Source: Aliirhizobium wenxiniae (GTDB taxonomy: Bacteria; Pseudomonadota; Alphaproteobacteria; Rhizobiales; Rhizobiaceae). From it: a stretch of DNA of 64,000 nt. Shown here one piece after another: positions 1-64,000 of the stretch (position 1 is its first letter; each line of letters begins with the position of its first letter). A program made the translations under genes and the position numbers. Location of the stretch: contig NZ_JACHEG010000002.1 in NCBI RefSeq assembly GCF_014201355.1, positions 930,001 through 994,000 of the forward strand. Direction: 5' to 3'. The notes beneath the pieces were generated by a model, which did not search any database, was not told the origin of the DNA, and saw only the letters and a list, made by a program, of their open reading frames with translations.

Positions 1-1
1 G

Positions 2-1408
2 CGCAAGCTTCTTCCGGCGCTGTATCACCGGCAGATCGAAGGCCAGTTCACGGAGCCGACGCGCATCATCGGAGCGTCGCGTAGCGCGCTTTCCAATGAG
101 GAATACCGCAAGTTTGCCGAGGATGCGCTCAAGGAGCACCTCAAGAAGGGCGAATATGACGAGGCCCAGGTCAAGGCCTTCTGCGAGCGCATCTTCTACA
201 TCTCCGTCGACGCCAAGTCCGATCAGGGCTGGGACAAGCTGAAGAAGATCCTCGATGAAGGCACCGGCAAGGAGCGTATTCGCGCCTTCTATCTGGCCGT
301 CGCGCCGGCGATTTTCGGCGCCATCTCGGAAAAGATCCGCGACCACAAACTGATCACCAAGTCGACCCGCATTGTCGTCGAGAAGCCGATCGGCCGCGAC
401 CTCGCCTCCGCGCTGGAATTGAACGACACGATCGGCAAGGTGTTCAAGGAAGAACAGATCTACCGTATCGACCACTATCTGGGCAAAGAGACGGTCCAGA
501 ACCTGATGGCGCTGCGTTTTGCCAATGCGCTCTATGAGCCGCTGTGGAACGCAAACTATATCGACCACGTGCAGATCACGGTTGCCGAAGCGGTCGGCCT
601 TGAAGGCCGTGCCGGTTATTACGATACCGCCGGCGCGCTGCGCGACATGGTGCAGAACCACATCATGCAGCTGCTTTGCCTTGTCGCGATGGAAACGCCG
701 TCTTCGATGAATTCGGAAGCGGTGCGCGACGAAAAGCTGAAAGTGCTTCGCGCACTGAAGCCGATCACCGCAGACAATTGCGAAGTGATGACGGTGCGTG
801 GTCAGTACCGCGCCGGCGCTTCCGCAGGCGGCCCGGTCAAGGGCTATCTGGAAGAGCTGGAAGGCGGCGTCTCCAACACCGAGACTTTCGTCGCCATCAA
901 GGCCGAGATCGGCAACTGGCGCTGGGCCGGCGTTCCCTTCTACATCCGCACGGGCAAGCGCCTTGCAAGCCGCGTTTCGGAAATCGTGATTTCCTTCAAG
1001 CCTGTGCCGCACAACATTTTCGACACGGCAGCGGGCCGGATTTCGGCCAACCAGCTGATCATCCGCCTGCAGCCGGACGAAGGCGTCAAGCAGTCGCTGA
1101 TGATCAAGGACCCAGGTCCGGGCGGCATGCGCCTGCGCAATGTCTCGCTCGACATGAGCTTTGCCGAAGCCTTCAACGCCCGCAGCCCGGACGCCTACGA
1201 ACGCCTGCTGATGGACACGATCCGCGCCAACCAGACGCTGTTCATGCGCCGCGACGAAGTGGAAGCGGCGTGGGAATGGGTCGATCCGATCCTCAAGGGC
1301 TGGGAAGAGACCGGACAGGTGGCGCAGGGTTATACTGCCGGCACCTGGGGTCCGAGCCAAGCGATTGCCCTGATCGAGCGTGACGGCCGCACCTGGCACG
1401 AAGGCTGA
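2..1408 (+). CDS. zwf: Glucose-6-phosphate 1-dehydrogenase, 5' end outside window
   Basis: Oxidises glucose 6-phosphate to 6-phosphogluconolactone with NAD(P)+, the entry step of the Entner-Doudoroff and pentose-phosphate routes. The open frame already runs at base 2 (first residues RKLLPALYHRQ), so only roughly the first 20-30 residues are missing; 468 residues are visible against about 490 for the family. The substrate-binding signature RIDHYLGKE follows the TTG at 419, which is internal and not a start. The C-terminal domain is complete and ends GRTWHEG. The pgl start lies 5 bases after the stop, so the two are cotranscribed and very probably translationally coupled. Family assignment is secure; the N-terminus cannot be described. 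Confidence 0.97.
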   Translation, partial: RKLLPALYHRQIEGQFTEPTRIIGASRSALSNEEYRKFAEDALKEHLKKGEYDEAQVKAFCERIFYISVDAKSDQGWDKLKKILDEGTGKERIRAFYLAVAPAIFGAISEKIRDHKLITKSTRIVVEKPIGRDLASALELNDTIGKVFKEEQIYRIDHYLGKETVQNLMALRFANALYEPLWNANYIDHVQITVAEAVGLEGRAGYYDTAGALRDMVQNHIMQLLCLVAMETPSSMNSEAVRDEKLKVLRALKPITADNCEVMTVRGQYRAGASAGGPVKGYLEELEGGVSNTETFVAIKAEIGNWRWAGVPFYIRTGKRLASRVSEIVISFKPVPHNIFDTAAGRISANQLIIRLQPDEGVKQSLMIKDPGPGGMRLRNVSLDMSFAEAFNARSPDAYERLLMDTIRANQTLFMRRDEVEAAWEWVDPILKGWEETGQVAQGYTAGTWGPSQAIALIERDGRTWHEG

Positions 1409-1413
1409 AGACC

Positions 1414-2112
1414 ATGGCATCGACTTTTCATGAGTTTGCCAATGGAGCCGATCTCGCCACAGCGCTAGCCGACAAGGTTGCCAAGCAACTTTCGGCAGCG
1501 ATCTCGAGCAAGGGAGCGGCGTCCATCGCCGTTTCCGGCGGGTCGACGCCGAAGCGCTTCTTCGAGGCGCTTTCGGGCAAGGATCTCGACTGGACGAAGG
1601 TTTCGGTGACGCTGGTCGACGAACGTTTCGTGCCGGCCGACAGCCCGCGCTCCAACCATCTTCTGGTCGCAACGCATCTCCTGAAGGACAAGGCTGCGGC
1701 CACGACCTTCATCCCGCTCTATCACGAAGCGGCAACGATCGATGCAGCCGCGGAAATCGCCACTGGAAAGACGGCTTCGATCTGCAATCCGTTTGATGTC
1801 GCGATCCTCGGCATGGGCGGCGACGGGCATACCGCATCGTTCTTTCCGCGTGGCAATCATCTTGCCAAGGCGCTCAATCTTTCGACGCCGCGTGGCGTGA
1901 TGACCATGGCGGCGGAAGGTGCCGGCGAAGAGCGGTTGACCTTCACATTCTCCAGCCTCTCCGACGCACCGCTGCTGGTGCTGCATATCGAGGGGCAGGA
2001 AAAGAAGGACGTGCTGGCGAAGGCTGAAGCCGGATCGGACGAGACCGACATGCCGATCCGCGCCGTACTCAACCGGGCGGTTTCGCCGCTCGAGATCTAC
2101 TGGGCGCCCTGA
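1414..2112 (+). CDS. pgl: 6-phosphogluconolactonase
   Basis: Hydrolyses 6-phosphogluconolactone to 6-phosphogluconate in the cytoplasm. The 232-residue product has the DevB/SOL-type (NagB-fold) motifs: [13 protein letters not shown] near residue 42, [15 protein letters not shown] near 70 and [13 protein letters not shown] near 133. Length fits the short bacterial Pgl type. It sits between zwf and edd in the usual rhizobial order. A short stem (ccgcctg/caggcgg, 2125-2146) follows the stop inside the pgl-edd gap. Confidence 0.96.
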
Positions 2113-2124
2113 GGCACCTATCGT

Positions 2125-2146
2125 CCGCCTGGCGCTCGTCAGGCGG
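2125..2146 (+). other. Intra-operon hairpin between pgl and edd
   Basis: A 7-bp perfect stem, ccgcctg at 2125-2131 and caggcgg at 2140-2146, with an 8-base loop. No run of T follows directly, so it is more likely an mRNA-processing or stability element, or a weak attenuator, than a full terminator; edd starts 75 bases further on behind a strong ggagg site. Confidence 0.35.
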
Positions 2147-2221
2147 CAACAATTTGACGAGACATGCGATCCCGGTGGCTTAGGCCTCTCCCAAGCCGGG
2201 ATTGCCCGAAGGAGGTTTGAC

Positions 2222-4039
2222 ATGGCGGCGCATTCCAGCATTCAGGCGATCACGGCAAGGATCATCGAGCGATCCAAACCGCATCGCGAGGCCTATCTCG
2301 ACCGATTGCAACGGGCGGTCGCCAAAGGGCCGCACCGGGCGGTTCTTTCCTGCGGGAACCTGGCACATGGATTTGCCGTCTGTTCCCCCGCTGAGAAGGA
2401 TGCGCTTTCAGGAGACGTCGTTCCGAACCTCGGCATCATCACCGCCTATAACGACATGCTCTCGGCGCATCAGCCTTACGAGACGTTCCCGCCGATCATC
2501 CGCGAGGCAGCTCGCGAGGCAGGCGGTATCGCGCAGGTAGCAGGTGCCGTACCGGCCATGTGTGATGGCGTTACCCAAGGCCAGCCGGGCATGGAACTGT
2601 CGCTGTTCTCACGCGATACGATCGCCATGGCGGCCGGTATCGGCCTTTCCCACAACATGTTCGACGCTTCCGTTTATCTCGGCATTTGCGACAAGATCGT
2701 TCCCGGTCTCGTCATCGCAGCGCTTTCCTTCGGGCATCTGCCGGCCGTGTTCATTCCCGCCGGTCCGATGACTTCGGGCCTGCCGAACGACGAGAAGTCG
2801 CGCATTCGCCAGCTTTATGCGGAAGGCAAGGTCGGCCGCGACGAGCTTCTGGAAGCCGAATCCAAGTCCTATCACGGCCCCGGCACCTGCACCTTCTACG
2901 GCACGGCAAATTCCAACCAGATGCTGATGGAGATCATGGGCTTCCATATGCCCGGCGCATCCTTCGTCAATCCGGGCACGCCGCTGCGCGAAGCCTTGAC
3001 CCGCGAAGCCGCCAAGCGGGCGCTGGCGATCACCGCCATGGGTAACGAGTTCACGCCGGCCGGCGAGATGATCGACGAACGCTCGATCGTCAACGGCGTC
3101 GTCGGCCTGCATGCAACGGGCGGTTCGACCAATCACACGATGCATCTGGTCGCGATGGCACGGGCTGCCGGCATTCACCTGACCTGGCAGGATATTTCCG
3201 AACTTTCGGATGCCGTCCCGCTTCTTGCCCGCGTCTATCCGAACGGGCTTGCCGACGTGAACCATTTCCACGCTGCCGGCGGCATGGGTTTCCTGATCAA
3301 GCAGCTTCTTCGCGGCGGTTATGTGCATGACGACGTGCGCACTGTCTTCGGCCACGGTCTGGAAGCCTATACGGTCGAAGCCAAGCTGGGCGCCGACGGA
3401 CAGGTGACGCGCGAGAGCGTGCCGGAGGTCAGCGGAGACTCGAAGGTTCTGACCACCGTCGACCAGCCGTTCCAGAAGACCGGCGGCCTGAAGATGCTTT
3501 CCGGCAATATCGGCCACGGCGTCATCAAGATTTCGGCCGTCAAGCCGGAACGCCATGTGATCGAAGCACCGGCGATCATCTTCCACGACCAGCAGGGCCT
3601 GCAGGATGCATTCAAGCGCGGCGAGCTGAACCGTGACTTCATTGCCGTCGTCCGCTTCCAGGGACCTAAGGCGAACGGCATGCCGGAACTTCACCGCCTG
3701 ACGCCGCCGCTCGGCGTGCTGCAGGACCGCGGCTTCAAGGTGGCGCTCGTCACCGACGGGCGCATGTCCGGCGCATCCGGCAAGGTGCCCGCAGCGATCC
3801 ACATGACGCCGGAAGCTTCCGACGGCGGCGCAATCGCGAAAATCCGCGAAGGCGACATGATCCGTCTCGACGCCGTTGCCGGAACGTTGGAAGTGCTGGT
3901 GGATGCCGCCGAATTCGATGCGCGCAAGCCGGCCGAGGCCGATCTTTCCGAAAACGAATTCGGTATGGGCCGCGAACTCTTCTCCGCCTTCCGCCGCAAT
4001 GTCGGCCGGGCGGATCAGGGCGCAAGCGTTTTTGCCTGA
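2222..4039 (+). CDS. edd: Phosphogluconate dehydratase
   Basis: Dehydrates 6-phosphogluconate to 2-keto-3-deoxy-6-phosphogluconate, the committed Entner-Doudoroff step; a cytoplasmic iron-sulphur enzyme of the IlvD/Edd family. The 605-residue length is typical. Visible family blocks are [40 protein letters not shown] and, near the C-terminus, [17 protein letters not shown]; the Cys residues in the first three are the expected cluster ligands. The ATG follows ggaggtttgac. No eda gene is in the window. A GC-rich hairpin follows at 4090-4115. Confidence 0.97.
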
Positions 4040-4089
4040 CCGCTGTCAAAGACCGTCACTTGATTGTCTTTAACCGGATCTAATAGGCT

Positions 4090-4115
4090 CCCCGGGCTTT
4101 CATACATGCCCGGGG
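4090..4115 (+). terminator. Possible terminator after edd
   Basis: An 8-bp stem, ccccgggc (4090-4097) and gcccgggg (4108-4115), lies between edd and the phosphatase gene. It lacks a clear T-run and its 3' arm also supplies the G-rich site in front of the ATG at 4125. It could therefore be an attenuator or ribosome-site occluding stem instead of a terminator. Confidence 0.4.
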
Positions 4116-4124
4116 GATCGTTTC

Positions 4125-5486
4125 ATGACCATTGCCATCAGCCGCAGAAGATTTGTGGCATTCCTTGCCTCGACCGCAATCGCGCCGATTGTTCCGACAA
4201 CGGCGCTTGCCGCTCCTGCAGGGTTCCAGGCGATCATTCTTTCCGATCTGCATTCCGCCTATGAACGAATGGGCCAGTTGCTCGCGGCAATCGAGAACCA
4301 GGTTGCCGCGGCAAACCTGCCTCAGGTCATCCTGATCAACGGAGACGTGTTCGAAAGCGGCAATGTCGTCGGATCACGCTCGGCGGGCGAGATAGACTGG
4401 GCGCTGCTTGCGGCACTGGCCAAGCTCGCTCCGACCGTCATCAATATCGGAAATCACGAATCCGATTTCGATAACGACCTTGCCCATTTCGTCGAGCGGG
4501 CCGGCGGGCTCGGCATCACGGTTCTCAGCAATATCGGCGACAAACGCACCGGCAAGCCTTTCGCGCCGGCCAGTGCCGAGATCGATGCAGATGGCGTGAA
4601 GATCAGAATAGTGGCGCTCGGCACCGATGCGATAAACACCTATCCCAAAGCAACGCGTGAGATGCTGGACATTCCAGAGCCGGTTGAATGGGCCAAGGCG
4701 CAATTGCCAGGTCTGCTCAGTGGCGAGGATTTCAAGATCGTTCTCAGCCATGCCGGCGTGGTGCCCGATCGAGAGATCCTACCGATCCTGCCGGACGGTA
4801 CTTTGATGATCGGCGGACATGACCACCTGATCCTCGAACATGGCCAGGGTGAGACCCGTTACGTTCATACCGGTTCGTGGTCCTCGCTGCTGACCATTGC
4901 CACCTTCACAAGCCCCCGAAAGGCGGCAGAGCTGGAGCGCGTGACGATCGAGCATGCAGCCCCCTCCTCCGCCACGCTGACAGATCTCATTCCTGCGGTT
5001 CTCGCCAAGTATCTGAAGGACGAAGAGCGCGAGACCGTCGCCCATCTGGCAAATCCGATGACGCTTGGCGAGACCGCACGCTTTGCTGCAACCGCCATGG
5101 CGGCAAGGACAGGCGCGGATCTCGGTTTCATCGGCCACACATCCTTCGGCACAGGACTGCCGTCAGGCGATGTCAGCCGCTTCGACTACAATGCCGGGCT
5201 TCGCTTCGACGGTAAGCTGATGGTGGCAGATGTCGACGCCCAGACGCTTGCGGCCATCATTGCACGGAGCAACCAGGATGGGGATGTGCCGCTTTCCGCG
5301 CGTACCGGCGATTTTCTTTACGCCGCACCTGAAATTCCCAAGGGCAAGCAGCAATATCGGATCGTCTGCAACGACTGGTCGGCGATCAACAAGAAGAGTT
5401 ATTTCGGCCGTGATGACCTGGCTTTCACCGAAGTGCCTGAGCTGAAACTGAAACCAATCGTGCTGGAAGCGCTCTCGAAAGCCTGA
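4125..5486 (+). CDS. Tat-exported calcineurin-like phosphoesterase, 5'-nucleotidase family
   Basis: Predicted periplasmic metal-dependent phosphatase or nucleotidase of 453 residues. The N-terminus SRRRFVAFLAS followed by a hydrophobic stretch and ALAAPAG is a twin-arginine signal. The metallophosphatase motifs are in order: SDLHS, GDVFESG, GNHES, LSHAG and GGHDHL. The C-terminal half (TSFGTGLPSGDVSRFDYNAG...) resembles the 5'-nucleotidase C-terminal domain, so the UshA-like two-domain layout is likely. A G-rich site lies 7 bases before the ATG. It follows edd in the same direction but need not belong to that operon. The substrate cannot be told from the sequence. Confidence 0.85.
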   Translation: MTIAISRRRFVAFLASTAIAPIVPTTALAAPAGFQAIILSDLHSAYERMGQLLAAIENQVAAANLPQVILINGDVFESGNVVGSRSAGEIDWALLAALAKLAPTVINIGNHESDFDNDLAHFVERAGGLGITVLSNIGDKRTGKPFAPASAEIDADGVKIRIVALGTDAINTYPKATREMLDIPEPVEWAKAQLPGLLSGEDFKIVLSHAGVVPDREILPILPDGTLMIGGHDHLILEHGQGETRYVHTGSWSSLLTIATFTSPRKAAELERVTIEHAAPSSATLTDLIPAVLAKYLKDEERETVAHLANPMTLGETARFAATAMAARTGADLGFIGHTSFGTGLPSGDVSRFDYNAGLRFDGKLMVADVDAQTLAAIIARSNQDGDVPLSARTGDFLYAAPEIPKGKQQYRIVCNDWSAINKKSYFGRDDLAFTEVPELKLKPIVLEALSKA

Positions 5487-5499
5487 GCTATCCAAAAAA

Positions 5500-5535
5500 G
5501 GAACGCCCGCAACCGGAGGCGATTGCGGGCGTTCC
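5500..5535 (-). terminator. Rho-independent terminator of the PilZ-like gene
   Basis: Perfect 13-bp stem: ggaacgcccgcaa at 5500-5512 and ttgcgggcgttcc at 5523-5535, with a 10-base loop. Read on the minus strand it is followed by TTTTTT, so it terminates the leftward gene that ends at 5563. It may also stop rightward transcription from the phosphatase gene, although no T-run follows in that direction. Confidence 0.9.
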
Positions 5536-5562
5536 GAAAGATCATTTCGAATTGCGGCCGTC

Positions 5563-5919
5563 TTACCAGGTCCGGATATCCATCTTGTGGTCGCGGTGCC
5601 TCGGATGGGTGGAGAAGACGAAGATGCGGTTGAGTTCTTTGTCCGACAGCAGGCGCAGGAAGCGGACTTCGATCGTGTTGTTCATGTTGACGCGCATCAG
5701 GACACAGCCGACCTTGTTGATGCGGGCATCGGGAATGTCGAGATAGAACTGCTGAGGAAGATTATACTGCGTCAGCAGGCCAAGGACCGCGCCGCTCTGG
5801 GAGATCTGCACGACGTCGCAGCGGCGCTGCGCCATGTTGAGAACAGCCTTTTCCGTATATTCGATGCGGCCAGCATTCATCGTATCTTCCATCTTGAACC
5901 GCTGTTCGCGGTCATACAT
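5563..5919 (-). CDS. Small PilZ-like protein
   Basis: A 118-residue soluble protein starting MYDREQRFKMED. The core CDVVQISQSGAVLGLL followed by predicted beta strands resembles a PilZ domain, in which [D/N]xSxxG and an upstream RxxxR bind cyclic di-GMP. Here the Asp/Asn is Gln and the arginine motif is only a double Arg, so nucleotide binding is doubtful. The start was set at 5919 because aaggaagag lies just upstream; the frame stays open for 18 more codons but without a good site. It is monocistronic, with its own terminator. Assignment is moderate; the function is unknown. Confidence 0.6.
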   Translation of the reverse strand: MYDREQRFKMEDTMNAGRIEYTEKAVLNMAQRRCDVVQISQSGAVLGLLTQYNLPQQFYLDIPDARINKVGCVLMRVNMNNTIEVRFLRLLSDKELNRIFVFSTHPRHRDHKMDIRTW

Positions 5920-6197
5920 GAAGGACTCTTCCTTGTTTAAATAATGATTTTTGTTAATTGGCGCCGCACCCACGACTATACTCCTATACTTACACGAGGA
6001 GACTAGGTGGTGAAGTTTAACAAGGGGTTGGCGCGTCCCGTTTCAGCACAGGACAAATGGACGCTTTGCGAAATGTGGTGAACCCACCCTTACCGTCGCA
6101 AGCATTGCGCTTTTCTTCGAAACACGAAATCGACCAAGCCGAGCGGGCTGTAGCAATTCCGGATGGCAAGGTCGTTTTCACCCCGGCTCCGCATGCG

Positions 6198-7286
6198 TCA
6201 GGCCCGGTAGGTTCTGCCTTCGGCATCAAAAAGATGCAGCTTTTGAGGAACGGTCTTGAGGCGGACGATATCGCCCTTCGAGACATCGGACGTGCCCGGC
6301 AATTTGACGATGACCGGCTCTTCACCGGCACCGCCTTCGAGATAAAGAAGGGTCACCTCCCCCAACGCCTCGACCAGAAGCACGCGGCCTTCGAAGAGGT
6401 AGTCGTCATGCGTGGAAATCTCCAGGTCTTCGGGACGCACGCCGAGGCTTGCCTTGCCGCCCTTGTCGGTAGCGGGCACCGTGATCGGCACGCTCGTCGA
6501 CCTGCCACCCTTGAGGGTGACCGAGGTTTCCGAACCGGGCTCGCCGATCGTTACCGGCAGGATGTTCATCGCCGGAGAACCGATGAAGCGCGCGACGAAA
6601 AGATTGGCCGGGCGCTCGTAAAGTTCCAGCGGCGGCCCGACCTGCTCGATCCTGCCGGCGGACAGGACGACGATGCGATCCGCAAGCGTCATGGCCTCGA
6701 CCTGATCGTGGGTGACATAGATCATCGTCGTGTCGGAAAGCTTGTCCTTGAGCTTGGCGATCTCGATACGGGTGGCGACGCGCAGCGCCGCATCGAGGTT
6801 CGACAGAGGCTCGTCGAACAGGAAGACCTTGGGATTGCGGCAGATCGCGCGACCGATCGCGACGCGCTGGCGCTGGCCGCCGGAAAGCGCCTTTGGCAGG
6901 CGGTCGAGATAGGGCGTGAGCTGAAGGATATCGGCCGCCGCGCGGACGCGGCGATCGATCTCGGTTTTGCTTTCGCGGGCGATCCGCATGCCGAAAGCCA
7001 TGTTGTCGTAGACGGTCATATGCGGATAGAGCGCATAGGACTGGAAGACCATGGCGATGCCGCGCCGCGAAGGCGGGATATCGTTGACCACCTCGCCATC
7101 GATCGACATCTCGCCGGAGGTGACAGTTTCAAGCCCTGCGATCATTCGAAGCAGGGTCGATTTTCCGCAGCCGGACGGACCGACGAAGACGATGAATTCG
7201 CCCTGATCTATTTCCAGGTCGATGCCGTGCAGCACCTTGACCTGACCATAGGACTTGCGAATTTCCTTGAGCGTTACGCCGGTCAT
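6198..7286 (-). CDS. aglK: Alpha-glucoside ABC transporter ATPase
   Basis: ATP-hydrolysing subunit of the AglEFGK importer, peripheral on the inner face of the membrane. The 362-residue product belongs to the MalK/UgpC group: Walker A GPSGCGKST at residues 36-44, ABC signature LSGGQRQR, Walker B VFLFDEPLSNLDA, switch His in THDQVEAM, and a C-terminal TOBE/OB regulatory domain of about 120 residues. It is last in the operon, 24 bases after aglA, with an aggggaggaaggg site. MalK-type ATPases may be shared between transporters, so other sugar systems could use it. Confidence 0.93.
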   Translation of the reverse strand: MTGVTLKEIRKSYGQVKVLHGIDLEIDQGEFIVFVGPSGCGKSTLLRMIAGLETVTSGEMSIDGEVVNDIPPSRRGIAMVFQSYALYPHMTVYDNMAFGMRIARESKTEIDRRVRAAADILQLTPYLDRLPKALSGGQRQRVAIGRAICRNPKVFLFDEPLSNLDAALRVATRIEIAKLKDKLSDTTMIYVTHDQVEAMTLADRIVVLSAGRIEQVGPPLELYERPANLFVARFIGSPAMNILPVTIGEPGSETSVTLKGGRSTSVPITVPATDKGGKASLGVRPEDLEISTHDDYLFEGRVLLVEALGEVTLLYLEGGAGEEPVIVKLPGTSDVSKGDIVRLKTVPQKLHLFDAEGRTYRA

Positions 7287-7310
7287 GCCCTTCCTCCCCT
7301 GTTCCCTATC

Positions 7311-8978
7311 TCACACTTGCCGTGCGAAGAACGCGCCCCACGCCGGTAGCTCGATCTGGCGGCCTTCCAGCGGTGTCTCGAACCCGTGTCCTTCCAGCAC
7401 TTCCCAGTTTCCGTCCGGCAATGCTGTCGATGAGGAATTAGGGCTCATGTTGAACATGCACAGGATGGTCTCGTTGCCATATTGCCTTTCATAGGCAAGC
7501 AGCGGTTCCTCGGTGGCCAGGAACGAGATCTCGCCCTTCGACAGAGCCGGATTTGCCTTTCTAAAGGCGAGGAAGCGACGATACTGTTCCAGCACCGAAG
7601 CCGGGTCGCCATATTGGGCGCTTACAGCCTTCAACTGATGCTCGACCGGGATGGGCAGCCATGTGCGTTCTGCAGTCGAAAAACCCGCCTGCAACGCCTG
7701 CGCATCCCATGGCATAGGTGTGCGGCAGCCGTCGCGGCCCTTGAATTCCGGCCAGAACTGGATGCCGTAAGGATCCTGCAGATCGGCATAAGCAATATCG
7801 GCTTCCGTCAGGCCCAGTTCCTCTCCCTGATAGATGCAGACCGAGCCGCGCTGGGACAGAAGGATGGCGGAGAGCATCTTGGCGTAGCCGTCGCGATCAA
7901 GGACCTCCTGGCCCCAACGGCTGACATGACGCACCACATCGTGGTTGGAAAAGGCCCAGCAAACCCAGCCTTCCGGCGCTGCGGCCGCAAACGCATGCTG
8001 GGTTTCCTGCACGCGTTCAGGCGTGAGCGGATCCGGCGCCAGGAATTCGAAGGCGTAGCACATATGCATCTTGTCGCCGCCGGACGTGTATTCGCCGACA
8101 ATCTCCAGCCCGCGCTGGCTATCGCCCACCTCGCCGACGGCGGCGATGGCGGGGAACTCGTTCAGCACGGCACGGAAACGCTTGAGGAAGTCGATATTTT
8201 CCGGGCGGCTCTTGTCGTAGAGGTGCTCCTGGAAGTTATAGGGATTGACCGCAGGGGCGGTGGAGGCGTTACGACGCGCGGGATCAAGCGCCGGATTGTC
8301 GCGCAGCTCCTTGTCGTGGAAATAGAAGTTGATCGTGTCGAGACGAAAACCATCGACACCGCGCTTCAGCCAGAAGCGGGTCAGATCGAGCAGCGCATCC
8401 TGCACCTCGGCATTATGCAGGTTGAGGTCCGGCTGTGAGGTGAGGAAGTTGTGCATGTAATATTGCATGCGCGTCGGATCCCAATGCCAGGCGGATCCAC
8501 CGAAGATCGACAGCCAGTTGTTGGGCGGCGAGCCATCCGGCTTGGCGTCGGACCAGACATACCAATCGGCCTTGGGATTAAAGCGCGAGGATCGGCTTTC
8601 GATGAACCAGGGATGCTGGTCGGACGAATGGGACATCACGAGGTCGATCATCACCTTGATGCCGAGGCGATGGGCTTCGGCGATAAGGCCGTCGAAATCT
8701 GACAGCGTGCCGAACATCGGATCGACATCGATATAATTCGAGACGTCGTAGCCGAAATCCTTCATCGGCGACGGGAAAAAGGGCGAGATCCAAACTGCAT
8801 CGGCGCCAAGCGCTGCGATATGCGGCAGGCGGGCGGTAATGCCCTTGAGGTCACCGATGCCGTCACCGTTGGAATCCTGAAAGGAGCGCGGGTAGATCTG
8901 ATAGATCACGGCACCGCGCCACCAATCCCGGTCCGGGGCATTGCTGGGCGTCGCGGTGGCTTCTGCGGAAATGCTCAT
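7311..8978 (-). CDS. aglA: Alpha-glucosidase, GH13 family
   Basis: Cytoplasmic hydrolase that releases glucose from imported alpha-glucosides such as sucrose, maltose or trehalose. The 555 residues contain the GH13 barrel motifs: DLVMSHSSDQHPWF, DGFRLDTINFY with the nucleophile Asp, AVGEVGD with the acid/base Glu, and FSNHDVVRH. No signal peptide is present. Placement inside the transporter operon, between aglG and aglK, matches the agl operon described in Sinorhizobium meliloti. Exact substrate preference cannot be read from the sequence. Confidence 0.93.
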   Translation of the reverse strand: MSISAEATATPSNAPDRDWWRGAVIYQIYPRSFQDSNGDGIGDLKGITARLPHIAALGADAVWISPFFPSPMKDFGYDVSNYIDVDPMFGTLSDFDGLIAEAHRLGIKVMIDLVMSHSSDQHPWFIESRSSRFNPKADWYVWSDAKPDGSPPNNWLSIFGGSAWHWDPTRMQYYMHNFLTSQPDLNLHNAEVQDALLDLTRFWLKRGVDGFRLDTINFYFHDKELRDNPALDPARRNASTAPAVNPYNFQEHLYDKSRPENIDFLKRFRAVLNEFPAIAAVGEVGDSQRGLEIVGEYTSGGDKMHMCYAFEFLAPDPLTPERVQETQHAFAAAAPEGWVCWAFSNHDVVRHVSRWGQEVLDRDGYAKMLSAILLSQRGSVCIYQGEELGLTEADIAYADLQDPYGIQFWPEFKGRDGCRTPMPWDAQALQAGFSTAERTWLPIPVEHQLKAVSAQYGDPASVLEQYRRFLAFRKANPALSKGEISFLATEEPLLAYERQYGNETILCMFNMSPNSSSTALPDGNWEVLEGHGFETPLEGRQIELPAWGAFFARQV

Positions 8979-9015
8979 TCAATATCCTTGTGGGTTCTGG
9001 TGATCGTCCGCGGCC

Positions 9016-10185
9016 TCAGCCGCCCTTGACAGAGCCTGCCAGCAGGCCGCGAACGAGATAACGCTGCAGTGCAAAAAAGACGATAATCGGGACGATAATG
9101 GTAATGAAGGCCGAAGCGGTGAGGATTTCCCACTTTCCACCCATGGAGCCGAGCAGCGCATTGAGCGCGCCGGTCAGCACCAGCTGGTCCTTGCCTGTAC
9201 CGAGGAAGACCATGGCAACGAGAAGGTCGTTCCAGGTCCAGAGGAACTGGAAGATTGAGAAGGAGGCCAGCGCCGGGAAGGACAAAGGCAGCACGATGCG
9301 GACGAAGATCTCGAAGTCGCTGGCGCCATCGACACGGGCGGATTCGATCACTTCCTTTGGCAGACCGGCGATATAATTGCGCAAGAGATAGATGGCGAGC
9401 GGCATGCCGAAGGCGGCATGCGCCAGCCAAATGCCAACATAGCTGCGCGACGCAATGCCGAAGAAGGCACCGATCTCGTTATACATCTTCAGCAGCGGGA
9501 TAAGCGACATCTGCAGCGGCACGACGATCAGGCCGACAACGACGGCGATGATGATCGCGCGACCGGGAAAATGCATCCATGACAGGGCATAAGCCGCAAA
9601 GGCCGATATCAGGATCGGGATGATCGTGGCCGGGATTGCCACCGTCAGCGAATTGATGAAGGCTTGGCCGATGCCTTGAGAGGTGAGGACCGTGCGGTAA
9701 TTGTTGAGCGTGAAGGACGGCGGCTGCGCGACCGAGAGATAGACGCGCTTGCCGCGCTTGTCCGTGAAGGGTGCATTCTTGGAATAGATGTAAGTACCGT
9801 CCTCATTAACGGTCAGCGTTTCGCCGTCACCGAGATCGGCAGCTTCACCCGCGGCAAATTCCGTCGGAGCCGCTACCTTGGTGCCGAAGGCACGGACGCT
9901 GCCCTTTGGACCCGAATCGGCAGCATCGAAGACGGAACCGGAAATCACGTAATTGGGGCCATCTTGTCTTGCAGTCGATGGCTCGCCGAGCCGGGCCGCA
10001 CTGGTTTCGGCGGCACCGCTGAACGCCGTCCACCAGCCGGACGAGGCGATCTGGCCCGGTTCCCGCAGCGAGGTGACGAGGATGCCGATTGTCGGGATGA
10101 GCCAGAGAATGCAGATGACGAGAACCGACAGGTGAACGATGAGGCGAGGAAGGCCTATGCGACGGAGGGTGATGGCTGCGGTCAT
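9016..10185 (-). CDS. aglG: Alpha-glucoside ABC transporter permease
   Basis: Second inner-membrane permease of the importer, 389 residues, MalG type. The first membrane segment (about residues 10-35) is followed by a hydrophilic stretch of roughly 100 residues that is predicted periplasmic, then five further segments. The EAA loop reads ESARVDGASDFEIFVRIVLP and contacts the ATPase. The start was moved to the ATG at 10185: it follows ggggagga and lies one base after the aglF stop. The upstream in-frame codon at 10209 would overlap aglF. The large first loop is longer than in MalG. Confidence 0.92.
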   Translation of the reverse strand: MTAAITLRRIGLPRLIVHLSVLVICILWLIPTIGILVTSLREPGQIASSGWWTAFSGAAETSAARLGEPSTARQDGPNYVISGSVFDAADSGPKGSVRAFGTKVAAPTEFAAGEAADLGDGETLTVNEDGTYIYSKNAPFTDKRGKRVYLSVAQPPSFTLNNYRTVLTSQGIGQAFINSLTVAIPATIIPILISAFAAYALSWMHFPGRAIIIAVVVGLIVVPLQMSLIPLLKMYNEIGAFFGIASRSYVGIWLAHAAFGMPLAIYLLRNYIAGLPKEVIESARVDGASDFEIFVRIVLPLSFPALASFSIFQFLWTWNDLLVAMVFLGTGKDQLVLTGALNALLGSMGGKWEILTASAFITIIVPIIVFFALQRYLVRGLLAGSVKGG

Positions 10186-10186
10186 C

Positions 10187-11200
10187 TCAGTGTCCTCCCC
10201 GATCTTCACTTGCCTGCCGGATATTCCAGATCATGATCGGCGTGACCGCCGCCATGATGACGAGCGCGATAACGGCGCTTCGGCCACTGTCACCGCCGCC
10301 ACGGAACATCCAGTCGAACATCAGGTTGGCCAGCACCATCGTGTTCCACTGGCCGTTGGTCATTGTCAGCACGATGTCGAAGACTTTCAGGACGAGAATG
10401 GTAATCGTGGTCCAGACGACGGCGATCGTGCCCCATATCTGCGGCACCATGATCTTCCAGAAGATCTGCCAGCCATTGGCACCATCAATAACGGCCGCCT
10501 CGATCGTCTCTTCGGGAATGCCACGAAGGGCCGCCGAGAGGATGACCATGGCAAAACCCGTCTGGATCCAGATCAGGATCACCATGAGGAAGAAATTGTT
10601 CCAGATCGGCATGGCGATCCAGACCTGCGGATCGCCGCCGAAGAACTGCACGATCGCGTTGAGGAGGCCGATCTGCGTGCCATCGGCGCCGCGATATTCA
10701 TAGATGAATTTCCATATCACGGAGGCGCCGACGAAGGAGATCGCCATCGGCATGAAGATCAGGCTTTTTGCGATATTGCCCCACCAGATGCGGTCGGTGA
10801 GCACTGCGATGACGAGGCCGAAGAAGGTGCAGGCGGCGGGCACGACAGCGAGCCAGAGGATGTTGTTGAAAATCGACTGGCGGAACTGCGCATCGGTCGC
10901 CGCCCACCAGTAATTGGCCAGCCCGACGAAATTCCCCCCGGACCTGTCATAGAAGGACAGGATGAAGGTCGCGATGACGGGATAGACGAGGTAGACGATC
11001 ATCAGAAGCAGCGCGGGGCCTAGGAACAGCCAGGGGCGGATCGCCGCGTGGGTTTTCAGGTTTGCCGAGATCCGCTGCACGTCACCCGAGCGTACCGGCA
11101 GAACGATTTGCAGCAGCTTGTCGGATAGCCAGTAATAGAGCGCACAGGCAAAGACGCCGGCGATTACCGCGCCGAAGGCCGATACGATCTGCGATGCCAT
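10187..11200 (-). CDS. aglF: Alpha-glucoside ABC transporter permease
   Basis: First inner-membrane permease of the importer, 337 residues, MalF/UgpA type, with about seven or eight hydrophobic segments beginning at the N-terminus (SAFGAVIAGVFACALYYWL). The EAA loop EAAVIDGANGWQIFWKIMVP near residue 240 is the ATPase-docking site. Its stop is almost joined to the aglG start, so the two permeases are translationally coupled. It is separated from aglE by a RIME-like repeat. Confidence 0.92.
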   Translation of the reverse strand: MASQIVSAFGAVIAGVFACALYYWLSDKLLQIVLPVRSGDVQRISANLKTHAAIRPWLFLGPALLLMIVYLVYPVIATFILSFYDRSGGNFVGLANYWWAATDAQFRQSIFNNILWLAVVPAACTFFGLVIAVLTDRIWWGNIAKSLIFMPMAISFVGASVIWKFIYEYRGADGTQIGLLNAIVQFFGGDPQVWIAMPIWNNFFLMVILIWIQTGFAMVILSAALRGIPEETIEAAVIDGANGWQIFWKIMVPQIWGTIAVVWTTITILVLKVFDIVLTMTNGQWNTMVLANLMFDWMFRGGGDSGRSAVIALVIMAAVTPIMIWNIRQASEDRGGH

Positions 11201-11246
11201 GCTGCCTCCCCTTGTTATCTTCGTTCGGCTTTTGTTGAGTTTGAGG

Positions 11247-11384
11247 GCCGCCCCTCACCCCGCCTCCGCTTCGCTCGGCGCACCCTCTCCCCGCAAGCGG
11301 GGCTAGGGGGAACGGAGACGTTGCGGCTTGGTCCCTTCGCCCCGTTTACGGGGCGAAGGTGCCGGCAGGCGGATGAGGGGCAGC
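11247..11384. repeat. RIME-like intergenic mosaic repeat
   Basis: A GC-rich element of about 138 bases bounded by inverted ends, gccgcccctca at 11247-11257 and tgaggggcagc at 11374-11384. It contains internal stems (ccccgcaagcgggg at 11290-11303; cgccccgtttacggggcg near 11339-11355). The composition and ends match the RIME family of rhizobial intergenic repeats as remembered; no search was run. It fills most of the 199-base gap between aglE and aglF and would fold in the operon mRNA. Confidence 0.75.
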
Positions 11385-11399
11385 CCCCAACACCGAACC

Positions 11400-12761
11400 C
11401 TACTTCAACCCGTCCCAAGCCTTCTGGATCTCGGTTGCCGCCGTCTTGGCGTCCTTGCCGCCGACATAATCGATCATGCCGGTCCAGAAGGCGCCGGCGC
11501 CGATCTTGCCGGGCATCTGGTCGGAAGCGTCGAAGCGGAAGGTCGTTGCCTTGGTCAGCAATTCGCCCTGCTTCTTGAGCACTTCGTTGGCATAGGCATC
11601 GAGATTGACGCCCTTGTATGGCGTCAGGAACGAGGCCTGCGCCATCCACACCTCATGGGCGATCGGCGTTTTCAGGAATTCGATAAAGGCCTCGGCGGCA
11701 GGCGAATCCTTGGTGACGGCGAAGAATGTGCCGGCACCGAGAACCGGCGTGCCAAGTTCAGGCTTGGAGGCATAGGTCGGCATGTAGAAGAAGTCGGCAT
11801 CGACACCAAGTTCCTTGTCCGGCGGGAAGAAGGACGGGACGAAGGATGCCTGATGATGCAGGTAGCATTTCGGCGGGATGTCGAAGAGGCCCTTGGGGCT
11901 GTCGCGGAAATCGGTCGAGGCGACGGCGGCCACACCGCCAGCGACATACTTCTCGTTCTTGGCGAATTTCCCGAATTCCTCAATGGCGCCAACCACGGCC
12001 GGATCGTCGAACTTCACCTCGTTGCTCACCCACTTGTCGTAGGTTTCCGGCGTCTGGGTGCGCAGCATCATATCCTCGACCCAGTCTGTCGCCGGCCAGC
12101 CTGTCGCGCCGCCGGAACCGAGACCGATGCACCAAGGCACGCCGCCATCCTCAACGATCTGGTCGGTCAGCTTGATGAGATCCTCCATGGTCTTGGGGAC
12201 TTCATAACCGGCCTCTTCAAAGTTTTCCGGCACGTACCAGACCATGGATTTCAGGTCGGCCTTGAAGGGGAAGCCGAAGTAACCTTCCTTGCCATCCTTG
12301 CCCTTGTAGGTGCCGTAGCGAACCCAGTCTTCGCCGGAGCCGTAATTGGTTTTTACCCAGTCGGCATTCTCCTGGCCGAGCGAGGTGAGGAAACCCTTGG
12401 TGGAAAGATCGGCCAGAAGGCCGGGCTGCGGGATGATCGCGATGTTAGGCGGCGAGCCTGCCTGGGTATCGATGACGATCTGCTGTTCGTAGTTTTCGGA
12501 GGAGGAGTATTTGCCGTTGATGCCGGTCGCGGCATTGAAATAGGCAAGCACACTGTTGAACAGCACCTCGTCCTCGCCGCGCCACGGACCAAACAGGGTC
12601 AGGTTCTGCCCCTTGAGGTCGGCATGCGCAGCCTTGAAATCCTCATAGCTCTTCCAGTTGAACTTGGCATCCTGACCCGGCGGAAACTTCAGTTCCTGCG
12701 CATTGGCCATGCCTGCGATCAAGGCAAGCGCAGCGGTGCCGATCCACACAGAAGTCCTCAT
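11400..12761 (-). CDS. aglE: Alpha-glucoside ABC transporter substrate-binding protein
   Basis: Periplasmic binding protein that delivers alpha-glucosides to AglFG. The 453 residues start MRTSVWIGTAALALIAGMANAQE, a Sec signal with cleavage expected after ANA. The mature part is a type-1 extracellular solute-binding protein (KGQNLTLFGPWRGEDEVLF...). The ATG at 12761 lies just after a long purine stretch, gaggaggagg, so the TTG one codon upstream is not needed. It is first in the operon, as is usual for the most abundant component. Confidence 0.93.
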   Translation of the reverse strand: MRTSVWIGTAALALIAGMANAQELKFPPGQDAKFNWKSYEDFKAAHADLKGQNLTLFGPWRGEDEVLFNSVLAYFNAATGINGKYSSSENYEQQIVIDTQAGSPPNIAIIPQPGLLADLSTKGFLTSLGQENADWVKTNYGSGEDWVRYGTYKGKDGKEGYFGFPFKADLKSMVWYVPENFEEAGYEVPKTMEDLIKLTDQIVEDGGVPWCIGLGSGGATGWPATDWVEDMMLRTQTPETYDKWVSNEVKFDDPAVVGAIEEFGKFAKNEKYVAGGVAAVASTDFRDSPKGLFDIPPKCYLHHQASFVPSFFPPDKELGVDADFFYMPTYASKPELGTPVLGAGTFFAVTKDSPAAEAFIEFLKTPIAHEVWMAQASFLTPYKGVNLDAYANEVLKKQGELLTKATTFRFDASDQMPGKIGAGAFWTGMIDYVGGKDAKTAATEIQKAWDGLK

Positions 12762-12804
12762 CAAATCCTCCTCCTCTCAAAATCGTTTAAGTCGACCTGA
12801 AAGA

Positions 12805-12828
12805 TTGCCACATGCGACGACGTGGCAA
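12805..12828. promoter_or_regulatory. Inverted repeat upstream of aglE, possible operator
   Basis: Two 7-bp arms, ttgccac (12805-12811) and gtggcaa (12822-12828), are separated by 10 bases and lie 44 bases before the aglE start, between folD and the agl operon. The position suits an operator for a sugar-responsive repressor. On the minus strand the second arm is followed by tctttc, so a weak terminator for folD is the alternative. No LacI-type aglR gene is next to the operon here. Confidence 0.45.
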
Positions 12829-12905
12829 CCGGAGTGATGATTTAACGCTCCCGCTGAGGAATCAAGGGGCTATCGCACAACCACGGCGCGACAAATGTGC
12901 AAATT

Positions 12906-13805
12906 TCAGAACTTCGGCACGGGAAGGCTGCAAGCGCGGTGTGCGGCGATGACGGTGTTGGCCATCAGCATGGCGATGGTCATCGGCCCGACGCCGCCCG
13001 GAACCGGCGTAATCGATGCCGCAACCTCTGATGCTTCGACAAAGGCGACGTCGCCGACGAGCTTGGTCTTGCCCTCGCCCTTTTCGGGAGCCGGCACGCG
13101 GTTGATGCCGACATCGATGACGGTTGCGCCCGGCTTGACCCAGTCGCGCTTGACCATTTCGGCCCGACCGACAGCTGCGACGAGAATATCGGCATTGCGG
13201 CAGACGGAAGCGAGATCCTTGGTGCGCGAATGCGCCATGGTGACGGTGGCATTGGCTGCCAGAAGAAGCAGCCCCATCGGCTTGCCGAACAGGTTGGAGC
13301 GGCCGATGACGACGGCGTTGAGGCCCGACAGGTCCTCGCCATGGACGCGTTTGACCAGCAGCATCGAGCCGGCCGGGGTGCAGGAGATGAGGCCGGTATC
13401 GAGGTCGCCCGTGGCGATCTTGCCGGCATTGGCGATGTTCAGGCCGTCGACGTCCTTTTCCGGCAGGATGGACTGGATGATGGCATCGCTGTCAAAATGT
13501 TTCGGCAGTGGCAGCTGGACGAGAATGCCGTGAACTGCCAGATCGGCGTTGAGCGTGTCGACCAGTGCCTGCAGCTCCTCCTGTGTTGTCTCTTCCGGCA
13601 GCGTGTGCTGGATGGAGTTGAAGCCGCATTGCTTTGCCATCTTGCCCTTGGAATTGACATAGGCGTGGCTTGCCGGATCTTCGCCGACGATGACGACCGC
13701 GAGGCCCGGCTTGATACCGGTTTTGCCTTCCAGCGATACGGATGCTTCGGTTACGGCGGAAATCACGGAAGCGGCTGCTTCCTTGCCATCGATCACAAAT
13801 GCCAC
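12906..13805 (-). CDS. folD: Bifunctional methylenetetrahydrofolate dehydrogenase/cyclohydrolase
   Basis: Interconverts 5,10-methylene-, methenyl- and 10-formyl-tetrahydrofolate in the cytoplasm. The 299-residue product ([15 protein letters not shown]...) carries the catalytic [13 protein letters not shown] block, the nucleotide-binding [14 protein letters not shown] and the signature [10 protein letters not shown]. The GTG at 13805 is preferred because a gaggag site lies 6 bases upstream and the length then matches rhizobial FolD; the open frame to 13868 is an N-terminal extension without family resemblance. Confidence 0.95.
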
Positions 13806-13924
13806 GGTGAACTCCTCGCTTCTCAGCGTCAATTTAGGGGATCGGCGGAGGGCCGATTGCCCGTGCACGCCCTATGCTGTCCAGATCAGGCAAATGCAAG
13901 GAGTTTATGCCTGATGGCGCTGGA

Positions 13925-15637
13925 TCAGCCCGTGGCCTTCAGCCGACGGGCAGCGTGTTCGGCCACCAGTTCGCGAAGCTCGGCGAGTTCGCGCTGCAAC
14001 CTGAGCAGCTCTTCCTGATCATAGTCAACGGCGTCATCCCAACGCTGCCAGCTCTCCTCGCCGCGACGTGTCAGAGACTCATCGACCAAGGCTGCAACAT
14101 GCGGCGGCAGATCCGTCTCCTTCAAGGTCATCCGGTTTTCGATGAGCAAGAAACGCATCCGGTCGCCAAAAGCGGTATCGTTTGCAGCAAGCCGTTCCTC
14201 GACCGGATCGTCATCGGGAAGGCGCTCATTCCGGCCATCGTCATAAAGCAATGCGCTTTCATCGATGGCTTGCGCTGCGGCAGGCTCGACCTGCAGATCG
14301 TGCTCGGGCAAGTCCAGTTGAACGGGCATATCTTCGAATTCATTAGCAAGCTGCGACTGACGCCGATAACGCAGCGCTGACAACAGGAGACCGGCAATAA
14401 GCCCGACAAGCGCTCCGAGACCTGCGAGCCTGATCAGGTCGGGGCCGAGACGCTCGGCTGACGCGGGCGATGCAGCGCGCAAAACAGGCGGGAGCGAGAC
14501 GGCCACGGGTCTGGATGAATTGGATGCCGCTTCGATCTTATCGAGGTTATGGCGAGCTTCTTCGGCTGCAGCATGAAGCGATGAGAGCTGTGCGGCCGTG
14601 TCGTTCAACGGCCTGTCCGCATCGAGAGCCGCCTTGCGATCCTTAAGCTCGGCAAGGGTCTTCGTCGTTGTGGCAAGATCATCCTTGAGCGAGGCCTCAA
14701 GCTGGCGCAATGCGCTGCCGATATCCCGTTTCGCACCGTCGAGAGCGCCTTGAGCCGCCACCAGCCGTGGATGAAGCGGACCAAGATTGACGGCGAGCTG
14801 CTGCGCGGCAAGCTCCGCCTGCACATAACGCTGCCGCTCATATTCAAGGCCGGTAAATTCCAGGCTGTCGGGAAGCGGCTTGGCAAGCACATCGGCGAGC
14901 TTCATCGACGACGCCGTGTGCTGCTTTTCAGCCACGTCCGCAAGATGCCGTTCGGTACCGGAGATATCGGTCTCGAGCTTGCGACGCTCGTCCTGCAACG
15001 ACTGCAGTTTTGAACGCGTGCCGTCATCCAGCTTGCCGACAAAACCTGTGAGCGCGGATTCGGCCCGGGCGGCCGCCTTGCGCATGGCATCCACCTGCGG
15101 GCTTGGCGTTTCGCCAATATTCGCAACAAGCGAGCGCTGGAGTTCGCTTGCCAGCTGATTGGCAATAACAGCAGCTGTCTGCGGATCATCTGCCTTGGCA
15201 CCGAGCACGATTCTGGCGCCGGCAGCGTCGTAAGAGACGGACATTGCATCGCGTAATTTCTGGCGAGCGACTTCCTCTCCCTGCGAAACCGTCGTCACCT
15301 CACCCGAAACAACTTCGGAGACAACGCGGGCTATGCTGGGGCGGCTTTCCTCTACGCTTGCAAGGTTGAGGGCGCGAATGACATTGTCCAGCGCCGTCTT
15401 GGAGCTCAGATCTTCGATGGCGGAATGGATCGCGTCGCCGCGCTGAGTGGTGACTGCTACCTGCGTCTCAGCTTTAAATTGGACGCCTTGGAGCTGCATG
15501 GCGACAAAAGGTATGGTGATGCCGAAAGCCGCTGTCATTGCCAGCGCCGGACCAAATGTCAGGAAAGCTGAATGGAGCCGGCGAAAGATCGCCGGCGTCT
15601 CTTCGGGCGCTTGCCTGTCCTTTGCATCGGCATACAT
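13925..15637 (-). CDS. Wzz/GumC-type chain-length determinant protein without kinase domain
   Basis: Predicted inner-membrane polysaccharide co-polymerase of 570 residues. A first membrane segment lies at about residues 29-52 (FGPALAMTAAFGITIPFVAM), then a periplasmic Wzz-like domain, a long coiled coil at about 180-370, and a second membrane segment near 400-420 (LAGLGALVGLIAGLLLSAL). The roughly 150-residue cytoplasmic tail is acidic and ends in a coiled coil; it has no Walker motif or tyrosine cluster, so this is not a full ExoP-type kinase. agaggtggt precedes the ATG. Its partner polymerase is not in the window. Confidence 0.8.
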   Translation of the reverse strand: MYADAKDRQAPEETPAIFRRLHSAFLTFGPALAMTAAFGITIPFVAMQLQGVQFKAETQVAVTTQRGDAIHSAIEDLSSKTALDNVIRALNLASVEESRPSIARVVSEVVSGEVTTVSQGEEVARQKLRDAMSVSYDAAGARIVLGAKADDPQTAAVIANQLASELQRSLVANIGETPSPQVDAMRKAAARAESALTGFVGKLDDGTRSKLQSLQDERRKLETDISGTERHLADVAEKQHTASSMKLADVLAKPLPDSLEFTGLEYERQRYVQAELAAQQLAVNLGPLHPRLVAAQGALDGAKRDIGSALRQLEASLKDDLATTTKTLAELKDRKAALDADRPLNDTAAQLSSLHAAAEEARHNLDKIEAASNSSRPVAVSLPPVLRAASPASAERLGPDLIRLAGLGALVGLIAGLLLSALRYRRQSQLANEFEDMPVQLDLPEHDLQVEPAAAQAIDESALLYDDGRNERLPDDDPVEERLAANDTAFGDRMRFLLIENRMTLKETDLPPHVAALVDESLTRRGEESWQRWDDAVDYDQEELLRLQRELAELRELVAEHAARRLKATG

Positions 15638-15725
15638 TGCTCACCACCTCTGCGCGCAGCGGAGCCGACATTGCCCGCATTGATTAACGCAGTCTAAATT
15701 TTCGTGGCAAACAAAAGGTTAACCG

Positions 15726-16367
15726 TCAGGCGAAAGACGGCTTGGAAACTGAAGATTGAAGGCCGGAGGAGACGGGAGGCGTTTTAGCGAGCCGGCGAAG
15801 CCCCCTGCCCGCCAATACGACGAGCCCGATATCGGCGCCACGCAGACCACCCGCAATATGCTCATACACATGCGGGTCTGTCGCATCGACGATCACCAGA
15901 TCCAACCGGCCGGACAGGTTCGCGTCAGACGGGATGGCTACGAAATCGTGCCACGGGGTATGACGGGCGAAATGCGTGCAAAGCAACTCCGTGCGGCTCT
16001 TGTCATCGCCGATGATGCCGACACGGCGGGGTTCTGCAAAATAGGTAAGCAGAGCAGGAATAAAGCTATCGGGAGAAAACCTGGCGTCGAACGGCGGTTT
16101 ACGATGGAAAAACTTCATCAGAATGTGCTGAAAGGCCCCACCGACCGGCAGAAACATATGTCGCTTCAATATCTTGCCGCGAGCAAACCCTAACAGCGCG
16201 CCCAGGAGCTGTGCATCGTCGAGGAAGGCGATAGTTTTGGGATGCCCCTTTGCCAGAGCAAGCTCTTCCGCATGAGCCAGAGCCGCATTCCAATCCAGGG
16301 CCGATACCGGCAGACCGCAAAATGTACGGGATACAGGATCAGTTGAAGAATTCATGCTTTCGCTCAT
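15726..16367 (-). CDS. WecG/TagA-like glycosyltransferase homologue, probably divergent
   Basis: 213 residues with the general outline of the WecG/TagA/CpsF family: an N-terminal GLPVSALDWNAALAHAEEL, a central PVGGAFQHIL, and a Rossmann-like half with RRVGIIGDDKSRTELL and DLVIVDATDPHVYEHIAGGL. The family's usual early Asn/Asp-rich catalytic block is not evident, so catalysis is uncertain. It is divergent from the GT41 gene at 16676 and upstream of the Wzz-like gene (88-base gap, same direction), so the two may form a glycan operon. The start at 16367 could instead be the second Met at 16355. Confidence 0.5.
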   Translation of the reverse strand: MSESMNSSTDPVSRTFCGLPVSALDWNAALAHAEELALAKGHPKTIAFLDDAQLLGALLGFARGKILKRHMFLPVGGAFQHILMKFFHRKPPFDARFSPDSFIPALLTYFAEPRRVGIIGDDKSRTELLCTHFARHTPWHDFVAIPSDANLSGRLDLVIVDATDPHVYEHIAGGLRGADIGLVVLAGRGLRRLAKTPPVSSGLQSSVSKPSFA

Positions 16368-16675
16368 TACCGACTCGATCAGACAGCGTCACCTGTCCGA
16401 TCGTGTAACAGCGTGTCCTCAAGCGACATTTAAGTAAAAGGCTAAAATGCAACCGTTGCGTGATTATGCGGCATCACCCAGGTATCAGGTTAGCGCAGCG
16501 GCCAGACTTCTGTGAATCCGATGGGGACACATATTTGCGCAGCCTTGCCGATGGTTGATGCAAGGCGATAAGACCTCAGGGGTCGGCATGATGCCGGCGC
16601 ATGTCCAGGCAAGGCCGGCGACGATATTGCCTACATCATAAATTGCAGAACTTTATGGATGCCAAGGTCGACAAG
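16368..16675. other. Divergent intergenic region before the GT41 gene
   Basis: About 300 bases between the leftward WecG-like gene and the rightward GT41 gene. It must hold both promoters. It is less GC-rich than its surroundings near 16425-16470, but I could not assign a convincing -35/-10 pair or operator. Confidence 0.4.
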
Positions 16676-18703
16676 ATGAGCTTATCTCCCAACGCCCCGC
16701 TCGCCGAAATTCTGGAACTTGCGCGCACACAGCGGCTCGCCTTCACCGATCTCTTCACCGTTGCGGAAAGCCGAAGTGCGGCCGGACAGAAGGCAGAGGC
16801 CGCGGAAATCTACAAGGCCTGGATCGCCTTCAACGATGGCAATCCATTCCTGCATCTCGTCTATTTCAACTATTCGGTCACGCTCCGGCAATTGAACGAC
16901 CTTGCCGGTACGATCAACGCCTTGCGCGCCTGCCTTAAGCTCGATCCCGCTTTTGGTGCTGCCCACATCAATCTCGGTCGCGCGCTTGAAGACGGCGGTC
17001 TTGCCGTTCAGGCCATCCAGCAGTGGCAGACTTATACCGCGCTCACGGCCGAAAGCACTGCCGACCGGGTCAGCCACCGGCTGATGACGCTGCAGCATAT
17101 CGGCCGCGTGATGGAAAATGCCGGTCTTCTGGAGGAAGCCGAAACTGCACTGTGGCAGGCGATCGAACTGCGCCCCGACAAGCCGGAGGCCGGACAGCAC
17201 TGGAGCGCGCTTCGGCAGCGCCAATGCAAATGGCCGGTGCTGACACCATCGACCCATGCCACGCAGCGGCAGATGATCGATGCCATGTCGCCACTGACGC
17301 TTGCCTGCTATTCGGACGATCCGATGTTCCAGCTTGCCAAGGCCTATCGCTACAACAGGTCGCTGGTCGGGCGCGTCGAAACGAAGGAGCTGCAGCGCCG
17401 CACGCCGAAACAGAAGACCGGAACCGGCGAGCGCCTTCGGGTCGGTTACGTTTCCTCCGACCTGCGTGACCATGCAGTCGGCTTCGCGCTCCGGGAAGTG
17501 CTCGAACTGCACGACAAGGAAAGCGTCGAGATTTACGCCTATTATTGCGGCGATCCGGTATTGCGCGACGAAACGCAGACGCGGATGAAGGCGGCTGTCG
17601 ATTGCTGGCGCGATATCGCGACGATGAGCGATGCCGAGGCAGCGAAGCTGATCGGCGATGACGAGATCGACATCCTCGTCGACGTCAACGGTTACACCAA
17701 ACATGCGCGGACAAAGATCTTCGCCTATCGTCCGGCACCGGTGATCGTCAATTTCTGCGGTTATCCAGGCTCGATGGGCAGCCCGTTCCATCAATATATG
17801 ATCGCCGACGAGCATATCGTTCCGGCGGATAACGAGATCTATTATTCCGAAAAGGTCTTCCGCATCGCCTGCAACCAGCCGATCGACCGGAAGCGTGCCA
17901 TCGCGGACAAACCGACGCGCGCGGATGCCGGGCTGCCGAAGGACAAGTTCGTCTTCGCGTGCTTTAACGGCATGCAGAAGATCACCGAGACCACGTTCGG
18001 ACACTGGATGCAGATCCTGCGCGAGGCGCCGGATAGCGTGCTCTGGCTTTTGACCGGCGGCGACAAGGTCGATCAGCGGCTGCGCGAAAGTGCGGAGAAG
18101 GCCGGCATCACCAGCGACCGGATCATCTTTGCGCCCAAGGCGCCGAATGCGCAGCATCTGGCACGTATCGCCGTTGCCGACCTGTTCCTCGATACGTTTC
18201 CTTACGGCGCGCATTCCACCGGGGCCGATGCCCTGACGATGGGTCTACCCGTGCTGACATTCCCGGGCCGTAGCTTTGCAGCCCGTTTCTGCCACAGCAT
18301 CGTGCATGCCGCGGGCGTGCCCGAGCTGCTGTGCAGCGATCCGGAAAACTATGTGGCGAAGGCCATCGGTTATGCAAAGAACCCAGTCAGCCTGAAGGCA
18401 ATCCGGGACCAGCTTGCGGCACGACGCGAAAGCAGCGTACTTCGCGACATTCCCGGCCTCGCCCGCAGGCTGGAAGAGATCTTCTGGGAAATGCAGGGAG
18501 AGTGCGAACGCGGCGAGACACCGGTGCCGGACCTGCGAAACATGGAAATCTATTACGAGATCGGCGCAGATCTCGTTCAGGCCCATATCGAATACTGCGA
18601 CGATGGCGACTATCGGCGACATTATCGCGAAAGGCTTGCCGATTGGGACGACCAGTCGCCGATAGAGGCCGACAACCGTCTCTGGTCCAGTGCAGACCGA
18701 TAG
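16676..18703 (+). CDS. TPR-containing GT41 (O-GlcNAc-transferase-like) glycosyltransferase
   Basis: Predicted cytoplasmic protein O-glycosyltransferase of 675 residues. Residues 1 to about 200 are helical and TPR-like (LDPAFGAAHINLGRALEDGG). The C-terminal catalytic part has the GT41 blocks: RVGYVSSDLRDHAVGFALRE with the conserved His, DILVDVNGYTKHARTKIF, FACFNGMQKITETTFGHWM and LFLDTFPYGAHSTGADAL followed by LTMGLPVLTF. The start at 16676 has ccaagg upstream; ATG 16655 is in frame but lacks a site. It is convergent with the giant repeat gene and paralogous to the gene at 53148. The acceptor is unknown; flagellin or the giant protein are candidates. Confidence 0.88.
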   Translation: MSLSPNAPLAEILELARTQRLAFTDLFTVAESRSAAGQKAEAAEIYKAWIAFNDGNPFLHLVYFNYSVTLRQLNDLAGTINALRACLKLDPAFGAAHINLGRALEDGGLAVQAIQQWQTYTALTAESTADRVSHRLMTLQHIGRVMENAGLLEEAETALWQAIELRPDKPEAGQHWSALRQRQCKWPVLTPSTHATQRQMIDAMSPLTLACYSDDPMFQLAKAYRYNRSLVGRVETKELQRRTPKQKTGTGERLRVGYVSSDLRDHAVGFALREVLELHDKESVEIYAYYCGDPVLRDETQTRMKAAVDCWRDIATMSDAEAAKLIGDDEIDILVDVNGYTKHARTKIFAYRPAPVIVNFCGYPGSMGSPFHQYMIADEHIVPADNEIYYSEKVFRIACNQPIDRKRAIADKPTRADAGLPKDKFVFACFNGMQKITETTFGHWMQILREAPDSVLWLLTGGDKVDQRLRESAEKAGITSDRIIFAPKAPNAQHLARIAVADLFLDTFPYGAHSTGADALTMGLPVLTFPGRSFAARFCHSIVHAAGVPELLCSDPENYVAKAIGYAKNPVSLKAIRDQLAARRESSVLRDIPGLARRLEEIFWEMQGECERGETPVPDLRNMEIYYEIGADLVQAHIEYCDDGDYRRHYRERLADWDDQSPIEADNRLWSSADR

Positions 18704-18712
18704 AAAGAAACA

Positions 18713-18746
18713 AACCACCGCTCATTGAGAGCGGTGGTTCTCGTTT
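18713..18746 (+). terminator. Terminator after the GT41 gene
   Basis: 11-bp perfect stem, aaccaccgctc (18713-18723) and gagcggtggtt (18729-18739), loop of 5 bases, followed by ctcgttt. It lies 10 bases after the GT41 stop. It sits between convergent genes and could also terminate the leftward giant gene, which ends at 18771. Confidence 0.85.
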
Positions 18747-18770
18747 ATACCAGCCTTCCCGACAACAGCC

Positions 18771-21700
18771 TTACGCTGCCAGATAAAGCGAGATAATCGC
18801 CGATACCTGTGCCGGGCTCAGTGCCGCCATGTGGGTTTCGATCAGCGTGTCACGCTGTGCGCTCGACATGGCCACGATGCTTTCCGTCGACAGGCCGGGA
18901 AGAGCGGCGCTGTTGAAGGCTGCAATATCCTCGGTCGAGAAAGTGGCCAATCCATCATTGGACAAAGCGGCAAGCTGAGACGAGGTCAGGGAGTTGACCT
19001 GGGTCGGGGTCAGGGCTTGCGCCTGCGCCGTGGTGAGCGACGAGATGACCGACGAGGTCAGACCGGAGATTGCCCCGGTGTTCAGCGCGGCAATCTCGCC
19101 CGTCGTGAAGACAGCGATATCATCAGTACCCAGCGCTGCTGCCTGCAGCGCGTTGAGCGCGCCGATTTGCGCTGTAGTCAGCTCTGCGACCTGGGCGGTG
19201 GAGAGAGCGACGATCTGATTGTAGTTCAGACCACCGACCTGGCTGGCGGAGAGTGCGCCGATCTGCTCCGTCGTCAGCGATGCGATGATCGCGGTGGACA
19301 GGCCCTTGATTGCCGCGGTGCCAATGGCTGCGAGATCCGCCGTCGAGAATGCGGCCATGTCCTCGGTGGTGAGGCCGGAAAGGCCTGCCGAGCTGAAGGC
19401 CGCAATCTGCGCCGTCGACAGCGAGTCGAGATGTTCTGCCGTCAATGCATCGACCTGGGCGCTGGTCAGACCGGAGATACCGGCGGTCCCGAGCGCTGCA
19501 AGTTCCTGCGTGGAAAGAGCCGCGATGAAGCTCGTCGACAGACCGGCAATCGCTGTGGACGAGATTGCGGCAAGCTTTTCGGTCGAGAAGGATTCCAGAT
19601 CCTCCACCGTCAGTCCCGATATGGCTGTCGATGTCAGCGCCGCGATCTGCGTCGTCGACAGCGCGGAAATCTGGTCCAGTGTCAATGCACTGGCCTGTCC
19701 GCTCGTCAGACCTGCGATGCCGGATGTGCTAAGTGCCGCGATCTGCGCCGTTGTCAGGGCCGCAATTTCGACAGTTGTCAGCACCGCCACCTGGCTCGAC
19801 GAGAGAACGCCGATCTGAGCCGTCGATAGGGTCTCGAGCTGGTTCAGGCTCAGTGCGGCGATCTGGCCGGTTGTGAGACCAGCGATGGCTGCCGTTCCGA
19901 GGGCCGCGATCTGCTCCGTCGTCAGCGCGGCAACGGTGCTGGTCGACAGACCCGAGATGGCCATAGAACTGATGGCTGCAATCTCGTCGGTCGTGAAGGT
20001 CGCAAGATCGTCAAGGCCGAGTGCGGATATCTGCCTGGAGTTGAGCGCTGCGATCTGGGTCGTCGTCAACGCTTCCGCCTGAACCGTCGTAAGCGCGGTA
20101 ATCTGGCTGCTGGTGAGACCGGCAATGCCCGCAGCGCTCAGATGCGCGATCTGTTCAGTCGAGAGCGCGGCAAGAACAGTGGTCGTCAATCCCGCCACGC
20201 CGCTGGAACTCAGGGCAGCAATATCGGCAGTCGAGAAGACTTCAAGGTCGTCGGTCCCGAAGGCCGCCACCTGGGCCGAGTTGAGTGCGCCGATCTGCGT
20301 CGACGTCAGGGCTTCGACCTGGCTGGTGGTAAGCGCCGCGATCTGGGCAGCCGTCAGCCCGGCAATACCGGCCGTGCCGAACGCTGCGATCTGATCGGTC
20401 GAAAGACCTGCGATTGCATCGGTACTGAGGACCGCGATCTGCTTGGAACCAAGCGCACCAAACTGGGCCGTTGTCAGGGCATCGATCTGCGCGTTGCTCA
20501 ACGCCGCAACCTGGCTGGTGGTAAGCTGGCCGATTGCGGCAGAACTCAGCGAAGCGATCTGCTCGCTCGAGAGTGCTGCAAGCACAGCGGTGGACAGGCC
20601 GGCAATGGCGCTTGAGCCTAGGACCGCAAGTTCTTTTGTCGAGAAGACTGCCAGATCGTCGGTGCCGAGGGCCGCGACCTGCGCCGAGGTCAGAACCGCG
20701 ACCTGCGTGCTCGTCAGTGCCTCGACCTGGCTGGTCGACATCGCATTCACCTGAGCCGAGGTCAGGCCGGCCAGGCCCGCCGTTGCCATGGCGGCGATCT
20801 GACCGGTGGAGAGCACCGATATGCCGGCCGCACCGAGCGCGCCGATCTGCCTTGATGACAGATGGCCGATCTGAGCGGTTGTGAGGGCCTCCAACTGTTT
20901 GCTGCCGAGAGCTGCCACCTGGGCGGTGGAAAGCGCTGCAATATTCGAGAAGCTGAGCGCCTCGATCCTGTCAGTCGATAGGGACGCAAGGACGTCTGTC
21001 GAGAGGCCGGCAATCGCGCTCGCGCTTAGCGAAGCAATCTCCCGGGTCGTGAAAAGGGCCAGGTCGTCACTGCCAAGCGCGGCGATCTGGTTGGAATTCA
21101 GGACCGCAATCTGTGAACTCGTCAGCGCTTCGGCCTGCGCGGTCGAAAGCGTGGCGATCTGCGCAGTCGAAAGGCCGGCGATGACTGCCGTGCTGAGAGC
21201 CGCGATCTCCTCCGTCGAGAGGGAGGCGATATAGCTGGTCCCCAGCGCTTCAAGCTGTTTCGAATTCAGTGCACTGACCTGACTGCTCGTCATTGCCGCA
21301 AGCTGCGTTGTCGAGAACGCGGCCATCTGGGTAGTCGAGAGACTGGTAATTGCAGCCGTGCTCAAGGCGGCAACGAGATCATTGGAGAGAGATGCAAGTG
21401 TCGTGGAGGACAATCCGGCGACGGCGCTAGAACTCAGGGCAGCGATTTCCCTGGTCGCAAACAGTGCAAGATCATCGGCGCCAAGTGCCGCGATCTGTTT
21501 GGAGGTCATTGAGGCCACCTGCGTGGCGGTCAGCGCTTCTGTCTGGACAGTCGTCAGCGCTTCTATCTGGCCCGAGGAAAGCCCCGAAATACCGGCGGTG
21601 CTCAAGGCTGCGATCTGGCCGGTCGTCAAAGCTGCAAGGTCGTCGCTCGACAGCGCTGCCGCCTGGTAAGAGCTCAAAGCTCCCATCTGACGGGTTGTCA

Positions 21701-24700
21701 GGGCGCCGATCTGGTCGGTGCTCAGCGTGGCAATCTGCCTGGTGGTGAGACCGGCGATAGCCGAAGTGCCGAGACCGGCGATCATTTCGGTCGACAGCGA
21801 TGCCAGCGTATCGGTCGACAGGCCTCCTATCGCAGTGGAGCTGATTGCCGAGAGGGCCGAGCTGGAGAGTGCTTCGAGATCGTCAGCACCAAGAGCCGCA
21901 ATTTGTTGTGACGTCAAAGCGCCGACCTGCTTGCTCGATAGGGCGGCGATCTGCCCCGTGCTGAGCGCAGCAACCTGCTTCGTCGTCAGCGAGGCGATCG
22001 CGCTGGTGGTCAAGGATGCAATCTGGCTCGTAGAGAGCGTTGCGATGACCGCCGTCGTCAGGCTGGAAATCGCATCCGTATGGATGGCTGCAACATCAGA
22101 CGTGGAGAAGGTCCGAATGTTTTCCGTTCCGATGACCGCGATCTGGGCGGAACTTAATGCCGCGACCTGAACGCTGGTCAAGGCTCCCGCCTGCGCAGTT
22201 GAGAGCGCCGCAACCTGTTTCGTCGTCAGACCCGAAATTCCCGCAGTGCTGAGCGACGAGACCTGGGCGGTGGACATGGCAGCGATGTCGTCCGTCCCGA
22301 GGGCCGCCGTCTGGGTGGCGCTCAGCGACGCAATCTGTTTCGTCGTCAGTGACGACACCTGGCTTGAGAGCAGAGCCGAGATCTGCCCTGTGGTCAAACC
22401 GGTAATGCCGCTGGCGCTGAGTGCCGCTATCTGGGCGGTAGACAAGGAAGCCAAGGCCGATGTCGATAATCCAGAGATGGCAGCAGAGCTGATTGCGGCC
22501 ATTTCCTTCGTCGAGAAGGTTGCGATATCGGCAGAATCGAGAACCTCAATCTGGTCGATACTCAGTACAGCAATCTGGGTGGCGGTCAGGGCATCGACCT
22601 GCGCCGTCGACAAGGCTGCGACTTGTCTTGTCGACAAACCGGTAACGCCAGCCGTGCTTAGAGCCGCGACCTGCGCCGTGGAGAGTGAGGCGATGTCATC
22701 GGTGCCGAAAGCTGCGATCTGCATCGAGCTCAGCGTCGACATCTGGAGAGTGGACAGAGCCGAGATTTGTGCGGCCGTCAGCGCTGCGATGTGATCTTCG
22801 CTCAGGCCCTTCATGCCAGCCGTGCTAAGCGCCGAAATCTGCGCGGAGCTGAAATGCCCGATTGCGGTCGCACTCAACGCCGCCACCTGTGCCGAGGTCA
22901 GGGCAGCGACCTGCTTGGTTGACAGGGCGCCGATCTGGGCCGAGCTAAGTGCTTCAATCTGGTCGCTCGTCAGATTGGCGATCGCCGTTACACCGAGCGC
23001 ACCGAGCTGATCGCTCGTCAATGACACAAGTGCGCTGCTGCTCAGGCCCGCGATCGCTTTCGCACCGATCGCCGCGATGTCGGCTGTCGAGAAGGTTGCG
23101 AGGTCCGCGGTGCTCAATGCTGCGAGCTGTGATGACTTCAGAACGCCTATCTGCAGCGTCGACAACGCATCGACTTGCGCCGTCGACAGAGCAGCGATCT
23201 GGTCCGTCGTCAGGCTGGCGATGCCCGCAGTACTGAGAGCGGCGACCTGGGCCGTAGAAAGGGCCGCGATCACGTCCGTGGACAAGGCGGCGACAGCACC
23301 GGTATTAAGTACGGAAAGCCGGGCTGCGGAGAAGGCAGCGATAGCCTCCGACGAAAGTGCGCCGACCTGGAGCGAAGTCAGAGCCGCAACTTGTGCCGTG
23401 GAAAGAGCTGCAAGCTGAAGCGAAGTCAGAGAAGCAATCTGATCGGTCGAAAGAGCGGCAAACGCAGCCGTGTTCAACGATGCAATCTGACCGCTGGAAA
23501 GCGATACCAGCGTTTCGGTCGGCAATGCGCCGATCTGCTTGGATGTCAGCGCCTTGATCTGTGTAGTGGTCAAAGCCGATGCCTGACCGCTGGACAATAC
23601 GCCGACCTGGGCAGTGGACATGGCGGCGACTGCCGCCGTACTCAGCGCGGCAATCTGCGCCGACGACAAGGCCGTGATCGTGCCGGTCGACAGGCCTGCG
23701 ATAGCGGCGGAGGTGATCGCCGCGAAGGACTTGGCAGACAGAGCAAGCAGGGTTTCCGTGTCGATCGCCCCGAGCTGCGAGGAAGACAAGGCGGCGATCT
23801 GAGCGGTGGTGAGTGCGGCAACCTTGTCTGCGCTCAAGGCAGCCATCTGTTCCGAACTCATCTTGGCGATGGCGACCGTCGTGAGGGCTGCAATCTGGGC
23901 CGTCGACAAGGCCTGCAGCGTAGCGGTGCTTATGCCTTGAATGACACCTGTCGTGAGTGCGGCTATTTCCGCGGTCGAGAACGTCGCCAGATCCTCTGGA
24001 TCCAGCGCCGCGACCTGGTCGGAGGTCAAGGCCTTTACCTGCGCCGTCGTGAGCGCTTCGGCCTGGACCACACTCAAAGCCGCAACCTGGGCAACGGTCA
24101 GTCGCGACACGGCACCGGCCGACAAGGCAGCAATCTGGGCTGTCGAAAAGACAGCGATGCCTTCCGATCCAAGCGAACCAATCTGCGAAGTTCTCAACGC
24201 GGCAACCTGTTCGGTCGTCAGCACCTTGACCTGCTTCGACGACAGGCCATCGAGCTGTTCCGTCGTCAATCCACTGACAGCACTTGCCGTCAGGGCAGCA
24301 ATCTGGTCGGTCGTAAGAGACGAGATAACGTTTGCCTTGAGGCCGGAAATCGCAGCGCTCGAGATCGCCGCCATGTCGTCGGTAGAGAATTTGGCAAGCT
24401 GCTGCGGCGTCAGCATTGCCAGTTGCGCGGACGTCATTACTTTTACTTGCGCCGACGTAAGTGCCTCGGCCTGCGCTACCGACAGAACTTCCAGCTGATC
24501 AGACGAGAGCTTTGCTACGGCGGCCACGCTCAAGGCTGCGACCTGCGCAGTCGACAGAGATGCCATGGCACTGGTGCTGAGGCCCGAAATGCTGCGGCTG
24601 GTCAGAGCCGCGATATTGGCGGTCGAGAAAGCAGCAAGATCTGCCGAATTGAGGACGGCAAGCTGGCCCGATGTCAGCACGGCGACCTGCAGGTTCGTCA

Positions 24701-26069
24701 GGGCCGCGATCTGGGCGGTGTTCAATGCGTCAAACTGATCCGTAGACAAAGCAGCCACGGCGCTGGTGCTCAGCGATGCGACCTGAGCGGGCGCCAGCGA
24801 TGCCATGACGGCGGTCGAGAGGCCGGCCACAGCCTTGTTGCTGAGTACCGCCATTTCGTCGGTAGAGAAGGTTGCAATATCATCCGCACCGAGAGCCGAT
24901 ACCTGATCCGATGACAGGACCCTGATCTGGGTCGAAGTCAGCGCCTGAACCTGGCTGGTGGAGAGTGCCGCAACCTGATCCGTCGTCAGACCGAGAATGG
25001 ACTTCGTGCCCAAGGCGGCAATCTGCGCTGTCGTCAGGCCTGCAATGTCACCCGTCGAAAAGGCAACGATCTGCGTTGCCTTGAACGCCGACATCTGCGC
25101 CGTCGTCAATGCTGCAATCTGCGTCGCCGAAAGCGCATTGATCTGGTCAGTGCTCAGACTGGAAACGCTTCCGGTGCTGAGGGAGGCAATCTGCATCGTT
25201 GTGAGGGCACCGACCATCGCGGTGCTAAGCGCCGCAACCTGCAGCACTTTCAACGCGCCAATCTGGGCTGACGTCAATGCCGCGACCTGAGCCGTAGAAA
25301 GTGCCGAGATCTGTGTCGATGTCAGGCTTGCAATGAGCGCCGTGTTGGCGGCAGCGAGCTGTGCCGATGAGAGGGCCGAGATCTGGGCCGACGACAGGCC
25401 GGGAGCTGCGCCGTTGCTGAGTGCTGCGACGCTTTCTGTCGACAGGACGGCGATATCGTTCGTTCCAAGAACGGCGACCTGTTGGGACTTGAGAGCGCCG
25501 ACCTGCGCCGTCGTCAAAGCCGCAACATGTCCGGTGGACAACGCCACGATCTGGTCGGTAGTCAGTCTGGAAATCGAGCCGGTGGAAAGCGAAGCAACCT
25601 GCGCCGTCGACAATGACGCCATGACTTCGGTTCTAAGGCCTCCGATCGCAGCCGGATTGATCGCCGCCATGTCTTCCGTCGAGAAGGTCGCAAGATCCGC
25701 CGGCGTCAAGGCCGCAAGCTGTGCGGTGGTCAATGAACCGACTTGCGACGACGTCAGTGCTTCGGCCTGATCCGTGGACAGCGCCAGCAGCTGCGCCGTG
25801 GTGAGCGCTGCAACCTGTCCTGTGCTCAAGCTTTCGATAGCGACCTTGCTGAGCACGGCAAGCTGGTCCATCGTCAGGCCGACGATCGCATTTGTCGCGA
25901 TGGCGCTCAACTGACGGGAATCCATCGTTTCGATGTCTTCCGTATCCATTGCCGAAATCTGTTCGGAAGAAAGGGCCTTGATCTGGGCCGTGGAGAGCGA
26001 CGCCACGTCCTCCGTCGTCCACGCTGCAACTGCCGCCGTCGAAAGCGACCTGATCTGGGTGACGCTGAG
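18771..26069 (-). repeat. 24-nt tandem coding repeat, 304 units
   Basis: The octapeptide units correspond to about 7.3 kb of 24-base tandem repeats, degenerate at the nucleotide level. Higher-order repeats of 240 and 168 bases correspond to the 10-octad and 7-octad modules. Counting from the N-terminus the units are 5, then modules of 10,10,10,7,7,10,10,10,7,10,10,7,10,10,7,7,10,7,10,10,7,10,7,10,7,10,7,10,10,7,10,10,7 and a final 8. The strict reading frame shows the array evolves by gain and loss of whole units. Confidence 0.9.
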
Positions 26070-26090
26070 CGAGGAAATGGTCGTAGTCAT
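18771..26090 (-). CDS. Giant octapeptide-repeat protein, 2439 residues
   Basis: I do not recognise a named family. After seven residues (MTTTISS) the whole protein is 304 consecutive octads with no insertion or deletion (7 + 304x8 = 2439), consensus L-[ST]-[ST]-x-[QD]-[IVL]-x-[AS]. Octads are grouped in modules of 10 or 7, each opening with an acidic octad such as LGTDDLAV followed by FSTxEIAA. It lacks Cys, has very few aromatic or basic residues, and is rich in Ser, Thr, Ala, Leu and Gln. There is no N-terminal signal peptide, no RTX nonapeptide and no recognisable anchor; the C-terminus IISLYLAA ends exactly on an octad. The S-x-x-Q pattern suits short capped helices, so a solenoid or fibre is likely. 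It lies between fliQ and a convergent GT41 gene. Confidence 0.85.
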   Translation of the reverse strand: MTTTISSLSVTQIRSLSTAAVAAWTTEDVASLSTAQIKALSSEQISAMDTEDIETMDSRQLSAIATNAIVGLTMDQLAVLSKVAIESLSTGQVAALTTAQLLALSTDQAEALTSSQVGSLTTAQLAALTPADLATFSTEDMAAINPAAIGGLRTEVMASLSTAQVASLSTGSISRLTTDQIVALSTGHVAALTTAQVGALKSQQVAVLGTNDIAVLSTESVAALSNGAAPGLSSAQISALSSAQLAAANTALIASLTSTQISALSTAQVAALTSAQIGALKVLQVAALSTAMVGALTTMQIASLSTGSVSSLSTDQINALSATQIAALTTAQMSAFKATQIVAFSTGDIAGLTTAQIAALGTKSILGLTTDQVAALSTSQVQALTSTQIRVLSSDQVSALGADDIATFSTDEMAVLSNKAVAGLSTAVMASLAPAQVASLSTSAVAALSTDQFDALNTAQIAALTNLQVAVLTSGQLAVLNSADLAAFSTANIAALTSRSISGLSTSAMASLSTAQVAALSVAAVAKLSSDQLEVLSVAQAEALTSAQVKVMTSAQLAMLTPQQLAKFSTDDMAAISSAAISGLKANVISSLTTDQIAALTASAVSGLTTEQLDGLSSKQVKVLTTEQVAALRTSQIGSLGSEGIAVFSTAQIAALSAGAVSRLTVAQVAALSVVQAEALTTAQVKALTSDQVAALDPEDLATFSTAEIAALTTGVIQGISTATLQALSTAQIAALTTVAIAKMSSEQMAALSADKVAALTTAQIAALSSSQLGAIDTETLLALSAKSFAAITSAAIAGLSTGTITALSSAQIAALSTAAVAAMSTAQVGVLSSGQASALTTTQIKALTSKQIGALPTETLVSLSSGQIASLNTAAFAALSTDQIASLTSLQLAALSTAQVAALTSLQVGALSSEAIAAFSAARLSVLNTGAVAALSTDVIAALSTAQVAALSTAGIASLTTDQIAALSTAQVDALSTLQIGVLKSSQLAALSTADLATFSTADIAAIGAKAIAGLSSSALVSLTSDQLGALGVTAIANLTSDQIEALSSAQIGALSTKQVAALTSAQVAALSATAIGHFSSAQISALSTAGMKGLSEDHIAALTAAQISALSTLQMSTLSSMQIAAFGTDDIASLSTAQVAALSTAGVTGLSTRQVAALSTAQVDALTATQIAVLSIDQIEVLDSADIATFSTKEMAAISSAAISGLSTSALASLSTAQIAALSASGITGLTTGQISALLSSQVSSLTTKQIASLSATQTAALGTDDIAAMSTAQVSSLSTAGISGLTTKQVAALSTAQAGALTSVQVAALSSAQIAVIGTENIRTFSTSDVAAIHTDAISSLTTAVIATLSTSQIASLTTSAIASLTTKQVAALSTGQIAALSSKQVGALTSQQIAALGADDLEALSSSALSAISSTAIGGLSTDTLASLSTEMIAGLGTSAIAGLTTRQIATLSTDQIGALTTRQMGALSSYQAAALSSDDLAALTTGQIAALSTAGISGLSSGQIEALTTVQTEALTATQVASMTSKQIAALGADDLALFATREIAALSSSAVAGLSSTTLASLSNDLVAALSTAAITSLSTTQMAAFSTTQLAAMTSSQVSALNSKQLEALGTSYIASLSTEEIAALSTAVIAGLSTAQIATLSTAQAEALTSSQIAVLNSNQIAALGSDDLALFTTREIASLSASAIAGLSTDVLASLSTDRIEALSFSNIAALSTAQVAALGSKQLEALTTAQIGHLSSRQIGALGAAGISVLSTGQIAAMATAGLAGLTSAQVNAMSTSQVEALTSTQVAVLTSAQVAALGTDDLAVFSTKELAVLGSSAIAGLSTAVLAALSSEQIASLSSAAIGQLTTSQVAALSNAQIDALTTAQFGALGSKQIAVLSTDAIAGLSTDQIAAFGTAGIAGLTAAQIAALTTSQVEALTSTQIGALNSAQVAAFGTDDLEVFSTADIAALSSSGVAGLTTTVLAALSTEQIAHLSAAGIAGLTSSQITALTTVQAEALTTTQIAALNSRQISALGLDDLATFTTDEIAAISSMAISGLSTSTVAALTTEQIAALGTAAIAGLTTGQIAALSLNQLETLSTAQIGVLSSSQVAVLTTVEIAALTTAQIAALSTSGIAGLTSGQASALTLDQISALSTTQIAALTSTAISGLTVEDLESFSTEKLAAISSTAIAGLSTSFIAALSTQELAALGTAGISGLTSAQVDALTAEHLDSLSTAQIAAFSSAGLSGLTTEDMAAFSTADLAAIGTAAIKGLSTAIIASLTTEQIGALSASQVGGLNYNQIVALSTAQVAELTTAQIGALNALQAAALGTDDIAVFTTGEIAALNTGAISGLTSSVISSLTTAQAQALTPTQVNSLTSSQLAALSNDGLATFSTEDIAAFNSAALPGLSTESIVAMSSAQRDTLIETHMAALSPAQVSAIISLYLAA

Positions 26091-26457
26091 GTGTGGAGCC
26101 TTGACGCTGGATCAAATGCCTAAAACAAACCCGGGAATGGCTTCCGCGGTATGGCGAACATTACGAGGAAACCAATTCTCGCCGCTCCATCCTCCCTGGA
26201 ATGGCGAGCTGCAACCAGCTTTTCATGCTGGTCATATCAGAAGCTGTAGGGAGGCCGACTTGTGCGAAGCTGAAGCTTTTCTACAGCTGCAGATAAATAT
26301 GATTGAGTATCCATTTTTCGGCGCAACGTGCCGGCACGATGCAGAAAGAGCAAACCGGGTTCGAATTGCGAACCTCACGGGCGCGACGCAGCGCCACAGA
26401 CAAGACGTTAAGATGACCGCCGAAAAAGGAAGACAGATAAGGGCAAGCCTGCAGGCT
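26091..26457. other. Intergenic region between fliQ and the giant gene
   Basis: 367 bases upstream of the giant gene and downstream of fliQ, both leftward. It should hold the giant gene's promoter and the end of the flgE-fliQ transcript. A short stem (accagc/gctggt near 26214-26231) is visible. The small open frame here has no ribosome site or family resemblance. I see no clear promoter or terminator. Confidence 0.4.
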
Positions 26458-26724
26458 TCAAAAACCGCTTTGTACGCGTGAGAAAACCAGATCCGCAAAC
26501 AAGGCAATCTGTGCGCCCATAAAAGATGCCGAAAGGCCGATAACGACCATGACGGCAACGATCTTGGGCACGAAGGTGAGCGTCATTTCCTGCACCTGTG
26601 TCAATGCCTGGATCAGTGCGATGGTCACGCCTACAATCATGCCGGCAAGAACAGCCGGTCCTGCAGCGACCAGGATCGTCCAGATGGCGTTGCGCATAAT
26701 ATCGAGCGCATCGGCCTCATTCAT
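26458..26724 (-). CDS. fliQ: Flagellar export gate protein FliQ
   Basis: Small inner-membrane component of the type III export gate, assembled with FliP and FliR. The 88 residues form two hydrophobic hairpins, GPAVLAGMIVGVTIALIQALTQ with the FliQ-typical TQVQEMTLTFVPKI, then a second segment. Length matches FliQ (about 89). It is last in the flgE-fliQ run, 86 bases after flgD. In the usual rhizobial order flhA would follow; here the giant repeat gene does. Confidence 0.94.
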   Translation of the reverse strand: MNEADALDIMRNAIWTILVAAGPAVLAGMIVGVTIALIQALTQVQEMTLTFVPKIVAVMVVIGLSASFMGAQIALFADLVFSRVQSGF

Positions 26725-26810
26725 GACATTCTACCCTTCATAGGCGCTTGGACGGCCGCACGGTCATCGCAAATCGACCGTCCCAGCTCTAAGGGATTCG
26801 TGCGCTTAGT

Positions 26811-27260
26811 TTAAGCGGAAGTTTCGGTTGTCGTCGTGGTTTTCGCAGTGGAGATCGTTATGCCCTCTCCGATGCTGATCTCTGCGCCATCCGTCGTCTT
26901 GGCAGTGAGACCGTCGGATGTGACCTCGACCGAGGCGACAACGCCTGTGGTCTTGCCATCTGCGCTGGTGATCGTCTTGCCGATATAGTTCGATGCGTTC
27001 GACAGGTTGGACTGGCTGATCAAGCTCTCCAAATTGGAGTTCGTCTTGATCGTCTGTTCAACCTGCGAAAATGTCGCAAGCTGCGAAACCTGCTCGGTCG
27101 CATCCATGGGATCAGTTGGATCCTGGTTCTGCATCTGCGTGATCAACAGCTTGAGAAAGCTGTTGTAATCAAGCGATGCCGCGGCCGCTGCGCTGGATGA
27201 GGCAGATGTCGAGGTGGACGCCGTCGATGTCGTCGACGTTGCGGAAGTGACCGTCACCAT
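26811..27260 (-). CDS. flgD: Hook-capping scaffold FlgD (short form)
   Basis: Caps the growing hook so that FlgE subunits can polymerise; exported and later replaced by FlgK. The 149 residues have a Ser/Thr/Ala-rich N-terminus and the FlgD core [24 protein letters not shown], then the [10 protein letters not shown] block. The C-terminal Ig-like and tudor domains of the about 230-residue enteric FlgD are mostly missing, as is common in rhizobia. Its ATG overlaps the flbT end by 7 bases. Confidence 0.93.
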
Positions 27261-27700
27261 AGCGCAATTTCCTTTCGCAGTTCCATAACGGCTGCGGGCG
27301 TGATCTCGTTCTTGTTGAGAATGGCTTCCTCGACCGGATAAAGAGCGCGGATGGCCTTAAGCGCGTCAAAGGGACGACCCGAAGATACCATGGTGTCGAT
27401 CCGCTTCAATTCAGCACGGACTTCCTCGTTCTGGAAGCAGGCCACCAGCATGGTAATCGACTTGCGGAAGAGCGCCATGGAATGCTCTTTGCCTTCCGGA
27501 TTGATCAGCATCATCTGGGCGATGAAATAAAGCTGCCGAAGTGGCGTCGTGGTCTGCTCGGGCTGAAGAACATGGTTTTCCAGCAAGAACGTCACGTCGT
27601 TGAGGAATTCGATCGAAACCTTCCGGTCCACCCGAAGGACGGCACCGTTGACGAAGATCTTTTCCCCGGATTTCAGCGAGAGGCGTAGCGTACTTTTCAT
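27254..27700 (-). CDS. flbT: Flagellin regulator FlbT
   Basis: Post-transcriptional regulator of flagellin; in Caulobacter FlbT acts on the 5' untranslated region of flagellin mRNA, and in Brucella and Sinorhizobium it affects flagellin output. The 148 residues begin [21 protein letters not shown], the family signature, with the helical second half ending [12 protein letters not shown]. It overlaps flaF by 4 bases (ATGA) and flgD by 7, so the three are translationally coupled. The shared leader element of the flagellin genes is a plausible target. Confidence 0.95.
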
Positions 27701-28044
27701 TTAAGTCCATCCCGAATGATGATGGTTATGTCGATGATACCCTGGTAGTTGGTGGACGTTCGTCGCCGAATGTTTTCCAACTCCTTCAGTATCCATATTG
27801 CGATCGATATTAGATTGGCTCTGACTTCCACACTAAGCTGATTGTCGGCGCTCCGCAGATCCTCGATCAACCTGATCCATACCCGTCTTGTGTAGTAGAC
27901 AGCTTCGATCGAATCCTTGTCGTATTTGGCGCTCTGCTTGGCCACTTCCAAAAGCTCGATCGATCTTGTCAGGATCTGGCGTTCTCGTTCGCGGGCGACA
28001 GTGAGATCATCCTCCATGATCTCCGCGTATGAAAACTGAAACAT
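27697..28044 (-). CDS. flaF: Flagellin secretion/regulation protein FlaF
   Basis: Small, mainly helical partner of FlbT; in Caulobacter FlaF is needed for flagellin production and secretion, with effects opposite to FlbT. The 115 residues include [18 protein letters not shown] and a C-terminal helix [15 protein letters not shown], typical of the family. It overlaps flbT by 4 bases and lies 48 bases after flgL. Confidence 0.93.
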
Positions 28045-28092
28045 TCAATTACCCTTCATGGTAGAGCGGGCATCGGACATACATGCCGATGA

Positions 28093-29121
28093 CTAGAGAT
28101 AATCAGCGAGGCTCATGCCCAGGATTCGAGATGTGATCGAGTAAGAGGTTTCAACCTGGTTCAGCAGTGTCGACAACCGCACAGAGGCCTCCTCCGTATC
28201 CACACCCACCAAGCCCGTCAGCTGCGTATCGATGATCTTGATCTGGTTGCTCATATACGTGTTCGCTTTGTCGATACGCTCTTGCGACAAACCAAGTGCT
28301 GACTGCTGAGCAGTCACGCCGGAAATTGCGGTGCCGGCATATTGCGTTGCCTTCTGGCTAACCACGGACAAGGCTCCGCTCCCGAGGCCGGCGTTCGATA
28401 GCTGCGACGCTACCACAGAAGCGAGGACAAGGTTCTTGAAACCTTCGGAATTGGCGCTGGTTGATGTCGCTACGGTTTCCGAAGAACTTATGCGCGTCGT
28501 CATTACGGTGTCAGACGCGTTGGTCCAGGACGCCCAGTTGAAAGATGTCTCATAATCGGACAGAAACTGGGTCATCTGGCCGGCGGTCACATCACCGGCC
28601 GAAGCGATACCGTTTGCCGTTCTGAAGTTGGCGAACGCCGTATTGAAGTCATCCGTCACGTTGGCGATGAAATCATCGTCGAAAGTCTGCACATCCGTCG
28701 ATATGCCGGAAAAGAGGTATTCGCCGTTAACTGCAGTGTTCGCGTAGCTGACGAAATTCTCCAGCACCGACATCGCGCTGTCGGCGGAAACCTTGAGGCT
28801 GTTTACATCGGAATTGCCACTGAGCGCCGTCAAGGCATCCAGCAGTGTCTGCCCTGCATCCGAGATGTTGGTCAGCGCAAGCTGCGATCCTTCCATTCTC
28901 GTCTCGGCGAAGGAATTCGCATCGATAACCGACTGGAGGCGGCTGCTTTCCCGCGAATAATCCAGACTTGTCGAGGTACGGGTTCCAAGCTCCAGCCCGA
29001 CATCGGAATAGGTACCGGTAACCGCCTCATCCTGCAGCTTTGTAATCTCCGTCATCGCAGTGGAGACGGTCGATTGCATAGACTGACTAATGGCGAGAGA
29101 TGAGATAGACGTTGTTTTCAT
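28093..29121 (-). CDS. flgL: Hook-filament junction protein FlgL
   Basis: Hook-associated protein 3, joining FlgK to the filament. The 342 residues have flagellin-like helical ends: SSLAISQSMQSTVSTAMTEI at the N-terminus and YSITSRILGMSLADYL at the C-terminus, with a variable middle. It starts 2 bases after the flgK stop. Secreted through the flagellar type III apparatus, so no Sec signal is expected. Confidence 0.93.
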   Translation of the reverse strand: MKTTSISSLAISQSMQSTVSTAMTEITKLQDEAVTGTYSDVGLELGTRTSTSLDYSRESSRLQSVIDANSFAETRMEGSQLALTNISDAGQTLLDALTALSGNSDVNSLKVSADSAMSVLENFVSYANTAVNGEYLFSGISTDVQTFDDDFIANVTDDFNTAFANFRTANGIASAGDVTAGQMTQFLSDYETSFNWASWTNASDTVMTTRISSSETVATSTSANSEGFKNLVLASVVASQLSNAGLGSGALSVVSQKATQYAGTAISGVTAQQSALGLSQERIDKANTYMSNQIKIIDTQLTGLVGVDTEEASVRLSTLLNQVETSYSITSRILGMSLADYL

Positions 29122-29123
29122 GA

Positions 29124-30566
29124 CTAGCTAGCCGCCTGCATTAGTGAGCTGAGCATTTCGTCAATCGTCGAAAGCAGCTTCGTGGCCGCCTTGTAGGACT
29201 GCTCGATGTCCAACAGGAGAATAAGCTCCTCGTCGAGGTTGACGCCTGTGGCATTGGCATAGGCTTCCTTCGCCCGCATCTGCATGGCAGAGGTGCTTTC
29301 TGCAGCCGAGCTGGCGTTGCTTCGATATTCCTGAACCCAGCCGACGGAGTCGGTCGAATAAGCCAGAAGCGTGGCACGCGTTGTGGTTCCGGCATCGCCA
29401 TCGAAATCGACGGTCTCTTCGAAGCCTGCGAGATAGCCGTAAAGGAGCTTCGAAAAGCCTGCGGCATTCTCGGTATTCTGCTTTACGCCGGAAATATTGC
29501 CGTCCCTCAACTTAGTCGGATCGGCTTGCGCGTCACTATCGACCGTGATCAGCCCCGCCAGACCGGAGACGATATCCGGGTTGTTGAAATCGACAGTCGA
29601 TCCGTCCTTGGTGGTGAAGAGGCCTGCGATTTCATCACCTGCACCGTCCAACTCGGCAAAGACCGACATCGTCACGCGGGCAATCTCGTCCAACTGATCC
29701 TGATAGGTCGGGTAGACTTCGTCGCGCAACTGCAGCAGCGCCTGAAGCGAACCGCTGGCACTGGTGCTACTGCCCTTGCCCGAAGCAAGCGAGACACCAT
29801 CGATATAGACAGGATTTCCGGACGTAGTCGCGTCCAGAGCCGCGCTGGCATCGAAGGTTACCTCGCGTGGCACCGTCTCGAACAGAGTGATGCCGCCGCT
29901 GGTATAAAGCACCATGTCGTTGCCATCACGGACGGTGCTCGTGACGCCGACGATTTCAGATATCTGCTTTACAAGTCCTTCACGGGTATCCAGCGCATCG
30001 TTGGCATCCTCGCCCCGCGAGATCTTTTCCTTGACCTTGTCGTTGACCTTCTCGAAATCCTTCAAGAGCTGGTTCAACTTATCAACGGTCGTCGAAATCT
30101 CCGAGTCCGCCTGGACGCGAAGCCCCTGAACGGCTGATGTCTGCTGATTAAGGGAGTTGGCAAGATCGCCAGCCGCCGCTACTGCGGCCGCTGCCAATGT
30201 TACGTCGCTCGGTGACGTAGCATAAGTATCAAGCGACTCGACAAGAGCCGCCAGATATTGCGAAGGCGTTGCCGAAGATTCGCTTCCGCCCATCGCCGCA
30301 TCGAGCGATACGAGACCCTTCAACAAAGCCTGCTGACCTGCATCGTCTGCAATTGCCGACAATGTCTGCTTCAGCAGGGCCGCGTCCTCGGTACGCTCCA
30401 GCTTGACCGTAGTCGCACCGGAATAGGGGTTCGTCGTCGTGACCGCAGTACGACGATTGTAATCCTCAGTGTTCGTATTGGACGTGTTGGTCGACACCGT
30501 GGCCGTCTGGGTCGCGGTGTTGCTCAGGATCGATTTCGTCGTATTGATTGCGGATGCGATGGACAT
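29124..30566 (-). CDS. flgK: Hook-associated protein FlgK
   Basis: Hook-associated protein 1, at the hook-filament junction. The 480 residues start MSIASAINTTKSILSNTATQTATVS, the rod/hook-type N-terminal helix, and end in a coiled helix with EELILLLDIEQSYKAATKLLS, the FlgK C-terminal domain. It is 18 bases downstream of flgE and just upstream of flgL, the standard order. Confidence 0.93.
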   Translation of the reverse strand: MSIASAINTTKSILSNTATQTATVSTNTSNTNTEDYNRRTAVTTTNPYSGATTVKLERTEDAALLKQTLSAIADDAGQQALLKGLVSLDAAMGGSESSATPSQYLAALVESLDTYATSPSDVTLAAAAVAAAGDLANSLNQQTSAVQGLRVQADSEISTTVDKLNQLLKDFEKVNDKVKEKISRGEDANDALDTREGLVKQISEIVGVTSTVRDGNDMVLYTSGGITLFETVPREVTFDASAALDATTSGNPVYIDGVSLASGKGSSTSASGSLQALLQLRDEVYPTYQDQLDEIARVTMSVFAELDGAGDEIAGLFTTKDGSTVDFNNPDIVSGLAGLITVDSDAQADPTKLRDGNISGVKQNTENAAGFSKLLYGYLAGFEETVDFDGDAGTTTRATLLAYSTDSVGWVQEYRSNASSAAESTSAMQMRAKEAYANATGVNLDEELILLLDIEQSYKAATKLLSTIDEMLSSLMQAAS

Positions 30567-30584
30567 TCAGCTGGCTCCTACGCC

Positions 30585-31850
30585 TTAACGGGCGAGATTG
30601 ATGAGAACATCCATCAGGTCAGAGCCGGTCTGGAATACCTTGGAATTCGCCGTGTAGCTACGCTGCGATTCGATCATTTCCGTCAGTTCGCTTGCGAGGT
30701 CGACGTTGGACGTTTCCAAGGCTCCGGAAACGATCTCACCGAAGCCGGTGGTGCCGGCAAAGCCGATGGTGACAACACCCGAGTCCGCGGTCGGCTTATA
30801 TACGTTGCCCGAGAAGAGCTTGAGATTGTCCGGGCTCTGAACCGTCGCCATCGCAATCTGGTAGAGGGCTTTCGGATCGCTCTTGGCGTAGGTCGCGTAA
30901 ACCGTGCCATCCGAATCGATCTCGATGCCGGTCATAGACTCGGCCGGACTACCGTTGGCGCTACCCTTGGAGATTACCGAAGCGCTGGAAAGCTGGTTCA
31001 TGCCGGAAAGGTCGAAGTCAATGCCGCCAACGGTGATCGACAGCGGCGAGGTCGCGCCGTCAACGCTGACGAGACCTTTCGAATCAAACACCAGATCGGC
31101 GGTCACGGCCGTGCCGGAATACGGGAAGCTGCCGCTGCCGGTCGTGCTCTTATCGGCAGCATTGTAAACTGCGACTTCCCAAGAGTTATCGGCCGTCTTG
31201 GTGAAGTAGAAATCGTAAGTTACAGCTGCACCGTACTCGTCATAGGTCGTCACCGAGGTCTTCAGCATGCTGTCCATGTCGACATCGGTGGTAGCACCGT
31301 TATCGCTTGCCCAGCTGCCGGCAGCGACAGGATCCGCCGACTTGTTGAGGTTACCGGTCAGCGAACCATTGGTCGTGGCGACTGCCGTGATGCTCGAGTT
31401 GGAAGCCTTGACCGGCACCAGCCCGTCATAGGAATTGACGACAGTGGTCGGCGTGCCTCCATCGGCGTCGTAACCGAGAAGCATGTAGCCGGCATCGTTG
31501 ACGAGATAGCCGTTTTCATCGGGAGTAAACGAACCCGCACGCGTCAGGAAGATGTTTCCAGCGGTATCCTGAACGATGAAGAAACCTTCACCCTGGATCG
31601 CGAGATCAGATCCGGACGTGGTGTATTCCAAGGCACCCTGTTCCGAAACGGAGTAGGAAACCTTCGTCTCCACGCCGCCGGAGTTGTAGTTGCCGGAAGT
31701 TGACGGAAGAACCAGTGACGAAAACGAGGTCGAAGCGCCCTTGTAAGCTGTCGTGCTCGAGTTCGCGATATTGTCACCGACCGTCCCCAGGCGGTTAGCC
31801 TGAGCATTCATGCCCGAAACGGCGGTCTTCATGGTTCCAAAAATGCTCAT
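30585..31850 (-). CDS. flgE: Flagellar hook protein FlgE
   Basis: Main subunit of the hook, exported by the flagellar apparatus. The 421 residues start MSIFGTMKTAVSGMNAQANRLG, the conserved rod/hook N-terminus with the NIANSSTTAYKG motif, and end with SNVDLASELTEMIESQRSYTANSKVFQ. The start at 31850 is fixed by this family N-terminus. The longer open frame reaching 32333 is the antisense shadow of rem and the leader. The promoter must lie in the 217-base gap after the rem copy. Confidence 0.95.
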   Translation of the reverse strand: MSIFGTMKTAVSGMNAQANRLGTVGDNIANSSTTAYKGASTSFSSLVLPSTSGNYNSGGVETKVSYSVSEQGALEYTTSGSDLAIQGEGFFIVQDTAGNIFLTRAGSFTPDENGYLVNDAGYMLLGYDADGGTPTTVVNSYDGLVPVKASNSSITAVATTNGSLTGNLNKSADPVAAGSWASDNGATTDVDMDSMLKTSVTTYDEYGAAVTYDFYFTKTADNSWEVAVYNAADKSTTGSGSFPYSGTAVTADLVFDSKGLVSVDGATSPLSITVGGIDFDLSGMNQLSSASVISKGSANGSPAESMTGIEIDSDGTVYATYAKSDPKALYQIAMATVQSPDNLKLFSGNVYKPTADSGVVTIGFAGTTGFGEIVSGALETSNVDLASELTEMIESQRSYTANSKVFQTGSDLMDVLINLAR

Positions 31851-32028
31851 TTCGAATCCTCGCTGTGATAGTTGCTCCACATTAGGTGCCGGTCCTTGCG
31901 TGAAGCTGTCTGAAAAGGATGGGTGGGAAATTTGAAAAACATTTTTCGACGGCGGGATGCCAAACGGGTCGATGGAAAACCGGCAGTCGAAACAATCAGA
32001 AAAGGCCGGACAATCATTGCCGGCCGGA

Positions 32029-32060
32029 AAACAAAAAAGGGGCGATCCTGATCGCCCCTT
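32029..32060 (-). terminator. Terminator of the left rem copy
   Basis: 11-bp stem aaggggcgatc (32037-32047) and gatcgcccctt (32050-32060) directly after the rem stop. Read leftward it continues into TTTTTTGTTTT, a good rho-independent terminator. It is not shared with the other rem copy, whose duplicated block ends at its stop codon. Confidence 0.85.
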
Positions 32061-32065
32061 ACATT

Positions 32066-33020
32066 TTTCAATTCCAGTCGATGCAATAACCGAGGAAGCG
32101 CTTTGAATCGATCGGGTCGGTTCCGAGCTTCTTGCGGAGCTTCTTGCGCAATTTGCTGATATGGCTCTCGACCACGTTTTCCTCGACGTCCTCGTCGAAG
32201 ATGCCGTAAATGGCCGAGAAGATCTGCGCCTTGGAAACACGCCGGCCGCGATTGGCGACCAGATATTCGAGAATGCGGCGCTCGCGCCGCGGCAGCGGGA
32301 AGACTTCGCCGCCAATCTCGGGATCGCGACCATCGGAATAGACGCGGATCGAACCGATATCGGTGTAATTGGCGATGGCGGTCAGGCGGCGACGGATGGC
32401 AGCGGCGCGCGCCAGGATCTCGCGCGGATGAACCGGCTTGCGGACAACGTCGTCGACGCCGGCATCGAACAGCGCGAGCGTTGCATCGAGGGACGGCTGG
32501 TCGGAAACGGCGATGACCGGTGCAGTGGAACGATCGCGGATGGTGCGCGGCAGATCGCAGGCGTTCCTGGTCTGGCCGATGAGGAAGGCTTCGATGGCGC
32601 GGATATCGGCATCGGCTGCGGAATTGACCCACTCGCCGAACTCGACGGGATCGAAGCCTGCCGAGGGGATGCCCTCGCGGCCGAACAAGGATGTGTAACC
32701 TTCCGTTACGAGCTCTCGCTCATCAACCACGACGATCATTCACCCATCTCCGAATCAGCAGCGTTCATGTGCTGAGGCATGAGTACGAATCGTGGGAGTC
32801 AGCCACAATTATAGGAACTTGTGGGGACTAATTAATAATTGATTAACCACACCCCTCCGATTTGCACTAGATGTAGTGGCGCAAACCAAAACAGGCACAA
32901 TTTTTTCGGTGGATATCGTGCGACAATGATTGATGCCCACGAGACTCCGTTTGACACGCCTCATTATCGCCGGACTCGTGATGGGAGAAAATCCGCGATC
33001 GAATATCTACTTTTAGTTGC
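32066..33020 (-). repeat. Duplicated rem segment, left copy
   Basis: Pairs with 41854-42808. From the rem stop to about 32914 the two segments are nearly identical (about ten differences in 850 bases, counted by eye) and include some 175 bases of leader and promoter with an AT-rich attaattaataattg-like stretch. From 32915 to 33020 only about half of the bases match, but the spacing stays the same (96 bases from ggat to cta) and a 17-base island, gtttgacacgcctcatt, is kept. The last bases match the 3' end of the transglycosylase gene beside the other copy. Confidence 0.9.
32068..32739 (-). CDS. rem: Motility response regulator Rem/FtcR (left copy)
   Basis: OmpR-type DNA-binding activator of flagellar genes (Rem in Sinorhizobium, FtcR in Brucella). 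The 223 residues have an N-terminal receiver-like domain ([30 protein letters not shown] keeps the Lys) and a winged-helix domain from about 125 ([31 protein letters not shown]). The usual phospho-acceptor Asp is not obvious; Glu50 may occupy that place. The protein is identical to the one at 41856-42527; the genes differ by seven silent transitions. In this copy flgE lies next downstream. Confidence 0.93.
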
Positions 33021-33069
33021 GTATATATTTATTACTCATCCGCCCCGACACGGTAAAGAGACACCGTTT

Positions 33070-34227
<1,158 letters not shown>

Positions 34228-34323
34228 CTAAATTCCCGAACCGCCAGAGCATGTCTCTCGAAGTGATCCCGGGATTTGCGGGGAAGACATGCCTGGAAAC
34301 AAGAAACCAAAGTGTGGTTCGCT

Positions 34324-34866
34324 CTAGTGCGATTTCGCCGGCGCAGCCGCACCACCGGCTGTGCCTGCAGGAGCAGGCTCTGGCGCAACGATTTTCTTGG
34401 ACGCCATCTTCTGGTTCGATTTCCCGGCAAGGTCGGCCTTGGAGAGATAATCGAGCTGTTCGAAGATCACCGCGGTCACCAATGCATCCCCGGCTCGGGC
34501 GTTGAGGTCGTCCTTGATCTTGGCTCTCAGGCCCTCGACATTCAGGTCACCCGCCTTCGGCAGGTCGATCATCTTGTTGCCCACCAGGACGGTATAGAGC
34601 TCATCCGTGATGTAGGGCGCGATCGGGATATGCGTGTTTGCAGCCTTCTCCTGATCGATCATCACCGAGACCTTGGTGAGGAAGTAACCGGTTACAGCTC
34701 CTTCCGTCACCACGGGAATGCTCAGGGTTTCACCTGCCACATAAGCCGGGGGAATGACGGGTTTGGCAACCTCTACGCCGGATTTCGCCGACAAGGTCAC
34801 AGCCGCATATACCCCGCCAAGCGAGATTATGCATACCCAGACGCCGATCAGGACAATCTTGATCAT
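34324..34866 (-). CDS. Membrane-anchored flagellar-locus protein of unknown function
   Basis: 180 residues: an N-terminal membrane anchor or uncleaved signal (IVLIGVWVCIISLGGVYAAV), a periplasmic domain of about 120 residues (PIAPYITDELYTVLVG; LNVEGLRAKIKDDLNARAG), and an Ala/Pro-rich C-terminal tail with KKIVAPEPAP. It overlaps the upstream FlgN-like gene by 4 bases (ATGA), so it belongs to the flhA-fliR transcript. Similar proteins occur in rhizobial flagellar clusters; the topology loosely recalls FliL but I see no family motif. Confidence 0.65.
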   Translation of the reverse strand: MIKIVLIGVWVCIISLGGVYAAVTLSAKSGVEVAKPVIPPAYVAGETLSIPVVTEGAVTGYFLTKVSVMIDQEKAANTHIPIAPYITDELYTVLVGNKMIDLPKAGDLNVEGLRAKIKDDLNARAGDALVTAVIFEQLDYLSKADLAGKSNQKMASKKIVAPEPAPAGTAGGAAAPAKSH

Positions 34867-35231
34867 CTATCGGCCCGAACGAGGAACTGTTCCTGGGAAT
34901 AGGTGCCGTCGTCGTCTGCACTGCGAACGGCATTCTTCAGAAGTTCGGCAACGGCGCGTACAGCACGCATATGAGCTTCCACGCGGCGCTCGTTCAACTT
35001 CAGCTTGGCCTTGAGCGCATGCAGCTGCTCCAGATGGGCCGCCGTGATGTCATTTCGCTCGCTGTTGCGGAAAAGCATGGTCAATTCGTAAAGGCAGCGG
35101 CTCTTGTGCGCATTCGAGAGCTTGAAATCGAACTCGGGATCGTTGCCGATCCGCTGGTTTTCGTTTTCGATGATCACGTCAAGACGACCGAGAACCGCCT
35201 TGATGCGGTACTCGCTGTTCAGCACTTCCAT
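34863..35231 (-). CDS. Possible FlgN-like export chaperone
   Basis: 122 residues, helical and charged, with an N-terminal RIKAVLGRLDVIIENENQRIG resembling the FlgN pattern of a helix ending in an E-N-x-x-L/I element, and a second long helix EQLHALKAKLKLNERRVEAHMRAV. FlgN chaperones hold FlgK and FlgL before export. The ATG at 35231 is chosen for the ggag site about 10 bases upstream; the frame is open to 35261. It overlaps the downstream gene by 4 bases. The FlgN call rests on pattern, length and locus only. Confidence 0.5.
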   Translation of the reverse strand: MEVLNSEYRIKAVLGRLDVIIENENQRIGNDPEFDFKLSNAHKSRCLYELTMLFRNSERNDITAAHLEQLHALKAKLKLNERRVEAHMRAVRAVAELLKNAVRSADDDGTYSQEQFLVRADR

Positions 35232-35257
35232 GGAATCGTTCTCCCTCGGCATTTCAA

Positions 35258-35824
35258 TCAAGCCGCGTCGTTATCAGTTTTTTTGATGGCGTCCGGCGAT
35301 AGCAAGGTACGGCGTTCGAAATCCGTAATCATGCTGACAGCCTTGGCCTTGTCGTTTCCGTCTGTCGTGTTGTTGGGCACTTCAAGGCGCTGCTTGTTCA
35401 GCGCCTGCGCAAAGACCTGTTCCGCGATGCCGATGCCGCCGCGCTTGGAAACCGAATCCGCCATCTGTTCGGCCATCATGCTCTTCCAGAACTCGCCGGC
35501 AGAGCCCTTACCGTAAACAGCTTCGCTGTCGGAAGGCATCATGTCCTTGAGGAAGGTCGTCAGGACGCTCGATTCGAATTTCCGGTAAACTTCCGGAATC
35601 TGCTCCTTGCCGGTAGCGTGCTGAATATTGCCGATACCGGCCTTGGATGCATCGCTTGCACCTGCGCCCAGCACGGATGCAAAACCGGCATCGCTAGCAG
35701 TCAGCACGGATGCCTGATGTTCAGCACTTACAGAACGCAGCTTTTCGCGCGCTGCCAACATGCTGTTCGGATCGGCTGCCTTGACTACGTCGAGGACAAG
35801 ATCGCTGGAAGGAGATATGGCCAC
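35258..35824 (-). CDS. flgJ: FlgJ-type rod-binding protein
   Basis: 188 residues with the rod-binding domain of FlgJ (FESSVLTTFLKDMMPSDSEA, then GSAGEFWKSMMAEQMADSVSKRGGIGIA). It is predicted to help assemble the rod in the periplasm. The C-terminal muramidase domain of enteric FlgJ is absent, as in other alphaproteobacteria; the separate lytic transglycosylase at 42795 may replace it. The N-terminal 80 residues are variable. Confidence 0.85.
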   Translation of the reverse strand: MAISPSSDLVLDVVKAADPNSMLAAREKLRSVSAEHQASVLTASDAGFASVLGAGASDASKAGIGNIQHATGKEQIPEVYRKFESSVLTTFLKDMMPSDSEAVYGKGSAGEFWKSMMAEQMADSVSKRGGIGIAEQVFAQALNKQRLEVPNNTTDGNDKAKAVSMITDFERRTLLSPDAIKKTDNDAA

Positions 35825-35966
35825 GTCGTTTCCCTCTTGCTTGCGCGCCGACCGAAAATCGACTTCGATTTCCCGGCTTGCGATGCGCAGATCTCAGTGT
35901 CACAGCGTCTTGCCTGAACCGATGAATGGCGCACGACGCTGTAAAATCGAGGGGAATGTTGCCACC

Positions 35967-36377
35967 TTAACCTTGCTGGAAGCTGGTGTCCTTCAATGTG
36001 ATCATCATCTCAATCAAGTTGATCACGGCATCGTCCTCGCGAGCACGCTGCTCGAGTTCCAAGGCCTCTTTGCGGCGCTCATCAAGCCGATCTCCCTTGC
36101 TGCGCTCCTTTGCCAAGCGCGCTTCCTGAGAGCGGCGGGCTGCCGTAAGCTGCTTTTCTTCGGTTGCCAGCCGCGAGAACCGGCCCAGATAATGGCGCGA
36201 AAGCCCGCGATGGATCGGGTCGAGCGAGGTCATCACATTCGCCGTCAATTCCATCGCTGTATTCACTTCCTCGCGCTGGCGAACGATAATCGAAAGCTCG
36301 TTTTCGATCATCTTCTCTATATGCCGCTGGACGCTGACGAGGCGCTTGAGCTTCTTGGATCTGTCCATATCCGCCAT
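35967..36377 (-). CDS. FliJ-like coiled-coil flagellar protein
   Basis: 136 residues, nearly all helical coiled coil (MDRSKKLKRLVSVQRHIEKM; EEKQLTAARRSQEARLAKER). This is the size and character of FliJ, the central stalk of the export ATPase that engages FlhA. It lies 9 bases downstream of fliR and in the same transcript as flhA, a context that supports the idea. Sequence resemblance to FliJ is weak, so the symbol is withheld. Confidence 0.6.
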   Translation of the reverse strand: MADMDRSKKLKRLVSVQRHIEKMIENELSIIVRQREEVNTAMELTANVMTSLDPIHRGLSRHYLGRFSRLATEEKQLTAARRSQEARLAKERSKGDRLDERRKEALELEQRAREDDAVINLIEMMITLKDTSFQQG

Positions 36378-36386
36378 TGTCCGCTC

Positions 36387-37139
36387 CTATAGATTGCCGA
36401 AGATGACGAAGAAGCCATCGGCAAACTGGTCGAGAATTGCCGCCATGCCGAAATAAATCAGCAGGATACCGCCTGCCAGCGCGAAAGGCGTGGAAATGAA
36501 GTAGAGAGGGATTTGCGGCGCCAGCTTGTTGATGAGGCCAACGACCACGTTGAACAGCAGGCCGTAAAGGATGAAGGGACTCGCGAGCCTCAACATGATC
36601 ATGAAAGAGGCGGAGAGCGTGTCCGTCAGACTGACCAGCGAGCGTTGCGAGCCGATCAACGAGCCCACCGGAATGCTCTGATAGGATTCGGCCAGCTCCT
36701 TGATCATGTAATGGTGGAAATCCAGAACAAAAAGGATGAGAAGCGCGCCCGTTGCCAGAAGACTGGTCAGCGAGTTGTCGGAACTGTCTTCGAATATGTC
36801 TCCCGAAGGCGTGGCATTGAACGAAATGGCCATGCCGATTATCGCACCCGCAAACTGGATGCCGAGAACATAGATACGCGCGACGAGGCCAAAGATGACG
36901 CCCGTCATCGTCTCGGAGAAGATCGTCACGAGGAAGACTTCGGGCGCGGCCGAGGCGGGCGGATAGAGGATATCCCAGAACAAAGGCAAAAGCGCCAGCG
37001 ATAACGCCAGCGCCAGAAAAAGCCTGATCTGCATCGGCAGACGTGCCGATGAGAACCCTGGCATCATCATCACGCATCCACCTATTCGGCAGAATGCCAG
37101 GAAAAGCGCCATTATGGCGCCCTGGGGATCGGGGATCAT
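36387..37139 (-). CDS. fliR: Flagellar export gate protein FliR
   Basis: Inner-membrane subunit of the type III export gate, with FliP and FliQ. The 250 residues have about six hydrophobic segments ([20 protein letters not shown] at the N-terminus; [20 protein letters not shown] and [19 protein letters not shown] near the end), matching FliR. It overlaps the end of flhA by 4 bases (ATGA), so expression is coupled. Confidence 0.94.
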
Positions 37140-39226
37140 GAAATCGAACCGAGTATCTTAATTTCCGTGCCTTTTGCCAACTCGACGTGGGAGAGCACCG
37201 GAAGCGTCGAGAACAGGCGTTCGGTGATCATGCGGACATAGGAGCGCGTTTCGGGCAGGGTAACAAGTACAAAAGGCAGACCCTCGTCCATGAATTCACG
37301 GATAACCTTGCTTGCCTCGTTGCTGAACTCTTCCAGATGGCGGGGATCGATATCGAATTCGATCACTTCACCCTTGGCGTCGCGCTTGAGCGCCTGCTGG
37401 AAAATCAGGTCCCACTTGGTACCGATACGGACGACGCGCAGGACGCCGTTGTCGGAAAGATCGCCGCAGATCTGCTGCGCCATGCGGACACGCACATGTT
37501 CGACGATCTGCTCGGCCTTCTTCAGATGCGGCGCGAGTTCGGCCACCGCTTCGAGAATGAGATGCAGGTTGCGGATCGAAACACGCTCGGCCAGCAACAG
37601 CTTCAAGATGGCCTGCAGGCCGGAATAGGACATGTGAGACGAGCAGATCTCGTCGGCAAGCTTCTTGTATTCCGGGTCCAGGCGATCGATCAGGATTTTC
37701 ACATCCTTGAACGACAGAAGCGACGGCAGGTTGTTGCGGATTACCTCGCTCACATGCGTCAGCAGCGCGGAGATATTGTCGATCGGGTGGAAGCCCTCGC
37801 GCTTCAGATCTTCGACGAAATGCTCCAGAACTGAGACCGCCGGCATGCCGAAGGCGGGTTCGCGAACCTCGTCGCCAGGAACCGACGGCTTGTGGCGCTT
37901 GCCGGTGATGACGAGCACTTCACCAACACGCAGCGTGCTTGCGGCGACCGTCGTGCCATGGATGCGGATCTGGTAGGACTTGTCCGGGATGGCGATATCG
38001 TCGGTGACCTTGATTTCGGGAACGACGAAACCGTACTGGACGGCAAACTTCTTGCGCATCTTGCTGACGCGGAAGGCAAGTTCCTGATGGGCTCCCAGCA
38101 GGCGCGGCGAAACGAGCTTGCCGAGCGCCAGTTCGATCTCGGTGGTCTTGAGGACGTTCTTGACCGTGTCCTTTTCGACCTCCTGCTTCTGGACAGCCTT
38201 CTTTTCCTCCTCTTCGCGCAGGAGCTTGTTCTGCGCCTCGATCTGGCGAGGAACGATCCATGCGCCGGCGGCCAGAAGACCGCCAAGGGCGGTGAACGGC
38301 AGAAGGGGCAGGCCCGGAATGAGCGCGAGAACGAACATCAGGCCCGCAGCGACGGACATGGCCTTGGGATAACCGCTCAACTGGCCGATAACGGCCGTGT
38401 CGGTGGAGCCCTTGGTACCGCCCCGCGTGACGATGAGGCCGGCGGCGAGCGAGACAATGAGAGCCGGAATCTGGGTTACGATACCGTCACCGACAGAAAG
38501 CTTGACGAAGACATCGGCCGCTTCGCCGATTTCCATTCCGTGACGGAAATAGCCGATGATGATGCCGCCGAAAATGTTGATCGCCGTGATCAACAGGCCT
38601 GCGACCGCATCGCCGCGAACGAATTTCGAAGCACCGTCCATCGCGCCGTAGAAGGAGCTTTCCTCTTCGAGTTCACTACGGCGGCGCTGGGCTTCCTTCT
38701 CGTCGATCGTGCCGGCGGACAGGTCCGCATCGATCGACATCTGCTTGCCGGGAATGGCATCGAGGGTGAAGCGGGCGCCGACTTCCGCGATACGGGTGGC
38801 ACCCTTGGTGATGACGATGAAGTTGACGACGATCAGGATCAGAAAGACGATCAGACCGATAACGAAGTCGCCGGACATGACCAGACTGGAGAAGCCGGCG
38901 ATAACACCGCCAGCCGCATCATGTCCCTCATGTCCGTGAGAGAGGATGACGCGCGTTGTCGCAATGTTGAGCGCCAGACGAATCATGGTGGCGATCAGAA
39001 GGATCGTCGGGAAGGACGAGAAATCCAGAGGGCGCTGGATCCAGAGCGAAACCATCAGGATGAGGACGGCGAAGGCGATGGAGAAGGCCAGCCCCACGTC
39101 GATCATGAAGACCGGGATCGGCAGGAAGAGAATGCAAAGGATCGTGACTATGCCGACGGCAAAACCGATATCGCGGCCCTTCGGCGCGACCTTCGGCAAC
39201 GGCAGGATACTCTGAGGGGTGGCCAT
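37136..39226 (-). CDS. flhA: Flagellar export apparatus protein FlhA
   Basis: Largest integral-membrane component of the export gate; couples proton flow to export and docks chaperone-substrate complexes. The 696 residues have eight N-terminal membrane segments (to about 330), the conserved cytoplasmic FHIPEP-family loop ([34 protein letters not shown]) and the soluble C-terminal domain ending [12 protein letters not shown]. Length is typical. Transcribed leftward with fliR, and divergent from the DUF1217 gene. Confidence 0.96.
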
Positions 39227-39551
39227 TTCTGCTCCGTCTCGTCATGAGATGCGGAAACCGCCTGAGGCGCTTTCGCTTCCAAAGTCCTTGAATTCGGACA
39301 GCCGTCGCAACATCGGACAGCCAGCCGGTTTGGGTAAAATCTAGAAAGCGAAGCTTGCGTGAGAGTGACGGCGCGTTAAGCCATTCCCGGAATTGATGGC
39401 CGGACGGGGATGACACAAGAGCATTTTTCAGCTACGTTCATCACGAATTAAGTCCCGAGGGCAAGGATGCCCGGTGGACGTGTGCGCGATGGAAGCGCAA
39501 GTCTGGGCCATGATATCGGCCATTGCAGCAAGCAAAAAGGCTTCCATCCGC
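39227..39551. other. Divergent region between flhA and the DUF1217 gene
   Basis: 325 bases holding the presumed promoters of the leftward flhA transcript and the rightward DUF1217 gene. A few in-frame codons extend the DUF1217 frame upstream to 39474 but show no family resemblance. I could not assign a confident promoter or operator. Confidence 0.4.
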
Positions 39552-41750
39552 ATGGTTTCAAGCGCATTCTCCACATATACGAGCTATCTTGTCCTCAACA
39601 GAGACATCAATTCCTCGTTGTCGCGCGTTGCAAGCCAGGGTGATGTTGCAAGCAACACGGCCTATTACGAAGAAAATATCGGCAAGGTCACCACGGCTGA
39701 GGAATTCGTCAACGATTACCGGTTGTTCTCCTATGCAATGAAGGCTTACGGCCTCGAGGAGATGACCTATGCCAAGGCCTTCATGAAGAAGGTGCTGGAA
39801 AGCGATCCGAACGACGATTCCAGCTTCGCCAATTCACTCACCGACACTCGATACGCGGATTTCGCCAAGGCCTACAATTTCTCGGGCGATTCGGCGAAGG
39901 CACAAACATCGGCCCAGACCGAGAACCTCGTCACTGCCTACCAGGATTCGTTTACGCAGGAAGAAACGGACATCAAGTCCGAGGTGTCCTATTTCCAGAG
40001 CAAGATCGGCAGCGTCGATCATGTCAACGACATTATCGGCAATGACCGGCTACGCACTTACGTGCTGGAATCGTTCGGGCTCGACGCGAAATACACCTCC
40101 AAGAACTATCTATCTCAGGTCCTGACAAGCGATCTGAACGATCCCGACAGCGTTGCCAATCAGGCAAGCAACGATGCCTGGCGAAAACTGGCTGCGGCTT
40201 TCAATTTCAGCTCCGATGGCACAGTCGCTGCGGGCGAGACCGCGCAGAGCGCTGAACAGACATCAGATCTACGGCTCGACTACATTTACAACAAGTCGAC
40301 CTATCCCTCCGACCTGCTCTTGGATGCGAACCAGTCCTACTGGGAAAAACACGTTGCCGAGGCCGGAAGCGCTTCCGAAATCACTTCGGATTCGCGGCTT
40401 CTGGAGTATGCCAAAACGGCTTTCGGACTGCGCGACACGATGATGGCATCGAGCGTTGCCAGTATGATGTACAGCCGGACATTCGCCGAGACGATCGGCA
40501 ATACTGAGCTACTGGATTATTTCAGTTTCCAGACCGACGGAACGGTTGCGGCCGGTGGTTCGGCCCAGACCAGCGAACAGGCGACCAATCTCGAGGCCAA
40601 GTACAAAACGGCATTCCAGGCCACCCAGGCCGATGCCGTGGAAAATGCCGTCTCCAATTTCGAGACCCGCATCGCCGACGTCAAAAGCATTGATGACTTC
40701 TTCAAGTCGAATGCGGATGACGACGATGCGAACAACGACGACGTTACCGAAATATGGGATGTCGCGTTACGCGCCTTTGGCATCGACCCAAGTGAGGTCA
40801 AGATGACGGCCTTGCGCAAGATCCTTTCCAGCAATCTCGAAGACAAGGACAGCTACGCCAATCAGCTGGGTGACGAACGGTATGTGGCGCTCGTCAAAGC
40901 GTTCAATTTCGATACCAAGGGCGACGTCGACACCCCACTTCTGGCACAGTCGGAAAACGTTACCCAGGACTTTACCGCGGATTACCTCAGCCTCAAGACA
41001 CGCTTCCTGAAGGGCGATGAGAGGCAAAAAGCGGGCGAAACCGCTACTGACGAGATCGAGTATTTCGAAAAGAAGATGGAATCGATTTCGACTGTCGATG
41101 AGCTTCTATCGGACAGCAGGCTCGTCAACTTCCTGCTCGAGAGCCAGGAAATCGATCCGAAGAGCGTCACAAAGGACGAGCTGCAGCAGATGTTCGCTTC
41201 GGATCTCGACGATCCGAAAAGCTACGTCAACCAGTTGGACAACAAGAGCTTCGCCAAGATCGTCGCTTCCTTCAATTTCGACACTGAAGGCAACCTGACA
41301 TCCGACACGCTCGGCACGGTCCAGCAGAGGGGCGACGTTTTCCAGACTGTCAGTAACTACTATCGACAGACACTGGAAGAAGAACAGGGTGATACCAACG
41401 AGGGCGTTCGACTTGCTCTCTATTTCGAGCGCAAAGCCTCGTCGATCACCAGTGCCTACGACATCCTTGGGGATTCCGCACTACTCAACTTTTTCAAGAC
41501 GGCCTACAATCTGTCGACCTATTTCTCCAGCCAGGAGCTTGAGAAGCAGGCCGCGACCGTCGAGAAATTCGTCGAGCTCGATAAATTATCCGATCCGGAC
41601 TATGTGCAGAAGGTCATCCAACGCTTCACCGCACTTTACGACAGCCAGAATGGCGCCACAGACTCGGCTGCCCTTTCCATTCTTCAGGGCAGCTCCTCCT
41701 CGATCAGCCCTGACACGCTGCTGGCCGTGGCCCAGCTTTCGGCACGCTAA
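39552..41750 (+). CDS. DUF1217 flagellar-locus protein with six repeats
   Basis: 732 residues from the ATG at 39552 (MVSSAFSTYTSYLVLNRDINSSL), preceded by aaaaagg. The N-terminus looks like that of exported hook or rod proteins. The body holds six copies of a roughly 110-130-residue unit built as YFExKIxSVxxVDDLLxDxRL, then a VLxSDLxDPxSxAN-like helix and a KAFNF-type end (for example FAKAYNF, LAAAFNF, LVKAFNF, IVASFNF). DUF1217 proteins are encoded in many rhizobial flagellar regions; their role is unknown. No Sec signal, so export by the flagellar system is plausible. It is the only rightward gene between the two rem copies. Confidence 0.8.
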   Translation: MVSSAFSTYTSYLVLNRDINSSLSRVASQGDVASNTAYYEENIGKVTTAEEFVNDYRLFSYAMKAYGLEEMTYAKAFMKKVLESDPNDDSSFANSLTDTRYADFAKAYNFSGDSAKAQTSAQTENLVTAYQDSFTQEETDIKSEVSYFQSKIGSVDHVNDIIGNDRLRTYVLESFGLDAKYTSKNYLSQVLTSDLNDPDSVANQASNDAWRKLAAAFNFSSDGTVAAGETAQSAEQTSDLRLDYIYNKSTYPSDLLLDANQSYWEKHVAEAGSASEITSDSRLLEYAKTAFGLRDTMMASSVASMMYSRTFAETIGNTELLDYFSFQTDGTVAAGGSAQTSEQATNLEAKYKTAFQATQADAVENAVSNFETRIADVKSIDDFFKSNADDDDANNDDVTEIWDVALRAFGIDPSEVKMTALRKILSSNLEDKDSYANQLGDERYVALVKAFNFDTKGDVDTPLLAQSENVTQDFTADYLSLKTRFLKGDERQKAGETATDEIEYFEKKMESISTVDELLSDSRLVNFLLESQEIDPKSVTKDELQQMFASDLDDPKSYVNQLDNKSFAKIVASFNFDTEGNLTSDTLGTVQQRGDVFQTVSNYYRQTLEEEQGDTNEGVRLALYFERKASSITSAYDILGDSALLNFFKTAYNLSTYFSSQELEKQAATVEKFVELDKLSDPDYVQKVIQRFTALYDSQNGATDSAALSILQGSSSSISPDTLLAVAQLSAR

Positions 41751-41787
41751 CGAAGAGCTTCATCCATCTTTTTCTGTCATCTCAAAT

Positions 41788-41820
41788 AAAACACCGCCCG
41801 AAGCGATCGGGCGGTGTTTT
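41788..41820. terminator. Bidirectional terminator between the DUF1217 and right rem genes
   Basis: 13-bp stem aaaacaccgcccg (41788-41800) and cgggcggtgtttt (41808-41820), loop of 7. The A and T runs at its ends serve both directions: it ends the rightward DUF1217 gene (stop 41750) and the leftward rem (stop 41856). Confidence 0.88.
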
Positions 41821-41853
41821 TGAGTTGAACAGGACAGCACCATGCTGTGTCGT

Positions 41854-42808
41854 CATCAATTCCAGTCGATGCAATAACCGAGGAAGCGCTTTGAATCGAT
41901 CGGGTCGGTTCCGAGCTTCTTGCGGAGCTTCTTGCGCAATTTGCTGATATGGCTCTCGACCACGTTTTCCTCGACGTCCTCGTCGAAGATGCCGTAGATG
42001 GCCGAGAAGATCTGCGCCTTGGAAACACGCCGGCCGCGATTGGCGACCAGATATTCGAGAATGCGGCGCTCGCGCCGCGGCAACGGGAAGACTTCGCCGC
42101 CAATCTCGGGATCGCGACCATCGGAATAGACGCGGATCGAACCGATATCGGTGTAATTGGCGATGGCGGTCAGGCGGCGACGGATGGCAGCGGCGCGCGC
42201 CAGGATCTCGCGCGGATGAACCGGCTTGCGGACAACGTCGTCGACGCCGGCATCGAACAGCGCGAGCGTTGCATCGAGGGACGGCTGATCGGAAACGGCG
42301 ATGACCGGTGCAGTGGAACGATCGCGGATGGTACGCGGCAGATCGCAGGCGTTCCTGGTCTGGCCGATAAGGAAGGCTTCGATGGCGCGGATATCGGCAT
42401 CGGCTGCGGAGTTGACCCACTCGCCGAACTCGACGGGATCGAAGCCTGCCGAGGGGATGCCCTCGCGGCCGAACAGGGATGTGTAACCTTCCGTTACGAG
42501 CTCTCGCTCATCAACCACGACGATCATTCACCCATCTCCGAATCAGCAGCGTTCATGTGCTGAGGCATGAGTACGAATCGTGAGAGTCAGCCACAATTAT
42601 AGAAACTTGTGGGGACTAATTAATAATTGATTAACCACACCTCTCCGATTTGCACTAGATGTAGTGGCGCAAACCAAAACAGGCACAATTTTTTCGGTGG
42701 ATTTTGACAGATTCATAACAGGATTCGGCATGCCCCTGTTTGACACGCCTCATTGCTGCCAGATCAAAGGCGCGATGTAAATTGGAAAGACAATCTACTT
42801 CCAGTTGC
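41854..42808 (-). repeat. Duplicated rem segment, right copy
   Basis: Partner of 32066-33020. High identity runs from the rem stop to about 42702, then falls sharply while staying in register as far as the last codons of the transglycosylase gene (its stop begins at 42795). The shared leader contains the AT-rich stretch near 42615-42635 and a c-rich tract; it is a likely binding region for a motility master regulator. Confidence 0.9.
41856..42527 (-). CDS. rem: Motility response regulator Rem/FtcR (right copy)
   Basis: Encodes exactly the same 223-residue protein as the left copy: a receiver-like domain and a C-terminal OmpR-type winged helix. This copy lies downstream of the transglycosylase and mot genes, which is the position rem has in Sinorhizobium meliloti, so it is probably the ancestral one. 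The seven nucleotide differences from the left copy are all silent A/G transitions. It has its own leader of some 175 bases, nearly identical to that of the other copy, so both are likely under the same control (VisNR in related species). Confidence 0.93.
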
Positions 42809-43391
42809 CGCCAGCGCAAAAATTCGTCGCTCCTGCGGTCCACTGGCCATATCCTGAAGCGACCAGGTTTGCGATCACGCGACACACGTATCGCTGCTGC
42901 GCCGGGTCATTGTTCGGTCCGGCATGGTAACGGGCAACAGCCATCGTCCAGGTCTCGTGCCGATCATACAGCTGCCGCAGAAAACGTGCGGCATAAGCGA
43001 CGTTCTGGGCCGGATCAAACATATCCTGCAAGGAGGCAAATTCCGCGCCGTGATACATGAGGTTGATCTGCATGCAGCCGATGTCGATCAGCTTTGCCCC
43101 CTGCCCCCGAGACGCCGCAACCTGAGTAAAGGCTTCCTGCAGCGAACCGGGAAAGAATGCCTTGCCTTCGACATTCAATGCAAAGGGACTGAGCGAGCCT
43201 TTTCGCCCAGTCTCGGTGAGGCCGACAGAATAGAGTATGCCTTCCGGAATGCCATATTGTGCAGCAGCGCGCTGTATCTGCCGTTCGCATGCAAGGCTAG
43301 CGCCGACCGCGGCTTCTCCCTTATCAGAGATAAACGGTGTCGGGACGAGTACCAGCGCCGCCAGAACCCGCGCCTTGAGCCGAACCTTCAT
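42795..43391 (-). CDS. Lytic transglycosylase of the flagellar cluster
   Basis: Predicted periplasmic murein lyase that would open the wall for rod assembly, filling the role of the missing FlgJ muramidase domain. The 198 residues start MKVRLKARVLAALVLVPTPF, a signal peptide, then the SLT domain: ERQIQRAAAQYGIPEGILYS, the catalytic Glu in LTETG, IGCMQINLMYHG and AVARYHAGP. The ATG at 43391 follows ggaggtaagg, a strong site lying inside the motD coding region; the two genes overlap by 68 bases in different frames. It occupies the place of the small gene between motD and rem in related rhizobia. Confidence 0.87.
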   Translation of the reverse strand: MKVRLKARVLAALVLVPTPFISDKGEAAVGASLACERQIQRAAAQYGIPEGILYSVGLTETGRKGSLSPFALNVEGKAFFPGSLQEAFTQVAASRGQGAKLIDIGCMQINLMYHGAEFASLQDMFDPAQNVAYAARFLRQLYDRHETWTMAVARYHAGPNNDPAQQRYVCRVIANLVASGYGQWTAGATNFCAGGNWK

Positions 43392-44790
43392 CCTTACCTC
43401 CGGAAGAGCTGACACGCGTACCGATGTCCGACGTATCTGTCAGGCCGCCACTCGTGTTGCCGCCCTGGCGGCCGTTCTGCTGCTGTTGCTGCTGCGCCTG
43501 TCCCATATCGGAAGACTGCCTGCTGTTGGAAAATGTATCGCTGCCCTTGTCGGACGAAGTCGAACTGCTTCCGCTCGCAATGCTGACCGTGATCTGGTCG
43601 ACGCTGTAACCTTGTGACTTCAGGTTATCGAGCATCGTGGAACTGTCGTGCATGAGCTGCCGATAGGCCTTGCTGCTTTCGACGGTGAGATGAATGTTCA
43701 GCTCTTCGCCGACCATGCGCATCGTGGCTGTCACATGCCCGAGGTCATTGGGGTTGAGCTCGATCTTGAGCGTATTCACCACCTTGCCCGTGCTGGCATA
43801 AAGCGCCTCGTTGGACAGCTTTGCGCTCGGGTTCATGGCAGCCGACCAATCCGGATCCTGACCAAATGCAGTTGCCAGTGAGACCGCGTTGGAGCTCGGT
43901 GCCATGCCGATGTATCGACGGTTCTCGGTGACCTGGACCGCAGGCGTCTCCGTGTCGACCGAAAGCTCGCTGTCATGCTCCAGCGCATCGTGAACCGCCG
44001 GGGCAACATCGGCGGCAGTCGTAGTCGAATGCTGGGTGTTTTTTGTATCCGTCGCCGCGGTGTTCGTGGCCGTTCCAGCCGCCGCGTCCTTCAACGACAG
44101 AGCGGCATTACCGGCCTGTGCCGTTACCGTGTTTACGTCGATTTCAGCGGAATCTGTCTGTACCGGCAGCTGATCGCCGGCAATGTCCGACTGCACGGTC
44201 TGGGCAGACGCCGTATCCGGAAGCGACTGGAGCAATGCCAGCGCATCGTCCGCAGCATCCGGATCTGCGGCATCGGTGTCCGTCTTGTCGGTCTTGGCCT
44301 GATCGGCGGCGGTGTTGCGAACCGGACTGCTCGGACCCTTCGTATTGGCCGGCATTGCCGCCTGCAGGTCGGCCAAAAGGTCCGCCGCCGTATCGATATC
44401 GGCACCGTCGACAGGCACTTGCGGCTCCGCGTCCTGCCCCTCGACCGGCATTTCAACGACGGCCTCCGGATTAACAGCATCCGAGGCCTGGACTGCGGCC
44501 TTTGAAAGCATCGTCTCGACAGTCATCGCGAACGGGCGAGCGCCAGCAGCCGCCTTCGGCTCGGCAGCAACCGTTTCCGGCTGATCCTGTCCGGCCTGTG
44601 TCGCGGTTGCCGCGCCATCGTCATTCCCCGCGGCGGCTTTTCCGCGCTGGCCCTGGCCGTCGCCATAGGAGTTGAGCGTCTTGGCGAAACCGTCATCCTT
44701 GGAAGTCCGCGTACCCTTGTTGGACGCAGAGGAAGCTGCGGTTGAAACATCCGCGCTCGCCGGCAAGGCATTGCTCACTACATTCATCAT
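43324..44790 (-). CDS. motD: MotD/FliK hook-length control protein
   Basis: 488 residues. The N-terminal two-thirds is low-complexity and rich in Ala, Asp, Thr, Gln and Ser. The C-terminal FliK-type domain reads LKIELNPNDLGHVTATMRMVGEELNIHLTV split over residues 340-375, followed by a Gln-run and a Gly/Ser tail. In Sinorhizobium this gene was first named motD and later shown to act as FliK, measuring hook length during export. It overlaps motC by 4 bases and runs 68 bases into the transglycosylase gene. Confidence 0.88.
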   Translation of the reverse strand: MMNVVSNALPASADVSTAASSASNKGTRTSKDDGFAKTLNSYGDGQGQRGKAAAGNDDGAATATQAGQDQPETVAAEPKAAAGARPFAMTVETMLSKAAVQASDAVNPEAVVEMPVEGQDAEPQVPVDGADIDTAADLLADLQAAMPANTKGPSSPVRNTAADQAKTDKTDTDAADPDAADDALALLQSLPDTASAQTVQSDIAGDQLPVQTDSAEIDVNTVTAQAGNAALSLKDAAAGTATNTAATDTKNTQHSTTTAADVAPAVHDALEHDSELSVDTETPAVQVTENRRYIGMAPSSNAVSLATAFGQDPDWSAAMNPSAKLSNEALYASTGKVVNTLKIELNPNDLGHVTATMRMVGEELNIHLTVESSKAYRQLMHDSSTMLDNLKSQGYSVDQITVSIASGSSSTSSDKGSDTFSNSRQSSDMGQAQQQQQQNGRQGGNTSGGLTDTSDIGTRVSSSGGKDEGSAQGAGSGGAGTRPDTVYL

Positions 44791-46043
44791 CGACCCCCAA
44801 TCTCCTTCGCAAGGAGCGAATCTATCTCACCCAGCTTGTTTCGGCCTTGCGTGACGAAGTCGTCAACGGCCGCATTTGTCGCGGTCGCAGCATTCGGCAC
44901 GACTGAGCCTGCAGTCGTCGGATCAGGCTTGGCATCGGCAATCCGGGTGCTGCCATCAGGCGTAGGGGTGTCTTCGCTGCTGCCGCTGATATCCACAGGC
45001 CTGACAATTTCCTCGCCGACGCGTTGCGCGGCATCGAGAAGTGCCCGGTCGCGATCCGAAAGTCCTTCGCGGGAAATCGACGAAAGCTGGTCAACCACCT
45101 GCGAAACATTTGAAGACGGAACCTTGGCAATGTGCTCGTAAAGGCCGGGGAGTAGCGTACGTCCCTTGCCGCTAAGCACATCGTTCAATTTGCGTGCCTC
45201 TTCGGCCGTATAGCTCGCCAGATCATATTTACCCTTCAGCGTCGCCAGTCGCGATATGCGCAGGTAAAGCTCCTGCGCGCGGTCCGGATCCATGAGGTCG
45301 GCCACTTCTGAAACCCGGTCATGTCCAAGCCCCGGCGCGCTGGTTACCGCGAGGTCGACGAAGAGGTCGGCGAACTGGCTGGCATACGGCGAATGAAGAA
45401 AACGCCGCGCATACCGCACAGAATAGCCGAAAGCCCGGTCGACATCCTTCAGACTTGCGCTTGCGACGATGGAGCGGCGCAGCGCCGCCTCTTCCAGGAT
45501 TGTGCCCGGTGCATCGATGCGGGTGCGATCGTAGAAGATCAGTGCAGCGGTCGGATCAGTCGGATAATTGACGTTGCCGGCGACAAGATTGAGATAAGGG
45601 CCGATCGGTGAGCCCTGATACTCCTGGGATAGAGAGGCGATCGAGGTTGCAACCTGCCCGCCACGGCCGTCGAGATATTTCTGCAGGACGTTGACGACAC
45701 GCGCGTCGAGATATCCCTGAGTGTCGCGGGACGCCAGGAAGTTCAAGGTGGCGGGATTACCGCCACTCATCACGTAAACGAAGACTGCGTCTGCATTGCG
45801 CGTATCCGCAAGCGTGCCGTTGTCCGCAGATCGCAGCCTCTTGTCGAGAGAATCGAGCAGATAGCGCTGGAGATCGGAGGCAGAGTGATCTCCGAGCACC
45901 AGGGAATCCTGGACGAACTGAAGCGACCTCAAGATCTTATAGGCATCGAGCGACTGGTCCTGGGCGCGCGTCTCGGCGACTCCTGCAGCCAGCGCGGCCG
46001 CAAGAAACGTGGAGCGAACAAACCAGTATCTGCGAGCGAACAT
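44787..46043 (-). CDS. motC: Periplasmic motor protein MotC
   Basis: Rhizobial motor protein reported to bind the periplasmic part of MotB and control its opening. The 418 residues start with a signal peptide (FLAAALAAGVAETRAQDQ) and continue with a helical domain (DAYKILRSLQFVQDSLVLGDH). The C-terminal 100 residues are of low complexity. It overlaps motD by 4 bases and follows motB by 12 bases. Confidence 0.9.
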   Translation of the reverse strand: MFARRYWFVRSTFLAAALAAGVAETRAQDQSLDAYKILRSLQFVQDSLVLGDHSASDLQRYLLDSLDKRLRSADNGTLADTRNADAVFVYVMSGGNPATLNFLASRDTQGYLDARVVNVLQKYLDGRGGQVATSIASLSQEYQGSPIGPYLNLVAGNVNYPTDPTAALIFYDRTRIDAPGTILEEAALRRSIVASASLKDVDRAFGYSVRYARRFLHSPYASQFADLFVDLAVTSAPGLGHDRVSEVADLMDPDRAQELYLRISRLATLKGKYDLASYTAEEARKLNDVLSGKGRTLLPGLYEHIAKVPSSNVSQVVDQLSSISREGLSDRDRALLDAAQRVGEEIVRPVDISGSSEDTPTPDGSTRIADAKPDPTTAGSVVPNAATATNAAVDDFVTQGRNKLGEIDSLLAKEIGGR

Positions 46044-46055
46044 CAGCGCTTACCT

Positions 46056-47387
46056 TCAACCATCGGCAATCAGGATTTCTATACGGCGATTGGCTCCGTC
46101 CTCGGGATTATCGGTAACCTGTGGTCGGCGATCGGCGAAGCCGGAAAGCTGCTTCACGCGGGTATCTTCAAGACCGCCACGCAGAAGCATGAAATAAGCG
46201 GCATGGGCGCGGTCCATCGAGAGCGTCCAGTTATCGGCGTTGCCACCTCGATAAGGCCGGCTGTCAGTGTGGCCGCGAATGACGATCGAACCAGCCTTCG
46301 CCTTCAAGACTGCGGCAACCCTCTCCATCGCCAGGACAGTCTCCCTGCGAGGGACGGCCGATCCGAGATCGAACATCGGCGTTGCGGCCTGATCGGAAAT
46401 GGTAACGAGCATACCGCCCTCGGACGGAGTAACGATGATGCCCTCGGCAAGTTTGCCGGGAACGCCGGTCAAAGCCTTGACGAGTTCTTCCCGCAGCTCC
46501 TCGGCCTTCTCGGTTTGCTTCTCCGTCGGCTTTGACGTTGTCTGAGGCCTGTCAGGTTCAGGAGAGCCATCATAAGGCTCCTCTTCCTTCGGCTGACCAT
46601 TGCCGTCGACAGCGCCTTTGGATGATTGCAGAGCGGCAATCTGTTGCTGGGCCGGATCGGTGCTGGTTGACGCTTGTGCGTCAGACGGCGACTGTTTCTG
46701 GGTGTCAGCGCGTGGATGCGCCTGTGCGGCGGCTGTCTCGACCGGCTTGGCATCGGGAGCCGGAGGCAGCTTGCTGTCCTGCGTCACGGCAACGGCACCG
46801 TTCTGGCCGTTCTGTGGAGCGGAAACCTGCTTACTCCAGAAGTCGGGGTCGAACGGATCGCGATAGGCCTCGCCGCCGGAAGCGCCGGTCGAAGGGCCGG
46901 AATTTGCCGCGCCACCCTCGCCCTTCACGCTGACATTGGCCTGCTGGCCAACTTCCTGAGCGATCTCAGCCAGCACGGCGTAAGGATTTTCGAAAAATGC
47001 CTCTTCGGAAAAACTGGTGTTCTCACCGGAAGAAGCCGTCAGATCCTCGCCGGAAGCTGCGGCGGAACCGTCCTGCGTCTTGTCGGCTGCAACGTCCGAC
47101 TTCTGACCGTTCTGTTCGCCTTGCGCGTCCTTTGCCGGCTCTTTGACACCGTCAGAGCTGGGCTGCTCGTCCGTCAGCTTGATCGGATTGAAGTAACTTG
47201 CAATCGAGGCCTTCGTTTCTTCGTTGGAGGCGTTGACGAGCCACATAACCAAGAAGAATGCCATCATTGCCGTCATGAAATCCGCATAGGCAATCTTCCA
47301 GGCGCCGCCATGGGCTCCGTCATGATCACCCTTGTGGCGTTTGACGACAATAATTTCGTTCTTGCCGTGATGATGACTTTCACTCAT
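46056..47387 (-). CDS. motB: Flagellar motor stator protein MotB
   Basis: Stator subunit that forms the ion channel with MotA and anchors to peptidoglycan. The 443 residues have one membrane segment (residues about 32-55, [20 protein letters not shown]) with the channel Asp at residue 36, a long charged linker typical of rhizobial MotB, and an OmpA-like domain ([33 protein letters not shown]). motA is not in this window. Its start overlaps the upstream gene by 8 bases. Confidence 0.95.
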
Positions 47388-48027
47388 CTATCTGCTCTTC
47401 CATCGCTTCGACAAAAGTCTTCAGACGCGTCACGAGAATCGAGTCACCGACTTCCAGCGTCATGTCGATTTCCGACGATTCCTCGTATTCGACTTCAGTC
47501 ACGAGCGGATCGAGCCGCTTGCGCATCATTTCGATAAATGTTTCGGAACCTCTCACCGAGAGCTTCACTGTCCTGCCCTGCCCGATTTCTTCAGCGACAT
47601 CGGCCGCGAATTTCGCGCCAGCAGCGCGAGCGACCTCTTCCTGGACAAAAGGTTGCAGGACACGCGCCACCGAAGTGTCTACAGCATCCGAGACTGACGC
47701 CTTCATCTCCTGGAGGAAGGCTTCAACGCGTTCGGCAACGACACCGTCGTATTTCGCCGTCAACGCCTCGATTTCCTCGCGATGCCTTGCGGTGATCTGC
47801 GCCAACTGCTCATCATGGCGTTCCGTCATTTCGACCACGGCTGCCTCATGGCCTTCGGCGCGCGCCTTGCTCTTTTCCTCCTCGATATCGACGGCAGGCT
47901 CTGGCGCCACATCCGGGAGATCGAAGTTGTTTTCGGGAAAATCGAAATCGGAGACGAACTCCGACGGCTGCGGCTGCGATTGCGGAGCGCCAAAATCCTT
48001 CAAGTAACGAGCAAGCGGCATACTCAT
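47380..48027 (-). CDS. FliH-like flagellar protein upstream of motB
   Basis: 215 residues: an acidic, Pro/Asp-rich N-terminal 60, a coiled coil at about 55-110 ([20 protein letters not shown]) and a C-terminal globular part ([40 protein letters not shown]). This layout recalls FliH, the stator of the FliI ATPase, but similarity is only structural. It is first in the motB-motC-motD run and overlaps motB by 8 bases, suggesting coupled expression. Confidence 0.6.
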
Positions 48028-48222
48028 GGAGATATCCCTACCGAGCCGACATGCGGAAAATGAAAAGGCTTACCTCAAAACTGAACAAGTGGAACCTTCC
48101 TTCGTGCGTTTGGCAGGCTCGCTTCGAAGCGATCGGCGAGATGCATCCGGGAATGAACGCATTTTCACCTGAAACCAGCTACGATGCCAAACTTGTGCGA
48201 AGATGAAGACCCGCCAACGGCA

Positions 48223-49188
48223 CTAGCTAAAAAGGACGCGTGTGCTCTGCTGATGACCGTTGAGCAGGGAGAGCAGTTGTGACGACAGCGACTGCTGGGT
48301 TTGGTAGGCCGCCAGCTTGGTGGATTCTTCTTCCATATCCGCATCGACCAGGCGGCCAACGCCCTTGTCGAGAATATCCTGCAGAGACTTCACGAAGCCG
48401 GTCTGCTGATCGACACGGGCGGAGACGGTGCCCAGCGAACTTGCCAGCTGATTGAGCCTGTCGGTCAGATGGCCAACGACGGCAATCATATCGTCCAGCT
48501 CGGCCGAGGTCGTGGCGTCGGAAACGGCAATCGACGTGCCGGTCGTCGCAATGGTCGAATCCACGTCAAGCAGGTAGTAGTTGCGGGAGGTCGCGGTTCC
48601 GTCGGAATTCAATGTATTGGCGTCGATCGCGCCGGTCAGAAGGCCGCGATTGGCATCGGCCGAATCGATCAGCGTCGTATCCGCGGTATCGACGGAAACA
48701 TAGCTGAGCGATACCGCGCCCGAAACGCTGCGCTGGAAAGACGTCGGGATGGTTTTCGATGCGCCGAGAATTTCATCCGAATTGTAGAGCCAGTTATCGC
48801 CGGAGAACGTCGCTGCCTGGAGAACAGAGTTCAGATTTTCCTTAAGCGAGCTAATTCGGCCGTTGAGTGCATCTCTATCCGTACCCTCCTCGTAGGCGGT
48901 CACCAGCTGACTGGTGATCTCGTCCATGATGTTAATGGAGGAGGTCACGGCCTCATAGGCCGTATCAAGCTTAGACGCACCGAGGTTGAGCGCATCTCCG
49001 ATACTACCGAGAACACTTTGGTCGGAGGTCATGTTGGTTGCGGCCGACCAGTAGCCGGCATTGTCTGCCGCAGATTCAACCGCCAGGCCGGATGCCGTGC
49101 GCTTCTGGGTTTCTTCGAGATTGTCGCTCGCGAAAAGAAGGGTCTGTAGCGCGCTCTGCACGTAACCGACGGTCATGATCTTCGACAT
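48223..49188 (-). CDS. Divergent flagellin
   Basis: Filament protein of 321 residues, longer and less conserved than the other three. The N-terminal D0/D1 region reads VGYVQSALQTLLFASDNLEE then TASGLAVESAADNAGYWSAA; the C-terminal part keeps LVDADMEEESTKLAAYQTQQ. The middle is unrelated to its paralogues. It has the shared flagellin leader (49215-49258). By order it corresponds to the fourth flagellin of related rhizobia, probably a minor component. Confidence 0.9.
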   Translation of the reverse strand: MSKIMTVGYVQSALQTLLFASDNLEETQKRTASGLAVESAADNAGYWSAATNMTSDQSVLGSIGDALNLGASKLDTAYEAVTSSINIMDEITSQLVTAYEEGTDRDALNGRISSLKENLNSVLQAATFSGDNWLYNSDEILGASKTIPTSFQRSVSGAVSLSYVSVDTADTTLIDSADANRGLLTGAIDANTLNSDGTATSRNYYLLDVDSTIATTGTSIAVSDATTSAELDDMIAVVGHLTDRLNQLASSLGTVSARVDQQTGFVKSLQDILDKGVGRLVDADMEEESTKLAAYQTQQSLSSQLLSLLNGHQQSTRVLFS

Positions 49189-49214
49189 GTTCTAACCACC
49201 TATGTTCGGAATCA

Positions 49215-49258
49215 GGACATGCCGTTTGTGATCCGGCCGCGACGCATCGACTTCATGC
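49215..49258 (-). promoter_or_regulatory. Flagellin leader element, copy 4
   Basis: ggacatgccg, then a ccgg-containing stretch, ending cttcatgc on the plus strand; it begins 27 bases upstream of the gene's ATG. It aligns with the elements before the other three flagellins. Confidence 0.7.
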
Positions 49259-49426
49259 TGCCTGCCATATGGCAAGCGCGTCACGTTTATGGCTCTTTGG
49301 CCAATACACGAAGGTTAATGAAAACCTACGATTCGGACAAGACGCAAACAACCTTGCGCCAGCATATCGTCTCGGATTCCAGCTGCCATCACTCGGCATA
49401 AGCCGTTGATTTTTCTGAATACGTAT

Positions 49427-49459
49427 CGGGCCGCGTCGTTGAAACGCGGCCCGCTTTTT
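49427..49459. terminator. Hairpin after the third flagellin
   Basis: 10-bp stem cgggccgcgt (49427-49436) and acgcggcccg (49444-49453) between the third and fourth flagellins. The T-run (ctttttg) is on the rightward side, so leftward termination would be less efficient. It may therefore act mainly as a 3' stabilising hairpin for the flagellin mRNA. Confidence 0.6.
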
Positions 49460-49487
49460 GTCATCGAAATCAAGTGATCGCGAAACT

Positions 49488-50369
49488 TTAGCCCTGGAAG
49501 AGCGAAAGAATGTTCTGCGAAGAAGAGTTGGCGATCGACAGCGACTGGATCGCAAGCTGCTGCTGCGTCTGAAGCGCCGAAAGCTTGGCTGATTCTTCCT
49601 CCATGTCCGCGTCGACCAGTCGGCTTACACCGGTTTCGATTGCGTCCGACAGAGTGGCTGCATATTCATCCTGCAGATCGATACGGGTGATCAAAGCACC
49701 AAGGGCGGCGCCCGAATCCGTCAGGCTGGAAAGTGCGGCTTCGACCTGGTCGAGGAAGCCCTGAATATCGCCGGTCGTGGATGCCGAGGTCAGAGCGATG
49801 CTCATGACGCTACCGAGGATCCCGTCTTCGCCGACGCCGTTATTGATGGTGCCGAACATTGCGTAAGAGGCGACCTGGAACTCAGCGGTCGTAACCTTGA
49901 CCGTGCCGTCCTCATTCCGGATGAAGCCATCGACGACGACCGTGTTGGAGGCGTTGTCGGCTGCAACCATCCAGTTTTCACCGGAGAACGAAGCTGCCTG
50001 CGCAATCGCGCTCAACTGTTCCTGCAGCTTTGCCACTTCGAGCTGGATCTGGTCCTTGTCGGTGGATTCTTCCGTTGCGGTAACCAGCTTGGCCTTGATT
50101 TCGTCGACGACGTCGATGGCGCTTTCCATCGCAGCGTAGGCAGTATCGACCTTGGCGGCACCGACGCCAAGAGCGTCAGAAGCGGCGTTAATCGCCTTGT
50201 TGTCGGAGTTCATGGTCGTGGAGATCGACCAGTAGGCGACGTTATCAGCGGCTTCGCTGACGCGGTAACCGGAAGAGACGCGATCCTGGGTGTCTGCAAG
50301 GCTGCTGCCGATAGCACGAAGCGTCTGCAGTGCGGACATTGCGGAAGTATTTGTCAAAATGCTCGTCAT
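49488..50369 (-). CDS. Flagellin, third gene
   Basis: Filament subunit of 293 residues, close to the two genes to its right. N-terminal MTSILTNTSAMSALQTLRAIG, a central variable part (GFIRNEDGTVKVTTAEFQVA) and the conserved C-terminus SRLVDADMEEESAKLSALQT. Rhizobial filaments are built from several such flagellins. It is monocistronic, with the shared leader element upstream (50401-50443) and a 302-base gap before it. Confidence 0.94.
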   Translation of the reverse strand: MTSILTNTSAMSALQTLRAIGSSLADTQDRVSSGYRVSEAADNVAYWSISTTMNSDNKAINAASDALGVGAAKVDTAYAAMESAIDVVDEIKAKLVTATEESTDKDQIQLEVAKLQEQLSAIAQAASFSGENWMVAADNASNTVVVDGFIRNEDGTVKVTTAEFQVASYAMFGTINNGVGEDGILGSVMSIALTSASTTGDIQGFLDQVEAALSSLTDSGAALGALITRIDLQDEYAATLSDAIETGVSRLVDADMEEESAKLSALQTQQQLAIQSLSIANSSSQNILSLFQG

Positions 50370-50400
50370 CTCAAATTGCCCCTTGGCTCACGGTTTGGAG

Positions 50401-50443
50401 GGACATTCCGGCGTGGACCGGTAAACGCGATCAGCTTCATGCC
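50401..50443 (-). promoter_or_regulatory. Flagellin leader element, copy 3
   Basis: ggacattccgg ... ccgg ... gcttcatgcc on the plus strand, 32 bases upstream of the third flagellin ATG. The two ccgg tetramers can pair in the transcript. Confidence 0.7.
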
Positions 50444-50620
50444 TGGCCGGTGGACGTTGCGTGTTCGCTGCTGCCCGGCCCGCTGTTTCAATGACGAGGA
50501 GAAAAACCGATCAGGGTTAATGAAGAGTTAACGCGCGCTTGCGGTTGTTAACACGAATGAACAGAAAGATAACAGCCTCCGATTGAGGAAATACAAAATT
50601 AACAAATAAAAACAAGACGT

Positions 50621-50648
50621 AAAAAAGGGCCGCACCATGGTGCGACCC
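50621..50648 (-). terminator. Terminator of the second flagellin
   Basis: Stem gggccgcacc (50627-50636) and ggtgcgaccc (50639-50648) with one mismatch. Read leftward it is followed by TTTTTT, a good terminator for the flagellin that ends at 50672. Confidence 0.82.
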
Positions 50649-50671
50649 TGTTATCCGAGAGTGGATTTTTT

Positions 50672-51556
50672 TTAGCCGCGGAACAGCGTCATGATGTTCT
50701 GCGAAGAAGAGTTGGCGATCGACAGCGACTGGACGGCCAGCTGCTGCTGGGTCTGGAGTGCCGAAAGCTTTGCTGATTCTTCTTCCATGTCGGCGTCGAC
50801 GAGACGGCTTACGCCCGATTCGATAGCGTCGGAAAGGCTGGCTGCAAAGTTGTCCTGCAGGTCGATACGGGTGGTCAGAGCGCCGAGAGCAGCGCCGGCA
50901 TCCGTCAGGCTCGACAGAGCGGTTTCAACCGTGTTCATGAAGCCGTCGATGGCGCCCTGCGTGGAAGCAGAGGTCAGAGCGATGGTCATGACGGCGCCGA
51001 GAATACCGCCGGAACCGACGTCGCTGGCGAGCGTCGCGAACATTGCGTAGCTGGACAGGTTGAACTCAGCCGTGGTGATCTTGACCGAGCTGTTGTCTTC
51101 GCGGATGAAGCCGTCAACGACCGTGGCCGTCGTCGAAGTGTTGGAGCCGGAAATCTGCCAGTTTTCGCCGGAGAACGAAGCTGCCTGAGCAACGGCCGTC
51201 AGCTGCTGCTGAAGCTTTTCAACTTCCAGGTTGATCTGGTCCTTGTCGGTCGAGCTTTCAGAAGCGGTAACCAGCTTGGCCTTGATTTCGTTGACGATGT
51301 CGATGGCGCTTTCGGTTGCAGCGTAAGCGGTGTCGACCTTGGCAGCGCCGACGCCGAGTGCGTCCTTAGCGGCGTTGAGAGCCTTGTTATCCGAGTTCAT
51401 GGTCGTGGAGATCGACCAGTAGGCAACGTTGTCTTCAGCTGCGCCGACGCGATAACCGGACGAAACGCGATCCTGTGTGGAAGCGAGATCAGTGTTGATG
51501 TTCCGCAGCGTTGCGAGAGCAGACATGGCGGAGGTGTTGGTCAGAATGCTGGTCAT
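50672..51556 (-). CDS. flaB: Flagellin, second gene
   Basis: Filament subunit of 294 residues. The ATG at 51556 (MTSILTNTSAMSALATLRNI) matches its paralogues; the open frame to 51628 reads through the leader. D1 region VSSGYRVGAAEDNVAYWSIS and C-terminus SRLVDADMEEESAKLSALQT are conserved. A 195-base stretch (50870-51064) is almost identical to one in the first flagellin. It is monocistronic, with its own leader element and terminator. The symbol follows gene order in related species. Confidence 0.94.
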   Translation of the reverse strand: MTSILTNTSAMSALATLRNINTDLASTQDRVSSGYRVGAAEDNVAYWSISTTMNSDNKALNAAKDALGVGAAKVDTAYAATESAIDIVNEIKAKLVTASESSTDKDQINLEVEKLQQQLTAVAQAASFSGENWQISGSNTSTTATVVDGFIREDNSSVKITTAEFNLSSYAMFATLASDVGSGGILGAVMTIALTSASTQGAIDGFMNTVETALSSLTDAGAALGALTTRIDLQDNFAASLSDAIESGVSRLVDADMEEESAKLSALQTQQQLAVQSLSIANSSSQNIMTLFRG

Positions 51557-51588
51557 GAAAGTTGCCCCTTTGGCACTATGATTTGAAG

Positions 51589-51630
51589 GGACATTCCGGA
51601 TTTCGCCGGGAACGACAGTCAGCTTCATGC
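51589..51630 (-). promoter_or_regulatory. Flagellin leader element, copy 2
   Basis: ggacattccgg ... cgccggg ... gcttcatgc on the plus strand, 33 bases before the second flagellin ATG; ccgg tetramers flank a short loop. It lies inside the untranslated region if transcription begins further upstream. Confidence 0.7.
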
Positions 51631-51732
51631 TTGCCGGAAACCGTTAATTTCGGCCCGTCGTTTTGATGAGCCGAGTAGACACCGTTAAGGTTAATAAGTT
51701 CCAAACAAGAAAACAAAAAAACGCTATAATTT

Positions 51733-51775
51733 CATTTACTTCCCGTTAATTTTTAAGCATTTACTTCCTGTTAAT
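51733..51775 (-). promoter_or_regulatory. Pair of direct repeats upstream of the second flagellin
   Basis: catttacttcccgttaat (51733-51750) and catttacttcctgttaat (51758-51775) differ at one position and are spaced by 25 bases start to start. They lie about 180-220 bases before the ATG, in an AT-rich promoter-like stretch. Tandem direct repeats are the usual binding target of OmpR-type regulators, so Rem is a candidate ligand. Confidence 0.55.
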
Positions 51776-51823
51776 ATCTGCGATTGGCAGCGGCATTTTC
51801 GCTGGAATTCAAGGCGCCCAAAA

Positions 51824-51853
51824 CGAAAAAGGCCGCACCTGGAAGGTGCGGCC
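51824..51853 (-). terminator. Terminator of the first flagellin
   Basis: 10-bp stem ggccgcacct (51831-51840) and aggtgcggcc (51844-51853). Read leftward it is followed by TTTTT, a rho-independent terminator for the flagellin that ends at 51878. Its stem closely resembles that of the next flagellin's terminator. Confidence 0.87.
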
Positions 51854-51877
51854 CCAATTTCGGAACGATGCCAGTGA

Positions 51878-52759
51878 TTACTGGAACAGACGCAGGATGT
51901 TCTGGCCCGAGGAGTTGGCGATCGACAGCGACTGAACAGCGAGCTGCTGCTGGGTCTGGAGTGCCGAAAGCTTTGCGGATTCTTCTTCCATGTCGGCGTC
52001 GATGAGGCGGCTGACGCCCGAGTCGATTGCGTCGGAGATCTTGGAAGCGAATTCGTCCTGCAGGGTGATACGGGTGGTCAGCGCGCCGAGAGCAGCGCCG
52101 GCATCCGTCAGGCTCGACAGAGCGGTTTCAACCGTGGTCATGAAGCCGTCGATTGCGCCCTGCGTGGAAGCAGAGGTCAGAGCGATGGTCATGACAGCGC
52201 CCAGAATACCGCCGGAACCGACGTCGCTGGCGAGCGTCGAGAACATTGCGTAGCTGGACAGGTTGAAGTCGGCAGTGGTGATCTTGACCGTACCGCTGTC
52301 TTCGCGGACGAAGCCGTCGACAACCTTGGCGGTGGTCGAGGTGTTCGAGCCGGAAATCTGCCAGTTTTCGCCGTTGAACGAAGCGGCCTTACCGATTGCG
52401 GTCAGCTGTTCCTGAAGCTTTTCAACTTCCAGGTTGATCTGATCCTTGTCGGCAGAGCTTTCCGAAGCGGTAACCAGCTTGGCCTTGATTTCGTTGACGA
52501 CGTCAATGGCGCTTTCGGTTGCAGCGTAAGCGGTGTCGACCTTGGCAGCGCCGACGCCGAGAGCGTCCTGAGCAGCGCCGAGAGCCTTATTGTCCGACTT
52601 CATCGTGGTCGCGATGGACCAGTAGGAAACGCCGTCAGAAGCAGAGTTAACGCGCTCGCCAGTGGAGACGCTGTTCTGGGTCTTCTGCAGATCCTTGTTG
52701 ATGTTGCGGAGGGTTTCGAGAGCCGAAGTAGCGCCGGCGTTGAAGTTGATGCTAGACAT
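51878..52759 (-). CDS. flaA: Flagellin, first gene
   Basis: Filament subunit of 293 residues, probably the main one by analogy with related rhizobia. It starts MSSINFNAGATSALETLRNI at 52759, a different first 15 residues from the others; the upstream frame to 52786 is leader. D1 block STGERVNSASDGVSYWSIAT and C-terminal SRLIDADMEEESAKLSALQT. Leader element and terminator as in its paralogues. Divergent from the GT41 gene at 53148. Confidence 0.95.
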   Translation of the reverse strand: MSSINFNAGATSALETLRNINKDLQKTQNSVSTGERVNSASDGVSYWSIATTMKSDNKALGAAQDALGVGAAKVDTAYAATESAIDVVNEIKAKLVTASESSADKDQINLEVEKLQEQLTAIGKAASFNGENWQISGSNTSTTAKVVDGFVREDSGTVKITTADFNLSSYAMFSTLASDVGSGGILGAVMTIALTSASTQGAIDGFMTTVETALSSLTDAGAALGALTTRITLQDEFASKISDAIDSGVSRLIDADMEEESAKLSALQTQQQLAVQSLSIANSSGQNILRLFQ

Positions 52760-52793
52760 GAAGTGTCCCCTAAAGACTGAAAACAAACGGTGA

Positions 52794-52838
52794 GGACATG
52801 CCGGTTCTTAATCGGCTGCGACGGTCCGACATCATGCC
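52794..52838 (-). promoter_or_regulatory. Flagellin leader element, copy 1
   Basis: ggacatgccgg ... atcggctgcgac ... atcatgcc on the plus strand, 35 bases before the first flagellin ATG. It is the least symmetrical copy, but the two ends and the cgac block are kept. Confidence 0.68.
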
Positions 52839-53147
52839 ACTCGGTTCCGTTTATTCGTTTAGGACACCAACCCGTCGCAGGACCAAATTAGCCAGCCAAG
52901 AGTTGCCACAGTCTTAATTTTGGGGGTGAGTCGTCGTCAATTCGGACGCATAGTAAACAAACGGTTAACGCCCGGGGTGCTACGTTAAACATAATTTCCG
53001 CGAGCATTTTTCCGGCTCCGGCCAACCAACACCGGTTTCAAGCAAGCTTCGCCGGATAGCAAAGTCGGATCGATTTCTTGCGTTGCCCACAAGCAAGCCT
53101 CTGCAACCAACAGACGAACTTGGCCCGGCAACGAAAATACGGAGCAG
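52839..53147. other. Divergent promoter region, first flagellin and second GT41 gene
   Basis: 309 bases, AT-rich in parts with gttaac-type blocks near 52965-52992 (ggttaacg, cgttaaac). It must carry the promoters of both genes, so flagellin and glycosyltransferase could share control. Exact elements could not be fixed. Confidence 0.45.
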
Positions 53148-55076
53148 ATGTTGACCGAGATCAGCTACAAGGCCGCGTCCCAGCATTTCCGCAGCGGCGA
53201 CTACACCTCCTCGCTCGTCACCATCAACAGGCTGCTCGAAGTTCAAAAGGACGCCCGTACCTACACGCTGCTCGCCCGCACGCTGAAGCAGCTCGGTCAC
53301 AAGGCGGAAGCCGCCCAGTCCTTCCAGTTGGCTGCCGAGCTCGGGGGGCAACATGCCGACGACAATCTGATCGATGCCATCAAGCTCAATTTCGAAATCG
53401 GAGAGAAGGACAAGGCACTGGCTCTGGCCAATCGCATCCTTCCAAAGCTGACCCGCGACCCAGAACTGGCTTTCATCGTCGCGTCAACTCTGGTCGAGAG
53501 AGGTGAAGCTCGTGTCGCCCGCGTGTTCAAAACCTTGCTCATCAGGAGTAAGGAGCTGCCGCATATGCTGCTCGGCGCCCGGATTTCGCTGAACACCTGG
53601 GATATGTTCGATCCGTCCGACATCGAGACCGCCCGTGTACTGCTCAGCCGAATTCCGAACAGCCAGCCGGTGCGGCTGATGTATCTCACCTTCAGCCGCG
53701 AACACAGCAAGTACGACGCGATAGAGCGCCATCAGCCGATCATCGACGCTGCAATTGCGTCAGGCGAGACGGACTTCGTCAGGATGGACGGCACCTTCTT
53801 CAACCTTCACTGGACCGGCGATGAGCATCTGAACCAGCTAGCTCGCAGCAACACGCCGAGATTTTCCCCGGAGATGACCGCAATCCGGCATCAAATGCCT
53901 CATACGTGGGGTGACAAGATTCGTGTCGGTTATCTCTCCTCCGACCTTTTCGACAAACATGCCACGATGAAGCTTATCCGCCGGGTGTTCGAATTGCATG
54001 ACAGGGATCGCTTCGAAGTGACCCTCTTTTGCCATACCGATCCGAAGATGCTGGCGGCCAATGAGGCAAACCGCGAAGAGTGGGGCAATGTCGTCACCGT
54101 GCGCGATATCAGCGATGAGGAGATCGTGGCCGAAATCAGGTCCCGCAATATCGACATCCTCGTCGACCTCAAGGGCCATACGATCGGCACTCGCAATACG
54201 GTCTTCAACATGCAGGCCGCACCGATCCAGGTCGCATGGCTGGGCTTCCCAGGCTCCACCGTCAACGTCGATCTCGACTATGCCGTCGGCGACAAATACG
54301 TTTTGCCGGATAGTTCGAAACCGCACTATTACGAGAAGTTCTGCCGCCTGCCGGAAACCTATCAGCCGAACGATCCTGTCAACAGGCCGCTTGCCAAGCC
54401 TATGACGCGCAAGGAAGTGGGCCTTCCCGAAGACGCCTTCATCTATGGGTCGTTCAACGCGAACCGCAAGATTACGCCGCAGATGCTGGATATGTGGGCA
54501 GATATCGTCAAGTCCACGCCGAACGGCATTCTCTGGATCCTGACCAACAATGCCGAAAGCAGGATAAACATACAGAAGAAGCTCGTCGCCGCCGGTGTTC
54601 CCGCCAAGCGCATCTTCTTCATGACCAAGATGCAGTTCGAGCACCATCTCAACCGCATCCCGCTCGCTGACCTTGGCCTCGACACCTATCCCGTTAACGG
54701 CCACACGACGACTTCTGAGATGCTCTGGGCCGGTCTGCCGGTCCTGACCTACAAAGGCACTAATTTCGCCTCGCGCGTCAGCGAGAGTCTGCTGCATGCA
54801 ATCGGGCTGCCCGAACTGATTGCGGAAGACGAGAACGACTATGTGCGGCTGGCCGTCGAGTTCGGCAAAAATCCCGAACAGCTCAAGCCTCTGCGGCAGC
54901 GCCTGGAAGACAATCGCCTGAAAAGCCCGCTTTTCGACGACGAACGCTTCACCCTGCATCTCGAAACCGCTTACGAGACGATGGTAGAGCGCGCCAAAAA
55001 CGGCTTGAAGCCCGATCATATCGATGTTGCGTGCCTACCGGCACGTAGCGGGCCTTTCATGGAAAAGCCCGACTGA
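53148..55076 (+). CDS. TPR-containing GT41 (O-GlcNAc-transferase-like) glycosyltransferase next to flagellins
   Basis: 642-residue predicted cytoplasmic protein O-glycosyltransferase, paralogue of the gene at 16676. Residues 1 to about 110 are TPR-like helices (SGDYTSSLVTINRLLEVQ; TLLARTLKQLGHKAEAAQSF). The GT41 blocks are RVGYLSSDLFDKHATMK with the conserved His, DILVDLKGHTIGTRNTVF, YGSFNANRKITPQMLDMW, GLDTYPVNGHTTTSEMLWAG and FASRVSESLLHAIGLPELI. A ggag lies close before the ATG. Divergence from the main flagellin gene makes flagellin the likeliest acceptor. Confidence 0.9.
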   Translation: MLTEISYKAASQHFRSGDYTSSLVTINRLLEVQKDARTYTLLARTLKQLGHKAEAAQSFQLAAELGGQHADDNLIDAIKLNFEIGEKDKALALANRILPKLTRDPELAFIVASTLVERGEARVARVFKTLLIRSKELPHMLLGARISLNTWDMFDPSDIETARVLLSRIPNSQPVRLMYLTFSREHSKYDAIERHQPIIDAAIASGETDFVRMDGTFFNLHWTGDEHLNQLARSNTPRFSPEMTAIRHQMPHTWGDKIRVGYLSSDLFDKHATMKLIRRVFELHDRDRFEVTLFCHTDPKMLAANEANREEWGNVVTVRDISDEEIVAEIRSRNIDILVDLKGHTIGTRNTVFNMQAAPIQVAWLGFPGSTVNVDLDYAVGDKYVLPDSSKPHYYEKFCRLPETYQPNDPVNRPLAKPMTRKEVGLPEDAFIYGSFNANRKITPQMLDMWADIVKSTPNGILWILTNNAESRINIQKKLVAAGVPAKRIFFMTKMQFEHHLNRIPLADLGLDTYPVNGHTTTSEMLWAGLPVLTYKGTNFASRVSESLLHAIGLPELIAEDENDYVRLAVEFGKNPEQLKPLRQRLEDNRLKSPLFDDERFTLHLETAYETMVERAKNGLKPDHIDVACLPARSGPFMEKPD

Positions 55077-55459
55077 ACACAAACGCCAGGCACAGGCCTG
55101 GCCGGACGCGCATTGAACGTTGCGCCCGAAAGCCTCCAAGCATGATGCTGCTCTGAAGCACACCGTTCCCGACACGACGTTGTCCGGAACCGAACATCAT
55201 TGCCGAGATGCGTGCAAGACGCATCATGACAGCCCGGTATCTAACCTGATGGGAACTGGCGATCGAAAGCCGGCGCGATTTGTTGCGCCAAGATGGTCGC
55301 CCAAGCCTTGGAATGTCGAATTTCCTTTTAAATTCAACACTCCATTTCTACGCAAGCCTCATGCTCTAACTTCACTATCGAGCGATCCTCTGAAGTTTCA
55401 GGGATCTCGTGACGGCCCGAATACAACGTTAACCATAAAAACTGGCTAGACGGCTCATT
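55077..55459. other. Intergenic region after the GT41 gene
   Basis: 383 bases. A short GC-rich stem gccaggc/gcctggc (55085-55102) directly follows the GT41 gene, without a T-run. The rest may hold the promoter of the small gene at 55460; a stretch around 55318-55345 is AT-rich. No open frame with a ribosome site was found. Confidence 0.4.
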
Positions 55460-55921
55460 ATGAAAACATGCCCCTACTCCATCGAACGCGAAGAAATCCT
55501 TGCCAAGGCGATTGGCCCGTTGGCGGCCGAACTGAGGCTGCTGGACGCTGCCGATCTCATTTCGCTTCTTCGTTTCGAGTATCATAGCAGCATCGCTGAT
55601 CTCGTCGATTCTGCTGCCGAACTGTATTTTCATCCGGGGACGGTCCGCTTCGGCGTCGGAGGCGACTATGCTCTCGACTGGTCGACCTACCCGTCGATCA
55701 CGCTCGATCTGGAGATCAGCCCGCCGGGGATCACCATATACAGCCGATTGAAGCTGGAAGCCGACAAGGCCAGCATCTCGATCAACTACATCAACTTCCA
55801 CAGCCCGTCTGCCGATCCGAGGGAGAACACATCCATTCTGGCCGACAGCCTCAGGAAGGTGACTTTCCATACGACCAAGGCGCAGGCGGCTCTCGAGCTG
55901 AGCAGTCCGGCTCATCACTGA
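55460..55921 (+). CDS. Conserved-looking hypothetical protein, 153 residues
   Basis: I do not recognise it. It starts MKTCPYSIEREEILAKAIGP, has a helical first third and a beta-rich middle (TVRFGVGGDYALDWSTYPSI; PPGITIYSRLKLEADKASIS) and no signal or membrane segment. The codon use fits its neighbours and a terminator follows at 55982, so it is probably a real gene. Its position between the flagellin/GT41 block and fliP may be accidental. Confidence 0.6.
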   Translation: MKTCPYSIEREEILAKAIGPLAAELRLLDAADLISLLRFEYHSSIADLVDSAAELYFHPGTVRFGVGGDYALDWSTYPSITLDLEISPPGITIYSRLKLEADKASISINYINFHSPSADPRENTSILADSLRKVTFHTTKAQAALELSSPAHH

Positions 55922-56354
55922 ACAGACTATCCGTTCCCTTGCTGCGTGCGTCAGAGGGGAACCGAGCGAGTTATTCACCACTTGCCGCGCCTTGTGCGCG
56001 GCAATTTGCGTTTAAGAAGCCCCTCGCCCGGCCGACGGGCATTCCCAGTGCTGCCGCCTCGCATATTGCACACAGGCGAGATCGAGCCACGGGAGCGGAT
56101 GTGACGTGAAGGAGAGCCATCAACGCGCCCGCTCGTTGCTTGGCCTCACGGATATCCAGGGAGGGAAGCTAGGAATGCTATGGTGTGCCACGGCGCTGAG
56201 CGGAGGCGAGCGTAGGACAAAGCCACAGCCGGAACCGACAGGAGAGCCACGCTCGCAACGGAGGTCAGGAGACCTTCAGCATCAGACAGCTGCAGGCCTT
56301 AGCGCAACCCGGCAGGCGTGCCGGGCCGAGGGACAGGCGCACAATTTCGATTAT
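55922..56354. other. 433-base region without a clear gene, between the small gene and fliP
   Basis: Apart from the terminator at 55982 it holds no credible coding frame. The part at 56010-56340 is GC-rich and full of short inverted blocks (cccggcaggcgtgccggg near 56310), as a structured RNA or decayed gene would be. It lies downstream of the fliP operon. Its role is open. Confidence 0.35.
55982..56011 (+). terminator. Terminator of the 153-residue gene
   Basis: 9-bp stem ttgccgcgc (55982-55990) and gcgcggcaa (55996-56004), loop of 5, followed by tttgcgttt. It lies 60 bases after the stop at 55921. Confidence 0.75.
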
Positions 56355-57089
56355 TCAGGAGAACGATCTGACCAGAGAGCCGACAAGCAGGTTCCAGCCG
56401 TCTATAAGGACGAAAAACAGGATCTTGAACGGAAGGGAGATCGATGTCGGCGGAAGCATCATCATGCCCATGGCCATGGTGATCGTCGCGACAACCATAT
56501 CGATGACGAGGAAAGGCAGGACAATAAGGAAGCCGATCTCGAAGCCGCGACGGATTTCGGACAACATGAATGCCGGAACGAGCACGCGATAATAGGGCCT
56601 GTCGTTCTCCGAAGTCTGCTGACCGCGTTCAGTTGCGAGATCGACAAACAGGGCGAGATCCTTCGGCCGAGTGTTGGCGATCATGAAGCTTCGGAAAGGT
56701 TCGGCCGTACGCTCGATCGCCTGCGCTTCCGTTACCTGATTTTGCAACATGGGCTGGATGCCCTCGCGCCACGACTGCTCAAGGGTCGGAGACATGACGT
56801 AGAACGTCATGAACATCGCCATGCTAGTGAGGATCATGTTCGACGGCGTGGTGGCGAGGCCCATGCCGGTTCTCAAAATCGAGAAGGCGATGATGAAGCG
56901 CGGGAAGCTCGTCACCATGATCAGGATGCCTGGCGCTACAGACAGGACGGTCAGAAGGCCGAAGGTGCGAACGATCCAGGCAGCCGCAGAGCCGTCAACA
57001 GGAGCGTTGATCAAATCCTGCAACTGCTGCGCATGCGCAAGACCGGGCACCAAAGCCAATGTGGCAACGAAAATCGCGAGACGAATCAT
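56355..57089 (-). CDS. fliP: Flagellar export gate protein FliP
   Basis: Core membrane subunit of the type III export gate. The 244 residues start with a signal peptide (IFVATLALVPGLAHAQQ), as is usual for FliP, then four membrane segments including LLTVLSVAPGILIMVTSFPR and the FliP signature around VLVPAFMLSEIRRGFEIGF. Last of the flgB-fliP operon; overlaps fliL by 4 bases. Confidence 0.95.
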   Translation of the reverse strand: MIRLAIFVATLALVPGLAHAQQLQDLINAPVDGSAAAWIVRTFGLLTVLSVAPGILIMVTSFPRFIIAFSILRTGMGLATTPSNMILTSMAMFMTFYVMSPTLEQSWREGIQPMLQNQVTEAQAIERTAEPFRSFMIANTRPKDLALFVDLATERGQQTSENDRPYYRVLVPAFMLSEIRRGFEIGFLIVLPFLVIDMVVATITMAMGMMMLPPTSISLPFKILFFVLIDGWNLLVGSLVRSFS

Positions 57090-57586
57090 TCGACAACAAA
57101 AGTCCTAATCAGGACCTTTGTTACACGCCCTTGGGAACGCAGGCTAGCGATCTCCTCGAGGTCGCCCTTCAAATATGTGAATCCACGCGGCCCCTGCAAC
57201 TGCTGCAGCGACAGCGTTCGCAGATAGGTCATGATGTTCTGGTTCACAGTTTCGGCCAGCGCCGGGTCCGGCGGGCCGTCAAATACCAAGCCCACCTGCA
57301 GCCGGATGAGATTTTCCGCCGGATAGCCGATATTCGTCAATATCGGTGCCAGTTCCAGCATATTGGGAAGGGCCGGCGCGGCCTTTTCGCCCTCGCCTTT
57401 CTTCTCGCCCTCGGCAGCAGGGGTGCTTGTCGCTTCCTCCACCGGTTTTGGCGCCGGTGCAATCAGCTTTCCCGTCAGCCAGCCGCCGCCGCCGCCCACC
57501 AGGGACAACAGCACCACGGCGCCGATCATCGGGATAAGTGCGTTCTTCTTCTTCGGGACGCTATCGTCCTCAGCCGTGATAGCCAT
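57086..57586 (-). CDS. fliL: Flagellar basal-body associated protein FliL
   Basis: Single-pass inner-membrane protein that surrounds and supports the stator. The 166 residues have a short cytoplasmic start, a membrane segment (ALIPMIGAVVLLSLVGGGGGW), an acidic Lys/Glu-rich linker and the FliL periplasmic domain ending VTKVLIRTFVVE. It follows flgH by 33 bases and overlaps fliP by 4. Confidence 0.92.
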   Translation of the reverse strand: MAITAEDDSVPKKKNALIPMIGAVVLLSLVGGGGGWLTGKLIAPAPKPVEEATSTPAAEGEKKGEGEKAAPALPNMLELAPILTNIGYPAENLIRLQVGLVFDGPPDPALAETVNQNIMTYLRTLSLQQLQGPRGFTYLKGDLEEIASLRSQGRVTKVLIRTFVVE

Positions 57587-57619
57587 GTGGTTTCACTCCT
57601 CGGCAAAGACCCGGACGCC

Positions 57620-58339
57620 TCAGATCGGCGAGAACAGGTCCATGAGCTGCTGGCCGACCGGCGGCTGTTGAATTTCGGTTACGCGACCGCGGCCGCCGTA
57701 GGAGATGCGTGCCTCGGCGATCTTTTCGTAGGAGATCTCGTTCTCCGAATCGACGTCCTGCGGCCTGACGATACCGGCCACGTTCAGGATGCGGATCTCA
57801 TGATTGACGCGCACTTCCTGCGAACCACTGATCAGAAGGTTCCCGTTTTCGAGGACGCCGGTCACCACGGCTGCTACAAGCAGGTTCAGCTGTTCTGACC
57901 GGGTTGTCGACCCTTTACCGTCGGCATTGGATTCGCCGTTGAAGCCGAAGGAAGAATCGGTCTTAGGCTTCCATCCGAAAATTGTGGCATCGGCCTTCCA
58001 CGCCGTCGTCCGGTCGTTGCTCTTTTCAAGCTTCGTCTCGTTGTCGAAATCAGCCTTGTCGTTGATCTTGATCGTAACGGTCAGGATGTCGCCGATATTG
58101 AGCGCGCGTGCGTCCTTGAACAAAGCGGCCTGGCTGTCGCTCCAGAGCGAATAGCCATTATTCATATTGTGCGGGCGCTTGGGATAGGAAGCGAGCTGTG
58201 GCGCCTGACTGAACTGCAGGCCACTACCGATGGGGCTCATCGATGGTGCATTGCCGACTTCCCTAATCGTCTGAGGCGTTTGCGAGCATCCCGAAAGAAG
58301 CGCTACGGTAGCAAGGATTGCGGGTGCGAGTTTGGTCAT
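57620..58339 (-). CDS. flgH: Flagellar L-ring protein FlgH
   Basis: Outer-membrane lipoprotein forming the L-ring. The 239 residues start MTKLAPAILATVALLSGCSQ with a lipobox (LLSGC), contain the FlgH blocks SLWSDSQAALFKDARALNIGDILTV split over residues 62-86 and end GQQLMDLFSPI. Overlaps motE by 4 bases. Confidence 0.95.
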   Translation of the reverse strand: MTKLAPAILATVALLSGCSQTPQTIREVGNAPSMSPIGSGLQFSQAPQLASYPKRPHNMNNGYSLWSDSQAALFKDARALNIGDILTVTIKINDKADFDNETKLEKSNDRTTAWKADATIFGWKPKTDSSFGFNGESNADGKGSTTRSEQLNLLVAAVVTGVLENGNLLISGSQEVRVNHEIRILNVAGIVRPQDVDSENEISYEKIAEARISYGGRGRVTEIQQPPVGQQLMDLFSPI

Positions 58340-58893
58340 GACGGGTCTTTCGACGTGTTGGGATCCGCTGCACTGGCGATGATGGATGCAACGGCCGCAG
58401 CCTTCTTGGCGTCCATTTCACTCAGTATCAGACCGGATTGGCGGGGCGGCAGCCGCATGACGATTGCGGCGGCAAGCCCCGCCTGCATTTCGGACAGCTG
58501 CGGAGCGGCAGTGTCAGGTTTCATGGTCTTGAAAATGTCGACCAGGCCATTTTCGGCCTGTTTCATGAATTCGTTGCGCCGGCCGATCCAGTCCTCGTAT
58601 TCGGCCTTGCGGGCCTCCATCACGGCAATGCGGTCATCGACCTCGGCCTGAAGTTTCTCAAGATCCTGTTTTTGCAGGGCATAACGGCGATCGCGCGCCG
58701 CGTCGGCAATGTTGCCGCAAAACTGCTGGACTTCGGTCTCGCTCGTCATCCCGGTCGTGTCACGGACCTGCTCCTGGGCATCGGCCGAGGGCAGCGCGAC
58801 GAGCAGTCCCAGGAGAGCGAGAACCGGAAGTGCAACCGAGGAGCGCTCCCAGGGGCGCAACCGAGCCGGAGATGAAGTGTCTGGGCCAATCAT
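58336..58893 (-). CDS. motE: Motility protein MotE, MotC chaperone
   Basis: Periplasmic protein that in Sinorhizobium meliloti stabilises MotC. The 185 residues have an N-terminal hydrophobic signal (VALPVLALLGLLVALPSADA), a coiled coil (DLEKLQAEVDDRIAVMEARK) and the MgtE-N-like end PQLSEMQAGLAAAIVMRLPP then QSGLILSEMDAKKAAAVAS. It overlaps both flgI and flgH by 4 bases, so the run is tightly coupled. Confidence 0.9.
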   Translation of the reverse strand: MIGPDTSSPARLRPWERSSVALPVLALLGLLVALPSADAQEQVRDTTGMTSETEVQQFCGNIADAARDRRYALQKQDLEKLQAEVDDRIAVMEARKAEYEDWIGRRNEFMKQAENGLVDIFKTMKPDTAAPQLSEMQAGLAAAIVMRLPPRQSGLILSEMDAKKAAAVASIIASAADPNTSKDPS

Positions 58894-60011
58894 TGCAGTA
58901 CTAGCTCCGCTTGCAGCGCACCTGCAGACTTGATCCCCTGCAGGATCGCGATAATCCCATCAGGCTTGACGCCGATGCTGTTCAATCCTGCCACCAGCGA
59001 GCGCAGATCCGGACCTTCGAGAACAGCAACCGGACCACCGGTCTTCTCGGCCATGATGTCCGTCTGTGGCTGGACATAGGTCTCGCCACGCGAGAAAGGT
59101 AGCGGCTGCACGACCTGAGGCATTTCGGTAACCTGAACCGTCAAAGTTCCATAGCTGACCGCGACCCGAGAGATGCGGACATCCGCGCCGATAACGATGG
59201 TTCCCGTCCGTTCGTTTATGACGACCTTGGCGGGTGTGTCTGTTTCGACGGCAAGGTTCTCGATCCGCGCCATGAGGCGAGCAAGATCTTCCTGCGGTGG
59301 CTTCTGCACAGCGACGACCTGGGAATCGCGCGCTTCGGCAATCGGCATGCGGTAGGTACTAGTGGAGAAGGAGTTAATCGCGTCAGCGACGCGGATTGCC
59401 GTAGAGAAGTCCGGATTGCGCAACTGAAGAACAAGATTGCCCGAATCCTTGAAGCGCGAAGGCAGTTCCCGCTCGATGATGGCGCCACCGGGAATGCGGC
59501 CGGCCGTGGTAATGCCTTCAGTGACGGTGGCGGCAGCGCCTTCGGCCAGAAAACCGGAAACCACGACTGCGCCCTGTGCAACGGCATAGATCTGTCCGTC
59601 GGCACCGGTGAGCGAGGTCATGACGAGTGTTCCGCCGCGCAGCGAGGTGGCGTCACCGAGAGAACTGACGGTCACGTCGATGCGGCTGCCGGGGCTGGTG
59701 AAAGGCGGGAGGTTCGTCGTGACCATGACGGCCGCAACGTTCTTGGCGGCCGATTGACCGCCTTGCGTCGAAATACCCAGGTTCTGGAGCATCGCGCGCA
59801 TTGACTGGTCGGTAAACGGCGAGGCACGCAAGCCATCGCCGGTTCCCTGCAGGCCGACGACGAGACCATAACCGATGAGCTGGTTATCACGTCCGGCCTG
59901 GAGCGATACCACGTCCTTGATACGCGCATTTGACGCCGCTTCGACGACAGACGCCGCAGCAAAAAGCACCAGCAGGCTGGCGGCGATCGTTGTTAGCAGT
60001 CTACCGATCAT
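58890..60011 (-). CDS. flgI: Flagellar P-ring protein FlgI
   Basis: Periplasmic P-ring subunit. The 373 residues have a cleavable signal (TTIAASLLVLFAAASVVEAA) and the family blocks IKDVVSLQAGRDNQLIGYGL, VVGLQGTGDG, VTVSSLGDATSLRGGTLVMT and, at the end, LNSIGVKPDGIIAILQGIKS. Length is typical. Overlaps flgA and motE by 4 bases each. Confidence 0.96.
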   Translation of the reverse strand: MIGRLLTTIAASLLVLFAAASVVEAASNARIKDVVSLQAGRDNQLIGYGLVVGLQGTGDGLRASPFTDQSMRAMLQNLGISTQGGQSAAKNVAAVMVTTNLPPFTSPGSRIDVTVSSLGDATSLRGGTLVMTSLTGADGQIYAVAQGAVVVSGFLAEGAAATVTEGITTAGRIPGGAIIERELPSRFKDSGNLVLQLRNPDFSTAIRVADAINSFSTSTYRMPIAEARDSQVVAVQKPPQEDLARLMARIENLAVETDTPAKVVINERTGTIVIGADVRISRVAVSYGTLTVQVTEMPQVVQPLPFSRGETYVQPQTDIMAEKTGGPVAVLEGPDLRSLVAGLNSIGVKPDGIIAILQGIKSAGALQAELVLQ

Positions 60012-60496
60012 TTCTGGACAACCTCGACATTTCCGTCAGCCCTCACCACGCCGGTGACGGTAACTCCACTCTCAGTGTTTCGGACTCGGATCGAGTCTCC
60101 GGTCATGGCATCCTGCAGGGCCGATCCGGCGGCCGAAATCGTCAGGCCGCCAACATTGAACATGATACGGATCGCCTTGCCGCGCTCGACCGTGTAAGGC
60201 TCACGCAGCGAGGAAACCGGGATAGTCCGTCCCGCCACCAAGGTCCGCTTTGCCACCTTGCCGATGACATCTGTCACGCTTGACGTGTAGCCGCCGGCCA
60301 GGTTCGGATTGGTCACTTCGACCTCCATGACCTGGCTTGAGGAGATGATATCGCCCGGGAATATCGTCGAAGTGGGAACGACGGCGTAAAGAGGCTGGGC
60401 AACCGCGACCTGCGATCCGGCACCAGCGATGAACAGCAGTGACAGGATAGCCCCGCCGACAGCCGACCGAAGTGCATTTACACTAGGAAACATCAT
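60008..60496 (-). CDS. flgA: P-ring assembly chaperone FlgA
   Basis: Periplasmic chaperone for FlgI. The 162 residues have a signal peptide (GGAILSLLFIAGAGSQVAVA) and the SAF domain VVPTSTIFPGDIISSSQVMEV followed by ERGKAIRIMFNVGGLTISAA. It overlaps flgI by 4 bases and follows flgG by 21. Confidence 0.92.
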   Translation of the reverse strand: MMFPSVNALRSAVGGAILSLLFIAGAGSQVAVAQPLYAVVPTSTIFPGDIISSSQVMEVEVTNPNLAGGYTSSVTDVIGKVAKRTLVAGRTIPVSSLREPYTVERGKAIRIMFNVGGLTISAAGSALQDAMTGDSIRVRNTESGVTVTGVVRADGNVEVVQK

Positions 60497-60517
60497 GTTT
60501 GCCCGCCTCTTAATCCG

Positions 60518-61306
60518 TTACTTCAGATTCTTACTGACGATCTGAGCCATCTCATCCGCTGTCGTGATGACCTTGGAGTTCATTTCGTAAGCGCGCTGTG
60601 CAGAAATCAGGTCAGTGATTTCCTTGACGGAATCGACGTTCGAGCTTTCGAGATAACCCTGCTTCAGATAGCCGTAGCCGGTATCCAACGGCGAACCGAC
60701 AACTGCATCGCCGGAAGCTTCCGTGACTGCGAAAAGGTTGTCGCCCAGCGGACGCAGACCTGCATCATTGGCAAAAAGCGCCACCTGCAGCTGACCGACC
60801 TGCGTCATGTTATCCTGTTCGCCGATGCGAACCGAGACGGTGCCGTCCTGAGCGATGGTGACTTCGGTAGCGTCCTGCGGAATGGTGATCGCGGGAATGA
60901 CGCCGTAGCCGTCGATCGTCACCAGACGTCCGTTGGCATCCTTGTTGAATGCACCGGCACGCGTATAAAGCGTCGTACCGTCCGAACCTTCGATCTGGAA
61001 CCAGCCATTGCCGACGATTGCGGCATCAAGCGTATTGCTTGTCTGGGAAATTTCACCCTGTTCGAACAGCTTGCGAACAGCGGAGGTCTGCACGCCGAGA
61101 CCGATATTGGCGCCTTCCGGCACAACCGACTGGTTGGCGCGGTTGGCGACGCCTGCGGCGCGTTCGGTCTGGTAGAGAAGGTCGGTAAACTCCGCCCGGC
61201 CGCGCTTGAAGGCGGTCGTATTGATGTTGGCGATGTTGTTGGCGATGACTTCGAGGTTCGTCTGCTGGGCATTCATACCCGTTGCAGCAATGGCGAGTGC
61301 TCTCAT
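60518..61306 (-). CDS. flgG: Distal rod protein FlgG
   Basis: Distal rod subunit exported by the flagellar apparatus. The 262 residues start [20 protein letters not shown] with the [17 protein letters not shown] motif and end with [20 protein letters not shown] and [12 protein letters not shown]. Length matches FlgG (about 260). Confidence 0.96.
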
Positions 61307-61326
61307 GGACGTGAAACCTCTTTATC

Positions 61327-61674
61327 CTAGATCTGCATTTTGGAAATTTCGAGATAGGCCGATACGACCTTGTCTCGAAGGGCGACCGCGGTCTGGAGCG
61401 TGCGATTGGCTTCCATGACAGCATCGACGACTTCGCGCGTGTCAGCCTTGCCCTGAATGCCGGCAAAGGACATTGCTTCGCCTTGCTTCACGCTATCGAG
61501 CGCACCCTTGGCGGCATCTGCGAGAAAACTGCCGAATGTAGGCCCCGCAACACCGGTTGCAACCGTACCGACGGCGGCGCCCAGCATGTTCGACATGCTG
61601 CTGGAGGTGGTCTCCGTCTGGTCGAGGCCACTGGACTTTTTCAGCGCACCGATGCTTGAAATGCTATCGATCAT
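61327..61674 (-). CDS. fliE: Hook-basal body protein FliE
   Basis: Small adaptor between the MS ring and the rod. The 115 residues are helical, with the FliE C-terminus VMEANRTLQTAVALRDKVVS then AYLEISKMQI. It lies 2 bases after flgC and 20 before flgG, the usual order. Confidence 0.93.
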   Translation of the reverse strand: MIDSISSIGALKKSSGLDQTETTSSSMSNMLGAAVGTVATGVAGPTFGSFLADAAKGALDSVKQGEAMSFAGIQGKADTREVVDAVMEANRTLQTAVALRDKVVSAYLEISKMQI

Positions 61675-61676
61675 AG

Positions 61677-62090
61677 TTAACCTTTCAACAAATCGATTGT
61701 CGACGAGATCAGATCCCGCGTCTGCTTGATGCTCTGCAGGTTTGCCTCGTAGCTGCGATTGGCTTCGCGAAGGTCGGCCATCTCGATCAGCACATTGACG
61801 TTCGGATATTTGACCATGCCCTGCGCATTTGCAGCGGGGTGGTCCGGATCGTATTCCTCGGTGAACTTGCCCTCATCAGCGCCGATTTTCTTGACATCCA
61901 CCATGTTGATGCCGCTGGCGCGATCCATCTCATTGCCGAAGGTGATGATCTTGCGACGATAGGGATCCGCACCCGAGGTGTCGCCGGTCGTACGTGCGTT
62001 TGCGATGTTTTCAGAAACGACGCGCAGGCGGGTGGACTGGGCTTCCATTCCACTGCCTGCGATCTTGAGCGAAGCGATCAAAGAGTCCAT
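61677..62090 (-). CDS. flgC: Proximal rod protein FlgC
   Basis: Proximal rod subunit of 137 residues with the N-terminal [20 protein letters not shown] and [10 protein letters not shown] motif, the conserved [20 protein letters not shown] block and the C-terminal [20 protein letters not shown]. Two bases separate it from flgB and from fliE. Confidence 0.96.
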
Positions 62091-62092
62091 TT

Positions 62093-62500
62093 TTATTTAC
62101 CCAATGCCGTCAGCATCATCCTGTTGATATTCTGAACGAGCAGCGTGTTCAGTTCGAACTGCCGCTTTACCTCGCCCATCTTCGACATTTCCGCTGCCAG
62201 CGAGACAGTATTGCCGGATTCCTGAACGCCGATCTCCTGATTGAGCTTGGAGTCCTTCAGTTCAACCCGACCATTGCCGGCGATGTCCGCGGTCATGTGA
62301 GCCGCATTCGTTCTGGCCATTTCCATCGACCCGAGACCACTTGCCGACTTGAGTTCGGCATCGAAAGGCGTCAAATCCTTGGAGACGTATTTCGGCGTGT
62401 TGGCGTTGGCGATGTTTGTCGTCGTCACCTGCTGTCGAACGGACAGCCATTCCGCCTGCCGAGAGGCAAGCTCGAACAACTGAATCGGCTGCATGGTCAT
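62093..62500 (-). CDS. flgB: Proximal rod protein FlgB
   Basis: Proximal rod subunit of 135 residues, first gene of the ten-gene operon. The ATG at 62500 is chosen because ggag lies 7 bases upstream; a second ATG two codons on is possible, and the frame open to 62605 is leader. Blocks: [40 protein letters not shown] and the C-terminal [20 protein letters not shown]. Confidence 0.94.
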
Positions 62501-62716
62501 GGTTGTTCTCCATCTTGTTGTCCCGGACGCTAGAGAGACAATCTTGCGCGGGACTTGCGGTAGGCGTAGCCCGCAGATTTGCCGTATCCGCACGCATTTT
62601 CCCACTCGCTAACCCAAACAGGTTCGCGCAAGCCCGGGCTCTTAACTGTCTCCTTCAAATCGCCACAGCTCTCCCGCGCGGGGGCATGCGCCGTATCCGT
62701 AAATCAGGAGACATCC
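62501..62716. promoter_or_regulatory. Divergent promoter region of flgB and flgF
   Basis: 216 bases between the leftward flgB operon and the rightward flgF-fliI operon; both promoters must lie here or within the gene starts. It is GC-rich throughout and I could not place a convincing -35/-10 pair or an operator. Confidence 0.5.
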
Positions 62717-63451
62717 ATGCAATCCGGTATCTATGTCGGCATTTCCTCGCAGATCGCTCTCGAGCGTCGCCTCACCACGATCTCCGACAATATTGCCAAC
62801 ATGAATACGGTCGGCTTTCGTTCGACTGAGGTGAAGTTCGATCAGATCCTCAGCCAGACCCAGAACGATAACAACACCAAGATCGCATTCGTTTCGCAGG
62901 GCAATGACTATCTCTCCATGCGCAATGGCGAGCTCGAGCAGACCGGGAATTCGCTGGATTTCGCCGTCAAAGGCGACGCATGGTTCGCCATCCAGACTCC
63001 TCAAGGTCAGGTTCTGACACGCGACGGTCGGTTTTCCATGTCGCTTACGGGTGAACTCATTTCGACGAATGGCTACCCCGTTCTCGATGGCGGCGGCGCT
63101 CCGATCCAGCTCGATCCGCGAGCCCCGACACCAAAGGTCGGCCAGGACGGACGCATCATGCAGGGCGACCGTACCGTTGGACAGATCGGGGTATTCTCTG
63201 TCGACATCGACAAGGGCTTCTACCGCGCTGACAACAGCGGCATCATCCCCACCGACACGCCGCAGGCGGTCGTCGACACCATGGGTGTCGGCGTCATGCA
63301 GGGCTTCCTTGAACAGTCCAACGTCAACGCCATCGGCGAGATGACCCAGCTGATCCAGGTGAACCGCGCGTTCGAAAGCATTTCCTCGCTAATGAGCACC
63401 AGTGAAGACAACTTCTCATCTGCCATGAGGACGCTGGGCGGTAGCCAGTAG
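62717..63451 (+). CDS. flgF: Proximal rod protein FlgF
   Basis: Rod subunit of 244 residues. The ATG at 62717 follows caggag and begins MQSGIYVGISSQIALERRLT, with the NIANMNTVGFRSTEVKF motif; the C-terminus has SNVNAIGEMTQLIQVNRAFE. The open frame to 62579 is leader. fliI follows after 11 bases. Confidence 0.95.
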   Translation: MQSGIYVGISSQIALERRLTTISDNIANMNTVGFRSTEVKFDQILSQTQNDNNTKIAFVSQGNDYLSMRNGELEQTGNSLDFAVKGDAWFAIQTPQGQVLTRDGRFSMSLTGELISTNGYPVLDGGGAPIQLDPRAPTPKVGQDGRIMQGDRTVGQIGVFSVDIDKGFYRADNSGIIPTDTPQAVVDTMGVGVMQGFLEQSNVNAIGEMTQLIQVNRAFESISSLMSTSEDNFSSAMRTLGGSQ

Positions 63452-63462
63452 GACGCGCATAG

Positions 63463-64000
63463 ATGACGACGACGGCCCAATCCGATTTTCAGCCGGTTAG
63501 CGAACCGGTCGCCCAGCCAGTCGTGATGCCGCGACTGGAACGTCTGTCGGACATGGCGGCGCATTATGCAAATCCTTCGAGCGTCCTGTCCTGGGGCGGT
63601 CGGGTGAGGATGATCGCGGCCGGATATTACACCGTCAGCGGCCTTTCCAGACATGTTCGCCTTGGCGAATTCGTGTCGCATCAGAGTGCCACGGGCGCGC
63701 ATATGGGCGAAGTCGTGCGTGTCGAGCCCGATCTCATCTATGTCTGCCCTATCGAGCCGGGCGAACCGATCGGTGTTGGCGATCTCGTGCTGCGTACCGG
63801 TGAATTCCGGCTGGCTCCCAGCGACAGCTGGTGCGGCAGAACGATCAATTCACTCTGCAGACCGATCGACGGCAAAGGCCCACTGCGGGAAGGCTCGGTG
63901 CAGCGTTCGATCAACACCCTGCCTCCGCCATCCATGACCCGCAGGCGGGTCGATACCTCGTTCCGCACCGGCGTGAAGGCGATCGATATCTTCGCTCCTA
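63463..64000 (+). CDS. fliI: Flagellum-specific ATPase FliI, 3' end outside window
   Basis: Export ATPase that unfolds and releases substrates from chaperones. The frame opens at the ATG at 63463 (MTTTAQSDFQPVSEPVAQPV) and runs to the window end without a stop, giving 179 residues. It has the FliI/F1-beta N-terminal barrel (GRVRMIAAGYYTVSGLSRHV; LGEFVSHQS) and the run-up to the nucleotide site, RRRVDTSFRTGVKAIDIFAP. Walker A should follow just beyond the end. Confidence 0.93.
   Translation, partial: MTTTAQSDFQPVSEPVAQPVVMPRLERLSDMAAHYANPSSVLSWGGRVRMIAAGYYTVSGLSRHVRLGEFVSHQSATGAHMGEVVRVEPDLIYVCPIEPGEPIGVGDLVLRTGEFRLAPSDSWCGRTINSLCRPIDGKGPLREGSVQRSINTLPPPSMTRRRVDTSFRTGVKAIDIFAP

Follow-up and report, generated by a model that had tools for sequence, protein, structure and literature searches.

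The 64,000-nucleotide stretch of Aliirhizobium wenxiniae DNA analysed here (the window) encodes a protein of 2439 residues, called ALT after the ALTTAQ repeat, that is probably a leaderless, exported and O-glycosylated structural superhelix, modified before export by the glycosyltransferase GT41a encoded beside it; we place the probability of this reading at about 0.62. In the proposed mechanism ALT would be a thin alpha-superhelix wound from roughly 300 very short helices, each turn taking about 3.39 octads (27 residues), which makes some 90 turns in all. A cytoplasmic TPR-GT41 enzyme would O-glycosylate the protein before export, the main acceptor being Ser or Thr at octad position 3, the first helical residue, which would give each molecule as many as about 250 sites. 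Export would proceed through a linked type I system in several lineages and, in the rhizobial clade of the window, through the flagellar apparatus or an unlinked type I system. Outside the cell ALT may then serve as a long rod or coat, covered in sugar, at the cell surface or on the flagellum. That ALT and GT41 enzymes travel together in distantly related bacteria suggests a giant glycosylated scaffold of this kind.

The octad repeat and its family

18771..26090, minus strand: ALT (ALTTAQ repeat protein), 2439 aa, seven residues plus 304 octads, no Cys
26046..26090, minus strand: ALT start, seven leading residues and first octad, MT(S/T)..SL..QI(R/K)
18774..18863, minus strand: ALT C-terminal cap, tail [IV][IVLAM]xxY, two longer helices predicted

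The ALT frame starts with an ATG at 26090 on the minus strand and ends at 18771; the plus translation of the interval holds many stops, and the long plus-strand ORFs there are read as shadows of the repeat. The original prediction described seven leading residues followed by 304 octads without a slip, and parsing the translation confirmed this, with no short or long unit. Position 1 is Leu in 248 of the 304 units, position 2 is Ser or Thr in 243 (the remainder led by Gly, Asn and Asp), position 3 is Ser or Thr in 248, position 5 is Gln in 162, and position 6 is Ile, Val or Leu in 270. The strict phasing and held length claimed for the protein are also borne out among relatives, as the exact length occurs in six genomes of the genus set (the window's included), the other five frames being 69-96% identical to the window ALT. 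The genus set has 35 ALT frames of 100 octads or more; 23 of them, counting the window's, parse without a break, and the remaining 12 contain 28 breaks over 8276 octads, of which breaks 16 are 7-residue gaps and two are 8-residue gaps that keep the octad phase. The frequent 7- or 9-residue units that had been named as counter-evidence are absent from the window ALT and rare in its relatives, apart from G005_13546, where a 7-residue gap recurs about every 17 units.

The ends of the protein are also conserved. The start motif is common to many Rhizobium relatives, and the tail motif is present in 34 of the 38 genus frames with 80 or more octads, with nine matches inside repeats in 8547 octads. 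Many relatives begin with MTSI, as do two flagellins of the window (MTSILTN); distant relatives start otherwise, and no claim of a flagellin-like N-terminus is made.

The original prediction knew of no described fold with this exact unit at this scale, a view that did not survive the searches. ALT belongs to Pfam PF20080, ALTTAQ_rpt (1383.1 bits against a cut-off of 26.4, in 104 stretches, with 304 of 304 octads contiguous), a 38-position model known here by its name and scores, and it shares its octad with PDB 9zem, ‘HeliScrew4’, a 120-residue chain aligned without gaps over 108 residues (E 1e-16) in the register of ALT. The 9zem chain, which its name suggests is a designed protein, differs in favouring Pro over Ser/Thr at position 3 (11 of 13 aligned octads), and it did not appear among the answers to the ALT fold search. 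The octad repeat itself was therefore already known (PF20080, 9zem), and what is new here is its rotation and its GT41 partner. As for a match to a characterised family, the profile match was found and the characterisation was not: literature searches gave nothing on the function of PF20080 or the ALTTAQ repeat, nothing on 9zem, and prion papers or nothing for an octapeptide solenoid or octad repeat. If correct, the present model would supply a function for this named repeat.

Other matches were set aside. Seven further Pfam families match ALT weakly (best Sigma70_r4_2, 5.6e-12), with no stretch passing alone, and the leucine-rich repeat chains in the PDB searches are taken for a chance likeness of Leu-rich repeats. 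Three weak PF20080 matches in G009 come from a Gly-rich LSTSQYGG repeat that is not ALT. The only phage relative is from Mycobacterium phage Squirty (27% identity, two records of the same phage), PHROG 15773 being a further phage-side match.

Predicted fold and rotation

AlphaFold models of two 384-residue parts of ALT (pLDDT 94.5 and 95.5) contain about one helix of 4-6 residues in nearly every octad and no strand. Both models bear out the continuous solenoid of very short helices that had been one of two proposals, and not the beta-solenoid that had been the other; ALT is thus predicted to be an alpha-solenoid, and the beta-solenoid class (pentapeptide, hexapeptide, ice nucleation) was rejected. 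Since the modelled helix starts at octad position 3, the N-cap falls at position 2, three residues before the mostly Gln position 5, in agreement with the helix-capping S-x-x-Q box put forward from the sequence. Relatives of ALT on Cereibacter plasmids carry annotated names of ice-nucleation or haem-utilisation exoproteins. Ice-nucleation repeats have been modelled as beta-solenoids. These names are all that speaks for such a function, which is hardly credible given the predicted helical octad and an NCBIfam scan of the window ALT that returned no such family.

Octad types rotate along ALT with a period of about 3.39 octads. The spectrum has power at 0.295 per octad and also at 0.41, 0.115 and 0.18, the folded second to fourth harmonics, and the harmonic score of 2.92 compares with at most 0.66 in 100 shuffles. 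A period of 3.38-3.42 octads was obtained for 33 of the 35 genus frames that reach 100 octads; the best periods of the other two, 2.285 and 2.15, can be put down to repeated breaks that upset the count in both. Power at 1/17 and 4/17 per octad is seen as well in homogeneous relatives, and in diverged relatives, the window ALT included, the 0.295 series is the conspicuous one (5/17 = 0.294). The rotation may be a purely historical trace of 17-octad tandem duplication; we take the duplications to fit whole turns, 17 octads making five. The rotation of 3.39 octads is a prediction for any structure of the repeat.

The BFVD structure matches were uninformative, TM to the query being at most 0.27 among the 50 listed. 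Mesothelin and stereocilin superhelices and ARM solenoids gave middling scores, perhaps reflecting a common arrangement and no more; ARM/HEAT repeats are given as about 50 residues long in the available portion of the source (PMC2628672), against 8 in ALT.

A GT41 partner

16601..18703, plus strand: GT41a, TPR and Glyco_transf_41 O-glycosyltransferase, converging on ALT
18712..18740, both strands: terminator-like hairpin between the converging ALT and GT41a, a consensus match only
53148..55076, plus strand: GT41b, a second TPR-GT41-type enzyme, whose type is not confined to genomes with ALT

Domain content and alignment of the catalytic region both place GT41a in the GT41/OGT family. It matches Glyco_transf_41 at 242.4 bits (cut-off 25) and TPR_14 at 29.3 (cut-off 23.5), and aligns with the solved XcOGT over residues 139-619 (8e-79), with identity at the His near the domain start and at the Lys of the nucleotide site. 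An HMW1C-type assignment is not indicated, the score against NCBIfam NF049992 (protein N-glucosyltransferase) being 23.3 bits with a cut-off of 1000. We infer that GT41a transfers a sugar to Ser/Thr of ALT.

The two genes occur together to a striking degree. Among 57 genomes of the genus set, a GT41a match above 500 bits is found in 29 of 29 ALT-rich genomes and 0 of 28 others (Fisher 7e-17, not corrected for the tree), and in 27 of the 29 the genes lie 43-896 bp apart. Outside that set a GT41 gene adjoins ALT in G406, G427, Riflebacteria, L101, L103, R. daejeonense and Pseudomonas, and lies within about 10 kb in loci of family f47 and in Pseudoroseomonas, where ALT is in pieces; in Cereibacter a partial GT41 match lies 1.1 kb away. 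The pair thus recurs in other classes and in Riflebacteria. In Duganella, Pelomonas, L104 and L105 the GT41 genes are elsewhere in the genome and not adjacent, while in Shinella, Sinorhizobium BG8 and Thioclava the stretch around ALT contains none. One ALT-rich genome, G447, has no GT41 match at the search threshold; in the phylum draw, generally, absence of GT41 means none at the threshold of that search, and match counts are to be read as ‘at least’, no more than 18 PF20080 and 3 PF13844 candidates having been scored per genome. If the model holds, it suggests a role for some of the unexplained bacterial TPR-GT41 enzymes.

Position 3 as the candidate acceptor

The frequency of Ser/Thr at octad position 3 correlates with the presence of GT41 in the genome. 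In seven GT41-positive lineages the Ser/Thr fraction at position 3 is 0.31-0.96 and in five GT41-negative lineages 0.00-0.25, without overlap (exact p 0.0013; position-2 control p 0.64), although G447 and G250, from which the hypothesis came, themselves count in the test; G253, G329, G112, G287 and G314, the remaining negative genomes, were read once it had been formed. Apart from that of G447, the negative runs are short, at 6-43 octads, and belong to proteins of different kinds, whose architecture could also explain the low values. Outside the genus each value stands for one to five proteins. That for f47 is the mean of five loci (G133, G090, G101, G161 and G173); a second G161 locus (0.53) would leave it far above 0.25 if added, and G201 and G245, f47 members with few matches, were left out, as were G009, which is not ALT, and G188 and G244, which have no octad run. 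The GT41-linked ALT of G406 has only 0.36 at position 3, with 0.77 at position 4, and G041 has 0.38. Values outside the test are 0.81 (L101), 0.74 (L104) and 0.72 (L105), and those read later are 0.78 (R. daejeonense), 0.82 (Pseudomonas), 0.88 (Pseudoroseomonas), 0.96 (Cereibacter), 0.78 (Sinorhizobium BG8), 0.52 twice (Shinella) and 0.45 (Thioclava).

Of the columns in which a hydroxyl prevails, all six same-length frames retain it in 77% (of 243 columns) for position 3 and in 85% (of 243) for position 2, the N-cap; the corresponding shares are 33% (of 51) for position 4, 37% (of 35) for position 7 and 61% (of 49) for position 8. Were these residues the acceptors, ALT would offer hundreds of near-equivalent sites on a predictable rod, which would help in studying how OGTs choose among Ser and Thr.

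Gene neighbourhood and export

26458..26724, minus strand: fliQ, flagellar export gene, the nearest gene upstream of ALT
26811..27260, minus strand: flgD
27254..28044, minus strand: flbT and flaF
28093..29121, minus strand: protein with flagellin N- and C-terminal domains
33070..34218, minus strand: glf, UDP-galactopyranose mutase
43324-44790: FliK hook-length protein

The strand of ALT, its rotation, its GT41 partner and its links to flagellar and, in other lineages, type I genes all go beyond the original prediction.

A flagellar role for ALT is plausible, if unproven. ALT might be exported by the flagellar type III apparatus and coat, sheathe or tether the filament, with GT41a acting on it as FlmG acts on flagellins; this possible but somewhat doubtful reading is a narrower form of the main model and compatible with it. 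In the window ALT lies downstream of flgD and fliQ on the same strand, and a flagellar gene is near ALT in 17 of 27 genus stretches, in three settings: flgD at 640-811 bp in seven genomes, a DUF1217 gene at less than 2 kb in five, which also have weak flgG- or flagellin-like matches (29-36% identity) 5-9 kb off, and flagellin at 555 to 5048 bp in five. In Riflebacteria four frames stand in a row, one identified as flagellin by Pfam, another whose ends resemble it, then ALT and GT41, and in Duganella ALT is flanked by fliK/fliP and by flagellin-domain, flgI and flgG genes. The accessible part of one study describes FlmG of Caulobacter as a TPR and GT-B enzyme required for cytoplasmic O-glycosylation of flagellins, which are flagellar export substrates (PMC7591256). 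Against this, 10 of the 27 genus stretches lack a flagellar gene, type I genes take the place of flagellar genes in other lineages, and the octads begin at residue 8, which leaves no long disordered N-terminal signal. Each of the 18 ALT-rich genomes in the phylum draw has a flagellin, a weak argument against a background of 83% (330 of 398). That close relatives keep one exact ALT length, identical in six genomes, raises the idea that the flagellum uses ALT as a tape measure or length ruler, which is very improbable since open frames of break-free relatives span 1143 to 2503 aa (931 in the fragmentary G049) and the window already encodes FliK.

Type I genes adjoin ALT or the pair in G427, f47 (G090, G101 and G133), Pseudomonas and Pseudoroseomonas; in G133 the ABC match is by tblastn, and one ORF taken as the ABC gene gave no family. 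A three-query search of the window and the Rhizobium stretches gave no HlyD or TolC match, only ATPase-domain matches of 56-89 bits. No signal peptide is seen by eye in ALT, and its export, judged from sequence, would be leaderless. The same observation would suit a cytoplasmic scaffold that never leaves the cell and merely has a GT41 gene hitch-hiking beside it, an unlikely alternative given that ALT keeps recurring beside GT41 and type I genes in different classes and a second phylum, and given the position-3 correlation.

If exported and glycosylated as proposed, the superhelix may differ in its sugar from lineage to lineage, with the linked sugar gene: glf in rhizobia, a GDP-mannose dehydratase gene in Pseudomonas and a UDP-glucuronate decarboxylase gene in Pseudoroseomonas. 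In eight genus genomes a glf relative is found no more than 2.3 kb from ALT, and in G039 and G049 one adjoins GT41a. The window type of glf is found in 18 of 29 ALT-rich and 2 of 28 other genus genomes; a loose threshold gives 28 of 29 and 9 of 28, with many distant paralogues. A search for literature on galactofuranose on rhizobial flagella found nothing usable. One might tentatively extend the model to a system of at least two phyla, in which a dedicated OGT would modify most octads at their first helical residue, in a giant superhelix self-similar in whole turns, with a flagellar role in rhizobia and Riflebacteria, type I export elsewhere and a lineage-specific sugar.

Comparison with known glycoprotein systems

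Serine-rich repeat proteins (SRRPs) are Gram-positive, use accessory Sec and other transferases, and have non-helical repeats. They resemble the ALT model, as far as the available part of the source goes, in being large Ser-rich repeat proteins glycosylated inside the cell and then sent through a dedicated export route; no accessory Sec or cell-wall anchor family, though not sought by name, was among the Pfam matches of the scanned window ORFs. HMW1C is an enzyme of the GT41 type. The HMW1 adhesin has this dedicated cytoplasmic transferase for one big exoprotein, according to the accessible portion of PMC3012730, but differs from the ALT model in its N-linked sugar and two-partner secretion. 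FlmG differs from GT41a in that its substrates are flagellins.

In the GT41 tree, from which G043, G049 and G040 were excluded (the last two being split genes), long branches make the branching point of the distant ALT-linked enzymes uncertain. GT41a and GT41b fall on separate branches, and the latter is presumably the likelier counterpart of FlmG.

Sequence and identity of the repeat protein

18771 to 26090, minus strand: single open reading frame of 2439 residues, the ALTTAQ repeat protein (ALT)

We read ALT as an exported, OGT-decorated alpha-superhelix, and put the probability of this reading at roughly 0.6. The translation consists of seven residues followed by 304 eight-residue units (octads) whose phase is perfect throughout, just as the original prediction had it, with the consensus L-S/T-T/S-x-Q-I/V-A-A, a Ser plus Thr content of 27% and no Cys. 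A frame of exactly this length occurs in six genomes of the 57-genome genus set, the window genome counted; identity to ALT is 69-96% for the frames of the remaining five. The repeat is that of Pfam PF20080 (ALTTAQ_rpt), and a solved chain, 9zem (HeliScrew4), keeps the octad register of ALT along an alignment of 108 residues. No paper naming the ALTTAQ repeat, the PF20080 accession or the 9zem chain was found in the open-access literature; the repeat of ALT is genuine and striking and has a Pfam name, yet no function was found for it.

In one relative, G005_13546 (locus L060, from about 13546), a 7-residue gap recurs about every 17 units, the runs between gaps being 19, 16, 16, 16, 16, 16 and 20 units long, and hence there is a fixed irregularity once per superrepeat. 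A weak ALT-like match (25% identity) lies on the 18.9-kb plasmid CP117533.1 of a Spiroplasma endosymbiont of Drosophila atripex.

Predicted fold and rotation along the octads

AlphaFold, for which the input to the first model was 27 in-phase segments, predicted for 384 ALT residues (mean pLDDT 94.5) helices mostly of 4-6 residues, about one per octad, and the same pattern for the C-terminal 384 residues (pLDDT 95.5), where two longer helices finish the modelled chain. Position 3 is the first residue of the modelled helix in each octad and position 2 therefore its N-cap, which bears out the helix-capping box proposed earlier from the sequence. At the C-terminal end, a tail of the form [IV][IVLAM]xxY is conserved in 34 of the 38 genus frames having at least 80 octads, and the same pattern appears 9 times inside 8547 octads. 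In structure searches, the likeness of the models to mesothelin and armadillo superhelices was only middling.

Fourier analysis of residue types per octad position against octad number gave peaks at 0.295, 0.41, 0.115 and 0.18 per octad; a single rotation of 3.39 octads has its harmonics one to four at these frequencies once they are folded into the range sampled. ALT has a summed rotation score of 2.92, against 0.66 for the best of 100 shuffles, and a period of 3.38-3.42 octads was found in 33 of the 35 genus frames that have 100 octads or more (window frame counted). Self-similarity is best at a lag of 17 octads (five turns), followed in order by 78, 61, 10, 27, 34 and 44, all near whole turns. 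Our inference is a superhelix of about 90 turns, each of 27 residues.

The glycosyltransferase partner within the genus

ALT is adjoined by GT41a, a putative O-glycosyltransferase gene (16601-18703, plus strand); the two genes converge, with a terminator-like hairpin between them. The GT41a product (700 residues, TPR + GT41) aligns with XcOGT at 8e-79. ALT-rich genomes, each with at least 62 ALTTAQ matches, make up 29 of the 57 in the genus (three weak matches in G009 are not ALT), and a GT41a match above 500 bits is present in exactly these 29 by raw counts that ignore kinship, with the match divided between two pieces in G049 and in G040. In 27 of these genomes the two genes are separated by 43-896 bp; in G039 and G049, ALT is away from GT41a. 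With kinship again ignored, glf (UDP-galactopyranose mutase) of the window type occurs in 18/29 ALT-rich versus 2/28 other genomes, and glf of any type in 28/29 versus 9/28; it lies at most 2.3 kb from ALT in eight genomes.

Beside GT41a, at 13925-16367, are two fast-diverging frames of 570 and 213 residues, for which Pfam and NCBIfam scans gave no family. In five close genomes, the identity of the 213-residue protein is 40-57% against 84-94% for GT41a; in G003 it is 95%.

Pairing and type I secretion beyond the genus

In a draw of 398 genomes from the phylum, ALTTAQ matches occurred in 28, of which 18 had at least 20. GT41 was present in 17 of these 18 (exception G447) versus 133 of 398 overall, 14 of the 18 belonging to one family, f47; among genomes with few matches it was found in 2/10, both f47. 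GT41 follows ALT by 105 bp in G406, and the two are neighbours in G427, in a Rhizobium daejeonense, in a Pseudomonas plasmid, in Rhizobium loci L101 and L103 (glf third in line) and in Riflebacteria, where two frames, one a flagellin and the other flagellin-like, precede the pair. GT41 lies within about 10 kb, on the ALT contig, in f47 genomes G090, G101 and G133 and in a Pseudoroseomonas plasmid whose ALT is in pieces; in Cereibacter, a partial match is 1.1 kb away. No GT41 adjoins ALT in Duganella, Pelomonas, L104 or L105, whose genomes carry GT41 elsewhere, or in the ALT-bearing stretches examined of Shinella, Sinorhizobium BG8 and Thioclava.

In several lineages, ALT or the pair has type I secretion genes as neighbours. 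These are TolC, HlyD and ABC genes in G427 and HlyD and ABC genes in G101 and G090; in G133, HlyD was identified by Pfam and ABC by tblastn, and the Pseudomonas and Pseudoroseomonas plasmids have such genes by annotation.

The f47 genomes G161, G121 and G173 each hold several giant ALT frames (up to 5692 residues in G161 and 6436 in G173) and several GT41 matches, some inside frames of 2000-3800 residues.

Octad hydroxyls and the presence of GT41

If octad hydroxyls are used by GT41, they should be missing from ALT octads of genomes lacking it. The profile used to locate octads ignored positions 2-4. For the 29 genus genomes, the median Ser/Thr fraction at position 3 was 0.75 (range 0.38-0.96). 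Elsewhere it was 0.96 in Pelomonas, 0.80 in Riflebacteria, 0.79 in the N-terminal 81 octads of G427, about 0.76 in f47 and 0.72 in Duganella; the two G406 proteins had 0.36 and 0.22, with 0.77 and 0.54 at position 4. Genomes without a GT41 match gave 0.25 (G447), 0.16 (G314), 0.05 (G287), 0.00 (G112, from just six octads) and, within a single genus, 0.04, 0.10 and 0.13 (G250, G253 and G329). In G250, G253, G329 and G112, Pro replaces it in roughly half the octads or more. By lineage, seven GT41-positive and five GT41-negative values do not overlap (exact one-sided p 0.0013), the main weakness being that the negative runs, G447 excepted, are short stretches within other proteins. The position-3 idea arose from G447 and G250, and the five other negative genomes were read afterwards. 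For position 2, the Ser/Thr fraction is about 0.5-1.0 in all lineages (two-sided p 0.64).

The flagellar neighbourhood

The genes fliQ, flgD, flbT and flaF lie upstream of ALT and share its strand. Flagellar matches lie near ALT in 17 of 27 genus stretches, in three different arrangements, one of which (five genomes) rests on weak 29-36% identity matches; the other 10 stretches have none near ALT. The link recurs in Duganella and Riflebacteria, and flagellin is found in 18/18 ALT-rich genomes of the phylum draw versus 330/398 overall. Given the type I genes of other lineages, a flagellar role in the window's clade is a tentative proposal that we hold less probable than its opposite.

48223 to 49188: further flagellin-like gene

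Three flagellin genes stand in tandem at 49488-52786, at intervals of about 1.2 kb, and comparison of parts of them shows 76-89% likeness. The flagellar cluster has two copies of a response regulator gene (receiver + Trans_reg_C), 32068-32739 and 41856-42527, which are 9.8 kb apart, have identical Pfam scores and show 99% likeness in a 300-nt comparison; G056 likewise has two matches, at 100% identity, and the likeness of the copies in both genomes suggests gene conversion. The mechanically called flgE frame (30585-32333) is probably over-long at its start, because its rod domain begins at residue 168 and it overlaps the regulator gene. The cluster also encodes a DUF1217 protein of 758 residues (39474-41750), relatives of which lie at most 2 kb from ALT in five genus genomes.
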